Shown: positions 1-64,000 of the stretch, one piece after another
Layout: every line of letters starts with the position of its first letter
Position numbering within the stretch: the stretch's first letter is position 1
NCBI GenBank assembly: GCA_933228675.1
Contig: OW121743.1
Location: 58,916,581-58,980,580 of the forward strand
DNA from: Stomorhina lunata
Taxonomy: Eukaryota; Arthropoda; Insecta; Diptera; Rhiniidae
Reading direction: 5' to 3'
Length of the DNA stretch: 64,000 nucleotides
Translations under genes and position numbers: made by a program
Notes under the pieces: generated by a model
Database searches by the model: none
The model's input: the letters and a program-made list of their open reading frames with translations, nothing else
What the model was told of the DNA's origin: nothing

Positions 1-1630
1 TTTTTATATGAAAAATTTTCTATAGAAAATTTTTTTATATGAAAAATTTTCTATAGAAAATTTTTTTATATGAAAAATTTTCTATAGAAAATTTTTTTAT
101 ATGAAAAATTTTCTATAGAAAATTTTTTTATATGAAAAATTTTCTATAGAAAATTTTTTTATATGAAAAATTTTCTATAGAAAATTTTTTTATATGAAAA
201 ATTTTCTATAGAAAATTTTTTTATGAAAATTTTTTATATTTTTTATATGAAAAATTTTCTATAGAAAATTTTTTTATATGAAAAATTTTCTATAGAAAAT
301 TTTTTTATATGAAAAATTTTCTATAGAAAATTTTTTTATATGAAAAATTTTCTATAGAAAATTTTTTTATATGAAAAATTTTCTATAGAAATTTTTTTAT
401 ATGAAAAATTTTCTATAGAAAATTTTTTTATATGAAAAATTTTCTATAGAAAACTTTTTTATATGAAAAATTTTCTATAGAAAATTTTTTTATATGAAAA
501 ATTTTCTATAGAAAATTTTTTTATATGAAAAATTTTCTATAGAAAATTTTTTATATGAAAAATTTTCTATAGAAAATTTTTTTATATGAAAAATTTTCTA
601 TAGAAAATTTTTTTATATGAAAAATTTTCTATAGAAAATTTTTTTATATAAAAAATTTTCTATAGAAAATTTTTTATATGAAAAATTTTCTATAGAAAAT
701 TTTTTTATATGAAAAATTTTCTATAGAAAATTTTTTTATATGAAAAATTTTCTATAGAAAATTTTTTTATATAAAAAATTTTCTATAGAAAATTTTTTAT
801 ATGAAATTTTCTAAAAAAAAATTTCTAAAGAAAATTTTTTTATGTGAAAAATTTTCTATAGAAAATTTTTTAATATGAAAAATTTTCTTTAGAAAATTTT
901 TTTATATGAAAAATTTTCTATAGAAAATTTTTTTATGTGAAAAATTTTCTTTAGAAAATTTTTTTATATGAAAAATTTTCTATAGAAAATTTTTTTATAT
1001 GAAAAATTTTCTCTAGAACATTTTTTTTTTCTTTAGAAAATTTTTTTATATGAAAAATTTTTTTTTTCTTTAGAAAATTTTTTTATATGAAAAATTTTCT
1101 CTAGAAAATTTTTTTATATGAAAAATTTTCTATAGAAAATTTTGTATTGAAAGTTTTTTTATATAAAAAATTTTGTATAGAAAATTTTTTTATATCAAAA
1201 ATTTTGTATAGAAAATCTTGTTATATAAAAATTTTCTTTAGAAATTTTTTTTATGTAAAAATTTTCTCTAGAAAATTTTTTTATATGAAACATTTTCTCT
1301 AGAAAATGTTTCATTTTCTCTAAAAAATTTTTTGTATGAAAAATTTTCTCTAGAAAATTTTTTTATTTTTTTATTTAATTTTCTATAGAATTTTTTTTAT
1401 ATGAAAAATTTTCTATAGAAAAAATTTTTTTTATGAAAAATTTCTATAGAAAATTTTTTCAATTTTTTCTATAATTTTTTTTTTTTTATGAAAAAATTTC
1501 TATACAAAATTTTTTGATATGAAACAAAAATTCTGGAAAATTTTTTTATATGAAAAAATTTCTAAGGAAATTTTTTTAAATTTCTAAGGAAATGTTTTTA
1601 AAATTTGAAAATATTTTTACAAAGTTTTTT
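1..1630. repeat. AT satellite block 1 (31-bp, ATATG/CTATAG type)
   Basis: Tandem repeat with a 31-bp period that is almost perfect over the first 800 bases and decays to the right, where units gain CTTTAG, CTCTAG and GTATAG variants. Each unit holds a dyad centred on CTATAG flanked by AAAATTTT and a second, weaker dyad around TATATG, so both strands read nearly alike. The block is cut by the window edge. No gene is supported here. Confidence 0.95.
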
Positions 1631-2889
1631 ACTCACTTCTTGTAGATCTTAAAGTAAGTCCAATTATTACCTAAAAAGAGAAAAATAAGACAATTTTTAA
1701 TAGATTATAATATTTTTTTACAATCAGTCAATTATCTTAATTCTGTTAAGTATGTCCCTTGACCATCATTGAGCTTTTTCAATAGGCTTGGTCAAATTTC
1801 ATCAATTTATGTTCAAAATTGCGATAAATTCTTTAAATTCCGTCCAAACGGACATCATTAAATCGAGTCAGGAAGTGATTCTGTAAAATCTATTCTGTTA
1901 TATAACAATAGCTCATCAAAACCCAAACTAGTTGTGACTATATAAAATTCAATATAAAACCGCCCTTTAATTTAAGTATAATTTATTTATTCCCCCTTTA
2001 CCACTTAATTCGCTTGTTAACTCCTATCGATCACAATCAATCACCTAAGAACTAGAGAAGCTTTTCAAAAGACAACCCCAACAAAATTGTTACAACATCA
2101 AACAATTCTTGTTAACAAACTTGTTGGCTTACATGATCATCACTTTGTACTTCTCGTAACCTGATCAATTGCCAGCAACATCATCATTATAGTTTAACTG
2201 ATCCTCCTTTTTTCACTTCTTTAAAGCTTTTTTTTTTCTTTTTTGATTTCATAAAAAACCCAAGAAAGCTTCGACCAAAGATCAGTTAACAAAATTACTA
2301 TGAAAAGTATTTAGCATGTGTCTAAATTGTAGTGGCAAAACGTTTCATTAACTACAAAAAAATAAAATAAAAAGCAAAAGAAACAATTGCAAACTCAATT
2401 TTCTGAAAAATTCACAAGATTCTTTATAAATAGTCATCGTCTGTCTTAGTTTTAGCTGATATTCTTCTGGTTAAAGTGATAAGTTTGACATACGCAAAAA
2501 AATGAAAACATTAAAAGAACGTAAAAGAAAATTGATGATAATAATGTGATAATTATACATGAATAGTGAGTGTCGTCGCAAGACCCCAATATATATTTTT
2601 TTTTTTTTTTGAAATCTAAGATGATAGCATATTTCCCTCTTTAACTTGGCCGCATTTATAGTCATTTAGTTTAAAAGTTGTATGATTTTATGCCGGACAG
2701 CTAGATCAAGATCGGGGCTCTATACCTGTAATTTTAATGTCTTATTTTTTAAAACACTAACCAAAAATAGGGAGTATATTAAGTTTGTCATTCCATTTGT
2801 ACTATAAACAAATTAGGGTGCAGCCCCAGTGAATATCAGAAATTATCTGGGTACAAACTGCACTATCTACAGACAGACTCATTTTCTGT
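1631..2889. other. Non-repetitive AT-rich spacer, no gene seen
   Basis: Ordinary AT-rich sequence between two satellite blocks. Only short open frames with no recognisable domain are present; the 64-codon minus-strand frame near 2471-2665 has low-complexity content and no support. No tRNA-like or transposon end was recognised. Confidence 0.6.
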
Positions 2890-3908
2890 ATTTTTTTTTT
2901 TTTATATAAAAGTTTCTATGCAAAATTTTTTAATAAGAAAAAATTTCTATAAAAGATTTTTTTATATGAAAAAATTTTTATAGAAAATTTTTTTAATTGA
3001 AAAAAAGTTTTTTTTATATGAAAAAATTTTTATAGAAAATTTTTTTATATGAAAATATTTCTATAATTTTTATTTTATATAAAAAATTTCTATAGAAAAT
3101 ATTTTATATATGAAAAAGTTTCTATAGCAAATTTTTTTATATGAAAAACTTTCCATAGGAAATTTTTTTATACGAAAAAATGTTTATAGAATATTTTTTT
3201 ATATGAAAAAATTTATATAGAAAATTTTTTTATATGAAAAAATTTCTATACATAGGAAATTTGTTTATATATATGACAAATTTTTTTATACGAAAAAATT
3301 TCTATAGAAAATTTTTTTATATGAAAAAATTTCTATAGAAAATTTTTTTATATGAAAAATTTTCTATAGAAAAATTTTTATATGAAAAATTTTCTATAGA
3401 AATTTTTTTTATATGAAAAAATTTCTATAGAAATTTTTTTTATATGAAAAAATTTCAATAGAAATTTTTTTTATATGAAAAAATTTCAATAGAATTTTTT
3501 TTTATATGAAAAAATTTCAATAGAAATTTTTTTTATATGAAAAAAAAAATTATAGAAATTTTTTTAAATGAAAAAATTTTCTATAAAAAATTTTTTTATA
3601 TGAAAAATTTTCTATAGAAAAATTTTTATATGAAAAATTTTCTATAGAAATTTTTTTTATATGAAAAAATTTCTGCAGAATTTTTTTTTATATGAAAAAA
3701 TTTTTTTATCTGAAAAATTTTCTATAGAAAATTTTTTTATCTGAAAAATTTTCTATAGAAAATTTTTTTATATGAAAAATTTTCTATAGAAAATTTTTTT
3801 ATATGAAAAATTTTTTATAGAAAATTTTTTTATATGAAAAATTTTCTATAGAAAATTTTTTTATATGAAAAATTTTCTATAGAAAATTTTTTTATATGAA
3901 AAATTTTC
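2890..3908. repeat. AT satellite block 2a
   Basis: Imperfect 28-32 bp units of the same family, mostly TATATG plus CTATAG, with many single-base length changes in the A and T runs. The array is continuous in character with the block from 4089 onward and is split from it by a foreign segment of about 180 bp. Confidence 0.9.
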
Positions 3909-4088
3909 GCGAAAATAATAAAAGATTTTTTCAAGCTTGAGGTCTTATAGTTGTTTTTTTTTAAAATTAAATATATTTATTTAATTATTTATCGATATTT
4001 CGCTATCCGTTGGATAGCATCATCAGGATTAATGAGTACAATAAAAGAGTACAAGAATTACGTCTAATAGCTCTTAATATTAAAATTG
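3909..4088 (-). mobile_element. Short inserted fragment with hammerhead motif, possibly Penelope-like
   Basis: About 180 bases with none of the satellite pattern interrupt an otherwise continuous satellite block. On the minus strand they contain a complete hammerhead-like motif. Hammerhead motifs in the terminal repeats of Penelope-like elements are established knowledge; assigning this fragment to that class is inference, because no reverse transcriptase or GIY-YIG domain is present. No clear target duplication was found, since the satellite flanks are too repetitive. Confidence 0.45.
3987..4033 (-). ncRNA. Hammerhead ribozyme-like motif (type I)
   Basis: Read on the minus strand. The core CTGATGA lies at 4026-4020 and GAAA at 4001-3998. 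Between them GCTATCC and GGATAGC form a perfect 7-bp stem II with an AAC loop and one extra U after the core. Stem I is GAU/AUC (3993-3991 with 4029-4027), then an A/A mismatch, then three more pairs. Stem III is minimal (A-U closing two bases). The predicted cleavage follows the AUC ending at 3994. Short stem III is known for retroelement hammerheads. Activity is not shown, and the extra U at position 10.1 is non-canonical. Confidence 0.5.
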
Positions 4089-6515
4089 AAAAATTTTCTA
4101 CAGAAAATTTTTTTATATGAAAAATTTTCTATAGAAAATTTTTTTATATGAAAAATTTTCTATAGAAATTTTTTTTATATGAAAAAATTTCTATAGAAAT
4201 TTTTTTTATATGAAAAAATTTCAATAGAAATTTTTTTTATATGAAAAAAAAATTATAGAAATTTTTTTAAATGAAAAAATTTTCTATAAAAAATTTTTTT
4301 ATATGAAAAATTTTCTATAGAAATTTTTTTATATTAAAAAATTTTTATAGAAATTTTTTTTATATAAAAAAATTTCTATAGAAAATTTTTTTATATGAAA
4401 AAATTTCTATACAAAATTTTTTTACATAAAAAAATTTCTGAAGAATTTTATTTTATATGAAAAAATTTCTACAGAAATTTTTTTTATATGAAAAAATTTC
4501 TACAGAAATTTTTTTTTATATGAACAAATTTCTATAGAAATTTTTTTTATATAAAAAATGTCTATAGAATATTTTTTTTATGAAAAAATTTCTATAGAAA
4601 ATTTTTTTATATGAAAAAATTTTTATAGAAAATTTTTTTATATGAAAAAATTTCGTTAATAAATTTTTTTATATGAAAAATTTCTATAGAAAATTTTTTT
4701 ATATGAAAAAATTTCTACAGAAAATTTTTTTTTTTATATGAAAAAATTTCTACAGAAAATATTTTTATATGAAAAAATTTATATAGAAAATTTTTTTATA
4801 TGAAAAAAATTCTATAGAAAATTTTGTTATATGAAAAAATTTCCATAGAAAATTTTTCTATATAAAAAAAGTTCCATAGGAAATTTTTTCATATATATGA
4901 CAAATTTTTTTAAACGAAAAAATTTCTATAGAAAATTTTTTTATATGAAAAAATTTCTATAGAAATTTTTTTTATATGAAAAAATTTCTATAGAAAATTT
5001 TTTTATATGAAAAAATTTCTATAGAAAATTTTTTTACATTAAAAAATTTTTATAGAAAATTTGTTTATATGAAAAAATTTCTATCGAAAATTTTTTTATA
5101 TGAAAAAATTCTATAGAAAATTGTTTTATATGAAAAAATTTCTATAGTAAATTTATTTATATAAAAAAATTTAATATGAAAAAAGATCTATAAAAATTTT
5201 TTTGATATGTAAAAATTTCTATAGAAATTTTTTTATGTGAAAATTTTTTTATATGAAAAACCTTCTATAGAAACTCTTTTATATGAACAAATTTCTATTG
5301 AAAAATTTTTTATATAAAAAAAATTCTATAGAAAAATTTTTTATATGAAAAATTTTCTATAGAAATTTTTTTTTAGATGAAAAGATTCCTAAAAAAAATT
5401 TTTTATGAAAAAAATTCTATAGAAAAATGTTTTTTATGAAAAAATTTCTATAGTAAATTTATTTATATAAAAAATTTAATATGAAAAAAGTTTTATAGAA
5501 AATTTTTTTATATGTATAAATTTCTATAGCAATTTTTTTTATATGAAAATTTTTTTATGTGAAAAAACTTCTATAGAAACTTTTTTATATGAAGAATTTC
5601 TATAGAAAAATTTTTTATATGAAAAAAATTTTATCGAGAAATTTTTTATATGAAAAAATTTCTATAGAAAATTTTTTTGTATGAAAAAATTTTTACAGAA
5701 AAATTTTTTTTATATGAAAAAATGTCTACAGAAAATTTTTTTATATGACGAAATTTCTATAGAAAAATTTTTTATATAATATATAATTTTTTATATAAAA
5801 AAATTTCTATAGAAAATTTTTTTATATGAAAAAATTTTTAAAAAAATATTTTTTACATGAAAAAACTTCTATAGAAAATTTTTTTATATGAAAAAAATTC
5901 TATGGAATTTTTTTTTATATGAAAAAATTTCTATAGAAAATTTTTTATATTAAAAAATTTCTGTAGAAAATTTTTTTTATATAAAAAGAATTCCATAAAA
6001 AATTTTATACAAAAAAATTCTATAGAAAATTTCTTTATATGAAAAAATTTCTATAGAACATTTTTTTATATGAATAATGTCTATAGAAAATTTTTTATAT
6101 GATAGAATTCCATAGAAAATTTTTTTATATAAAAAAATTTCTATAGAAAATTTTTTCTAAACCAAATTTTTTAATGTGAAAAAATTTCTATGGAAAATTT
6201 TATAGAAACGTTTTCTATAGAAAATTTTATAGAAAAAATTTCTATAGAAAATTTTATAGCAAAAATTTCTATAGAAAATTTTATAGCAAAAATTTCTATA
6301 GAAATTTTTTTATATGAAAAAATTTTTGTAGAAAATTTTTTATATGAAAAAATTTTTTTATGTGAAAAAATTTCTACAGAAATTTTTTTAATGAAAAAAT
6401 TTCTATAGAAAATTTTTTTATATGAACAAATTTCTATAGAAAATTTTTCATATGAAAAAATTGCTTTAGAAAATTTTTTTATATGAAACAATTTTTATAG
6501 AGAAAAATTTTTTCC
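4089..6515. repeat. AT satellite block 2b
   Basis: Diverged 28-32 bp units, mainly TATATG with TTTCTATAG, with frequent substitutions such as CTACAG and TTTATAG. Around 6171-6491 both strands stay open for 70-106 codons, purely because the repeat is periodic; these frames encode only F, I, S, E and K-rich repeats and are not genes. Confidence 0.9.
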
Positions 6516-7834
6516 ACAGGTGCCTTTATTTATCAAATTATTTAAATTTTGTATTATATCCTCCCTGTTTTACATAAAAGACCTAGTATATATCTTAATG
6601 CAATATATCAAAGGAAAGGCATTAATATTTTTATTTTTAAAGTCATAATAGGTCAAAAATGTTATGTAAATGCCTAGAAAAATAAAACTCGACCTGGTCT
6701 TATTTCTTATATATGTGTCAAAAAATGTAGAATATAGAATTTAAGTAAAGGGTATCTAAAGTTCGATATCGCCCAAAACTTAAGCTCCTGGCGATTAATT
6801 TCTTGATAATAACATTATTATAACAATTTAGCATGCAAACTTCATAAATACAGTTTTTTTTTTTTTGGTAAGAAGAAACCATTGGCAACGCATTAACCAG
6901 GCTTGCAGCCAAACATCCACAACGTCTTTTTAGCAGAGCCACCACAAAAGGTGTAAATAACTATTCCATGGGGTTTTTCATGATGATAATGAACTGAGTG
7001 AAAAAAGATATTTACGCAAACTTCTTATAATAAAAGGAGTGTTGAAAATTAAACCTGATTGTCATATTAAAAAATAATAAAAATTAAGAATTAAACCAAT
7101 GAGAATTTAAATGCCGGATACAACAATTTAGTGGGACAGATATTTTATCTTGTAGAGAATATATTTTTTTGTTTAACATGAATTAAAATTTCTTTCGTTT
7201 TTTTTTTAAATGATGATCAACAAGTGAATCGATCGATCTTTTTTGCACGTTTAGAATATGAATATCTTCTGGTATTTGCAGTTTTAAGATTTTATGATAG
7301 GGAATAATTACCGGGTATGTTTAGTAGCAAAGTATGAGATTTTCTGTTGAATAAGGATTTTTTTTTAAATATCTTTTAGTCTAGATCTAGCTTCAAGTTG
7401 CTTTTATATATAAATCAACTTGTTTTAGAGAGTGTTAATTTGATTTTAATAGGTCTTGTATTCAATGTTAATTGGCTTTGATTTTGTCTTGGGATAAAGC
7501 TTCTGAAATAAAATCTTCCTATTAAATCTTTAAGAAAATATAAAATACAAGATTTCCGATTTCAAGCCAAAACGAATAGAAATGGTTTTATTTCTAAAGG
7601 CGAAAGTGGATCACTAACGATAAAAATTAGGGTGATCATGGGTGAAGGATCGTAAGACCTACGAAGTATTGCTGTGGAAGGGAATTGTTCATTATAATCT
7701 TCAACAAATTGATCAAACCATTGATTCTGATCTCTTTTTGATTTTGGAATCAGAAGCTATCAGATAGGCAGAAACTATCTTTACTGGTGACTTTTGATAT
7801 AGCAACCATATAGCCATAGCCTTGACCTTTCTTA
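6516..7834. other. Spacer without recognisable gene
   Basis: AT-rich unique sequence of 1.3 kb between the satellite and a rosa-like transposon. Short open frames only (75 codons at 6718-6945, minus), no conserved motif, no transposon terminus recognised. Confidence 0.55.
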
Positions 7835-7836
7835 TA

Positions 7837-9125
7837 ATGGGTGTTTTTTTTTAGAGGTAAAGAACTTCGAATTGAAATAAAACACAAGAAAATCGTTTTA
7901 ATGTCCATCAATTTGGCTTTATTGGAAGGATAATTTTATGCCATTAATGTTTAAATATGATTTCGGGCATGTGGCCGCCGCGGCTGGCTCGAATAAAGCC
8001 AATTCTACAGGTCCAATTTTCAACTACTTTTTCGAGTATATGGGGCCGTATGTTGGCAATAACGCCACGAATGTTGGCTTCCAAGTCCCCTAATGTTTCT
8101 GGTTTGTTGGCGTAGACGAGCGACTTCACATATCCCCAAAGAAAATAATCCAGTGGTGTCAAATCGCACGATCTTGGTGGCCAATTGACAGGTCCATTCC
8201 GCGAAATTATGCGCTCATCGAATGTTTCCTTCAATAAATCAATAGTGACGTGCGCTGTGTGGCATGTAGCGCCGTCTTGTTGGAACCACAACTCATCCAC
8301 ATTCATGCCATCCAATTGGGGAACAAAATAGTCGGTTATCATGGCTCTATGGTAACTGACTCTCCAGCATTATTTCGGAAGAAGTATGGCCCAATAACAC
8401 CACCAGCCCATAGAGTACACCAAACAGTCAGTTTTTGTGGATGTAATGGCGTCTCAAGGGTCTCATGTGGATTATCTTCACTCCAAATGCGTCAATTTTG
8501 CTTGTTGACGTAGCCATTCAACCAAAAATGAGCCTCATCGCTGAACAAAATTTTGCGATGAAAATCAGCATCGAGATCAATCTCATTTTCGGCCCATACA
8601 CCAAAATCACGACGCATTGCATGGTCTCGCAGCTTTACTTCTTGCACAAGCTGGATCTTGTAAGGTCGCAAGCCAAGATCTTTGCGCAAAATCTTCCATA
8701 AAGTTGATGGACAAAGCTCCAATTGCTGTGCACGGTGGCGAATCGATTCATTCGGGTCCTCTTCAACACTTTGCTCTACAGCGGCAATTGTTTCTTCGAT
8801 GCGCACTGTTCGACGTCGCTGCGGATGCGTATTATCACATAGAGTAAACGTAGTGCGAAAACGATCCATGGTTAACCGAATTAATTGCTCTAATGGACGA
8901 TTATGTCGACCATAAAATGGACGGAGCTTGCGGTAAACTTCGCGAACTGAACCATTATTTTCGAAATAAATTTGCACGATTTGCAAGCGTTGTTCTTTTG
9001 TCAACCTGTTCATGATGAAATGGCAAACCAAACTAAATATTAATCACTTGACAGCTGACAAAATGGCCGCCAGTTAAAAAAGTGATGTCAACTTATAGTT
9101 CTATACCTCAATAAAAAACACCCGA
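7837..9125 (-). mobile_element. rosa-like (DD41D) Tc1/mariner-superfamily element, copy 1
   Basis: A 1289-bp element flanked by TA on both sides (7835-7836 and 9126-9127), as expected for the IS630/Tc1/mariner superfamily. Its ends are imperfect inverted repeats of about 28 bp that share GGGTGTTTTTT and GAGGTATAGAACTT. The encoded transposase has 41 residues between the second and third catalytic aspartates, the spacing of the DD41D (rosa/Visitor) group. Copy 2 at 42128-43396 is near-identical and in opposite orientation. This copy is dead: its gene has a stop and a 16-bp deletion. Confidence 0.88.
7944..9031 (-). pseudogene. DD41D transposase, inactivated (copy 1)
   Basis: A cut-and-paste transposase, broken. 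The frame opens at 9031; the methionine six codons later (9013) starts the conserved protein MNRLTKEQRLQIVQIYF. An N-terminal helix-turn-helix region is followed by the first catalytic Asp in FSDEAHFWLNGY, the second in WFQQDGATCHTA and the third in LTPLDYFLWGY. Compared with copy 2, a TGC codon just after NGYVNKQN has become TGA (8489-8491). A 16-bp deletion near 8350 shifts the frame, so the C-terminal part (8342 down to 7944, beginning MITDYFVPQ) is out of frame with the N-terminal part. A full-length family member would be about 345-360 residues. It retains an 11-codon segment around residue 200 that copy 2 has lost. Confidence 0.88.
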
Positions 9126-9390
9126 TATTTTAAACTCGTAATAGTTTAGGTTTAAATTGCCTAGAGGGCCGCAAAACTCAGTTCCATCAGTTTTTCGCTC
9201 ATAAAAAACACGGTTTTCCATTTCGCGCTTTCTATCATTGTAACTTTTATCTACTATCAACTTTACTTTCTGTTATGAAAGCCCGATTTTTTAGGCTTGC
9301 TACCTTTTCTTGTTTAAATACAATTCCCATTTAGTCTATAGCTGGAAAGGCATAAGTATTCTTCCTAGTAGTGAGCGCCTTATTAAGTTT

Positions 9391-10048
9391 TTTATACCCT
9401 TCACCATCAGAAATGGAAAGGGTATTATAAGTTTGTGCTGATGTATGTAACGTATAGAATTATTTATCTTAGACCCACCTTATAGTATACCAATAGGCTT
9501 AGAATCTGAGTCGATTTAGCGATGTCAGTCCTTCCGTTCGTATGACTGGACCCTCATGTAAACGTTGTAATCAAAGTACAGGTCGCAATTCTAAAGATAA
9601 TTTGATGAAATTTGGCACAGATCATTTTTTTGGATAGTGGGACCATAGCTATTAAGATTTGTCAAAATCGGTCCATTTTTTATAGTACCGATTATGTAAG
9701 CTTAAGTCGCTGTATTTATATTTCGTTGATATCGGTACACATTTGAGACACAAATCACTAAAACGCTTGTAAATCTGAAGATAATGAGAATTTAAAGTTT
9801 ATTTTTTGCATACCTAATTTTTGTAATCAATTTGCCAAATTTCGAGATAATCGGTCCACATTTGACCCTAGCTCTCATATAAGTCGAAATGGCGGAAACA
9901 GCTTAAATATATAATTTTTGAGAAAATGTTTGTATGATGGCAAAATTTTGCAATTATTTGTCTTTATACAGGAAAAACAACACCTTTGACCTTAGTGTTG
10001 AAGGGTATCGTATGGTCGTGCTTGACCGACTATAGCACTTTCTTATTT
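9391..10048 (-). mobile_element. Helentron-like interspersed element (HINE), copy A
   Basis: One of four dispersed copies of a non-coding element in this window, here reversed. It begins (right side) with AAATAAGAAAGTGCTATAG and carries the paired subterminal inverted motif ATACCCTTCA near both ends, a layout described for Helentron-associated elements in flies. Relative to copies C and D the interior is shortened. Its right edge abuts the 0.4-kb repeat starting at about 10049. It has no coding capacity. Family assignment rests on the subterminal inverted repeats and is moderately secure. Confidence 0.6.
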
Positions 10049-10279
10049 GTTATACTTAATCACAAATAATAATTACGAAATTTTAAGTTTGACACTAAAA
10101 CGAAAGCGTGGTTATAATTAGATTTGAAAATTTATATCTTAAAGATATAATATCTTCACGAGGGTTTTAATTTAAAAACTATCAAAATAGATCTGAAGTA
10201 GAGACATAAATTTCTCCGTGAGTTTTAAATCATTGTTATTAGGTGTTATTAAATGCTTATCATTCTCTTTTAAATAATA
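10049..10279 (+). repeat. 0.4-kb dispersed repeat X, copy 1, left part
   Basis: Clearly homologous, in reverse orientation, to 39720-39925: shared runs include GTTTGACACTAAAACGA and AACTATCAAAATAGATCTGA (one or two mismatches). The homology stops at 10279 where a Helitron begins, and resumes at 13562. No coding potential. The class of repeat is unknown. Confidence 0.8.
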
Positions 10280-10439
10280 GTACCTGGGCGACCGAGCCTT
10301 GCTCGGAGCTTTATGGTAAGCATTTTGAGGCAATTTTTAAATTTTGTATATATATTATTTTATAAAGTAGTAAAATAAATTTAGAGGAAATACATTGTAC
10401 AAATATTCGGTTAACTTTGAATTATTTTATTTATTTTGT

Positions 10440-11110
10440 CCGATCAACACATAGTTTGCATAGTTTACAGTTTAACTCATTTTGAAAAATTTTGGAAATT
10501 GGTCATACCAACAGAAACCTCCGTCGACTCATGCGCAACAACTTTGCTAAAGACTATAGCTTGATCAAGTCCACAGTTTACGATTTAATTCATTTTGAGT
10601 AGTTTTCAGTGGCGCCACCTGAAGTTGTTCATACAAAATAAGAAACCTTCGTCTGCTTATGAGTAAGAACTTTGCTTATGATTATAACATGATCAAATGC
10701 ACAGTTTACGATTTAATTAATTTTGAGTAATTTTCAGTGGCGCCACCTATCACACTTTTATCATTCCCAATAATAAACCTTCGTCGGCTTATCCGCAACA
10801 ACTTTGCTAAAGATTATAGCATGATTAAATGTACAGCTTACGATTAAATTGACTTTGAGTAAATTTCAGTAGCGCCACCTGTCGAAATTTCTTCATACCA
10901 ACTAAGAAACCTTCGTCGGCTCATGTGCAACAACTTTGCTAAAGATCATAGCATGATCAAATGTACAGTTTACGATTTAATTAATTTTTAGTAATTTTCA
11001 GTGGCGCCACCTAACGGAAATTAGTCTTGCCAACTTTAAAACCTTCGCCGGCTTATCCGCAACATCTTTGCTAAAGAGCATGACATGATCAAATTCATAG
11101 TTTACTATTC
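10440..11110 (-). repeat. Tandem 100-130 bp units inside Helitron 1
   Basis: Units share CAACAACTTTGCTAAAGA, then CAGTTTACGATTTAATT, then CAGTGGCGCCACCT. About six units are recognisable, each diverged. The same array occurs in Helitron 2 at 14930-15560. Such internal minisatellites are common in non-autonomous Helitrons. Confidence 0.8.
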
Positions 11111-11701
11111 TATAAAGAACATACATACAGACAAACATTCATTTGTTTCAAAGTTAGAACATTAATAAATTTCCCCCCTTTTTATCCCCTAATTTCAAAA
11201 AGTTCCATATGCATATTTGGTACTTCTTGGGTACCAAATGAATTCGGCACATTTTATTAAAACGCTGTTAATATAATGTTCCTATTCATATTACTTTTTG
11301 AGATGTTAAGTTATCAGTTTATCTCTTTTTTACCCATTTTGGTACCAAAATCAAAAAAGTACCAAATACGTGTTTAAAGTTTCTTTCACATCTATTGATT
11401 GCAGTACAAAGTTTCTTTCTATATTCCTTAGTTTAAAATATAAGAGTGGGTTAAAAAGGTACCAAAAAAACTATTTTCACCCTTTTTTACCCCTTATCGG
11501 ACATAGTTTCAAAAAAGTACCAAACACCTGTATGTTTATTTTCATAGCTGTTTAAAACGTAATTTAAATTTTGTTTCTATACCTATTATTACTATTACTA
11601 TAGGAGATATAAAGTTTTAGTTTTTTTCCCTTTTTACCCATTTTTACCCTTTTTGAGGCAAAGGTTCCAAAAGTCCCTTCTTTTTCGACCTATACATATA
11701 A

Positions 11702-11702
<1 letters not shown>

Positions 11703-11783
<81 letters not shown>
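11703..11783. repeat. (TA)n microsatellite, left part
   Basis: Nearly pure TA dinucleotide repeat with one AGAAA interruption, inside Helitron 1. It is split by the hAT-type element and continues at 13505-13532. Its last eight bases, ATGTATAT (11776-11783), recur directly after the inserted element. Confidence 0.95.
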
Positions 11784-11993
11784 TAGAGCGGGTCGATTTT
11801 TTTTTCGAAAAATCGCATATGCGGAAAATGTTCTACGGATCATTTTGAGAAACTTTGCTTAAGAAAGTATGGGTCTAAAACCGATTTGGATGCCGCGATT
11901 TTTAAGGGGAAATTTAGTTTTAGGTAGTATAAAAAATTGTATCAAATATGTTTACATAGAAGTAAATTACATGTACAAAACTTATATTTTTAG

Positions 11994-12985
11994 CGGCCCA
12001 AGAACTGCCAGCGGCTTAATTAGTAAACAAATTACGTGCTGTGAGAAAATGGTGGGAAAATAATTTTTCCAGAATATTTTTTTTAACATTTATTAAAAAA
12101 AGTTTAAAATTTTTTCAGAGGGTTGTTGAATTTACAGCCATTCCGCTAGAGAACATGCCACCTTCTTCATCAGACGAATGGAAGCTTGATTTATCTAATG
12201 ACGTAAAGTATTTGCTTCAAATGGCTTCAGCAATATCGAATGGTTTTATTTCTGTTGACTTAGCTAACATAAAGCCTGGACCTGTAGCGCACTCCCGTTG
12301 GTTAACCAAGGCCAGCAGAATTTTACGATTGTACGTCGCAACAAGTTCACCCACTAGTTACTTAAAAACTCTAGCAGAGTACGTAATAAGAGTTTATGTT
12401 CCCATGTACTTTAACATCAAATACTACAATTCTGTTATTTACGGCAGTACGCTTTTATTTAAGTTTATTCGCCTCACACAGTTTCTTCCCTTGAATGTGC
12501 GGCAAATTGTTTACTCTGTAGTTCAAAATAACTCATACTTTGCTCATCCAGAAAATGTTATGCTTTCAATGCTTTACGATGATCGTAAATCAATACGCGA
12601 CCAGGCAATACAAAAAATTTTGTACTACCGTAACAAACTTTGCGATGCAGAAAAACTTAGAGAGTACAAAAAATGTAAAATTAATTTTGACTGCTGCAAT
12701 TATTTCAATATGATAGATTTAGATGATGACAGTATTTTATCAGAACCACCAATTACAAGAGATATTCCGTATGACTATTTGAAGGAATATTTAGAATTTC
12801 AAGATCCACCACTTCCTGACCCACAAGTTCCATGCCACATTCAAGGAACTGAACGATGCGTTAAACTTTTAACCAGTGTTTCTCGGCGCGTAACGGAAAA
12901 AAATCGTGAAAGTATTATGGCTGTGACTGATGTTAGTCGAAAAAAAAATCCACGCTTGGAAAGCAGGCAGGACTTAAAAACTTAG
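11994..12985 (+). CDS. Transposon-encoded protein, two-exon 5'-truncated remnant
   Basis: Two exons can be proposed. Exon 11994-12051 follows the acceptor ATTTTTAG and encodes GPRTASGLISKQITCCEKM. Then comes an intron of 67 nt (donor GTGGGA at 12052, acceptor TTTTTTCAG ending at 12118), phase 0 on both sides, then exon 12119-12985 beginning RVVEFTAIPLENMPP and ending at TAG. The open frame starting at 12041 therefore begins inside the intron, and its first 26 codons are probably not translated. The protein of about 308 residues contains VAHSRWLTKASRILRLYV and SYFAHPENVMLSMLYDDRKS. From memory these resemble uncharacterised transposon-associated proteins in many arthropods and Hydra. Position inside 8-bp-TSD inverted repeats suggests a hAT-type transposase C-terminus. 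The N-terminal part is missing, so it is probably inactive. Codon use is ordinary, and no stop or frameshift interrupts the main exon. Confidence 0.6.
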
Positions 12986-13090
12986 TTATTTAGTTCTTTT
13001 TTCAAATCTAGAAACTAACTTTGTATTAATAACAATACACTTAAAATTTATTTTATTCTTTCTGATTTTATTGCTAAATTAATAACTGCA

Positions 13091-13104
13091 AATAAAACAA
13101 TAAA
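13091..13104 (+). other. Polyadenylation signals of the hAT-borne gene
   Basis: Two AATAAA hexamers (13091-13096 and 13099-13104) lie about 105 bases after the stop at 12985 and before the right inverted repeat. Position and strand fit 3' processing of the transposon gene. Confidence 0.5.
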
Positions 13105-13504
13105 TCGTAGAAAACTTAAAGGATAATTTTAGTTTTATTTCAATATATGGTCAACAAACAAAAGTATACCTTTCCCTCGATTAACACCTTAAAAAAAGTA
13201 TTGTGTAAATCGAGGGATAAGTGTACTTTAAAAATAAGAAGTAAAAACAAAGGGTTTAGAAGAAAACTTAGCGTTTTTTTACCCTCAGTGGGTCCCTCAC
13301 ACTCATAAATAAGCTATCTGTTTAAGTTTTTCTAACAAAATTTTCTATAACCTGAATATGAAACTTCCCTTTAAAAATCGCGGCATCCGAATCGATTTTA
13401 CACACATAGTTTCTTAGGCAAATTTTCTTAGAATTGTTCGTAGATTACTTCCCGCATATGCGATTTTTTCATTTTTTCCGTCCCATACAAATTGACCCGC
13501 TCTA

Positions 13505-13532
13505 ATGTATATATATATTTATATATATATAT
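13505..13532. repeat. (TA)n microsatellite, right part
   Basis: Continuation of the TA repeat found at 11703-11783, interrupted by the hAT-type element. It begins with the duplicated ATGTATAT. Confidence 0.85.
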
Positions 13533-13561
13533 ACAATTATTGCTCGTTTAAGAATATAAGA

Positions 13562-13745
13562 TTAACATCATATAATTAAATTTGAATACAAATTTGAAAG
13601 ATTCACAATGTGTGGCATAAACTCTTATTAAAATACCGCGTTTTTTAAAAAACACAGATAAAGCATTGTCGGTACGTGGTTTTTAAAAGCCATACCTCGG
13701 TTAAAATTACCTGATTCTGGCAACGCTTTAGCATTTTAGAAATTT
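13562..13745 (+). repeat. 0.4-kb dispersed repeat X, copy 1, right part
   Basis: Resumes the homology to the reverse complement of 39520-39720, sharing GATTCACAATGTGTGG, AATACCGCG versus AGACCGCG, and TTGTCGGTA. Similarity fades at about 13745. Together with 10049-10279 it makes a copy of about 415 bp. Confidence 0.8.
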
Positions 13746-14120
13746 ACTTTTTAACCTACTCATATATAATTCATTATTGAAATCACTTCATCAATTTCAA
13801 AGCTACTGAACTATTTCAATTTTTTTTTTTTGCATGAAGACCCACTGTGCGATTAATTCAACACTTCAATTATTTAAACATTTACTTTTTACACTTCCTT
13901 TTACTTTGTGGGTCCATAATTTCTTAATCAAATAATTACTTAACTAATTAAAACAGTGATTTTTTTCCGCAAATTACAAAACCGCCAAAAAAAGATCTTT
14001 CACTTTTTTTTAATTTTTGAAAGCCCAAAAGAAAAACCAACCACACGCAATTGTTATTATAAGAAATTAATGAAATCAAATTGAATGACTCTAAAGCTGA
14101 AGCTGATGCTGTGGCTGTGA
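13746..14120. other. Short spacer, nothing recognised
   Basis: AT-rich unique sequence. It ends in a GCTGTGGCTGTGACTGTGAC stretch that supplied the target duplication of the next element. Confidence 0.5.
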
Positions 14121-14721
14121 CTGTGACTTAGGGTTGCCAGACACAAGCCCCGAAAAAGCTGGGCATAAGGCAAAAAAAAAGCTTGACCACCCAAAAATTA
14201 GCTGGACATTAATAAATTTAGCAAATTGTAAGTACCAAATGAAAGTGGACAAGATGACATGCCCGAACAAATCAAAATGAGGTTAGAATTACAATAACTG
14301 AAAAGTAATAAATCTGCGGGTGCCGATGGTTTGTCGGCCATATAGTTAAAAGAACGTATGCCGGACGATTGGAGTCTCAGTGTTCTTTGTTCAGTCCACA
14401 AACAAATTAGATAAAACTGTATGTGCCAATTATAGAGGTATAAGTCTTTTTTCAATTGCATATAAGATAATATCAACCATATTGTGTGAAAGGTAAAAGG
14501 CCAAAGTTAACGAACTAATTGGAACCTAATAATGTGGCTTTAGACCGGGTAAATCTACCACCGGCCAGACCTTCATGCTACATCAAATCCTAAAAACACA
14601 AGAGAAACAAATTGATACATATCATCTCTTTGTTTACTACAAAGCTGCTTTTGACAGCCCGATACGAACAAAGGTGTTTAATGCAATGTCTGAGTTTGAC
14701 AACCCTAGGGAGTTAATGAGA

Positions 14722-16211
14722 CTAGTACCTGGTAGACCGAGCCTTGCTCGGAGCTTTATGATAAGCATTTTGAGGAAAATTTTAAAGTTTTTATATATTT
14801 TATATTATAAAGTGCTAAAATAAATTTAGAGGAAAGACATTGTAGAAATATTCAGTTAATTTTGAATTATTTGATTTATTTTGTCCGACCAACACATAGT
14901 TTGCATAGTTTACAGTTTAACTCATTTTGAATAATTTTGGAAATTATTTATATCAACAGAAACCTCTGTCGACTCATGCGCAACAACTTTGCTAAAGATT
15001 ATAGTCTGATCAAATGCACAGTTTACGATTTAATTCATTTTGAGTAGTTTTCTGTGGCACCACCTGTCGGACTTTGCTTATTCCAATTCATAAACCTTCT
15101 TCGGCTTATCCGTAACAACTTTGCTGAAGATTATAGCATGATTAAATGTACAGCATACGATTAAATTGACTTTGAGTAAATTTCAGTAGCGCCACCTGTC
15201 GAAATTTCTTCATACCAACTAATAAACCTTCGTCGGCTCATGTGCAACAACTTTGCTAAAGATTGTAGCATGATTAAATGTACAGATTACGATTAAATTG
15301 ACTTTGAGTAAGTTTCTGTAGCGACACCTGTCGGACATTATTCATATCAACTAAAAAGCCTTCGTCGGCTCATGCGCTACAACTTTGCTAAAGATCATAG
15401 AATGATCAAATGTACAGTTTACGATTTAATTAATTTTTAGTAATTTTCAGTGGCGCCATCTGTCGGAAATTAGTCTTATCAACTTTAAAACCTTCGCCGG
15501 CTTATCCGCAACATCTTCGCTAAAGAGCATAACACAATCAAATTCACAGTTTACTATTCTATAAAGAACATACATACAGACAAACATTCATTTGTTTAAA
15601 ATAATACTAATTTTTCCCCCTTTTTATTCCCTAATTTCTAAAAGTTCCATATGTATATTTGGTACTTTTTTGGTGCCAATTGAATTCGGTACATTTTTTT
15701 AAAACGCATTTAACATAATGTATAATGTTCCTATTCATATTACTTTGGAGATGTTAAGTTATCATTTTATCCCTTTTTTACCCATTTTGGCTCCAAAATC
15801 AAAAAAGCACCAAATACGTGTTTCATGTTTTTTTTTACATCTATTGATTGCAGTACCAAGTTTCTTTCTATATTCTTTAGTTTAAAATATAAGAGTGGGT
15901 TAAAAAGGTGCCAAAAAAACTATTTTCACCCTTTTTTACCCCCTATCGGACATAGTTTCAAAAAAGTACCAAGCACCTGTCCGCTTATTTTCAAAGCTGT
16001 TTAAAACGTAATTTTAATTTTCTTTCTATACCTATTACTTTAGGAGACATAGCGTTTTCGATTTTTCCCCTTTTTACCCGTTTTTACCCTCTTAGAGTTA
16101 AAAGTTCCAAAAGTCCCTTCTTCTTCGACCTATACATCAAAAAAGATACCCACTGTCCAAATTTTATCAAAATCGTTAGAGCCGTTTTCGAGATAGCCAT
16201 TCTATATAAGA
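14722..16211 (-). mobile_element. Helitron 2, non-autonomous
   Basis: On the minus strand it runs from TCTTATATAGAATGGC (5', ending the plus-strand interval at 16211) to CTAG (3', 14725-14722), with the hairpin CCGAGC-AAG-GCTCGG at 14751-14737. It lies between A (14721) and T (16212), as Helitrons do. Joining the two flanks restores the reverse transcriptase reading LMR-YRMT, matching the usual LIRLCRMTL order. It shares the hairpin, tandem units and the CCCCCTTTTTA region with Helitron 1. No Rep/helicase gene. Confidence 0.88.
14930..15560 (-). repeat. Tandem 100-130 bp units inside Helitron 2
   Basis: Same unit as in Helitron 1: CAACAACTTTGCTAAAGA, CAGTTTACGATTTAATT and a CCACCTGTCGGA-like segment, about six imperfect units. 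Confidence 0.8.
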
Positions 16212-17859
16212 TATAGGATGACATAAACGGTTACAACCTTAATTGTTAAAATATGTAAGAGCCTCCTGGAGTCCTTCTTAACTAAACGGGGATTCAGAAA
16301 AGGCGATAGTTTGTCATGCGATCTCTTCAATGTTGTGTTACCTGAAATCATACCTCGCACAGTGAACGAGGTAGCTGCCGCCTTTTCACTTATCGAGTAG
16401 AAATCTAATAAAATGGGTCTAGTTGTCAATGAATCAAAAATAAAACTGATGGTTTCTACAAACAGAAAGTTCACAAGATTTGGATCACATGTGATCGTTG
16501 AGAACTAAAACTTCGAAGTTGTAAAAGAATTTGTTTACCTTTGTACAGCCGTCAACATAAATAACGATATAAGTTTCGAAATCAAACGTAGAATCATGCT
16601 TGCCAACAGATGCAGCTAAGAAATAAACCTCTTTCTGTTAGAACTAAAGACAAGCTCTATAAAACGCTTTTACTACCCGTGTTATTATATGGTGCCGAAT
16701 CATGCGCACTTGCTCAAACAGATGAAGCTATTCTTTGAGTTTTTGAGAGAAAGATTCTACGAAAAATCGTTGGTCCAGTTTGCATCAACAATGAATCGAC
16801 ATAGTAAAACGCAACAAACACCAGCGGCTGCGTTGGCTAGGACATGAAAAAGTATCCAGAATGAACTCTTAAAAGAGGACGTACGAAAATTCGATGCAAG
16901 GGCCAAGCAGAAGTAGAGGAAAATCTTTTAAAGGGGAAATTTGATAGAGGGTAATTTTATTACAAAATTAACTTGATCAAGTAATTAATTAACACTTTTG
17001 CGTTCATTATCATAAAGATAGTTTTTCTTTAAAAAATATAAAAAAAATCAGTTCTTCATCTATTAGCTGGACAAATTTAATTTTAGCTTGACACTGGACA
17101 AGCACTAAAAAAGCTGGACAATCCAGTCGAATCCAGCCTGACTGGCAACCCTACTGTGACTGCTTCTGGTGATGGTGGGGTTGTCCACTTTAGAGCCTCT
17201 ATAACAATCACCTCAAATATGAGGAAATGTTTAAATATTAAAATTAATTCCAATAAGACAGAAAAAAAAACCAACAAAGATTTTATGGTCATCTTTGTTG
17301 GTTTTTTTTTTTCTAAACTAACTAACAAAAATTTAATGTTTAACAATTTCTTGTATTGTTAAGGCGTTTTTTGATTATGGTTAATTTTTCTACACACAAT
17401 AAATAAATAAATCTATATATATTATATTATAAATGTGTTTGTAAGTTTGTTTGTTTATTTGTTTATTGGTTTATTTGTTTGTTTGAAAGAGGTTGACTCC
17501 TAAACTGTTTGACCGATTTTGATGAAATTTTGAAATTAGATAGAACATTCCCTTAAGGTGGTTTAAGGATATGTTTTGTTTCAAAACTTGGTCCAGAAAG
17601 GGTCCAAATAGGGTAAAAAGTAGACCAAATGGTGCACAATTTAGTATTTATCATTGAATTTGATAAACCATAAAAGTTAGAAACTTTAAACTTAACAAAA
17701 GTAAATTCATTACCAATGGCCGTACTTCAGAAAAAAATTAAAAGGATCGGAGCAGCGGATGGCCCCTTCCCCGTTACAAATACAATACCTATAACTGGGT
17801 AAATTGATTTTGATGATTTTCGAAATATAGATAAAGTTATACTAACATTCCTAAAATTT

Positions 17860-19000
17860 CGACAGAGAGGTATGGTGTGACCGGTGGTTAAGATAGGCTA
17901 GGTTTTTTTTTGAAATCTCAAGGGGGCGTGACCCCTCCCACATAACTCATAAATTAAAAATTACAAATATAGGTGACTGAGAGACCCGATTTTTCTGAAA
18001 TTTTGACAGTATATTAAGGTGTGACGGATGGATAAAATAGGCCAAATTATTTTTTTAAGTGTCAAGTGGGCGTGACCCCTCCCATATAAGTCAAATATTG
18101 AAAATGACAAATATGGATGACCGAGCTGCCCGATTTTTCTGAAATTTTCACAGTGACCGGTGGTTAAAAAAGGCAAGTTTTTTTTTTAAATTCTCAAGTG
18201 GGCGTGACCCCTCCCATATAAGTTAAATATTAAAAATGACAAATATAGATGACCGACCGGACTGATTTTTCTGAAATTTTAATAGTATGTCAAGGTGTGA
18301 ACGGTGGTTAAAATAGGCAAGGTTCTTTTTTGAAATCTTAAGTGGGCGTGACCCCTCCCATATAAGACCAATATTGAAAATGACAAATATGGATGACCGA
18401 GCTGAAATTCAGACAATATGGTATGATGTGATCAGTGGATAAAATGGACAAGGTCTTTTTCTCAAATCTCAAGTGGGCGTGACCCCTCCCATATAACCCA
18501 TATATTAGAAATCACAAATATAGATGACCGGCCGGACCGATTTTTCTGAAATTTTGATAGTATGTTAAGGTATGACCGGGGTTAAAATAGGCAAGGTTCT
18601 TTTTTGAAATCTTAAGTGGGCGTGACCCCTCCCATATAAGTAAAATATTGAAAATGACAAATATGGATGACCGAGATGCCCGATTTTTCTGAAATTTTCA
18701 CAGTATGGTAAAGTGCGACCGGTGGTTAAAATAGGAAAGGTTTGTTTGTCAAATATTAAAAATTACAAATATAGACTACCCTGCAAACCGATTTTTCCGA
18801 AATTTTTACAGTATGGTAAGGTGTGACCGGTGGTTAAAATATTCAAGGTCTTTTTCTCAAATCTCAAGTGGGCGTGAAATTTTGACAGTATATTAAGGTG
18901 TGACCAGTGGGTAAAATAGGCCAGGTTGTATTTTTTTAGTCTAAGGTGGGCGTGACCCCTCCAATATAAGTGAAATATAAAAATTACAAATATGGATGAT
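17860..19000 (+). repeat. Approx. 135-145 bp tandem array inside Helitron 3
   Basis: The phrase GTGGGCGTGACCCCTCCC or a close variant recurs at about 17926, 18067, 18197, 18342, 18474, 18617 and 18948. An eighth truncated unit lies near 18865. Each unit also has TGACAAATATGGATGACCGA and GATTTTTCTGAAATTTT. Some units carry internal deletions. Confidence 0.9.
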
Positions 19001-19314
19001 CAAAACGATTTAACCAAATTAATTAAAGTTTTAAATGTGGATATTTTCATACTATAGGATAGTTTTTCGCTATTTGAATTTTTTGAAAATGGACCAAGGA
19101 GGACCTGGGAATCGAAAAATGGGAATAAAATTCCCGTTTTCTTTAAAATTGCATCACTTTAGAACGACTGGACCAATCAGGACATTTTTGTTTTCTTTAG
19201 TCCAAGTTAGGATTCTACATAAAGAAAAATTTACAATGTCCACTTTTACACCCTCTTTTTTCATTTATCTAAAATCGGAAAACGGCTGCACGGATTGGAA
19301 ATATGATTATTGTT

Positions 19315-19625
19315 TGATAATAGCTTGACTGACGATTGTTTAAATATTTTTCATGATTATTTGATGGTTGTTTGACGATTGTTTGACAGTTGTTTAATGA
19401 TTGATTGACTGATGACTGTTTGAAGATTTGTAACAATTGTTTGATAATTGTTTCACGATTAACTGGCGATTTTATGACTGTAGTTTGATGATTTTTTGTC
19501 GATTGTTTGATGGTTGATTGATGATCGACTGACTACTGTTCAATGATTTTTTATGATTGTTCGATAATTGTTTCACGATTAACTGATTAATTATTAATTG
19601 ATTACCGTTTGACGATATTTGATAA
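19315..19625 (+). repeat. Short-period GATTGTTTGA minisatellite in Helitron 3
   Basis: Dense imperfect repetition of a 10-12 bp phrase of the form GATTGTTTGA / GATTGACTGA. It is low complexity and lies just before the 3' end of the Helitron. Confidence 0.7.
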
Positions 19626-19884
19626 TCTATAAATATAAAAAAATATTCGCGTCTGTGTTGTATGTGGTTTGACATTTATGGGCCCATTGCAAGCAAACAT
19701 TAATTTGCAGTACTGCCAATCACTAAAGTCAATTAAATACATATGCAAATATATTCATAAGGGATTCGGGTAAAAAATTAGTAAAAAAATTTTCATAATG
19801 TTAATTTTTAAAGAAATAGTTAACACAGCAATAAGTAAAAATCTTTTACTATTAACCCGAGCAACGCCGGGTACAAACAGCTAG

Positions 19885-20450
19885 TAAATAGATACTTATG
19901 TTATGTTCATTGTTAGTCTGATGGTCTCAGAGCGATCGAGTGATCATGAGACAAACCACAAAATTTTAAAATTTTATGGCCAAGACTACGAGTACAATCC
20001 CAGAAGATACCAAACAATCCATAAAACCAAAAAAAAAAAAATGAAATGAAAAAAAAGTATTGAATTCTTAATGAAAACGATTGCAAAATATTTTAAGGCA
20101 TCATCAAAAAGCAGACAGACAGACATACAGATGGAAGTTAGGACGGACACAGAAACTGTATTAAAGACCACTCTAAAGTGCGTACCACACTTTCCGCTTT
20201 AAACCAATTGAAAGACAGACGAGATACTACACACTTCCAAAACCAACTAACCAAAAGCGGATGAACATATGACACAGTGGGTAGGAAAAGCAATAAAATG
20301 GGGAAAAATCTTTGGCATCCAAAAAAAAAAAATATTAACATTAGAAAAATTGCAAAATTGCCGTTATGGTCGAACAATAATCAAAAATATTAAGCAAGAT
20401 CGACATTAAAGCTAAGTAAAATTTAAATGCCACACAAATAAACAGTAAAC
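19885..20450. other. Spacer, nothing recognised
   Basis: Unique AT-rich sequence with poly-A runs and a CAGACAGACAGACATACAGA simple repeat near 20112. Open frames of 61-79 codons on the minus strand have no recognisable domain. Confidence 0.5.
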
Positions 20451-21076
20451 AAGTAAGAAATTGCTATAGTCGGTCAAGCCCGACCATACGATACCCTTTA
20501 CCACTAAGGTCAAAGGTATTCTTTTTACTGTATAAAGACAAATATTTGCTAAATTTTGCCATCACACAAACATTTTCTCAAAACTTATATATTTAAGCTG
20601 CTTCCATCATTTGGACTTATATGAGAGCTAGAGTCAAATGTGGACCGATTATCTCGAAATTTGGCAAATTGATTAAAGTTTTTAAAAAAAAATTTGTATG
20701 CAAAAACTAGACTCAAAATTCTAATTATATTCAGCTTCATAACAGAAAATTTTGTATGGAAGCTATGGTCAAATGTGGAGCGTTTTTAACGAAATTTGTC
20801 AAAGTGATTTTGGTTTACATAAGCAGTATTTGTTCTAAATTACATTCAAAAATATTGATATTTGTGGCCAAAATATCAATTCCGGGAAGTGGGACCTATG
20901 AAAGGTACCCTAAATAATAGACCGATTTTGACAAATTTCAATAGCCATGTTCCCACTATCAAAAAAGTGGTCTGTGCGAAATTTCATCAAATTATCTTTA
21001 GGATTGCGACCTGTACTTTGATTATATGGTTTACATGGGGGTCCAGCCAGCCAGCCAGCCAGACGGACGGACGGAC
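20451..21076 (+). mobile_element. Helentron-like element (HINE), copy B, 3'-truncated
   Basis: Begins AAGTAAGAAATTGCTATAG and follows copies C and D through GTCCAGCCAGCCAGCC and the ACGG run, then stops. The last 150 or so bases, including the second subterminal inverted repeat, are replaced by satellite sequence from 21077. Confidence 0.65.
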
Positions 21077-24000
21077 TTAAATTTTTTATAACAAAATTTC
21101 CTTCGAAAATTTTTTGTGACAAAATTTCCTTTGAAAAATTTTTATGACAAAATTTCCTTCGAAAATTTTTTATATGAAAAACTTTCTTTTATATGAACAA
21201 ATTTTTATAGAATTTCTGTTTAATAGCTAGAATTTTCTATAGATATGAAACAATTTTTTAAGAACATTTTTGGAAATGAAAAAATTTCTATAGACAGTTT
21301 TTTGATATCAATAAAAGAAATTTTTTGAAATTTCTGCAAAAAAATTCTATAGAATATAATTTGTAGCGAAAGACTTTCTATAGATAATTTTTTAATATAC
21401 AAACAGTTTTTTTAATAACAAAAAAAAAATTTCTAAAGAAAATTTTGTGTAAAAAATTTTCATATGAAAAAATTTCTGTAAAAAATTCATATAAACATTT
21501 TTGGCTTTTTATCAATAAATTGTCTGTAACATTAATAAATAAATGTAACGGATTAGGATCAAATGCAAATACTCTTTCTTTTTGAATGAAAAAAATTTCT
21601 GTAAAAAATTTTTAATATGAAAAAATTTTAGTAAGAAATTTTTCATATGAAGAAATTTCTATCGAAAAATTTTTCAAAAATTTCTGTAAAAAATTTTTCA
21701 TATGAAAAAATTTCCATAAAAAATTTCTGTAAAAAGCTTTTTATATAAAAAAATTCTGTAAAAAATTGTTCATATAAAAAATTTCTATCGAAAAGTTTTT
21801 AAAAAATTTCTGTAAAAAATGTTTCATATGAAAAAATTTCTGTAAAAAATTTTTCATATGAAAATTTTTGGCTTTTTATCAATAAATTGTCTGTAACATT
21901 AATAAATAAATGTAGCGGATTGGGATCAAATGCGAATACTCTTTCTTTTTGAATGAAAAAAATTCAGTAATAAATTTTTCATATAAAAAAATTTCTATCG
22001 AAAAATTTTTCAAAAATATCTGAAAAAAATTTTCATGTTAAAAAATTTCTGTAAAAAATGTTTCATATAAGAAATTTCTATTGAAAAATTTTTCAAAAAT
22101 TTCTGTAAAAAAATTTTCATATGAAAAAATTTCTGTAAAAAATTTTTCATATGAAAAAATTTCCGTAAAAAATTTTTCATATGAAAAAAATTGTGTAAAA
22201 AATTTGTCATATGAAATAGTTTCTGTAAAAAATTTTTCATATGAAAAAATTTCTGTAAAAAATTGTTCATATACAAAAATTTCTTTAACTGTTTTTACTT
22301 CTTGTATGACAATTGAAAAATTTTTCAAAAATTTCTGTAAAAAATTGTTCATATGAAAAAATTTCTGTAAAAAATTTTTCATATGAAAAAATTTCTGTAA
22401 AAAATTTTTCATATGAAAAATTTCTGTAAAAAATTTTTCATGTCAAAAAACTTCTGTAAAAAATTTTTCATATGAAAAATTTCTGTAAAAAATTGTTCAT
22501 ATAAAAAATTTATATTGCAAAATTTTTCAAAAATTTCTGTAAAAAATTTTTCATATGAAAAAATTTCTGGAAAAAATTTTTCATGTGAAAAAATTTCTGT
22601 AAAAAATTTTTAATATGAAAAAATTTTAGTAAGAAATTTTTCATATGAAGAAATTTCTATCGAAAAATTTTTCAAAAATTTCTGTAAAAAATTTTTCATA
22701 TGAAAAAATTTCCATAACAAATTTCTGTAAAAAGCTTTTTATATAAAAAATTCTGTAAAAAATTTTTCATATGAAATAATTTCTGTAAAAAATTTTTCAT
22801 ATGAAAAAATTTCTGTAAAAAATTGTTCATATAAAAAAATTTCTATCGAAAAGTTTTTAAAAAATTTCTGTAAAAAATGTTTCATAAGAAAAAATTTCTG
22901 TAAAAAATTTTTCATATGAAAATTTTTGGCTTATTATCAATAAATTGTCTGTAACATTAATAAATAAATGTAGCGGATTGGGATCAAATGCGAATACTCT
23001 TTCTTTTTGAATGAAAAAATTCAGTAATAAATTTTTCATATAAAAAAATTTCTATCGAAAAATTTTTCAAAAATATCTGAAAAAAAATTTTCATGTTAAA
23101 AAATTTCTGTAAAAAAATGTTTCATATAAGAAATTTCTATCGAAAAATTTTTCATATGAAAAAATTTCCGTAAAAAATTTTTCATATGAAAAAAATTTCT
23201 GTAAAAATTTTTCGTATAAAAAAATTGTGTAAAAAATTTATCATATGAAATAGTTTCTGTAAAAAATTTTTCATATGAAAAAATTTCTGTAAAAAATTGT
23301 TCATATACAAAAATTTCTTTAACTGTTTTTACTTCTTGTATGACAATTGAAAAATTTTTCAAAAATGTCTGTAAAAAATTTTTCATATGAAAAAATTTCT
23401 GTAAAAAATTTTTCATATGAAAAAATTTCTGTAAAAAATTTTTCATATGAAAAATTTCTGTAAAAAATTTTTCATGTCAAAAAACTTCTGTAAAAAATTT
23501 TTCATATGAAAAATTTCTGTAAAAAATTGTTCATATAAAAAAATTTCTATTGAAAAATTTTTCAAAAATTTCTATAAAAAATTTTTCATATGAAAAAATT
23601 TCTGTAAAAAATTTTTCATGTGAAAAAATTTCTGTAAAAAATTTTTCATGTAAAAAAATTTCTGTAAAAAAATTTTCATATTTCTATCGAAAACTTTTTC
23701 ATATGAAAAAATTTCTATCGAAAAATTTTTCATATTAAAAAATTTCTGTAAAATTTTTCATATGAAAAAATTTCTGTAAAATTTTTCATATGAAAAAATT
23801 TCTATCGAAAAATTTTTCAAAAATTTTTATAAAAAAATGTTCATATGAAAAAATTTCTATAAAAATTTTTCATATGAAAAAATTACTATCAAAAAATTTT
23901 TCATATGAAACAATTTTTAACGAAAAATTTTCTTTGTAATATGTAGAAATTACTATAGATATAAAACAATTTGCTATAGAACATTTTTTTTGGTATGAAA

Positions 24001-25385
24001 CAATCTATATAAAATTTTTTGATATAAAAAAAATGTCTATGGAAAATTATTTGCTATGAAAAAAATTCTATAGAAAAATTTTTGATATGAAAAAAAATTT
24101 TACTTGTAAATTTGAAATTTGAATTTTTATTGATAGTTTTTTTTATGACAAAATTTCCTTCGAAAATTTTTTTATATGAAAAAATTTCTTTTATATGAAC
24201 AAATTTTTATAGAATTTCTGTTTAATAGGTAGAATTTTCTATAGATATGAAACAAGTTTTTTAATATCAAAAAAAAAAGAAATTTTTTGAAATTCCTGCA
24301 AAAAATATCTGTAGAACTTTATTTGTAATGAAAGACTTTCTGTAGACAATTTTTTAATATGAAAAGATTTCTATAAACAGTTTTTTGGTAACAAAAAAAC
24401 TTCTAAAGAAAATTTTCTATAGAAAAATTTTCATATGAAAAGATTTCTGTAAAAAATTTTTTATATGAAAAAATTTCTGTAAAAAATTTTTTATATGAAA
24501 AAATTTCTGTAAGAAATTTTTCATATGAAAAAATTTCTGTGAAAAATTTTTTATATGAAAAAATTTCTATCGAAAAATTTTTCATATGAAAAAATATCCC
24601 GAAAAATTTTTCAAAAATTTTTGTAAAAAAATGTTTATATGAAAAAATTTCTGTAAAAAAATTTTTCATATGAAAAAATTTCTGTAAAAAATTTTTCATA
24701 TGAAAAAATTTCTGTGAAAAATTTTTCATATGAAAAAATTTCTATCGAAAAATTTTTCATATGAAAAAATTTCTGTAAAATGTTTCAAATGAAAAAATTT
24801 CTATCGAAAAATATTTCAAAAATTTCTGTAAAAAAAATGTTCATATGAAAAGATTTCTGTAAACAATTTTTTATATGAAAAAATTTCTGTAAAAAATTTT
24901 TCATATGAAAAAATTTCTGTGAAAAATTTTTCATATGAAAAAATTTCAATCGGAAAATTTTTCATATGTAAAAATTTCTGTAAAATGTTTCAAATGAAAA
25001 AATTTCTATCGAAAAATTTTTCAAAAATTTCTGTAAAAAAATTTTCATATGAAAAAATTACTATCGAAAAATTTTTCATATGAAAAAATTTTTATCAAAA
25101 AATTTTCTTTGTTATATTTAGAAATTACTATAGATATGAAACAATTTGCTATAGAAATTTCTTGATATAAAAAATTTCTAAGGAAAATTATTTGTTATGA
25201 AAAAAATTATATAGAAAATTTTTTAAAATGAAACAATTTTTAAGAGTTTTTTCTAAAACTTGTATATAAAAAATTTAGTTACAAAAGTCGTCAATATGAA
25301 AAAAATTTTATAGACGAATTTCTATATGAAAACGCTTCTATAACATTTTTTTAAAAAGATTATAATTTAAATTTTCTATAAAAAA
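21077..25385. repeat. AT satellite block 3 (CATATG / CTGTAAA type) with higher-order repeats
   Basis: Units of about 28-29 bp pairing TTTTTCATATGAAAAA with TTTCTGTAAAAA or CTATCG. A non-satellite spacer of about 85-100 bp containing AAATTGTCTGTAACATTAAT occurs three times (about 21500, 21865 and 22925). Segments of about 1 kb are duplicated: 21967 matches 23028, and a TTTACTTCTTGTATGACAAT spacer recurs at 22295 and 23328. A left-edge segment (21141) also recurs near 24147. The 60-124 codon open frames on both strands come from periodicity. Confidence 0.9.
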
Positions 25386-26160
25386 ATCTTCAACAATAAA
25401 GCAAATCAACTTTATATTGTTGGTTTTGATGAAGTCCCATAAGACCTTGATTCATTGTTTCAAAAAACATAAAAGTAGCGTCTCTCTTTAAGTATAATAA
25501 CTCCTAAACTAAAGAATAGAATATCATGAAATTTATCAACGCATTGCATCCACGTTTGTTGTTACTTGTTGTTTCCGCTGGAGCGGAGTTCCCATAAGAC
25601 TTTTGAAGCCATTGCATCGCTTGATCGATTGTTGTGAAAAATGCAAAGGTAGCGTTAATCCTAGCACAATAACTCAAAAACTAATGAATAGAATATCATG
25701 AAATTCATCATCGCAATGCATCGGTGATTCTACGAAGTTAGCAAACTGTCGTTTTATTGTTGTTTCGGATGGACTAGAGTCCCCATAAGACTTTTCAAGC
25801 TATTGCTTCTTAGCACAATAACTCGAAAACTAAATAGCAAAATTGTGAAATGTAGTACTAAGTAAGTAAAAAAAAGGCAAAGAACACTTTAAATCTAGAT
25901 AGTTCTATGGTATGGCCGAAGTGTTTTTTAGACGAAGTGGCCACTGTGCAAAGGCCAATAAAATTGTAAATTTTTGTTCCTAGTTTAATGTAAGTAAAAA
26001 ACAAAAATTTCGACTGTGAATGGGTTTGATAATAATGATGATGATGTTTTGATGATAATAATGTTGATGATGGTCATGTAAATGATGCCACCACAAAATG
26101 ATCGAACATAATTTCATTCATTCATTCAAAAAAAGAAGAAAAAGAAAAATGCATCCACAA
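25386..26160. repeat. Three imperfect 155-190 bp units, then simple sequence
   Basis: CCCATAAGAC occurs at about 25435, 25590 and 25780. It is accompanied by TAGAATATCATGAAATT and by AATAACTC(CT)AAACTAA-like phrases, giving a short diverged tandem repeat. From 26030 there is GATGATGATG-rich simple sequence. No gene. Confidence 0.6.
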
Positions 26161-26949
26161 ACAAGTAAGAAAGCGCTATAGTCGGTCAAGCCGACCATAC
26201 GATACCCTTCACAACTAAGGTCAAAGGTGTTATTTTTCCTGTGTAAAGACAAATATTTGCAAAATTTTGCCATCATACAAACATTTTCTCAAAACTTATA
26301 TATTCAACCTGTTTCCGTCATTTGGACTTATATGAGGGCTAGGGTCAAATGTGGACCGAAATTTGGCAGATTGATTACAGTTGTTACAAAAATTATGTAT
26401 GCAAAAAATAGATTCAAAATTTCCATTATCTTTAGATTTACGAGCGTTTTAGTGATTTTTTGTCTCATTTAGTGCGTTTTTAAAGAAGAATTTGTATGGG
26501 AGCTATGGTCAAATGTGGACCGATTTCAACAAAATTTGGTACAGTGATTTTAGTTGACATAAGCAGTATTTGTTTTAAATTTCATGAAAAAATATTGATA
26601 TTTGTGGCCAATATAGCAATTCCGGGAAGTGAGACCTATGGGAGGTACCATAAATAATGAACCGATTTTGACCAATTTCAATAGCCATGGTCCAATTATC
26701 AAAAAAATGATCTGTGCCAAATTTCATCAAATTATCTTTAGAATTGCGACCTGTAGTTTGATTACAAGGTTTACATGGGGGTCCAGCCAGCCAGACGGAC
26801 GGACGGACATCGCTAAATCGACTCAGAAATTGATTCTAAGCCTATTGGTATACTAAAAGGTGGGTCTAAGACAAATATTTCTATGCGTTACAAACATCAG
26901 CACAAACTTATAATACCCTTTCCACCTATGGTGGTGAAGGGTATAAAAA
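26161..26949 (+). mobile_element. Helentron-like element (HINE), copy C, near full length
   Basis: Starts ACAAGTAAGAAAGCGCTATA and ends GGTGGTGAAGGGTATAAAAA. The 3' subterminal GTGGTGAAGGGTAT is the inverse of the 5' subterminal ATACCCTTCACAAC. Interior landmarks are GTCAAATGTGGACCGA, CCAGCCAGACGGACGGACGG and ATCGCTAAATCGACTCAGAA. These match the layout of fly Helentron-derived interspersed elements. Short frames at 26227-26472 and 26629-26856 are incidental; they recur in other copies only because the DNA does. Confidence 0.68.
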
Positions 26950-28916
26950 GCGTATAAAACATTGTAACAACCAAAAATTTGAACCACAAACAAAATTTAT
27001 GAAAGCAGTCAAATGGACAGACTAACTAACCGACAGTTAACAGCCAACAAACTATCAACGGCTATTCTTTAACAAATTTACAACTAATACAATAAAAATA
27101 CAAACAAAAATTTACAAATTTATTTTATATATGTTCATCATCATAATGATCAACTTAAGATCTTCGTCATTAATAAAAATCGCATTAGACAGCCTACGCA
27201 CGTGCTCGATCGATTTGAAACATTTTGTTTGAATCAAACAATGACCAAATAATTTACCAAAGTCAAAATACTCGTATTCATTTTAGTTTTTTTTATTTAT
27301 TTAGCCTTAGCCCAAATATATAATTTTTGAAAGAAAAAAATTAATATAACGAAATTTTCCAAAAAAGTCAAAAGTTTTATTTCAATATTTTCAAATAGGA
27401 AGAAGTGTCATTAGCAGAAGAAGCTTAACAGTAGCTGAGAATTCTGAAATGATCTACTTGGCTAAAGTCGTTTTTGAATCGGATTTAATTGAAAAAAAGT
27501 TTTTAACAAATTTATGAATATTTTTGGTCCAATTTTGGCATACTCTTCAACATATTGAACGGTATCCTATTAATAAATTCTTTAACCCTGTCCAATGTAT
27601 CACATATGATGCATAATAAGTCGTTAACATATTGAATAAACTTTTTACCACTTTTCCTTTCCAATGATAATATTATTTTTCAGATTTAAAGAAAACTTGT
27701 TGAGAAACATATATAGTATTGAACATTTTTGAAAAGAAAATTTAATAAGGAAAGCTTTAAGTGGAACTATGGTCCAAAATTTTATTTAGTCTTGAAGCTA
27801 AAGCCTCATAAAAATTACTAATTTTTTACACTGTTTCTCACTTTATGCTTAATTTTCTTTAATCCCGAAGATGGAATAAAAAATTCAAAACATGTTTTTT
27901 ATATCTTTAGATGTTATTATTATCCCGTGCAAATAACTTTTGCACTCCAAGAATTATTAAAAGATATATTTATAAAAAAAAAAACTAAAAAATTATTATT
28001 TTTTTTTTTTGGGATTTTAAAAAAAATTTTTGGGAATTGTCGGATTGCTGCTAATAAATTTTTCTTTGTATTTTTTCTCATATTCAAGTACTGTAAATCT
28101 AAGCTAGCAGATTTCCGATTTTATATCGGATTAAAAATGTAACGTCTGGATAGTTTTTAATTTTCGATGTCGCTACTTTGAGAGCATATATCCCCCCTAA
28201 TTATAAGCCAACAGATACCATATTCTTAACTTAAGCCTGAATACTCCTCTTCAATAGCCATGTGAAATTTTATCATAATCGAGCTTACAGTTTAAAAGTT
28301 ATTGAACTACAAAGTTTGTAGGTTTAAATCAGTCTTCTCCGCCCGCGTGTGATTATACATTTTCTTAAACTCTGGGAACACTATTTTTTCAAAGTTTTGT
28401 TTATGTAAAACATTTTATAACTTCTCTTATTTCAGGCTTGACATTTCTTTCGTGTATCTTTAAGTGTTGAGACATTTTGAAACCCTTATCACCCCATGAG
28501 GCTAGAAAACGCACATTAACATATGGAAAAGATTAGTTTTGTTTCCATCTCTATCTCTTTTGTGAATAAAGACTTAAATTATTAATAAGTTTCAATTAAA
28601 TCAAAATATGCCACTATAAACCACAAAATGAAGACAATTTCACTTTTAAATTGATGGAAAAAGGAAAACAAAATTCACATGAGATGAAGAATTAAACAAA
28701 TCCAAAAAAAATGGTAAATAAGGGAAATAATTATAAGGGAACCCGTATAATTGATAATTATGAAATAACAAACAGACACCCCATTTGGAAAACGAAACAC
28801 ATTCAAAATTCGAAACGGAGTACTCTCGTTTTCTATAACTAAATATATACATAGACTGCGTTTCACTTGAATAGCCCAACGTACACATTAAAAATCTTCC
28901 CCTTTTTAGAAAATAA
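26950..28916. other. Spacer of 2 kb, no gene recognised
   Basis: AT-rich unique sequence. Open frames up to 80 codons (for example 28646-28888, minus) are low complexity and lack recognisable motifs. A phrase near 28250 (GTGAAATTTTATCATAATCG) resembles old transposon debris but could not be placed. Confidence 0.5.
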
Positions 28917-29736
28917 CATGTAAGAAAGTGCTATAGTCAGTCAAGCCCGACCATACGATACCCTTCACCACTAAGGTCAAAGGTGTTCTTTTTCCTGTAT
29001 AAAGACAAATATTTGCTAAATTTTGCCATAATACAAACATTTTCTCAAAACTTATATATTTAAGCTGTTTCCGTCATTTGGACTTATATGAGAGCTAGGG
29101 TCAAATGTGGACCGATTATCTCGAAATTTGGCAAATTGATTAAAACTGTAATCAATTTGCCAAATTTCGAGATACAAAAATTATGTATGCAAAAAATCAA
29201 CTCAAAATTTATATTATCTTTAGATTTACTAGCGTTTTAGTGATTTTTGTCTCATTTAGTGCGTTTTACCATAAGAGTTTGTATGGGAGCTATGGTCAAA
29301 TGCGGACCGATTTCAACGAAATTTGGAACAGTGATTTAAGTTTACATAAGTAGTATTTGTTGTAAATTTCATGAGAAAATGTTGATATTTGTGGCCAATA
29401 TATCAATTCCGGGAAGTGGGACCTATAGGAGGTACCATAAATAATGGACCGATTTTGATGAATTTCAATAGCCATGGTTCCATTATCAAAAAAATGATCT
29501 GTGCCAAATTTCATCAAATTATCTTTAGAATTGCGACCTGTCTTTTGATAACAAGGTTTACATGGGGGTCCAGCCAGCCAACCGTACGGACGGACATCGC
29601 TAAATCGACTCAGAAAGTGATTCTAAGCCTATTTATATACTAAAAGGTGGGTCTACGACAAATATTTCTATGCGTTACATACATCAGCACAAACGTATAA
29701 TACCCTTTCCACCTCTGGTGGTGAAGGGTATAAAAA
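28917..29736 (+). mobile_element. Helentron-like element (HINE), copy D, near full length
   Basis: Same structure as copy C: a 5' end with GTAAGAAAGTGCTATAG, then ATACCCTTCACCACTAAGG, and a 3' end with TGGTGGTGAAGGGTAT. It carries a private perfect hairpin at 29117-29174, where a 25-bp segment has been duplicated in reverse. Confidence 0.68.
29117..29174. repeat. Perfect 25-bp inverted repeat with 8-nt loop
   Basis: Arms 29117-29141 and 29150-29174 are exact complements around AAAACTGT. The left arm (TATCTCGAAATTTGGC...) is the normal HINE sequence seen in copy B; the right arm is extra. This is a local inverted duplication specific to copy D. Confidence 0.9.
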
Positions 29737-30604
29737 CAGCTGATTGATTTTAGTTTGCATTTGAGAGCTATTTATAGTTGGCCTATTCGAGTTTAAGGCA
29801 GTGTATTTATTTGTTCCATGTTACTAAAGAATTACATGGACATAAAGATTTTCGTATTCTATAATTCCCCTATAGTATTTGTATATTTTTAAAATTAACA
29901 AGAAGCCCATAAATGAAGTTAACAAATATTGATAAATTTTATTTACTTGTTATAGAAGATAAATAAATATTGAAGATTTCAATTGAGAAATTTCACTTTT
30001 TCTCGAAGAATCTTTAAGAAATTTATTTTCCCAAAAAAGGGGCTATATCATCATTCTTTTTAGGTTTTACTTCTTAAGAAGTAAAAGTGCATAATAATGC
30101 CAGTAGCTGTTGCCGCACGTGTATCCCCCTATTTGCTTTGATTCTTTGAATATTTTTCTACTTTAAGCTTAACTCTTTGAAATTATTAATTTAAGAAGCC
30201 TTAGGCAAAATTTTTCTTAATGATTGTTTGTCATAATGATTATGTGATTGCAGAGGTTAAATAAAAAATGGTGTTAAAAAATTATTATGATAATGATGAT
30301 GACGATGCTAAAGATGAGGATGGTGGTGTTGCACTAATAACACTAGACATATGGACCGACAGACTCCCAGACATTATGTTCAAATATTGAAATTGTGGTT
30401 AGAGACTTAATGGTTTTGGGTATAAGATTTTATTGGGATTTTGTAATGAGACTGTCGTTGACACTAATCAGCTACTGGAAATTTGTCATCACTCCTTAGC
30501 TAATATGAAGTGGTTACGCACTTTTTATTGAGGCCTCAAAAAAATTATAATATTATGCATTTATGTATTTTGAAATTTAATATTGAATTATTAGCAGTAC
30601 CCAG
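29737..30604. other. Spacer, no gene recognised
   Basis: Unique AT-rich sequence with a GATGATGACGATG-type simple stretch near 30295. No coding or transposon signal was identified. Confidence 0.5.
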
Positions 30605-32177
30605 AAATTTTTTTATATCGAAAAATTTTCTATAGAAAATTTTTCATTTCGAAAAATTGCCTATAAAAATTTTTTCATATCGAAAAATTTTCTAAAGAAA
30701 TTTTTTCATACCAAAACATTTCTATGAAAGTATTTTCAAATCGAAAAATGTTCTTTAAAAAATTTTTCATATCTAAAAGTTTTCTATTGAAAAATATATA
30801 AAAATTCTTTAAAAAATTGTTCATATCTAAAAGTTTTCTATTGAAATTTTTCATATCGAAAAATTTTCTATCAAAATTTTTCATATCAAAAAATTTCCTA
30901 TTGAAATTTTTTCATATCAACAAATTTCCTATAAAATTTTTTTTCATAAAGAAAAATTTTCTATACAAATTTTTTCATATCGAAAAACTTTCTATAGAAA
31001 TTTTTTCATATCAAAAAATTTTTTTTTTAAATCTTTTCATATCGAGAAATTTTCCATAGAAATTTTTTATATCGAAAAATTTTTTTAAAGAAATTTTTTC
31101 ATATTGAAAAATTTTCTATAGAAATTTTTTCATACTCAAAATTTTCTTTGAAAATTTTTTGATATCATGGAAATTTTATCATATCAAAAAATTTTCTATG
31201 GAAATTTTTCATATCAAAATATTTTCTATAGAAATTATTTATATCGAAAAGTTTCTATAGAAATTTTTTCATATCGAAAAATTTTCATATCGAAAAATTT
31301 TCTATAGAAATTTCTTCATATCGAAAAATTGTATAGAAATTTTTTCATATCAAAAAATTTTATATAGAAATTTTTCATATCGAAAAATTTTTTTCATATC
31401 GAAAAATTTCTTTCATATCGAACAATTTTTTTCATATCGAAATATTTTCCATAAAAATTTTTTCAAAACTAATATTTTCTATAGAAAATATTTTGCATTA
31501 AAAAGTATTCTATAAAAATTGTTTCATATCGAAAAATTTCCTAAAGAAATTTTTTCATATCGAAAAATTTCCTAAAGAATTTTTTTCATATCGAAAAATT
31601 TCCTAAAGAAATTTTTTCATATCGAAAAATTTTTTAAAGTTTATATAGAAATTTTTTCATATCGAAAAATTTTCTATAGAACTTTCTTCATATCGAAAAA
31701 TTGTATAGAAATTTTTTCATATCGAAAAATTTTATATAGAAATTTTTCATATCGAAAAATTTTTTTCATATCAAAAAATTTTTTTCATATCGAACAATTT
31801 TTTCATATCGAAATATTTTCTATAGAAATTTTTTCATTTCGAAAAATTTTTTATGGAAATATTTTCATATCAAAAATTTTCTATAGATATTTTTTTATAA
31901 CAAAAAATTTTCTAAAGAAATTTTTTCATATCGAAAAATGTTCTAAAGAAATGTTTATTATCCAAAAATTTTCTATAGAAATTTTTTCACATCTAAAAAT
32001 TTTCTATAGAAATTTTTTCATATCGAAAAATTTTCTATAGAAATTTTTTTCATACCGAAAAATTTTCTTTAATAATTTTTTCATACCGAAAAATTTTCTT
32101 TAGAAATTTTTTCATATCGAAAAATTTTCTTTAGAAATTTTTTCATATCGAAAAATTTTCTATAGAAATTTTTTCAT
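30605..32177. repeat. AT satellite block 4 (CATATCG / CTATAG type)
   Basis: Units of about 28 bp with TTTTTTCATATCGAAAAATT and TTTCTATAGAAA. The same dialect continues at 37302, so blocks 4 and 5 were one array before the 465-bp inverted array inserted between them. Confidence 0.92.
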
Positions 32178-32190
32178 ATTGAAAGATTTT
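32178..32190 (+). repeat. 13-bp direct repeat, left flank of inverted array
   Basis: ATTGAAAGATTTT occurs immediately left of the array and again at 37289-37301 immediately right. The usual satellite word here is ATTGAAAAATTTT; the G variant is uncommon, which favours a target-site duplication over chance. Confidence 0.6.
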
Positions 32191-35100
32191 ATTTGGGAAT
32201 TAATTATTCGAACTTTAGAATTGATTGAAAAATTAGGTTTAATCAGGCTTGAGTTCATTTAACTTTCAAATTATTAATTTTGAAAATTTGAAAAGTAATT
32301 GTGGAGAAAAAAAACTGAAAAAATTATTTTTGAACGCGGCTCAGTGGATTGCAATTTCTGTCCCGCCACAGGACGTCATCAGCACTTAGCGCCCTCGACC
32401 ACAGTCGAGTTGTCAAATCGCAGAGATAATCATCAATTTAACTCATTGAGTTTGATCGAACATCACTACGTTTAATTGATTGTGTATTCTCCTATTACTT
32501 GTTTTGCTCGATCTTTTCACTTGCCGTTGGCATGTAGAGAAGAACAAGACTTTTTGGTTTGATGCTATTTTTAGAATAGTAACAATGTTAACAACATATG
32601 TATGTAAGTAAATTACATGAATGTATGTAAATGCAACGTGCCCTTTGCTTTTATTTATTTGGGAATTAATTATTCGAACTTTAGAATTGATTGAAAAATT
32701 AGGTTTAATCAGGCTTGAGTTCATTTAACTTTCAAATTATTAATTTTGAAAATTTGAAAAGTAATTGTGGAGAAAAAAACTGAAAAAATTATTTTTGAAC
32801 GCGGCTCAGTGGATTGCAATTTCTGTCCCGCCACAGGACGTCATCAGCACTTAGCGCCCTCGACCACAGTCGAGTTGTCAAATCGCAGAGATAATCATCA
32901 ATTTAACTCATTGAGTTTGATCGAACATCACTACGTTTAATTGATTGTGTATTCTCCTATTACTTGTTTTGCTCGATCTTTTCACTTGCCGTTGGCATGT
33001 AGAGAAGAACAAGACTTTTTGGTTTGATGCTATTTTTAGAATAGTAACAATGTTAACAACATATGTATGTAAGTAAATTACATGAATGTATGTAAATGCA
33101 ACGTGCCCTTTGCTTTTATTTATTTGGGAATTAATTATTCGAACTTTAGAATTGATTGAAAAATTAGGTTTAATCAGGCTTGAGTTCATTTAACTTTCAA
33201 ATTATTAATTTTGAAAATTTGAAAAGTAATTGTGGAGAAAAAAACTGAAAAAATTATTTTTGAACGCGGCTCAGTGGATTGCAATTTCTGTCCCGCCACA
33301 GGACGTCATCAGCACTTAGCGCCCTCGACCACAGTCGAGTTGTCAAATCGCAGAGATAATCATCAATTTAACTCATTGAGTTTGATCGAACATCACTACG
33401 TTTAATTGATTGTGTATTCTCCTATTACTTGTTTTGCTCGATCTTTTCACTTGCCGTTGGCATGTAGAGAAGAACAAGACTTTTTGGTTTGATGCTATTT
33501 TTAGAATAGTAACAATGTTAACAACATATGTATGTAAGTAAATTACATGAATGTATGTAAATGCAACGTGCCCTTTGCTTTTATTTATTTGGGAATTAAT
33601 TATTCGAACTTTAGAATTGATTGAAAAATTAGGTTTAATCAGGCTTGAGTTCATTTAACTTTCAAATTATTAATTTTGAAAATTTGAAAAGTAATTGTGG
33701 AGAAAAAAACTGAAAAAATTATTTTTGAACGCGGCTCAGTGGATTGCAATTTCTGTCCCGCCACAGGACGTCATCAGCACTTAGCGCCCTCGACCACAGT
33801 CGAGTTGTCAAATCGCAGAGATAATCATCAATTTAACTCATTGAGTTTGATCGAACATCACTACGTTTAATTGATTGTGTATTCTCCTATTACTTGTTTT
33901 GCTCGATCTTTTCACTTGCCGTTGGCATGTAGAGAAGAACAAGACTTTTTGGTTTGATGCTATTTTTAGAATAGTAACAATGTTAACAACATATGTATGT
34001 AAGTAAATTACATGAATGTATGTAAATGCAACGTGCCCTTTGCTTTTATTTATTTGGGAATTAATTATTCGAACTTTAGAATTGATTGAAAAATTAGGTT
34101 TAATCAGGCTTGAGTTCATTTAACTTTCAAATTATTAATTTTGAAAATTTGAAAAGTAATTGTGGAGAAAAAAACTGAAAAAATTATTTTTGAACGCGGC
34201 TCAGTGGATTGCAATTTCTGTCCCGCCACAGGACGTCATCAGCACTTAGCGCCCTCGACCACAGTCGAGTTGTCAAATCGCAGAGATAATCATCAATTTA
34301 ACTCATTGAGTTTGATCGAACATCACTACGTTTAATTGATTGTGTATTCTCCTATTACTTGTTTTGCTCGATCTTTTCACTTGCCGTTGGCATGTAGAGA
34401 AGAACAAGACTTTTTGGTTTGATGCTATTTTTAGAATAGTAACAATGTTAACAACATATGTATGTAAGTAAATTACATGAATGTATGTAAATGCAACGTG
34501 CCCTTTGCTTTTATTTATTTGGGAATTAATTATTCGAACTTTAGAATTGATTGAAAAATTAGGTTTAATCAGGCTTGAGTTCATTTAACTTTCAAATTAT
34601 TAATTTTGAAAATTTGAAAAGTAATTGTGGAGAAAAAAACTGAAAAAATTATTTTTGAACGCGGCTCAGTGGATTGCAATTTCTGTCCCGCCACAGGACG
34701 TCATCAGCACTTAGCGCCCTCGACCACAGTCGAGTTGTCAAATCGCAGAGATAATCATCAATTTAACTCATTGAGTTTGATCGAACATCACTACGTTTAA
34801 TTGATTGTGTATTCTCCTATTACTTGTTTTGCTCGATCTTTTCACTTGCCGTTGGCATGTAGAGAAGAACAAGACTTTTTGGTTTGATGCTATTTTTAGA
34901 ATAGTAACAATGTTAACAACATATGTATGTAAGTAAATTACATGAATGTATGTAAATGCAACGTGCCCTTTGCTTTTATTTATTTGGGAATTAATTATTC
35001 GAACTTTAGAATTGATTGAAAAATTAGGTTTAATCAGGCTTGAGTTCATTTAACTTTCAAATTATTAATTTTGAAAATTTGAAAAGTAATTGTGGAGAAA

Positions 35101-35196
35101 AAAACTGAAAAAATTATTTTTGAACGCGGCTCAGTGGATTGCAATTTCTGTCCCGCCACAGGACGTCATCAGCACTTAGCGCCCTCGACCACAGTC
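32191..35196 (-). repeat. Left arm of 465-bp inverted array, about 6.4 units
   Basis: Head-to-tail 465-bp units read leftward: six full units plus about 210 bases. Units are identical by eye except for an A-run: the outermost unit has eight A (around 32305) where inner units have seven. Each unit contains a hammerhead motif, the hairpin CTCGAC-CACA-GTCGAG, and a 93-codon frame. The frame is carried along by the DNA and has no recognisable domain. This and the right arm form one mobile unit about 5.1 kb long. Confidence 0.95.
32339..32390 (-). ncRNA. Hammerhead ribozyme-like motif in left-arm units
   Basis: Minus-strand mirror of the motif described at 35264-35315. The complement of CTGATGA is at 32376-32382. 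Identical copies spaced 465 bp lie at 32804-32855, 33269-33320, 33734-33785, 34199-34250, 34664-34715 and 35129-35180, giving seven in this arm. Confidence 0.65.
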
Positions 35197-35247
35197 GAGT
35201 TGTCAAATCGCAGAGATAATCATCAATTTAACTCATTGAGTTTAATT
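35197..35247. other. 51-bp centre of inverted array
   Basis: The only part of the array not mirrored. It contains the near-palindrome TTTAACTCATTGAGTTTAA. Its left part is ordinary unit sequence (TCAAATCGCAGAGATAATC), so the right arm begins after a jump from ATTGAGTTT to AATTGACTGTGG. This is where replication or reverse transcription switched template, or where two units recombined. Confidence 0.85.
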
Positions 35248-37288
35248 GACTGTGGTCGAGGGCGCTAAGTGCTGATGACGTCCTGTGGCGGGACAGAAAT
35301 TGCAATCCACTGAGCCGCGTTCAAAAATAATTTTTTCAGTTTTTTTCTCCACAATTACTTTTCAAATTTTCAAAATTAATAATTTGAAAGTTAAATGAAC
35401 TCAAGCCTGATTAAACCTAATTTTTCAATCAATTCTAAAGTTCGAATAATTAATTCCCAAATAAATAAAAGCAAAGGGCACGTTGCATTTACATACATTC
35501 ATGTAATTTACTTACATACATATGTTGTTAACATTGTTACTATTCTAAAAATAGCATCAAACCAAAAAGTCTTGTTCTTCTCTACATGCCAACGGCAAGT
35601 GAAAAGATCGAGCAAAACAAGTAATAGGAGAATACACAATCAATTAAACGTAGTGATGTTCGATCAAACTCAATGAGTTAAATTGATGATTATCTCTGCG
35701 ATTTGACAACTCGACTGTGGTCGAGGGCGCTAAGTGCTGATGACGTCCTGTGGCGGGACAGAAATTGCAATCCACTGAGCCGCGTTCAAAAATAATTTTT
35801 TCAGTTTTTTTCTCCACAATTACTTTTCAAATTTTCAAAATTAATAATTTGAAAGTTAAATGAACTCAAGCCTGATTAAACCTAATTTTTCAATCAATTC
35901 TAAAGTTCGAATAATTAATTCCCAAATAAATAAAAGCAAAGGGCACGTTGCATTTACATACATTCATGTAATTTACTTACATACATATGTTGTTAACATT
36001 GTTACTATTCTAAAAATAGCATCAAACCAAAAAGTCTTGTTCTTCTCTACATGCCAACGGCAAGTGAAAAGATCGAGCAAAACAAGTAATAGGAGAATAC
36101 ACAATCAATTAAACGTAGTGATGTTCGATCAAACTCAATGAGTTAAATTGATGATTATCTCTGCGATTTGACAACTCGACTGTGGTCGAGGGCGCTAAGT
36201 GCTGATGACGTCCTGTGGCGGGACAGAAATTGCAATCCACTGAGCCGCGTTCAAAAATAATTTTTTCAGTTTTTTTCTCCACAATTACTTTTCAAATTTT
36301 CAAAATTAATAATTTGAAAGTTAAATGAACTCAAGCCTGATTAAACCTAATTTTTCAATCAATTCTAAAGTTCGAATAATTAATTCCCAAATAAATAAAA
36401 GCAAAGGGCACGTTGCATTTACATACATTCATGTAATTTACTTACATACATATGTTGTTAACATTGTTACTATTCTAAAAATAGCATCAAACCAAAAAGT
36501 CTTGTTCTTCTCTACATGCCAACGGCAAGTGAAAAGATCGAGCAAAACAAGTAATAGGAGAATACACAATCAATTAAACGTAGTGATGTTCGATCAAACT
36601 CAATGAGTTAAATTGATGATTATCTCTGCGATTTGACAACTCGACTGTGGTCGAGGGCGCTAAGTGCTGATGACGTCCTGTGGCGGGACAGAAATTGCAA
36701 TCCACTGAGCCGCGTTCAAAAATAATTTTTTCAGTTTTTTTCTCCACAATTACTTTTCAAATTTTCAAAATTAATAATTTGAAAGTTAAATGAACTCAAG
36801 CCTGATTAAACCTAATTTTTCAATCAATTCTAAAGTTCGAATAATTAATTCCCAAATAAATAAAAGCAAAGGGCACGTTGCATTTACATACATTCATGTA
36901 ATTTACTTACATACATATGTTGTTAACATTGTTACTATTCTAAAAATAGCATCAAACCAAAAAGTCTTGTTCTTCTCTACATGCCAACGGCAAGTGAAAA
37001 GATCGAGCAAAACAAGTAATAGGAGAATACACAATCAATTAAACGTAGTGATGTTCGATCAAACTCAATGAGTTAAATTGATGATTATCTCTGCGATTTG
37101 ACAACTCGACTGTGGTCGAGGGCGCTAAGTGCTGATGACGTCCTGTGGCGGGACAGAAATTGCAATCCACTGAGCCGCGTTCAAAAATAATTTTTTCAGT
37201 TTTTTTTCTCCACAATTACTTTTCAAATTTTCAAAATTAATAATTTGAAAGTTAAATGAACTCAAGCCTGATTAAACCTAATTTTTCA
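35248..37288 (+). repeat. Right arm of 465-bp inverted array, about 4.4 units
   Basis: Four full 465-bp units plus about 182 bases, reading rightward, complementary to the left arm. The outermost unit again has the eight-base homopolymer (around 37200), inner units seven. The arm ends at CCTAATTTTTCA, about 36 bases short of the point where the left arm ends, so the two outer ends are not symmetrical. Confidence 0.95.
35264..35315 (+). ncRNA. Hammerhead ribozyme-like motif in right-arm units
   Basis: Core CTGATGA at 35272-35278 and GAAA at 35296-35299. Stem I pairs AGUG (35268-35271) with CACU (35308-35311), then an A/G mismatch, then GCU (35264-35266) with AGC (35313-35315). Stem II is six pairs from GUCCUG/CGGGAC with a UGG loop, above a C/A mismatch at 10.1/11.1 where a pair is normal. 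Stem III is the short palindrome AUUGCAAU (35299-35306). Cleavage is predicted after C35307 in AUC. Further copies: 35729-35780, 36194-36245, 36659-36710, 37124-37175. Tandem units with one hammerhead each are known in newt, schistosome and cave-cricket satellites and in retrozymes; activity here is inferred. Confidence 0.65.
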
Positions 37289-37301
37289 ATTGAAAGATTT
37301 T
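37289..37301 (+). repeat. 13-bp direct repeat, right flank of inverted array
   Basis: Second copy of ATTGAAAGATTTT (see 32178-32190). The satellite resumes with CTATAGAAATTTTTTCATATTG in phase with the expected pattern. Confidence 0.6.
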
Positions 37302-39050
37302 CTATAGAAATTTTTTCATATTGATAAGTTTTCTATAGAAATTTTTTCGTACGAAAAGTTTTCTTTGGAAATTTTTTCATATCGAAAATTTTTCTACAGA
37401 AATTTGTTTATATCGAAAAATTTTCTATAGAAATTTTTTCATATCAAAAAATTTTTTCATATCGAGAAATTTTCTATGGAAATTTTTTCATATTGAAAAA
37501 TTTTCTAAAAAAAACTTTTCATATTGAAAAATTTTCTATAGGAATTTATTTTTATATTGAAAAATTTTTTATATAAATTTTTTCGTATGGAAAAATTTTC
37601 TGCAAAAATTTTTTCATATCGAAAAATTTTTCATAGAAACATTTTATATATACATTTTTTAATATCGAAAAATTTTCCATAAAAATTTTTTCATATCGAA
37701 AAATTTTTCATAGAAACATTTTATATATACATTTTTTCATATCGAAAAATTTTCCATAAAAATTTTTTCATATCGAAAAATTTTCTATAGATATTTTTTA
37801 TATCAAAAAATTTTCTACAGAAATTTTTTCACATTAAAAAATTTTCTATAGAAATTTTTTCACATTGAAAAATTTTCTATAGAATTTTTTTTACATTGAC
37901 TAATTTTCTATAGAAATTTTTTCATATTGAAAAATTTTCTATAGAAATTTTTTCATATGGAAAAATTTTCTATAGAAATTTTTTCATATTGAAAAATTTT
38001 TAATAGTAATTTTTTCATATTGAAAAATTACTAATTAATTAATTTTTTCATATTAAAAATTTTCTATAGAAATTTTTTCATATCGAAATTTTTTCATATA
38101 AAAAAATTTTTTACAGAAATTTTTTCATATCGAAAAATTTCCTATAGAAATTTTTTCATATCGAAAAATTGTATAAAGAAATTTTTTTATATCGAAAAAT
38201 TTTCAATAGAAAATTTTCATATCGAAAAATTTTCTGTAGAAAATTTTCATATCGAAAAATTTTCTATAGAAATTTTTTCATATCAAAATCCTGTCTATAG
38301 AAGTTTTTTCATACGAAAAATGTTCTTTTCGACAAATTTTCTATAGAAATTTTTTTACATCGAAAAATTTTCTATAGAAATTTTTTCATATCGAAAAATT
38401 TTTTTTTAATAACAAAAAAATTTCTGTAAAATTGTTTCATATAGAAAAATTTTCTATAGAAATTGTTTCATATCGAAAAATTTTCTATAGAATTTTTTTT
38501 ATATCATTTTTCATATCAAAAAATTTTTGATAGAAATTTTTTTAAATCGAAAAAGTTTCTAAAGAAATTTGTTTATATAAATAAATTTTCTATAGAAATT
38601 TTTTCATATCGAAAAATTTTCTATAGAAATTTTTTCATATTGAAAAATTTTCTTTAGAAATTTTTTAATATCGAAAATTGTATAACTAAATATTTTCGAT
38701 AGAAATATTAAAAAAAATTTCTGTAAAAATTTGTTTTATATCGAAAAATTTTCTATAGAAAATTTTATCATAAAAAAAATTTTCTATAGAAATTTTTTCA
38801 TATCGAAAAATTTTCTATAGAAATTTTTTAATATCAAAAAATTTTCTATCGAAATTTTTTTTTATATCGAAAAATTTTCTATCGAAATTTTTTCATATCG
38901 AAAAATTTTTTATAAGAATTTTTTCATAATTAAATAAATTCGATAAAAAATTTTTCATATCAAAAAATTTTCTATAAACATTTGGATATAAAGGTTTGGA
39001 TATAAAGGTTTTCTATTGAAATTTTTTTCCTTTAAAAAAATTGTTCATAT
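37302..39050. repeat. AT satellite block 5 (CATATCG / CTATAG type)
   Basis: Continuation of block 4 after the inserted array, with the same 28-bp dialect plus CATATTG variants. Two adjacent 73-bp segments near 37630-37760 are duplicated (TCATAGAAACATTTTATATA occurs twice). Confidence 0.92.
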
Positions 39051-39519
39051 AAATTTTTTTAGGGCTTTCTTGACTTTCCAAAACTGTTTAAAATTTTTAT
39101 ATCGCTCTGAAAATGTGGGAGTTGGAGGTACTAAAGTACTGCGACCTACCCGAAAACAGTTTTTTGCGAATATCTTAAAATTTTGCAATTGTTTAGAACT
39201 CTTTGAAAATAGTTTTTGTATGCCCTCACCTAGGCCTATAATGCCCACTATGTCGCTTTCCAAGTTTTTACAAAAGTTGCTCGGTTGTAGCACAGTGTAA
39301 TTGAAGTCATTTTTATTCGGCTAACATTTTTGAGCCGATTCGGTTTTATGGCATCAACAAAGTACGGCGCGCGTCTCTTAGTCGACTTTGAATAGGTCAA
39401 CTTGTTTTTTTTTTTTTGACTATGACACAAAATTTACAATGTTGCTTATAAGCAACAAATTACAAGAATGATTTAAATAAACGAATATAAATCTACATTA
39501 CATTCTAAAATATTAAATT
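39051..39519. other. Unique sequence, unidentified; possible transposon debris
   Basis: Less AT-biased than its surroundings. Open frames on both strands (94 codons at 39016-39300 plus, 82 codons at 39045-39293 minus) overlap, so at most one could be real, and neither has a recognisable domain. Confidence 0.4.
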
Positions 39520-39925
39520 TCAAAAAAGCTAAAGTGTGGCCAAAAGTAGAAATAAGACATTTTGAAACCATCTACCGACAAAGTATAATCTGTCTTTTTT
39601 AAACACGCGGTCTTTTCATAGGAGTTGATACCACACATTGTGAATCTTTTTAATTTGTACTCGTATTCAAAGTTTAATTATATGTTGTTAATATTATTTA
39701 AAAGAGATTGATAAACATTTAATAACACCAAATAATAGTGATTTGAAACTCACGGTGAAATTTATGTCTCAGATCTATTTTAATAGTTTTCAAATTAAAA
39801 CCCTTGAAGATATTGTAACTTTTAGGTAACAATTTTCAAATCTAATTATAGCCTTTCGCAGTCAACACGCTCTCGTTTTAGTGTCAAACTTAAAGTTTCG
39901 TAATTGTAATTTGTGATCAAGTATA
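39520..39925 (-). repeat. 0.4-kb dispersed repeat X, copy 2, uninterrupted
   Basis: Homologous in reverse to 10049-10279 joined to 13562-13745. It shows the site without the Helitron: in the orientation of copy 1 the sequence runs CTCTTTTAAATAATATTAAC. No coding potential or clear terminal repeats. Confidence 0.8.
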
Positions 39926-40339
39926 ACTAAAACTTCAAATAATGGATCGATTTTTTTCATTTAGATAAACTGACCAATTAAAGAAGGGAATGGGTAAAAT
40001 TTTTTGTAAAATTTCGTGGGTTTTTTGAAACAAACCAATTAAATTGAAGTTAATTTTTGTGATAGCTATCAAAACATCTTCAAATGCCACTTATGAGATT
40101 ATATCTTTTGGAGAAATTGTTTAAAATTAAATTGAACCAGAAAAAAATTATATATCTGTTGTTATATCAAATAGAAATGAATTGAAAAAAATAATTTGAA
40201 AGATAAAATTCAAAAATGATTTTAAACATTAATGCTTTTAAGTTTATATAAGAACCTCTTGCTCCGTAACTCCTAAAGTTTTTCTAAATCAAGATAGGCC
40301 AAATGGAGAGCATGTGTGTTCAATTTTAAATTGAGTAAA

Positions 40340-40520
40340 GCAAAAGTTTTCTTGTTGTTATTCCCCTGCTACGCAAATAATGGCCAACCTTGATCTATAC
40401 CAGGTCCAATAAAATACTGAGCCGTTTTGCCGGTTAAACGAGAAGAAAGAATCGGTTGATTTTAAGAGGTTGTTCTTGGTGTTCCCCTGCCACGCAAATA
40501 ATGGCCAACCTTGTTTCCAA
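40340..40520. repeat. Two-copy direct repeat, about 121 bp apart
   Basis: CACGCAAATAATGGCCAACC (40492-40511), with the variant CTACGCAAATAATGG at about 40368, preceded in each case by TTCCCCTGC. A short tandem duplication of unknown origin. Confidence 0.65.
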
Positions 40521-40599
40521 ATCATAAACCCAAAACGTTGGCAACAAATTGGGCTCATCTTTGAGTTTAGTTGGCTCTGCACAAGATTACCCAATGTTG

Positions 40600-41340
40600 A
40601 CTTTTATATAAATCAAATTTAAGCTTTTTCTTTCATTACCATCAAAAGCTTTTTTCAAAGCGCTTTAAAGCTTTTGCTATTTGGCGTATTTCAAAAGGTT
40701 TGATCGACCATTAGTTTGATTAATGCGAAAATATCATGCAATGCCTCCTTTTAGGTAAATAAAACTTAAGATTTTCATTTGACCTTAAAAACCTTTAAGC
40801 TTTTTCTTTCATTCCCATCAAAAGCTTTTTTTTAAGTGCTTTAAAGCTTTTGCTATTTGGCGCATTTCGAAAGGTTTGATATTGGCGTATTTCAAAAGCT
40901 TTGATCGACCATTAGTTTGATTAATGCGAAAAGATCATTCATTGCCTTCTTTTAGGTAAATAAAACTTAAGCTTTTCCTTTGACCTTAAAAAAAAATCAA
41001 GCTTTTTCTTTTATTCCCATCAAAAGCTTTTTTTAAGTGCTTTAAAACTTTTGATATGTGGCATAATTCAAAGGGTTGGATAGACCATTAGTTTGATTAA
41101 TGCGAAAAGATCATTCAATGCCTTCTTTTATTGAAAAAGGACTTAATCTTTTCATTTGACCTTAAAAAAAATGTCAGCTTTTTAAAGCTTTTGCTATTTG
41201 GCGTATTTTAAAAGGTTTGATAGACCATTAGTTTGATTAATGCCTTCTTTTAGGTAAATAAAACTTAAGCTTTTTCTTTGACCTTCTCTCACTCCAAGAG
41301 CTTTTAAGCTTTCGCTATTGTTTGCTATTTGCCATATTTA
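40600..41340. repeat. Tandem 175-200 bp repeat, about four units
   Basis: AGCTTTTTCTTTCATTCCCA-like starts occur at about 40622, 40798 and 40999, with a shortened unit near 41175. Each is followed by TTTAAAGCTTTTGCTATTTG, GACCATTAGTTTGATTAATG and GGTAAATAAAACTTAAGC. HindIII-like AAGCTT words are frequent. No gene. Confidence 0.8.
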
Positions 41341-42127
41341 AAAAGGTTATTTTGAACAATGATAATAGATCGTTGAGGATCCTGTTCTGTTAAACAAATG
41401 AACAAAACTCTAGAGAAGACTCTTTGAAAAAGATCGAGGCTTCATTACTTCCGATAATTTTCGTACTATTTGTGAGATTTATTATTTTTTAAGCAATCCC
41501 TTTTCGGGCAGTTTTCAATATTTCAAATTTTTCTTTTTGCTAATTTACTTTGTATACCAAAATTATAGAACCCGTAGCTTCTGTTGGACCTAAAGTTGAA
41601 ATTAAGGACAAAGCAGGCATATTTTTGGGTTACTCAAATCATTCATTGGCCTTACTATGTCCAGCTCAGTCCTATCCGGTACCAGCGTTTAGGTAAATTT
41701 TTTATATAAAAGCATCTCCAATTCAGGCAGTTTCTTCTAGAGATATTATATATTCTTAATTACTAAAACAAAATTTCAGTTCAATATCTGTGTTAAGTAA
41801 ATTTAAAATGTAAACAATACTAATCCCCTAATAAAACTTCTGCGGGAAAAAAATGAGACTTCAAAACTTAAATCTTAAGGTAGAAACACAATTGGGACGA
41901 ATAACTAATTTCGTCCAGCACGACGAATTCGGATTTAAAAATTTGTCTTGTAAATTCGTCCATTGAACACATTTGGGACGAATAGACGTTGTTGACACCA
42001 TTTTTGTTAATTTTTTATTTGCACAAATTACTTACACTTTCGGACATATCGCGCACTCACAACATTTGCAATTTTTTTAATTTATTCTTTGATTATTACA
42101 CAAGATTATAACATTTAAAATATTTTA

Positions 42128-43396
42128 TCGGGTGTTTTTTATTGAGGTATAGAACTTTAAGTTGGCATCACTTTTTTAACTGGCGGCCATTTTGTCAGCT
42201 GTCAAGTGATTAATATTTAGTTTGGTTTGCCATTTCATCATGAACAGGTTGACAAAAGAACAACGCTTGCAAATCGTGCAAATTTATTTCGAAAATAATG
42301 GTTCAGTTCGCGAAGTTTACCGCAAGCTCCGTCCATTTTATGGTCGACATAATCGTCCATCAGAGCAATTAATTCGGTTAACCATGGATCGTTTTCGCAC
42401 TACGTTTACTCTATGTGATAATACGCATCCGCAGCGACGTCGAACAGTGCGCACCGAAGAAACAATTGCCGCTGTAGAGCAAAGTGTTGAAGAGGACCCG
42501 AATGAATCGATTCGCCACCGTGCACAGCAATTGGAGCTTTCCATCAACTTTATGGAAGATTTTGCGCAAAGATCTTGGCTTGCGACCTTAAAAGATCCAG
42601 CTTGTGCAAGAATTAAAGCCACGAGACCATGCAATGCGTCGTGATTTTGGTGTATGGGCCGAAAATGAGATTGATCTCGATGCTGATTTTCATCGCAAAA
42701 TTTTGTTCAGTGATGAGGCTCATTTTTGGTTGAATGGCTACGTCAACAAGCAAAATTGCCGCATTTGGAGTGAAGAGAATCCACATGAGACCCTTGAGAC
42801 GCCATTACATCCACAAAAACTGACTGTTTGGTGTGCTCTATGGGCGGGTGGAGTCATTGGGCCATACTTAAATGGAGACCGGTATAGAGCCATGATAACC
42901 GACTATTTTGTTCCCCAATTGGATGGCATGAATGTGGATGAGTTGTGGTTCCAACAAGACGGCGCTACGTGCCACACAGCGCAAGTCACAATTTATTTAT
43001 TGAAGGAAACATTCGATGAGCGCATAATTTCGCGAAATGGACCTGTCAATTGGCCACCAAGATCGTGCGATTTGACACCACTGGACTATTTTCTTTGGGG
43101 ATATGTGAAGTCGCTCGTCTACGCCAACAAACCAGAAACGTTAGGGGACTTGGAAGCCAACATTCGTGGCGTTATTGCCAACATACGACCCCATATGCTC
43201 GAAAAAGTAGTTGAAAATTGGACCTGTAGAATTGGCTTTATTCGAGCCAGCCGCGGCGGCCACATGCCCGAAATCATATTTAAACATTAATGGCATAAAA
43301 TTATCCTTCCAATAAAGCCAAATTGATGGACATTAAAACGATTTTCTTGTGTTTTATTTCAATTCGAAGTTCTATACCTCTAAAAAAAACACCCAT
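42128..43396 (+). mobile_element. rosa-like (DD41D) Tc1/mariner-superfamily element, copy 2
   Basis: A 1269-bp element flanked by TA (42126-42127 and 43397-43398). Its ends, TCGGGTGTTTTTTATTGAGG and the complement of a similar GGGTGTTTTTTTTAGAGG, match copy 1. It is 20 bp shorter than copy 1, fully explained by its 33-bp and 2-bp deletions, the 16-bp deletion in copy 1, and one base in a homopolymer. Confidence 0.9.
42222..43290 (+). pseudogene. DD41D transposase, inactivated (copy 2)
   Basis: Same transposase as copy 1. The likely start is the second methionine (42240, MNRLTKEQ). Residues 1-110 cover the paired helix-turn-helix region. A 2-bp loss after AATTGGAGCTTT (about 42541) shifts the frame, and translation would stop at 42644. 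The catalytic part continues in another frame from about 42604 to 43290, with FSDEAHFWLNGY, WFQQDGATCHTA and LTPLDYFLWGY intact and 41 residues between the last two Asp. A 33-bp in-frame deletion near 42869 removes eleven codons present in copy 1 and leaves PYLNGD. The Cys codon that is TGA in copy 1 is intact here. Confidence 0.9.
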
Positions 43397-43677
43397 TATT
43401 TGAAATAAATATTTTTTGTTTACATTTTATAAGGTGACCATATTTAACAAGAATATATATAAATATAATTTCTAATATTTTACAACAGAAATAGAAATAC
43501 AGCCACTCTAATCCAGTTTAGTCGTCGTTCGTCTGCGTATGGAATAGAAATAAACCTATCGCACTGTTCGATACGCACAACGAGTTTCGTCGTACGCTTC
43601 AATTGTGAGCACACTCATATAAGCCCATATGTTCTATTTCGTTCCGAAAAATTGGTCGTTCGTTCCAATTGTGTTTC

Positions 43678-44217
43678 ATACTTTAAGCAAAATGTTATAA
43701 ACAAATTTAATAAAATATTTATAATAATTTGTAAGCCTTTTTGAAAAGTTCTTATTTCAAAATGTCTCTTTACTTCAAAATTTTTTTAACTCATAAAACC
43801 TCTTAAGTGACAGGGCGACATTTAGAAAACAATTTTTTTCTTTTTAGTCGTCTCTAATATTCGATTAATCGAAATGATTGACAGTTATTTTAAATTTTTA
43901 AAACAAGTGTTTGCGGTTTTTGTTAGAATTTAGATTATTTTTATGAGGTAGTGAAAAGCATTTATTTTGTATTTAATAAGTATTTAAAAACAAATATCAT
44001 TTAATTTTTAATCAAAGCAAACTAAAGGCAGACTAACCGACAGACAAATAGATTTTGCCTTCCCCTATTGATTTCTAAGGCAAACTCTAAACCGATTAGT
44101 TATGAAACAAAATAAAGGGATTAATTTAGAAATGATTGATTAAAAGTCATTTAAAGAGCAAATTACAGCAATTTGTGGTCAAATGACACGTAGGCACAAT
44201 TAATTAGAAAATAGAAG
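43678..44217. other. Spacer, nothing recognised
   Basis: AT-rich unique sequence between the TIR element and a TA microsatellite. No gene or transposon end seen. Confidence 0.5.
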
Positions 44218-44242
44218 TATATATATATATATATATATATAT

Positions 44243-44309
<67 letters not shown>
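44218..44309. repeat. (TA)n microsatellite
   Basis: About 90 bases of TA dinucleotides with a single G interruption near 44243. Confidence 0.97.
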
Positions 44310-44311
<2 letters not shown>

Positions 44312-44335
44312 GTATATCAGGCGGGATATCTAATT

Positions 44336-47300
44336 GTTTATCAAAAAATTTCTTTAAAAAATGTTTGATATCAAAAAAATTTCTTTAAAAAATTTTTGAT
44401 ATCAAAAATTTCTACTGAAAATTTTTTGATATAAAAAAATTTCTATAGAAAATTTTTTGATATGAAAAATTTTTTTTTATATACAAAAATTTCTATTGAA
44501 AATTTTTTTTATATCAAATTTTTTCATATCAAATTTTTTTTTTGCAAAATTATTGATATGAAAAAATTCCCATAAAAAATTTTTTGTGGTAAAAAAAAAT
44601 TCTTAAGAAAATTTTTTGATATAAAAAAACCTTATAGATGTTATATAGAAAACTTTTTTAAACGAAAAAATTTTTTTAGAAAATTTTTTTTAAATGAAAA
44701 AACGTCTATAGAAAATTTTTCGTTATAAAAATTATATTTGAAATTTTTTTGTTGTGAAAAAATTTCTATGAAAAAAATTCTATACAAAATTTTTTGTTAC
44801 GAAAAAATTTCTATAGAAAATTTTTTGTCATATAAGAATTCTAAGAATATTTTTTGTCACGAAAAAAATTCTATGGAAATTTTTTTGTTATGAAAAAATT
44901 TTTTTGCTATGAAAAAATTTCTAAAGAAATTTTTTTGTTATGAATAAATATCTATAGAAAATATTTCGTTATGAAAAAATGTCTATACAAAATTTTTCTA
45001 TATAAAAAAATTTCAATAGAAAATTTCTCTACATGAAAAATTTCCATAGAAAATTTTTCTATATGAAAAAATGTCTATAGAAAATTTTTCAATATGAAAA
45101 AATTTCTATAGACAATTTTTCTAGGTGAAAAAATTTCTATGGAAAATTTTTCTGTGTGAAAAAATTTCTATAGAAAATTTTTCTATGTGAAAAAATTTCC
45201 ATAGAAAATTTTTCTATATGAAAAAATTTTTATAGAAAATTTTTCGATATGAAAAAATTTCTATAGAAAATTTTTCGATATGAAAAAATTTCTATAGAAA
45301 ATTTTTCGATATGAAAAAATTTCTATAGAAAATTTTTCGATATGAAAAAATTTCTATAGAAAATTTTTCGATATGAAAAAATTTCTATAGAAATTTGTAT
45401 ACAAAATTTTTTGATATGAAAAAATTTCTATAGAAAATTTTTCGATATAAAAAAATTTCCATAGAAAAATTTTATAGAAAATTTTTCGATATGAAAAAAT
45501 TTCTATAGAAAATTTTTCGATATGAAAAAATTTCTATAGGAAATTTTTCGATATGAAAAAATTTCTATAGAAAATTTTTCGATATGAAAAAATTTCTATA
45601 GAAAATTTTTCGATATGAAAAAATTTTTATAGAAAATTTTCGATATGAAAAAATTTTTATAGAAAATTTTTCGATATGAAAAAATTTCTATAGAAAATTT
45701 TTCGATATGAAAAAATTTCAATAGAAAATTTTTCGATATGAAAAAATTTCTATAGAAAATTTTTCGATATGAAAAAATTTCTATAGAAAATTTTTCGATA
45801 TGAAAAAATTTCTATAGAAAATTTTTCGATATGAAAAAATTTCTATAGAAAATTTTTCGATATGAAAAAATTTCTATAGAAAATTTTTCGATATGAAAAA
45901 ATTTCTATAGAAAATTTTTCGATATGAAAAAATTTCTATAGAAAATTTTTCGATATGAAAAAATTTCTATAGAAAATTTCTATAGAAAATTTTTCGATAT
46001 GAAAAAATTTCTATAGAAAATTTTCGATATGAAAAAATTTCTATAGAAAGTTTTTCGATATGAAAAAATTTCTATAGAAAATTTTTCGATATGAAAAAAT
46101 TTCTATAGAAAATTTTTCGATATAAAAAAATTTCTATAGAAAATTTTTCGATATGAAAAAATTTCTATAGGAAATTTTTCGATATGAAAAAATTTCTATA
46201 GAAAATTTTTCGATATGAAAAAATTTCTATAGAAAATTTTTCGATATGAAAAAATTTTTATAGAAAATTTTCGATATGAAAAAATGTTTATAGAAAATTT
46301 TTCGATATGAAAAAATTTCTATAGAAAATTTTTCGATATAAAAAAATTTCTATAGAAAATTTTTCGATATGATAAAATTTCAATAGAAAATTTTTCGATA
46401 TGAAAAAATTTCTATAGAAAATTTTTCGATATGAAAAAATTTCTATAGAAAATTTTTCGATATGAAAAAATTTCTATAGAAAATTTTTCGATATGAAAAA
46501 ATTTCTATAGAAAATTTTTCGATATGAAAAAATTTCTATAGAAAATTTTTCGATATGAAAAAATTTATATAGAAAATTTTTCGATATGAAAAAATTTCTA
46601 TAGAAAATTTTTCTATGTGAGAACATTTCTATAGAAAATTTTTCTATATGAAAAAATTTCTATAGACAATTTTTCTATGTAAAAAAAAATTTATATAGAA
46701 AATTTTTCTATGTAAAAAAATTTCTATAGAAAATTTTTCAATATGAAAAAATTTCTATAGACAATTTTTCTATGTGAAAAAATTTCTATAGAAAATTTTT
46801 CTTTATAAAAAAATTTCTATAGAAAATGTCTCTATGTGAAAAAATTTCCATAGAAAATTTTTCTATATGAAAAAATTTCTATAGAAAATTTTTCGATATG
46901 AAAAAATTTCTAAAGAAAATTTTTCGATATGAAAAAATTTCTATAGAAAATTTTCGATATGGAAACATTTCCATAGAAAATTTTTCGATATGAAAAAATT
47001 TCTATAGAAAATTTTCGATATGAAAAAATTTCTATAGAAAATTTTCGATATGAAAAAATTTCTATAGAAAATTTTTCGATATAAAAAATTTCTATAGAAA
47101 ATTTTTCGATATGGAAAAATTTCCATAGAAAATTTTTCGATATGAAAAAATTTCTAAAGAAAATTTTTCGATATGAAAAAATTTCTATTGAAAATTTTTC
47201 GATATGAAAAAATTCCTATAGAAAATTTTTCGATATGAAAAAATTTCTATAGAAAATTTTTCGATATGAAAAAATTTCTATAGAAAATTTTTCGATATGA

Positions 47301-47830
47301 AAAAATTTCTAAAAAAAATTTTTCGATATGAAAAATTAAAAAAATTTTTGATATGAAAAAATTGCTATAGAAAATTATAAAAAAAAATAAAAAAAAAATA
47401 TAAAAAAAAAATTGTACAGAAAATTTTTCGATATGAAAAAATTTCTAAGGAAAATTGTCAAATATGAAAAAATTTCTATGGAAAAAATTTCGATATGAAA
47501 AAATTTCGATATGAAAAAATTTCTATAGAAAATTTTTTAAAATGAAAAAAATTTTATAGAAAATTTTTCGATATAAAAAAATTTCTATAGAAAATTTTTC
47601 GATATGAAAAAATTTCTATAGAAAACTTTTTGGTATAATAAAGATTCTATAGTTTTTTTTTGGTATCAAAAAGTTAATATACAAAACTTTTTTACATAAA
47701 AAATTTTTGTTGAAAATTTTTTGATATAAATTTTTTTTTTTTATACAAAAAATTTTTGTAAAATTTTTATTATATTTTTTGATATGAATAAATTTCTAAA
47801 TAGATTTTTTTTGATGAGAAAATAAATAAC
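44336..47830. repeat. AT satellite block 6 (CGATATG / CTATAG, 31-bp type)
   Basis: Highly regular 31-bp units, TTTTTCGATATGAAAAAATT plus TCTATAGAAAA, dominate 45230-46610 and 46880-47320; the flanks are decayed. A segment near 45620-45740 resembles 46240-46390 (shared CGATATG units with one T lost and a CAATAG variant), indicating a duplication of about 620 bp. Confidence 0.94.
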
Positions 47831-48959
47831 CAAATCTAAAACTAGACTTCTAAATTTTAAATAAAAAACAATTATTTTCCCATAAAATTTGTCTATAGAA
47901 AGTTCGCCAAATTTGGTTTTTTATTAAATAAATATTTATTTTGTCAACAAAAAGTCTTCTTTATTAATTTTTGTCATTGTTTAAATAATAATAGAAGTTA
48001 AATAAATAACTCATCACAATTTTCTTTGTTAGTATTTAAACAAAAATTTGAACTTCAAGCGAAAAACAGAAAAAATTCTTTAAACAAAAGTAGACAAAAG
48101 ACAAGCCCATATTTAGCGTGAAACCAATAAAAATTCTTACGCATTTAGTCAAGATGGACAGACAGACAGAAACAGAAGAAGAAGTCCAAGAAGAGCCACT
48201 TTTTGGTTAAAGAAAGATACTAAAATTAGACTTTTGACTATTTTTTTACAAATTTAACGGTTTTGTAGCTAAAAAGAATCTATGATGTCACTTGAAGTTT
48301 AAAATGAATATATTTCAACACTTGCCTAAGAAAATTTCTAAGATTTTTGCTTAAGCCCTAAATAAAATCTGAAGGTCATTTTCTTATTGTTCCAAATGAC
48401 CTTTGGATATATTTTTAACAAAATAATTTAATTAATTCAATTATTGTTGAAAAATCTAAATAGGCTTAATAAATTTCCAAAAGAAAAAAAAATAATATAA
48501 CTCCAAAAATTCAAAAAAATTTTAGAAAAACAAACATGAAACCTGAGAGTTATAATGAGGAAGTTAATAAGATTAAAATTGTTTAATTGACTTTTTGGTT
48601 AAAAATAAAAAAGCAAATTATTAAATCTTTGTTGTTTGTTTAAAATTGGTTTTGTCATTTAATTAAAAACTTACGAATTATTAAGTCGACTCAAATTTAA
48701 ATTTATCTTCTATCTTACACCTTTTAACAAATTTCCAGCTTCTAAATAACCATAAATCTTCACTCAAATGACCTCTATTACGTCATTTATTTAAACTATT
48801 TTCAAAAATGAAGGAAATATATAATTAACATTTTTATTATGACATTAAAACGTCAGTTTGAAGACAATGAATGTCTAAAGTTTAATAAGCCAACTAATTT
48901 GAATTGTAAGATTATTTAAATAAATTTCAAGGGTTTGAAATATAACAAAAACAAATTTT
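47831..48959. other. Spacer of 1.1 kb, no gene recognised
   Basis: AT-rich unique sequence, no open frame of note and no transposon ends. Confidence 0.5.
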
Positions 48960-51900
48960 TCAAAACTAAAAATTTTCTATAGAAATTTTTTGTATCGAAA
49001 AATTTTCGATAAAAAATTTCTATATCAAAAAATTTCCTATCGAAAATTTTTGTATCAAAAAATTTTCTATAGAAAATTTTTCCATCAAAAAATTTCCAAT
49101 TTTTGTATCAAAAAATTTCCAATCGAAAATTTTTTTACAGAAAAGTTTTTATAAAGAAAAATTTTATATAAAAAATTTTTAAATAGAAAAATTTTCTATG
49201 GAGCATTTTTATATATAAAATTTCCTATAGAAACATTTTTATATAGAAAAAATTCCTATAGCAAAATTTATATAGAAAAATTTCCTATAGAAAATTTTTA
49301 TATTGAAAAATTTTCTATAGAAAATTTTTATATTGAAAAATTTTCTATAGAAAATTTTTATATTGAAAAATTTTCTATAGAAAATTTTTATATTGAAAAA
49401 TTTTCTATAGAAAATTTTTATATTGAAAAATTTTCTATAGAAAATTTTTATATTGAAAAATTTTCTATAGAAAATTTTTATATTGAAAAATTTTCTATAG
49501 AAAATTTTTATATTGAAAAATTTTCTATAGAAAATTTTTATATTGAAAAATTTTCTATAGAAAATTTTTATATTGAAAAATTTTCTATAGAAAATTTTTA
49601 TATTGAAAAATTTTCTATAGAAAATTTTTATATTGAAAAATTTTCTATAGAAAATTTTTATATTGAAAAATTTTCTATAGAAAATTTTTATATTGAAAAA
49701 TTTTTATATTGAAAAATTTTCTATAGAAAATTTTTATATTGAAAAATTTTCTATAGAAAATTTTTATATTGAAAAATTTTCTATAGAAAATTTTTATATT
49801 GAAAAATTTTCTATAGAAAATTTTTATATTGAAAAATTTTCTATAGAAAATTTTTATATTGAAAAATTTTCTATAGAAAATTTTTATATTGAAAAATTTT
49901 CTATAGAAAATTTTTATATTGAAAAATTTTCTATAGAAAATTTTTATATTGAAAAATTTTCTATAGAAAATTTTTATATTGAAAAATTTTCTATAGAAAA
50001 TTTTTATATTGAAAAATTTTCTATAGAAAATTTTTATATTGAAAAATTTTCTATAGAAAATTTTTATATTGAAAAATTTTCTATAGAAAATTTTTATATT
50101 GAAAAATTTTCTATAGAAAATTTTTATATTGAAAAATTTTCTATAGAAAATTTTTATATTGAAAAATTTTCTATAGAAAATTTTTATATTGAAAAATTTT
50201 CTATAGAAAATTTTTATATTGAAAAATTTTCAATAGAAAATTTTTATATTGAAAAATTTTCTATAGAAAATTTTTATAACGAAAAATTTTCTATAGAAAA
50301 TTTTTATAACGAAAAATTTTCTATAGAAAATTTTTATAACGAAAAATTTTCTATAGAAAATTTTTATAACGAAAAATTTTCTATAGAAAATTTTTATAAC
50401 GAAAAATTTTCTATAGAAAATTTTTATAACGAAAAATTTTCTATAGAAAATTTTTATAACGAAAAATTTTCTATAGAAAATTTTTATATCGAAAAATTTT
50501 CTATAGAAAATTTTAATATCGAAAAATTTTCTATAGAAAATTTTAATATCGAAAAATTTTCTATAGAAAATTTTAATATCGAAAAATTTTCTATAGAAAA
50601 TTTTTATATCGAAAAATTTTCTATAGAAAATTTTTATATCGAAAAATTTTCTATAGAAAATTTTTATATCGAAAAATTTTAATATCGAAAAATTTTCTAT
50701 AGAAAATTTTAATATCGAAAAATTTTCTATAGAAAATTTTAATATCGAAAAATTTTCTATAGAAAATTTTTATATCGAAAAATTTTCTATAGAAAATTTT
50801 TATATCGAAAAATTTTCTATAGAAAATTTTTATATCGAAAAATTTTCTATAGAAAATTTTTATATCGAAAAATTTTCTATAGAAAATTTTTATATCGAAA
50901 AATTTTCTATAGAAAATTTTTATATCGAAAAATTTTCTATAGAAAATTTTTATATCGAAAAATTTTCTATAGAAAATTTTTATATCGAAAAATTTTCTAT
51001 ATTTTTCGATATAAAATTTTTCGATATAAAATTTTTCGATATAAAAATTTTCTATAGAAAATTTTTATATCGAAAAATTTTCTATAGAAAATTTTTATAT
51101 CGAAAAATTTTCTATAGAAAATTTTTATATCGAAAAATTTTCTATAGAAAATTTTTATATCGAAAAATTTTCTATAGAAAATTTTTATATCGAAAAAGTT
51201 TCTATAGAAAATTTTTATATCGAAAAATTTTCTATAGAAAATTTTTATATCGAAAAATTTTCTATAGAAAATTTTTATATCGAAAAATTTTCTATAGAAA
51301 ATTTTTATATCGAAAAATTTTCTATAGAAAATTTTTATATCGAAAAATTTTCTATAGAAAATTTTTATATCGAAAAATTTTCTATAGAAAATTTTTATAT
51401 CGAAAAATTTTCTATAGAAAATTTTTATATCGAAAAATTTTCTATAGAAAATTTTTATATCGAAAAATTTTCTATAGAAAATTTTTATATCGAAAAATTT
51501 TCTATAGAAAATTTTTATATCGAAAAATTTTCTATAGAAAATTGTTATATCGAAAAATTTTCTATAGAAAATTTTTATATCGAAAAATTTTCTATAGAAA
51601 ATTTTTATATCGAAAAATTTTCTATAGAAAATTTTTATATCGAAAAATTTTCTATAGAAAATTTTTATATCGAAAAATTTTCTATAGAAAATTTTTATAT
51701 CGAAAAATTTTCTATAGAAAATTTTTATATCGAAAAATTTTCTATAGAAAATTTTTATATCGAAAAATTTTCTATAGAAAATTTTTATATCGAAAAATTT
51801 TCTATAGAAAATTTTTATATCGAAAAATTTTCTATAGAAAATTTTTATATCAAAAAATTTTCTATAGAAAATTTTTATATCGAAAAATTTTCTATAGCAA

Positions 51901-53600
51901 ATTTTCTATAAATAATTTTTATATAGAAAAATTTCCTTAAGAAAATTTTTATATCAAAAATTTCCTTAAGAAAATTTTTATATCGAAAAAGTTCATAAAG
52001 AAAATTTGTTTTTCTATAGGAAATTTTATATCGAAAAATTTTTTATATAAAATTTTTATACAGAAAAATTTCCTATAGAAATTTTTATATTTAGAAATTC
52101 TATACCGAAAACTTTCCTATCAAAAATGTTTATATCGAAAAGTTTTCTATAGAAATTTTTTCTATTGAAAAGTTTTCTATAGAAATTTTTTCTTTGAAAA
52201 ATTTTCTATAGAAATTTTTTCTATTGAAAAGTTTTCTATAGAAATTTTTTCTATTGAAAAATTTTTACAGAAATTTTTTCTATAGAAATTTTTTCTATTG
52301 AAAAATTTTTATAGAAATTTTTTCTATTGAAAAGTTTTCCATAGAATTTTTTTCTATTCAAAAATATTCTGCAGAAATTTTTTCTATTCCAAAACTTTCA
52401 TAGGAAACTTTTTCTATTGAAAAATTTGCTATTAAAAAATTTTCGATAGAAATTTTTTCTATTAAAAATTTTCTATAGAAATTTTTTCTATTAAAAAATT
52501 TTCTATACAAATTTTTTCTATTTAAAAATTTTCTATAGAATTTTTTTTTAAAGCAATTTTTTATATTGAAAAATTGTCTACAGACATTTTTTCTATTGAA
52601 GAATTTTCGATAGAATTTTTTTCTATTGAAAAGTTTTCCATAGAATTTTTTTCTATTCAAAAATATTCTGCAGAAATTTTTTCTATTCCAAAACTTTCAT
52701 AGGAAACTTTTTCTATTGAAAAATTTGCTATTAAAAAATTTTCGATAGAAATTTTTTCTATTAAAAAATTTTCTATAGAAATTTTTTCTATTGATAAATT
52801 TTCTATAGAAAATTTATTACAAATTTTTTCACTTGAGAAATTTTCTTTTGAAATTTTTTATATTAAAAAATTTTTTATAGAAGTATTTCATATTAAAAAA
52901 TTCTCTATAGCAATTTGTTTATATGAAAAAAATTGCTATCAAAATTTTTCATATTAAAAAATTTTCTAGAAATTTATTGTGTCAAAAAAATTTTCTATAG
53001 AATTTTTTATAGTAAAAAAGAAATTTTGTTATTTAAAAGATTTTCTATAGAAATTTTCTTATTTTAGAAAGTTTCTATAGAAATTTTTCATATCAAACAT
53101 TTTTATAGAAATTTCTTATATTTAAAAAGTTTCTATAACATTTTTTCATACTAAAAAAGTTTTTATAGAAATTTTTCATTTCAAAAAGTTCTATAGAAAT
53201 TTTTCATATAAAAAAGTTTTTATAAAATTTTTCCGTATTAAGAACTTTGTATAGAATTTTTTCTTATCAACAAATTTTCTATAGAAATTTTACATATTAA
53301 AAAATTTTTCATAGAAATTTTTAAATTTAAAATTTTATATGAAAATTCTTCTAATTAAAAATTGTCTACAGAATTTCTTCATATTAAAAAATTTTCGATA
53401 GAAATTTTTCATTTTAAAAAATTTATTATAGAAAATTTTAATATTAAAAAATTGTCTATAGAATTTTTTTTGTATTTAAAAAGTTTCTATATAAATTGTT
53501 CATGTTTAAAAATTTTCTGTGAAATTTTTCCATATCAAAAATACTTTTTTATGTTTATTTTCTATAGAAATTTATTTATATTATGGATTTCCTTTAAAGA
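48960..53600. repeat. AT satellite block 7, containing the 30-bp core array
   Basis: The centre (about 49311-51895) is a near-perfect 30-bp tandem array of some 86 units. The flanks decay into 28-bp CTATTG and AT-type units (52140-53600). A 300-bp segment is repeated at 52324-52480 and 52622-52760. The long open frames at 49693-50682 (329 codons) and 51542-51940 (132 codons) are the repeat read in phase and not genes. Confidence 0.95.
49311..51895 (+). repeat. Homogeneous 30-bp array with variant runs
   Basis: The unit is ATTTTCTATAGAAAAT plus a 14-base linker whose centre varies: TATATTG units up to about 50270, then seven consecutive TATAAC units (50275-50460), then TATATC and AATATC units. 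A group of three AATATC units is present twice (50511-50580 and 50681-50750) with a truncated unit at the junction, the footprint of unequal exchange or slippage. At 51001-51045 three 15-bp half-units lie in reversed form. Confidence 0.95.
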
Positions 53601-54844
53601 TAACCTACATTTTGTTTTAGTACATATAACGTTTTTAATTAATCATGTGAGGGTGAACCTCAACTTCAATAAGTACCGAAAAACTTAAATAAACAACTAA
53701 AAATATTTAAATATTTTTTATATTTAACACGTTTTCATGCCATTAATTAAACATTGAAATGTCAATTTAGTTTAAGTTATTTTTAGTCTTAAATAAATAT
53801 TATGACACATTTTCTGTTACAATTAAACAAAACAGCATTAAATTGGCATATAAACAATAGGGCGATTTATGCCTTTTTCCCAAAATGAGTTCATTTTAAA
53901 GATTTCTGAACAATTCATTTAATTTCTGTTTTTTACAAAAAATGAGAAAAAAAACTGCACAATTCAAGTGTGACAAATCACACTCAAGTCATTCTTGTAA
54001 GACTAAAAATTAAGCATATTTTCAAAACCTCTGAGTTGTATAGTGAGAGCTTAGAAGCAAAAGGGGCTAACTACAAATATATAGTTTTTATGATTTTATA
54101 TGTAATCCACGTAAATTATAGTCAACAATAGTTTACTAAAACCTTAAGATTTTTATTTAAATACCTTTTGCATCTAGACTGTAGTTCTTCTTATTATTTT
54201 TCTTAATATATCAGTTTATTCTTCGAAATTATTTTTAAGTTTATTATTATATTAATCAGCTTTTAAAAGCTTTTAGCAAAAATCAATGAACATTCACTTG
54301 AAGTCTAGGAAATGCATGTTCAATAGTATCAGAGGTTCTCAAAGGGCTTTAGAAATGTTTTAAAGAAAAATTCGAATATATATAATCCATGAAGTCCTCT
54401 TTAGGATTATCGGGCCAACCAATTAAATCTTATTTCCTAAAAATGATACAATTTTTCACGAGGTACGATTTCTTTACAATTTAATATTAAACACTTGAAT
54501 TGCTAAAAAGGGCACTTTTAAAATCAAAGCAGGTACTTTATAGATATGGGAAAGTGTTTTCCTTTAAGCCCGTCTTGAAAACTTTCTGATAATGTTTGGG
54601 AACTTTCGTTCCCTATATTCACGTTAACGTCATTTTAGTACTTGTACTTAAGTTGTTAGATCTACCTCTAATAATCATAACATGCGATGCATGAACGTCA
54701 CTAAAATTGATGACACAAGATGAACAAAAAGTCACAAAGACAAAAAATAACAAAATTTAAGATTTGCACTTAACGAATTATATATACCCTTCGCCAATTA
54801 AAATTTGACTAGGATTGAGATGAAAAAATTGCGATGAATAATTG
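53601..54844. other. Spacer of 1.2 kb, no gene recognised
   Basis: Unique AT-rich sequence. A 108-codon plus-strand frame ends at 53688 but most of it is satellite-derived. Confidence 0.5.
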
Positions 54845-57300
54845 AAATGAAAAATCAAATTTTCTATAAAAAATTTTTTATGACAAAAAATTTTCTGTGG
54901 AACTTTTTTCATATCAAAAACTTTTTAAACAAATTTTTGATGTGTTAAAATTTCTATACAAAATTTCTAGAAAATTTTTGATACACAAACAATTCTATAG
55001 AAATTTTTTGACATGAAAAAATTTCTTTAAAAAGTTTTTGATAGGAAAAAAGTTACACAGAAAATTCTTTGCCATACAAAATTTTTTATAGAAAATTTAT
55101 AAAAAAAAAAATTCGGAATAAAAAAAAATTCTATAGAAAATTTTTTTATATGCAAAAATTTTTACAGAAAATTATTATATCAAAAAATTTCTTAAGAAAA
55201 TTTTTGATAAAAAAATTTTTTATAGAAAATTTTTTAATATGAAAAAATTTCTATAGAAAATTTTTTAATATGAAAAAATTTCTATAGAAAATTTTTGTGG
55301 AAAAATTTCTAAAGAAAATTTTTTGATATAAAAAATTTTCTATAGAACACTTTTTGATATTGAAAATTTTCTAAATAAAATTTTTTTAAATTTTAAATAT
55401 GAAAAAAATCTATAGAAAATTTTTGATATGAAAAAATTTCTATAGAAAATTTTCGATATGAAAAAATATCTATATAAAATTTTTGACCTGAAAAAGTCTC
55501 TATAGAAAATTTTTGATATGAAAAATTTCTATAGAAAATTTTTGCTATGAAAAAAAATCTACACAAAATTTTTGATACGATAAAATTTGTATCGAAAATC
55601 TTTTGAAATAAAATTTTTTGAGATGAAAAAATTTCTATAGAAAATGTTTTGTATAAAAAAAATCCATTATAAATTATATCAAAAAATTTGTAATGGATTT
55701 TTTTCTATAGAAAATTTTTTGATATAAAAAAAAATTTATAGAAAATTTTTTGATATGAAAAACTGTTTACAGAAAATTTTATTTTAATAGATATAAAGAA
55801 ATTCTTTATAAAATTTTTTAATAAAAAAATTTTTTTGTAAATTTATTGACATAAAAAAATTTCTTTAAAAAATTTTGATACAAAAAATTTCCATTCAAAA
55901 TTTTTTTGATAAAAAAAATTTTCTATAGAAAATTTGTTGATAAGAAAAAATTTCTATAGAAAATTTTTTGATACAAAAAAAAATTTCTTTAGAAAATTTT
56001 TTGATATGAAAAAATTTCTATAGAAAACATTTTGTTATAAAAAAATTTCTTTAGAAAATTTTTTGATATAGAACAATTTCCTTAGAAATTTTTTAATATG
56101 AAAAATTTCTATAAGAAATTTTTGATATAAACAAATTTTTCATATGAAAAAATTTCTTTAGAAAATTTTTTGATATAGAACAATTTCCTTAGAAATTTTT
56201 TGCTATGAAAAATTTCTATAAAAAATTTTTGATATTAACAAATTTTTCATATGAAAAAATTTCTATAGAAAATTTTTGATATAAACAAATTTTTATAGAA
56301 AATCTTTTGAGATGTAAAAAATTTTAAAGAAAACCTTTAGAGATGAAATAATTTCTATACAAAATTGTTTCCTATGAAAAAAAAACATTCCTTAGCTAAT
56401 ATTTTAATGAAAAAAAATTTCTATAGAAAATTTTTAATATGAAAAAATTTCTATCGAAGATTTCTAAAATGAAAAAATGTCTATCGAAAATGTTTGATAT
56501 GAAATGATATCTATAAAAAAAAATTTGATTGAAAAAAAGTCAATAAAAATTTTTTGACAATATCAAAAATTTTAATAGAAAATATTTCATATTAATAAAT
56601 TTTAATCGAACATTTTTCTATAAAGAATTTTTGATTAAAAAAAAATTTCTATAAAAATTTTTGATACCAAATAATTTCTATAGAAAATTTTTGATATGGA
56701 AAAATTTCTATAGATTTTTTTTATGTCAAAAAATGTCTATAGTTTTTTTTTTTTATATAAATTTCAAGAAAATTTTTTATGGAAAATATGATAATATAAA
56801 AAAATTCTATATAAAATTTTTGTTATGAAAAAATTTCTATAGAAATTTTTTCATATGAAAAAAATTCTTAGAAAATTTGTTGATATAAAAAAATTTCTAT
56901 AAAAAATTGCTTGATAATAAAAAATTTTTAAAAAATTTTTGATAAGAAAAAATTTGTTTAGAAAATTTTTGTTTTAAAAAAATTTCTATAGGAATGTTTT
57001 GAAACGAAACAAATTGAAATAGAAAATTTTTAATATGAAAAAATTTCTATAGAAAATTTTTAATATGAAAAAATTTCTTTAAAAAAATTTTTGGTATGAA
57101 AAAATTTCTTTAGAAAATCTTTTGAAATTAAAAAATTTCATTACAAAATTTTTTGATATGAAAAAATTTATTTAAAAAAATTTTTGATATGAAAAACTTT
57201 TTTTAAAATAGTTTTGATATGAAAAAATTTCTTTAGAAAATTTTGTTTGGTATAAGATATTCTTAAGGAAATTTTCCATTGAAAAAATGCTTTTTGGGAA
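54845..57300. repeat. AT satellite block 8 (TTTTTGATATGAAAAA type)
   Basis: Diverged 28-30 bp units with TGATATG linkers and CTATAG or CTTTAG centres. A 90-bp segment is repeated near 56060-56130 and 56160-56250 (GATATAGAACAATTTCCTTA). No gene. Confidence 0.92.
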
Positions 57301-58231
57301 ATTTCGTATTTGAAGAAACATAAATTGATAAGCTCTACCGATGTACATTTTTTGCCCTAGTGTAGGGTATATAAACAAGCATTTAAACAAGAACAAAAAA
57401 CCAAGTCTTACTTGCAATAAAAATATAACAATCACACTTTGACATACAAACAAAAAATATAAGTTTATCTTGGGTTGATTTCTTTGTTATTTTAACATGA
57501 AAACTGAGTAAATAGAAATGTGTGAAGGAATAAAATAAAAAAAGTAGTTGTAAAATCATGCCCAGTAGGAAATTTTTTTAAAAGTATGTATTAAATGCTG
57601 TTCATATGACCTCATTAATACCATATCATCTACTTCCTCTAATTAAGTTTTTAGAACCTCTAAAAAGCAGAAGCTTCTTGAAACCACACTCAGTTATAAC
57701 TTTTGTAAGTTATTCCAATCAAGTTCATATCATCAATATTTCATGTGGAATGTTAAAGAGCTTCGAAATAATGCATACAGACATTCAAAATTACATTTTT
57801 CGGTTAGTTAGTCTAATATCTCAATTTGATGGTATTTCAAGAGACCTGATTTTTTTGGTCATTTAGTCAACATAAGAGCAGATACAAGAAAACAAAGGAA
57901 ATATTAAAAGTTTTATGTATAATACATTCTTCTAAAGGCCCCATAAGAAGGCCTTCTGTCAGCTCTTAAAATAAAATCAAAATACCTAGTTTTTACCTTT
58001 AAAGACATACCATACAAAATTATAAATAAAAAAGTATTAAAAATGCGAAGGTATTGCTGACATTTATGCTATCTTGTCTTTTGGCTTACCCTACAAGGGA
58101 TATTTTTCCCACTGGGTACTTACACATCTGAGTATGTTTGTAATCACCACCAACTAAATGTAATCTTTAGACTAAAGGAAAAATTTCAGTTGTAATTTTG
58201 AACCTGATTATCTTTTTCGTTTTTTTTTCAG
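57301..58231. other. Spacer, possibly intronic; no gene recognised
   Basis: Unique sequence between satellite block 8 and a candidate splice acceptor. The 86-codon frame at 57606-57866 has no recognisable domain. Confidence 0.45.
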
Positions 58232-58384
58232 CTGCAAAAGTGCAATTTACCGAGTGACTGAATTACAGAAGGATTTAGGAGGCGCCTGAAATAGTAACAA
58301 CTCAAACATGATTTACACTAACAACAACAATTGCAATCATAATAATCACACACCACCAACAACATTATCATCATTATTCTCAAC
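58232..58384 (+). CDS. Candidate host exon (weak)
   Basis: A strong fly-type acceptor (polypyrimidine run then TTTTTTTTTCAG, AG at 58230-58231) precedes two alternative readings. (a) A last coding exon: one base completing a split codon, then 18 codons, CKSAIYRVTELQKDLGGA, stop TGA at 58287-58289, with a possible 3' UTR running to AATAAA at 58755-58760. (b) A 5' exon: ATG at 58308 opening MIYTNNNNCNHNNHTPPTTL, Asn/His-rich like many fly regulators, leaving at the donor GTAAAC (58385) before its in-frame TAA. The local base composition is clearly less AT-rich than the surroundings. I do not recognise the protein in either reading. If real, the satellites around it are intronic or downstream of a gene on the plus strand. 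Confidence 0.28.
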
Positions 58385-58764
58385 GTAAACATCATAATCA
58401 TCATCTTTTTTTTTCATGAGGTGTGAAAATAACAATTTTCTATTCGTATTTAGTTTTTCATGAGGATATTAATGTTGTCGTCATACTTTCAGTTATTTTT
58501 GTTGCTTTAAATGTCCTTGTATGTTTGTGTTTCTGTGTATGTGTGTCTTTAATTAAGGAAGTGTTATTGAAAGGATTAAAATGTTTCCTCCACTTTAATT
58601 CTTTGTTTTTGTTATCGTTGTTTTTTGTTGTTGTGATAACATTTTTATTACTTTTATGAAGGATTAGAGAGAATAATTTTAGTTGTTAAATGGAAAATTT
58701 ATCATAAATATTTATAATAATTTGACACTATTTAAACGAATGACACAGGGGGTAAATAAAAATT

Positions 58765-61700
58765 AGTTCATATCAAAAAATGTTGTATAAAAAATGTTAA
58801 TTTAAAAAATTTTTGAATATAACAATTTCTATAGAAGTTTCATGATATGAAAAAATTTTACAAGAAACTTTTTTGATATGAAAAAATTTTACTAGAAAAT
58901 TTTTGATACAAAAAAATTTCTATAGAAAATTTTTGATATAAAAAAATTTCTAAAGAAAATTTTTTTATATACAAAAATTTCTATTAAAAAAGGTTTCTAT
59001 ATAAAAAAATTTCTATAGATAATTTTCCAATAAGAAAAAGTTTCTACCGAAAATTTTTCGATATAAAAAAATGTCTATAGAAAATGTTTTGTTATGAAAA
59101 ATTTTTTGAAAATATTCCTATAGAAAATTTTTCTTATGAAAAAAATTCTAAACAAAATTTTTCGATATGAAAAAATTTCTACAGGACATTTTTCAATATG
59201 AAAAAATTTCTAAAAATCTAAAGAAAATTTTTTGATATAAAAAAATACTATAGAAAATTTTTTGATATAACAAAATTTCTTTAGAAAATTTTTCGATATA
59301 AACAAATTTTTACAAAAAAGTACAAAAAAAAATTTTTGATATACAAAAATTTCTACAGAAAATTTTTCTTTATAAAAAAATCTATATAGAAATTTTTTTC
59401 ATATGAAAGATTTGTTTAGAAAATTTGTCTATATGACAAAATTAATACAGAAACTTTTTTAATAAAAAAAAATTCTATAGAAAATTTTTCGATATGAAAA
59501 AATTTCTATAGAAAAAATTTCTATATGAAAAAATTTCAATAGAAAATTTTTTTATATGAAACAATTTCTATAGAAAAATTTTCTATATGAAACAATTTCT
59601 ATAGAAAATTTTTCAATATGAAAAAATTTCTATAGAACATTTCTCAATATGAAAAAATTTCTATAGAAATTTTTTCTTTATGAAAAAATTTCAATAGAAA
59701 ATTTTTCTTTATGAAAAAATTTCAATAGAAAATTTTTCTATATGAAAAAATTTCTATATGAAAAAATTTCTATAGAAAATTTTTCTATATGAAAAAATTT
59801 CTATAGAAAATGTTTCTATATGAAAAAATTTCTATAGAAAATTTGTCTATATGAAAAAATTTCTATAGAAAATTTTTCTATATGAAAAAACTTCTATAGA
59901 AAATTTTTCTATATGAAAAAATTTCTATAGAAAATTTTTCTATATGAAAAAATTTCAATAGAAAATTTTTCTATATGAAAAAATTTCTATAGAAAATTTT
60001 TCTATATGAAAAAATTTCTATAGAAAATTTTTCTATATGAAAAAATTTCTATAGAAAATTTTTCTATATGAAAAAATTTCTATAGCAAATTTTTCTATAT
60101 GAAAAAATTTATATACAAAATTTTTCTATATGAAAAAATTTCTATAGAAAATTTTTCTATATGAAAAAATTTCTATAGAAAATTTTTCTATATTAAAAAA
60201 ATTAAAAAATTTCTATAGAAAATTTTTTTGTATGAAAAAATTTATATAGAAAATTTTTTTGTAAGAAAAAATTTTTAAAGAAAATTTTTCTATATGAAAG
60301 AATTTGTATAGAAAATTTTTCTATGTTAAAAAATTTCTATGGAAAATTTTTTATATTTAAAAATTTCTATAGAAAATTTTTTGAAATGGAAAAAATCTTT
60401 AGAAAAATTTTCGATAAGAAAAAAATTCTAAAGAAAATTTTTTGATATGAAAAAAAATCTATAGAAAATTTGTCTATATATACAAATTATACAGAAAATT
60501 ATTTCTATATTTCTACAGAAAATTTTGTACTATTTTTTGTTGCAAAAAAAATCTATAGCTAACATTTTAATACGAAAAAAATTTTTGGTAAGAACAAATT
60601 TCTGTCAAAAACTTTTTCTATTGAAATTTTTTCATATAGAAAAATTTTCTATAGAATTTTCTTTTATATAGAGAAATTTTTTGTAGAAATGTTTTTATAT
60701 AGAAACATTTTTTATAGAAATTTTTTCATATAAAAAAATTTTTCTATAGAAATTTTTCATATAGAAAAATTATCTATTAAAATTTGTTCATATCGAAAAA
60801 TTGTCTATACAAGTTTTTCATACAGAATAATTTTCTATAGAAATTTTTCATATGAAAAATTTTTTTATAGAAATTGTTTCATATGAAAAATTTCTCTATA
60901 GAAATTTTTTTATATGAAAAATGTTTCAATAGAATTTTTTTCATATAAAAAATATCCTATAGAAATTTTTTCCTTTGAAAAATTTTTCCATAGAAATTTT
61001 TTTTATATAAAATGTTTTTTTTTTAAATTTTTTGAAATTAAAAAATTTTTATAGAAAATTTTTCATATGAACAATTTTTTTGTAGAAATTTTTTTATATC
61101 AAAATCAAAAATTTTTCTATAGAAAATTTTCTATAAGATTTTTTCTATAAAAAATTTTTCATACCATAAATTTTTCTATAGAAATTTTTTCATATAAAAC
61201 ATTTTTTTAAAGAAATTTTTTCATATTGAAAAATTTTCTATGGAAGTCTTTTCATATAGAAAAAATTTCTATATTTCATAAAAAAAAAATTTCTATAAAA
61301 ATTTTTTCATATGAAAAATTTTTTCTAAAGAATTTTTTTCTTTTAAAAAATTTTGATATAAAAATTTTTTCATATGAAAAAATTTTTCTAAAGAAATTTT
61401 TTCATACGAAAAATTTTCTAAAGAAATTTTTTCATACGAAAAATTTTCTATAGAAATTTTTTCATATAGAAAAATTTTCTATAGAAATTTTTTCATATAG
61501 AAAAATTTTCAATAGAGACTTTTTCATATGAAAAATTGATCTATAGAAATTTTTTCATATAGAAAAATTGTCTATAAAATTTTTTCATAAAGAAAAATTT
61601 TCTATTGAAATTTTTTCATAAAGAAAAATTTTCTGTAGAAATTTTTTCATGTAGAAATATTTGCAATAGAAATTTTTTCATATAGAAAAATTTGCTATAG

Positions 61701-62195
61701 AAATTTTTTCATACAGAAAAATTTTCTATAGAAATTTTTTCATCTGAAAAAATTTTTCTATAGAAATTTTTTCATCTGAAAAAATTTTTCTATAGAAATT
61801 TTTTCATCTGAAAAAATTTTTCTATAGAAATTTTTTCATCTGAAAAAATTTTTCTATAGAAATTTTTTCATCTGAAAAAATTTTTCTATAGAAATTTTTT
61901 CATATGAAAAAATTTTTATATAGAAATTTTTTATCATAAAAAATTTGTCTATAGAAATTTTTTCATATTAAAAAATGTTTCTGTAGAAATTTTTACATAT
62001 GAAAAAATTTTGCTATAGAAATTTGTTGATATGAAAAATTTTTCTATTGGTTTTTTTTATATGAAAAATTTTTCTATAGAAATTTTTTCATGCAAAAAAT
62101 TTTTTTTATATGAAAAAATTTTTCTATAGAAATTTTTTATATGAAAGATTTTTCTATAGAAATGTTTTTCTTATGAAAAATATTTCGACGGAAAT
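58765..62195. repeat. AT satellite block 9 (CTATATG then CATATAG/CATCTG types)
   Basis: Three dialects follow each other: degenerate units to 59470, regular TTTTTCTATATGAAAAAATT units at 59500-60200, and 28-bp TTTTTTCATATAGAAAAATT or CATATGAAAAA units at 60620-62160. Five consecutive near-identical CATCTG units lie at 61735-61900. The 75-codon frame at 61226-61453 is periodic and not a gene. Confidence 0.93.
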
Positions 62196-64000
62196 TGTAT
62201 GTCTTTAAAATTGTTTATTTAATTAAGGTTAAATACATACCAGAATATTTTTTTCAAATTATTTATAAATATTATTACCTGAAAAGAAAAAAAAAAAAAA
62301 AGAAAATTAGTAAAAGTGTTATAAACTTTTTGTAAAATGTTTAAAAAGTAAAGCTAAAAAATTTTCAAAGCAAAAACCTATTACAGATCCAACAACCCTT
62401 TTACCGAAAACACTTGCTTTCATTCATGGTCTTTCGAGCCGGATTTATTAATGATCTTTTGAGATGAATAAAAGCTTTGAGAGTGGAAAGCTTTTTCGTT
62501 ATTTTTAATTAATAATATGACAAATATCGGGCCTTGCCTCAAGCCATTAAACAAACTTTCAATTTTGAAAAGCTTTTTTTATTAAAATAACACAAAGCAA
62601 ATAAAGTTTTGAAAAATTCAAAAATATTTCGTAACATTTCAATAGAAATAGATAAAAGATCTACAAACTAATGTAATAAATCAGCAAAGTTAAATCATCG
62701 GTTTCTACAACTTTCAAAGTCAAATCGCGAAAACATTTTTCGATACAACAGAAATTCACTCAAACATAAAGTTTGAGTAAAATAAATATTTAGTTTTTAA
62801 CATTATCTCAAATATTTTATATAACAAAATAAAATTTTCTTTGGAGAAAATGTTTAGCCCACTAAAAACATATGTTTAACATAATTCAATTAAAATTTTT
62901 ATTATAACAATTAAATGTAATTAATTCATATTAATTGAATACTTCTTTTATGAACCACAAAAATTGACTTCAATAAATTTTGCTAAAAGAGCTTGAAAAT
63001 TGAATTGTATAAAAAATGCGTAAATAATAACAATTAGTAATAAAAAAAAATGCCATTAACTTTTTGTAATTAATTGGCTTTTTAACAATTTTACACCACA
63101 TGAATTGATGAATTGATAAATTGAAAGCTTTTTTATCAAAAGATGTTGTAACTGAAACGAAATAAATTGTGGGAATGATATAAAATTAAAAAATAAATTT
63201 AAAGAAAATAAAGTAGCGTTTTTTGTCAATTTTTGTTTAATGAAATTAGTTCACCATTTTAAAAGAATCACTCAAATAATGTCATTGAAATTAGATTTTG
63301 GAGCCAATTATAAAAAAATTTATTGATTGATAAAAACTTTTTGAAAGGGTAATACTTTTCGACGAATCTTAAGTTAAATGATCTAAGTTTCAGAAAGAAA
63401 CATGAATGTTATAGAGTGCTTTCATAAACCGATTTAGTTCTTTGGAATATCACATAAACTTTCAAACTAAATGACAAAATTATCGTAAAATGTTGACAAT
63501 TGTTACCATTTCTCTTTTAGACCGTGATGCATCGATTGTGCGGGTAGGTTTCTGTTTCAATATTATTGCTTCTGTTAGCCCAATTTGAAATATACTGACA
63601 TGCATCGATTGTGCTGATTGTTTTTTAATTTTTTTTTCTTAAATTTATCTTCTGTTTGATTTATTGCTACTTGAATTCTTACGAAATTCTTCAGTCACAT
63701 TTCAGTTTTAGCAAAATGAGCTTCGGAAATAAGTTGTCTGCTTACAAATAATAGTTAAAAAATAACTAGAAAGATATAAATTTCAATATTTCCTACTAAT
63801 TCAAATCGTTTTATGCAATAAAAACGTGTTTTAGTTAAAAAAAAAACTGAGATGCATCAATTGTGCGTGTCCTGAAAATCCGTAAGGGATATCAAAATGA
63901 TAAAACCTAATCATTGATGATATTTTCATACGCTGTAGAGACCATATATTCCAAAATATTATAAAAAAAATCCGGATAGTTTTGCGTCTAGTTTGAAAGG
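62196..64000. other. Terminal spacer, no gene recognised
   Basis: AT-rich unique sequence to the window end. TGCATCGATTGTGC occurs at 63528-63541 and 63601-63614, and with one change at 63853-63866. No open frame or transposon end was identified. Confidence 0.5.

Follow-up and report, generated by a model that had tools for sequence, protein, structure and literature searches.

The window, a 64,000-nucleotide stretch of the genome of the fly Stomorhina lunata, raises the question of how two tandem arrays of one unit carrying a hammerhead-like motif came to stand head-to-head within an AT-rich repeat. The array unit is exactly 465 bp, with about 6.6 units running leftward and about 4.4 rightward. 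The sequence-only reading had recognised inverted 465-bp units in two arms, and this was borne out, the 10 complete units being letter-identical; its rightward count of 4.4 was kept, and its leftward count of 6.4, which omitted a 70-nt inner piece, becomes about 6.6. The sole variant found in the array is T8 for T7, in the outermost unit of either arm (32307 and 37207).

31170..32190, then about 37282 to 38983, no strand: AT-rich 31-bp tandem repeat array, the target
32178..32190, no strand: target-site duplication, left copy, 13 bp, ATTGAAAGATTTT
32191..35243, minus strand (sense): left arm of about 6.6 units, ending outward at offset 194 in the unit (the long, 'tail' end)
35223..35249, no strand: imperfect palindrome at the arm junction, 27 nt, 12/13 pairs
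35248..37288, plus strand (sense): right arm of about 4.4 units, ending outward at offset 158 in the unit (the short end)
37289..37301, no strand: target-site duplication, right copy, 13 bp, ATTGAAAGATTTT

In the window, the array forms a single insertion bordered by a target duplication of 13 bp. The word ATTGAAAGATTTT occurs just twice in the window, bordering the insert (about 32191-37288), and joining the flanks without the insert brings the 31-bp AT repeat back in phase. When breakpoints were paired at random in these arrays, 1307 of 53,400 pairs (2.4%) gave an exact match of at least 12 nt; two specified places would share a 13-mer with a chance of 0.0033, or 2e-5 if the word is unique in each flank. 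The insertion is best read as a young one of a non-autonomous, retrozyme-like retroelement. No reading frame of at least 110 codons was found within the array (the longest stop-free stretch of the tandem unit is 93 codons), and no reverse transcriptase or GIY-YIG frame was found in the units, so it is not an autonomous Penelope-like element (PLE). Tandem arrangement and low GC, both retrozyme features, are present, and the hammerhead itself is only hammerhead-like; a string look-up for plain TATAA found none in the 465-bp unit. At the arm junction, exact matching gives a 4-nt filler, AATT (35244-35247), whereas BLAST gives a 2-nt overlap.

Family loci are dispersed on 5 contigs. Of 1415 first-look candidates, 40 were scored, and the insertion sample comprised the window and 37 fetched loci, 38 in total. 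Thirty of these are two-armed, every one head-to-head, and all 60 of their outer ends lie at unit offsets 155-168 or 191-199, with one end at each site in 30/30 loci. Because L031 and L032 look duplicated, we counted 29 independent loci, for which independent choice would give one end of each kind with a chance of 2e-9. The two end sites, one per arm, are 27-44 nt apart, and the outer 3' ends of the 8 one-armed insertions all fall at 155-168 or 191-199 as well. Target duplications of 9-16 nt were detectable in 19 of the 30 two-armed loci, at AT-rich targets, and own flanks matched better than swapped flanks (p = 1.5e-9); a duplication of at least 9 nt was absent in the other 11, 3 of which had none whatever. 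By BLAST coordinates, and with no chance control for overlaps, 22 of the 30 arm junctions overlap (40 nt in L019, 1-13 nt in the other 21), 2 abut and 6 contain filler. Snap-back self-priming was rejected as a general cause of the inversion, junction palindromes beating all controls in just 6/30 loci. A second family, with units of 570-579 bp as against 463-465 bp in family 1, obeys the end rule at 3 of 4 loci whose two ends were both seen; the exception, L050, has one end at 138 rather than 176-179. No tRNA gene was found in family 2, despite a T-arm-like stretch. The sequence-only reading had left the choice between a fly ribozyme satellite and a retrozyme; fixed ends and target duplication speak against an ordinary satellite, and the sequences support an element of retrozyme-like type that carries a hammerhead-like motif and has been mobile.

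The hammerhead-like regions of the array are the following.

35257..35325, plus strand: first plus unit, with the CTGATGA core at 35272 and a predicted cut following the C at 35307
35722-35790, 36187-36255, 36652-36720 and 37117-37185, plus strand: other plus copies
32329..32397, minus strand: first minus region
Starts at 32794, 33259, 33724, 34189, 34654 and 35119, minus strand: six further regions, 69 nt each

The twelve identical motifs reported earlier were confirmed, the 69-nt region around the motif being found 5 times on the plus strand and 7 times on the minus. A descriptor that tolerates a mispair at 10.1/11.1 gave 12 matches in the window, all of them array motifs, none in 3000 shuffled units and 1 in 20 shuffled windows; the hammerhead layout exceeds chance expectation. 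A strict descriptor demanding the 10.1-11.1 pair had no match in the window, so the earlier statement that the motif satisfies the layout holds for the remainder and fails at that pair. The core has C3 U4 G5 A6 N7 G8 A9, G12 A13 A14, A15.1-U16.1 and H17, and the stems that can be drawn are I (AGUG/CACU), II (6 bp) and III (2-3 bp, palindromic). The base of stem II, pair 10.1/11.1, is a C/A mismatch in family 1 and A/A in family 2; Perreault et al. rejected matches with 10.1-11.1 mispairs unless activity had been measured. Predicted folds of the 69-nt stretch supported stems I and II and never III, and stem I reached no more than 0.08 in 4 of the 8 stretches folded. Stem III formed in none of the predicted monomer folds, and a double-hammerhead dimer is predicted at -25.1 kcal/mol versus -50.8 for the best dimer fold. 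The covariance search that the sequence-only reading had proposed gave no Rfam hammerhead match for the array unit, and a genome-wide RF00163 search returned nothing but was uninformative, 0/14 controls being detected either. The motif is identical in 162 of 171 full family copies in the genome sample, and because it hardly varies there is no covariation within the family; in the second family, stems I and III differ in letters yet remain paired. The ribozyme is hammerhead-like, not canonical, and its predicted fold is unfavourable. A canonical-core pattern with stem II starting GNCC, which other stem IIs would escape, had 0 matches in the genome, and a variant hammerhead pattern had 0 in viral contigs.

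A Pfam search of the genome for GIY-YIG returned two places only, L052 (SLX1-like by eye) and L051 (Penelope-like). The Penelope-type GIY-YIG of L051, used as a query, gave 150 scored matches, fragments included, 11 of them within open frames of 830-864 aa. The sampled PLE 3' ends come from two closely related subfamilies, and 11/12 lie at one or other of two sites separated by about 30 nt; L062, in this sample, ends early. Head-to-head PLE insertions pair a short with a long end in 3/3 cases, and their flanks match over 12, 13 and 13 nt at best (no control). Comparison of the units with 9 sampled PLE 5' regions gave only short low-complexity matches (best E 0.02). Head-to-head arrays are already known for Penelope elements, according to the available text of PMC3846280. 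A purified PLE protein cleaves and extends both strands, and its two internal start sites define the 'tail'; for a lizard PLE in vitro, the start site was alike on either strand, unprocessed RNA was used and ribozyme cleavage was dispensable (PMC11167929). The array element resembles PLEs, as described in that paper and in the available text of PMC3846280, in head-to-head insertion, a tail of about 30-40 nt on one arm, AT-rich targets, target duplications (8-10 bp in a rotifer PLE, sometimes none) and a hammerhead or hammerhead-like motif upstream of the start sites. Unlike PLEs, it has no reverse transcriptase or endonuclease and has many units per arm.

The start sites are also flanked by a candidate shared structure, with 4 copies in the array on the plus strand and 7 on the minus.

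35397..35443, plus strand: proposed reverse-transcription start module, GAACU 35397-35401 / AGUUC 35439-35443, 37-nt loop
35476..35486, plus strand: GGGCACGTTGC block, lying 3' to the second start site

A stem of 5 bp surrounding the start sites, its reverse-complement 5-mer present once each, was found in 7/7 sequences (5 PLEs and both retrozyme families), in the forms GACCU/AGGUC, GACCA/UGGUC, GAACU/AGUUC and GAACC/GGUUC; the pairing is partly by construction, because pairs were chosen as exact reverse complements. The chance of such a stem is 0.022 and 0.006 for the two retrozyme families. Two of the five measures on the 7-sequence alignment were not beyond shuffles, namely pairs with two-sided changes (74/500) and further pair types (41/500). 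Comparable to GGGCACGTTGC are GGGCACCGCG in family 2 and GAGCACGCCG, GGGCCCGCCG and GAGGCACGCCG in PLEs.

From these likenesses, the array element was very likely mobilised in trans by PLEs of the same fly, and the inverted layout would be an integration footprint, since the two-site ends match those of PLEs in this genome. The ribozyme would cleave the transcripts, possibly in dimeric form or aided by protein, and the products would then close into circles. The PLE reverse transcriptase-endonuclease would cut both target strands, and each target 3' end would prime on a common RNA, the loop site serving one end and a position immediately 3' of the stem the other. The two syntheses would circle the RNA several times, and the two cDNAs would be joined, often at short overlaps, into a head-to-head multimer. 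We are evenly divided on a wider reading of Penelope-type integration, in which one RNA would serve both strands and two reverse transcriptases would start at neighbouring sites on one circle, both rolling; 'tail' and head-to-head form would be direct products of this paired-initiation complex, and retrozymes its circular-RNA parasites. The earlier suggestion of RNAs produced outward from a central point was unsupported; a retro-insertion footprint common to PLEs explains the head-to-head form, and a central divergent promoter was set aside since the footprint accounts for the layout.

Other origins were weighed against mobilisation by PLEs. Chimeric reads can create inverted arrays, so a folded-back read could in principle have produced the layout as an assembly artefact; with arms of unequal length, end sites that differ, non-inverted flanks with a target duplication and the same rule at 30 loci, this is scarcely credible. 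Twin priming by a LINE reverse transcriptase likewise gives head-to-head arms, target duplications and short overlaps, the same arm layout as here, but predicts neither two fixed start sites, one of each in 30/30 loci, nor the matching two-site pattern of PLE ends in this genome, and we consider it improbable. Spread of an ordinary satellite DNA by unequal exchange, with one inversion, would suit a tandem, homogeneous, AT-rich array, and hammerheads are found in satellites (available text of PMC7229834); the target duplication and in-phase empty site, the loci on 5 contigs, the two fixed end sites and the uniform head-to-head form make it highly improbable.

If PLEs moved the element, rare variants bear on the template. 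In 12 loci, 19 variant columns agree between the arms and 0 disagree, one of the 19 being a 1-of-2 tie in L014; columns of shared variants occur in every covering unit of the locus in 26 of 33 cases. Since both arms share rare variants, each insertion seems to have had a single unit as its template; the simplest such template is an RNA circle, which we regard as fairly probable. Arrays derived from one unit give homogeneous linear transcripts, so the arms could share a source array and not a circle. In a sub-case of PLE mobilisation that we regard as unlikely, the template would be an unprocessed linear multimer. In its favour, a PLE worked in vitro on uncleaved RNA (PMC11167929), the ribozyme is non-canonical, and T8 is restricted to the outermost unit of both window arms. 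Copying from a multimer would, however, leave variants in single units, as for 236 of the 258 variants inside existing arrays (alignment-edge noise included), whereas rare variants stand in all covering units of both arms in 11/12 loci (L014 excepted; in the window, all bar T8). Misfits to a uniform circle are T8 and one L014 unit; the T8/T7 pattern was rejected as proof of a linear template, being weak and contrary to the genome-wide variants. The circular unit is predicted to be 58% paired, less than the 70% pairing reported for retrozymes in the available text of PMC4918200.

Insertion scars matching those of PLEs in the same genome bear on the identity of the enzyme that moves animal retrozymes. 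Shared hammerheads, tandem form and co-occurrence had led to PLEs being called a 'strong candidate' for this role (available text of PMC7229834); with the Penelope-retrozyme link thus proposed earlier, what appears new against the literature searched is the footprint, the stem in common and the template of one unit. Since the two start sites and the two arms are preserved in every insertion, the poorly understood way in which PLEs insert becomes open to test at these loci: whether it draws on one RNA or two, on a circle or a multimer, and whether each strand has its own start site.

As in animal non-LTR retrozymes (Cervera and de la Pena 2020, PMC7229834, available text), the units are tandem, low-GC, non-coding and dispersed, with a type I hammerhead-like motif, and target duplications, when present, exceed 4 bp. 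The unit measures 463-465 bp (570-579 bp in family 2), compared with RNAs of about 170-400 nt and repeats of 150-450 bp in that text, where no description was found of regular head-to-head arms or of a start stem like that of PLEs. Unlike the hammerheads described there, the present one has an extra base and the 10.1/11.1 mismatch. Four PLE hammerheads in 9 fetched PLE 5' regions have, as parsed, one extra base at 10.1/11.1, and stem III of the array, as drawn, is longer than their 4-nt palindromes. The very short stem III that can be drawn, with a palindromic loop suited to dimeric cleavage, resembles that of the axolotl satellite (PMC7229834) and an Aedes aegypti repeat, whose hammerhead RNA was inactive in assay (PMC3088659, available text), and the C/A at 10.1/11.1 differs from the U/U mismatch at the helix II base of axolotl HHR_Amex2 (PMC7229834).

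The array in the window was found to be a single insertion of ~5.1 kb composed of 465-bp units, in two arms:

32191-35243, minus strand, leftward arm, ~6.6 units
35248-37288, plus strand, rightward arm, ~4.4 units

All 10 complete units were identical. The sequence-only reading had described identical hammerhead-like motifs in an inverted array, and this was borne out, with a 69-nt region present seven times on the minus strand and five times on the plus strand. The insertion target was an array of an AT-rich 31-bp repeat. A 13-bp duplication lay on both sides of the insertion and nowhere else within the window, and taking the insert out in silico put the 31-bp repeat array in phase again. Random breakpoint pairs from the same arrays gave an exact match of at least 12 in 2.4% of cases, and the chance that two given places share the same 13-mer was 0.0033. 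The outermost unit of each arm carried a run of eight T (T8, at 32307 and 37207) versus seven (T7) in the 10 inner units; T5 was observed in 166 units at other loci of the genome sample. AT-rich tandem repeats of ~15-31 bp fill much of the window (e.g. 3009-6501, 44339-53542 and 58826-62171).

The unit query of the genome containing the window (728 Mb) returned 239 matches (1415 candidates at first look, only 40 scored). The sample comprised 37 other loci among the matches listed, plus the window, giving 38 insertions; L043, interrupted by an element with inverted ends, was counted once. Thirty of the 38 were two-armed (L031 and L032, both included, resemble a single duplicated locus), and all 30 were head-to-head. 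Their outer ends fell at unit offsets 155-168 (30 ends) and 191-199 (30 ends), positions uncertain by a few bases because the flanks are AT-rich, and every two-armed insertion had one end of each kind (30/30), which we call the two-site rule. All eight one-armed insertions also ended at either site (155, 156, 161, 163, 163, 166, 195 and 198). Flank-match scores were higher for an insertion's own flanks than for swapped flanks (median 7.75 versus 1.5, p = 1.5e-9), with scores of at least 7 in 16/30 own pairs and 50/870 swapped pairs; the matching word was 9-16 nt in 19 of the 30, 5-7 nt in eight and absent in three. The lengths of the two arms were uncorrelated (rho = -0.03), the window insertion being the longest of the 30 at 11.0 units. 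Inner ends were scattered, BLAST coordinates overlapped by at least 1 nt at 22/30 junctions, and a junction palindrome exceeded all controls in 6/30. In family 2, a second retrozyme family (non-coding tandem elements with a hammerhead-like motif) with a 570-bp unit, the ends were at 179/217, 177/210, 176/209 and 138/217; one of its loci, L049, extends past the fetched stretch. The element that interrupts L043 (5.5 kb, L043:3071-8600) sits within a retrozyme unit; by eye, its inverted ends read CACAGTGGTTTACGGACGCTTT and a short target duplication accompanies it.

At 33 columns two or more units of the same locus shared a variant, and in 26 of these it was carried by every covering unit; of the seven partial columns, L029 and L043 had two each, L012 and L014 one each, and the last was T8 in the window. 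Several columns can stem from a single event: L028 contributed four for one insertion and the window two for TT. When both arms covered such a column, they agreed at 19 columns and disagreed at 0, across 12 loci, L014 being included via a 1-of-2 tie. Some concordant variants were private to one locus, and u81, u429 and u436 recurred in 3-4 loci. Variants found in at most 2 loci were confined to a single unit in 236/258 cases, alignment-edge noise included; after trimming, there were 58 substitutions in 72,551 bases. A variant running through a whole two-armed array implies, on these alignments, that each such insertion would have been copied from one unit. Most simply, the template would be a circular monomer serving both strands; a homogeneous linear multimer out of one source array is a possible alternative.

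Penelope-like elements (PLEs) of the same genome were recovered with a Penelope-type GIY-YIG query (206 candidates; 150 matches were scored, a count that includes fragments). Frames of 830-864 aa contained eleven of the matches, and many matches formed minus-then-plus pairs. The named database relatives of the PLE query protein belong to Haematobia irritans and Eurosta solidaginis, both flies; the label Penelope comes from how we read the sequences. Two closely related PLE subfamilies supplied the twelve 3' ends located: four at 598-603 and seven at 630-633 of the reference piece, and one that stops early. The head-to-head PLE insertions had one end of each kind in 3/3, with best flank matches of 12, 13 and 13 nt (no control comparison). 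When the units were compared by BLAST with nine PLE 5' regions, all matches were short and of low complexity. By eye, the PLE group L060 and L062-L073 has an apparently degenerate hammerhead core, TTGAAAA, yet 11/12 ends keep the two-site rule. At several insertions of PLEs and of retrozymes, the flanking DNA resembles, by eye, the window's AT-rich tandem repeat.

A similar candidate 5-bp start stem could be drawn in both kinds of element: GACCU...AGGUC or GACCA...UGGUC in five PLE pieces, GAACU...AGUUC in family 1 (the window's family) and GAACC...GGUUC in family 2. The first putative start site is inside the stem loop; the second lies past its 3' arm, with a GGGCAC-like block after it. In an alignment of seven sequences 95.2% of cells paired (slid controls at most 50%), the five inner pairs doing so by construction since the 3' arms were chosen as exact complements of the 5' arms. 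In these seven sequences two of six stem pairs changed on both sides, and stem covariation was 0.381 versus 0.114, reached by 0/500 shuffles; two-sided pair change (74/500) and further pair types (41/500) were not beyond shuffles. The chance of a 3' partner turning up was 0.022 for family 1 and 0.006 for family 2. In the family 2 unit of L046 a T-arm-like stretch, GGATTCGAACCC, lies in the loop of the proposed start module; tRNA gene prediction on this unit returned none.

A PLE protein of a lizard was shown to cut both strands and to extend them, starting at two internal sites that define the genomic tail; start sites did not differ between the strands, and the main substrate was uncleaved RNA (PMC11167929). 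Rotifer PLEs are described as head-to-head and acting in trans, with duplications of 8-10 bp and a tail of 31 bp (PMC3846280). Other papers describe animal retrozymes with PLEs as candidate movers (PMC7229834), put forward the idea that retrozymes are reduced PLEs (PMC11722881), and record hammerheads associated with repeats in Aedes (PMC3088659) and others of type III in further flies (PMC7936874). A partial check of the literature, less complete for PLE papers, showed no account for retrozymes of the two-site rule, of the proposed common stem or of a one-unit template.

The hammerhead layout proposed from the sequence stood in its core letters (CUGAUGA, GAAA, A15.1-U16.1, C17); three stems could be drawn, and the layout failed at base pair 10.1/11.1, next to the core at the foot of stem II. 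A strict descriptor had no matches in the window because 10.1/11.1 is C/A. With this mispair tolerated, every match in the window was one of the 12 copies, and the controls gave matches in 0/3000 shuffled units and one match across 20 shuffled windows. According to PMC3088659, this pair is the second most conserved, behind A15.1-U16.1, and Perreault et al. discarded candidates mispaired there unless activity was measured. The covariance check suggested earlier came out negative, with no Rfam hammerhead match at the gathering threshold, nor up to E 10 for short stretches. In predicted folds, stems I and II had probabilities of 0.8-1.0 in a 69-nt stretch, stem I fell to 0.08 or less in 4/8 stretches tried, and stem III had probability 0 in 8/8. 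A 72-nt stretch folded no better than shuffles (z = 0.22), and the predicted double-hammerhead dimer had -25.1 versus -50.8 kcal/mol for the best fold. The circular unit was predicted to be more stable than 100/100 shuffles, yet only 58% paired. The drawn stem III, AUUGCAAU, is a palindrome, a trait of hammerheads for which dimeric action is proposed (PMC7229834 and PMC3088659).

The 69-nt region was identical in 162/171 full copies of the genome sample (nine distinct forms), so there is no within-family covariation. Family 2 keeps the core and GUCC/GGAC, with stems I and III different in sequence and still paired, and has A/A at 10.1/11.1. A recognizable hammerhead was present in 4/9 fetched PLE 5' regions, and in our parse each of the four shows a single additional base after CUGANGA, and its stem III is a 4-nt palindrome. 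Given that additional base, the odd base may be a feature that the hammerheads of PLEs and retrozymes have in common here, and not a private defect of the putative ribozyme. A pattern search with one canonical-core hammerhead found it absent from the genome.

Other features of the window were as follows:

7944-9043, minus strand, broken transposase copy, mariner/Tc1-like in our reading
42210-43290, plus strand, similar copy in opposite orientation, read likewise
10513-11109 and 14960-15558, each with ~4.5 copies of a 132-bp repeat, similar between the two arrays
12020-12985, plus strand, 321-codon frame

Pfam recognized only the DUF4817 helix-turn-helix part of the two transposase copies and gave no match for the 321-codon frame. 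The best named relative of that frame was the uncharacterised LOC125780355 of the fly Bactrocera dorsalis (60%), and a 99% match came from a source labelled lgn.
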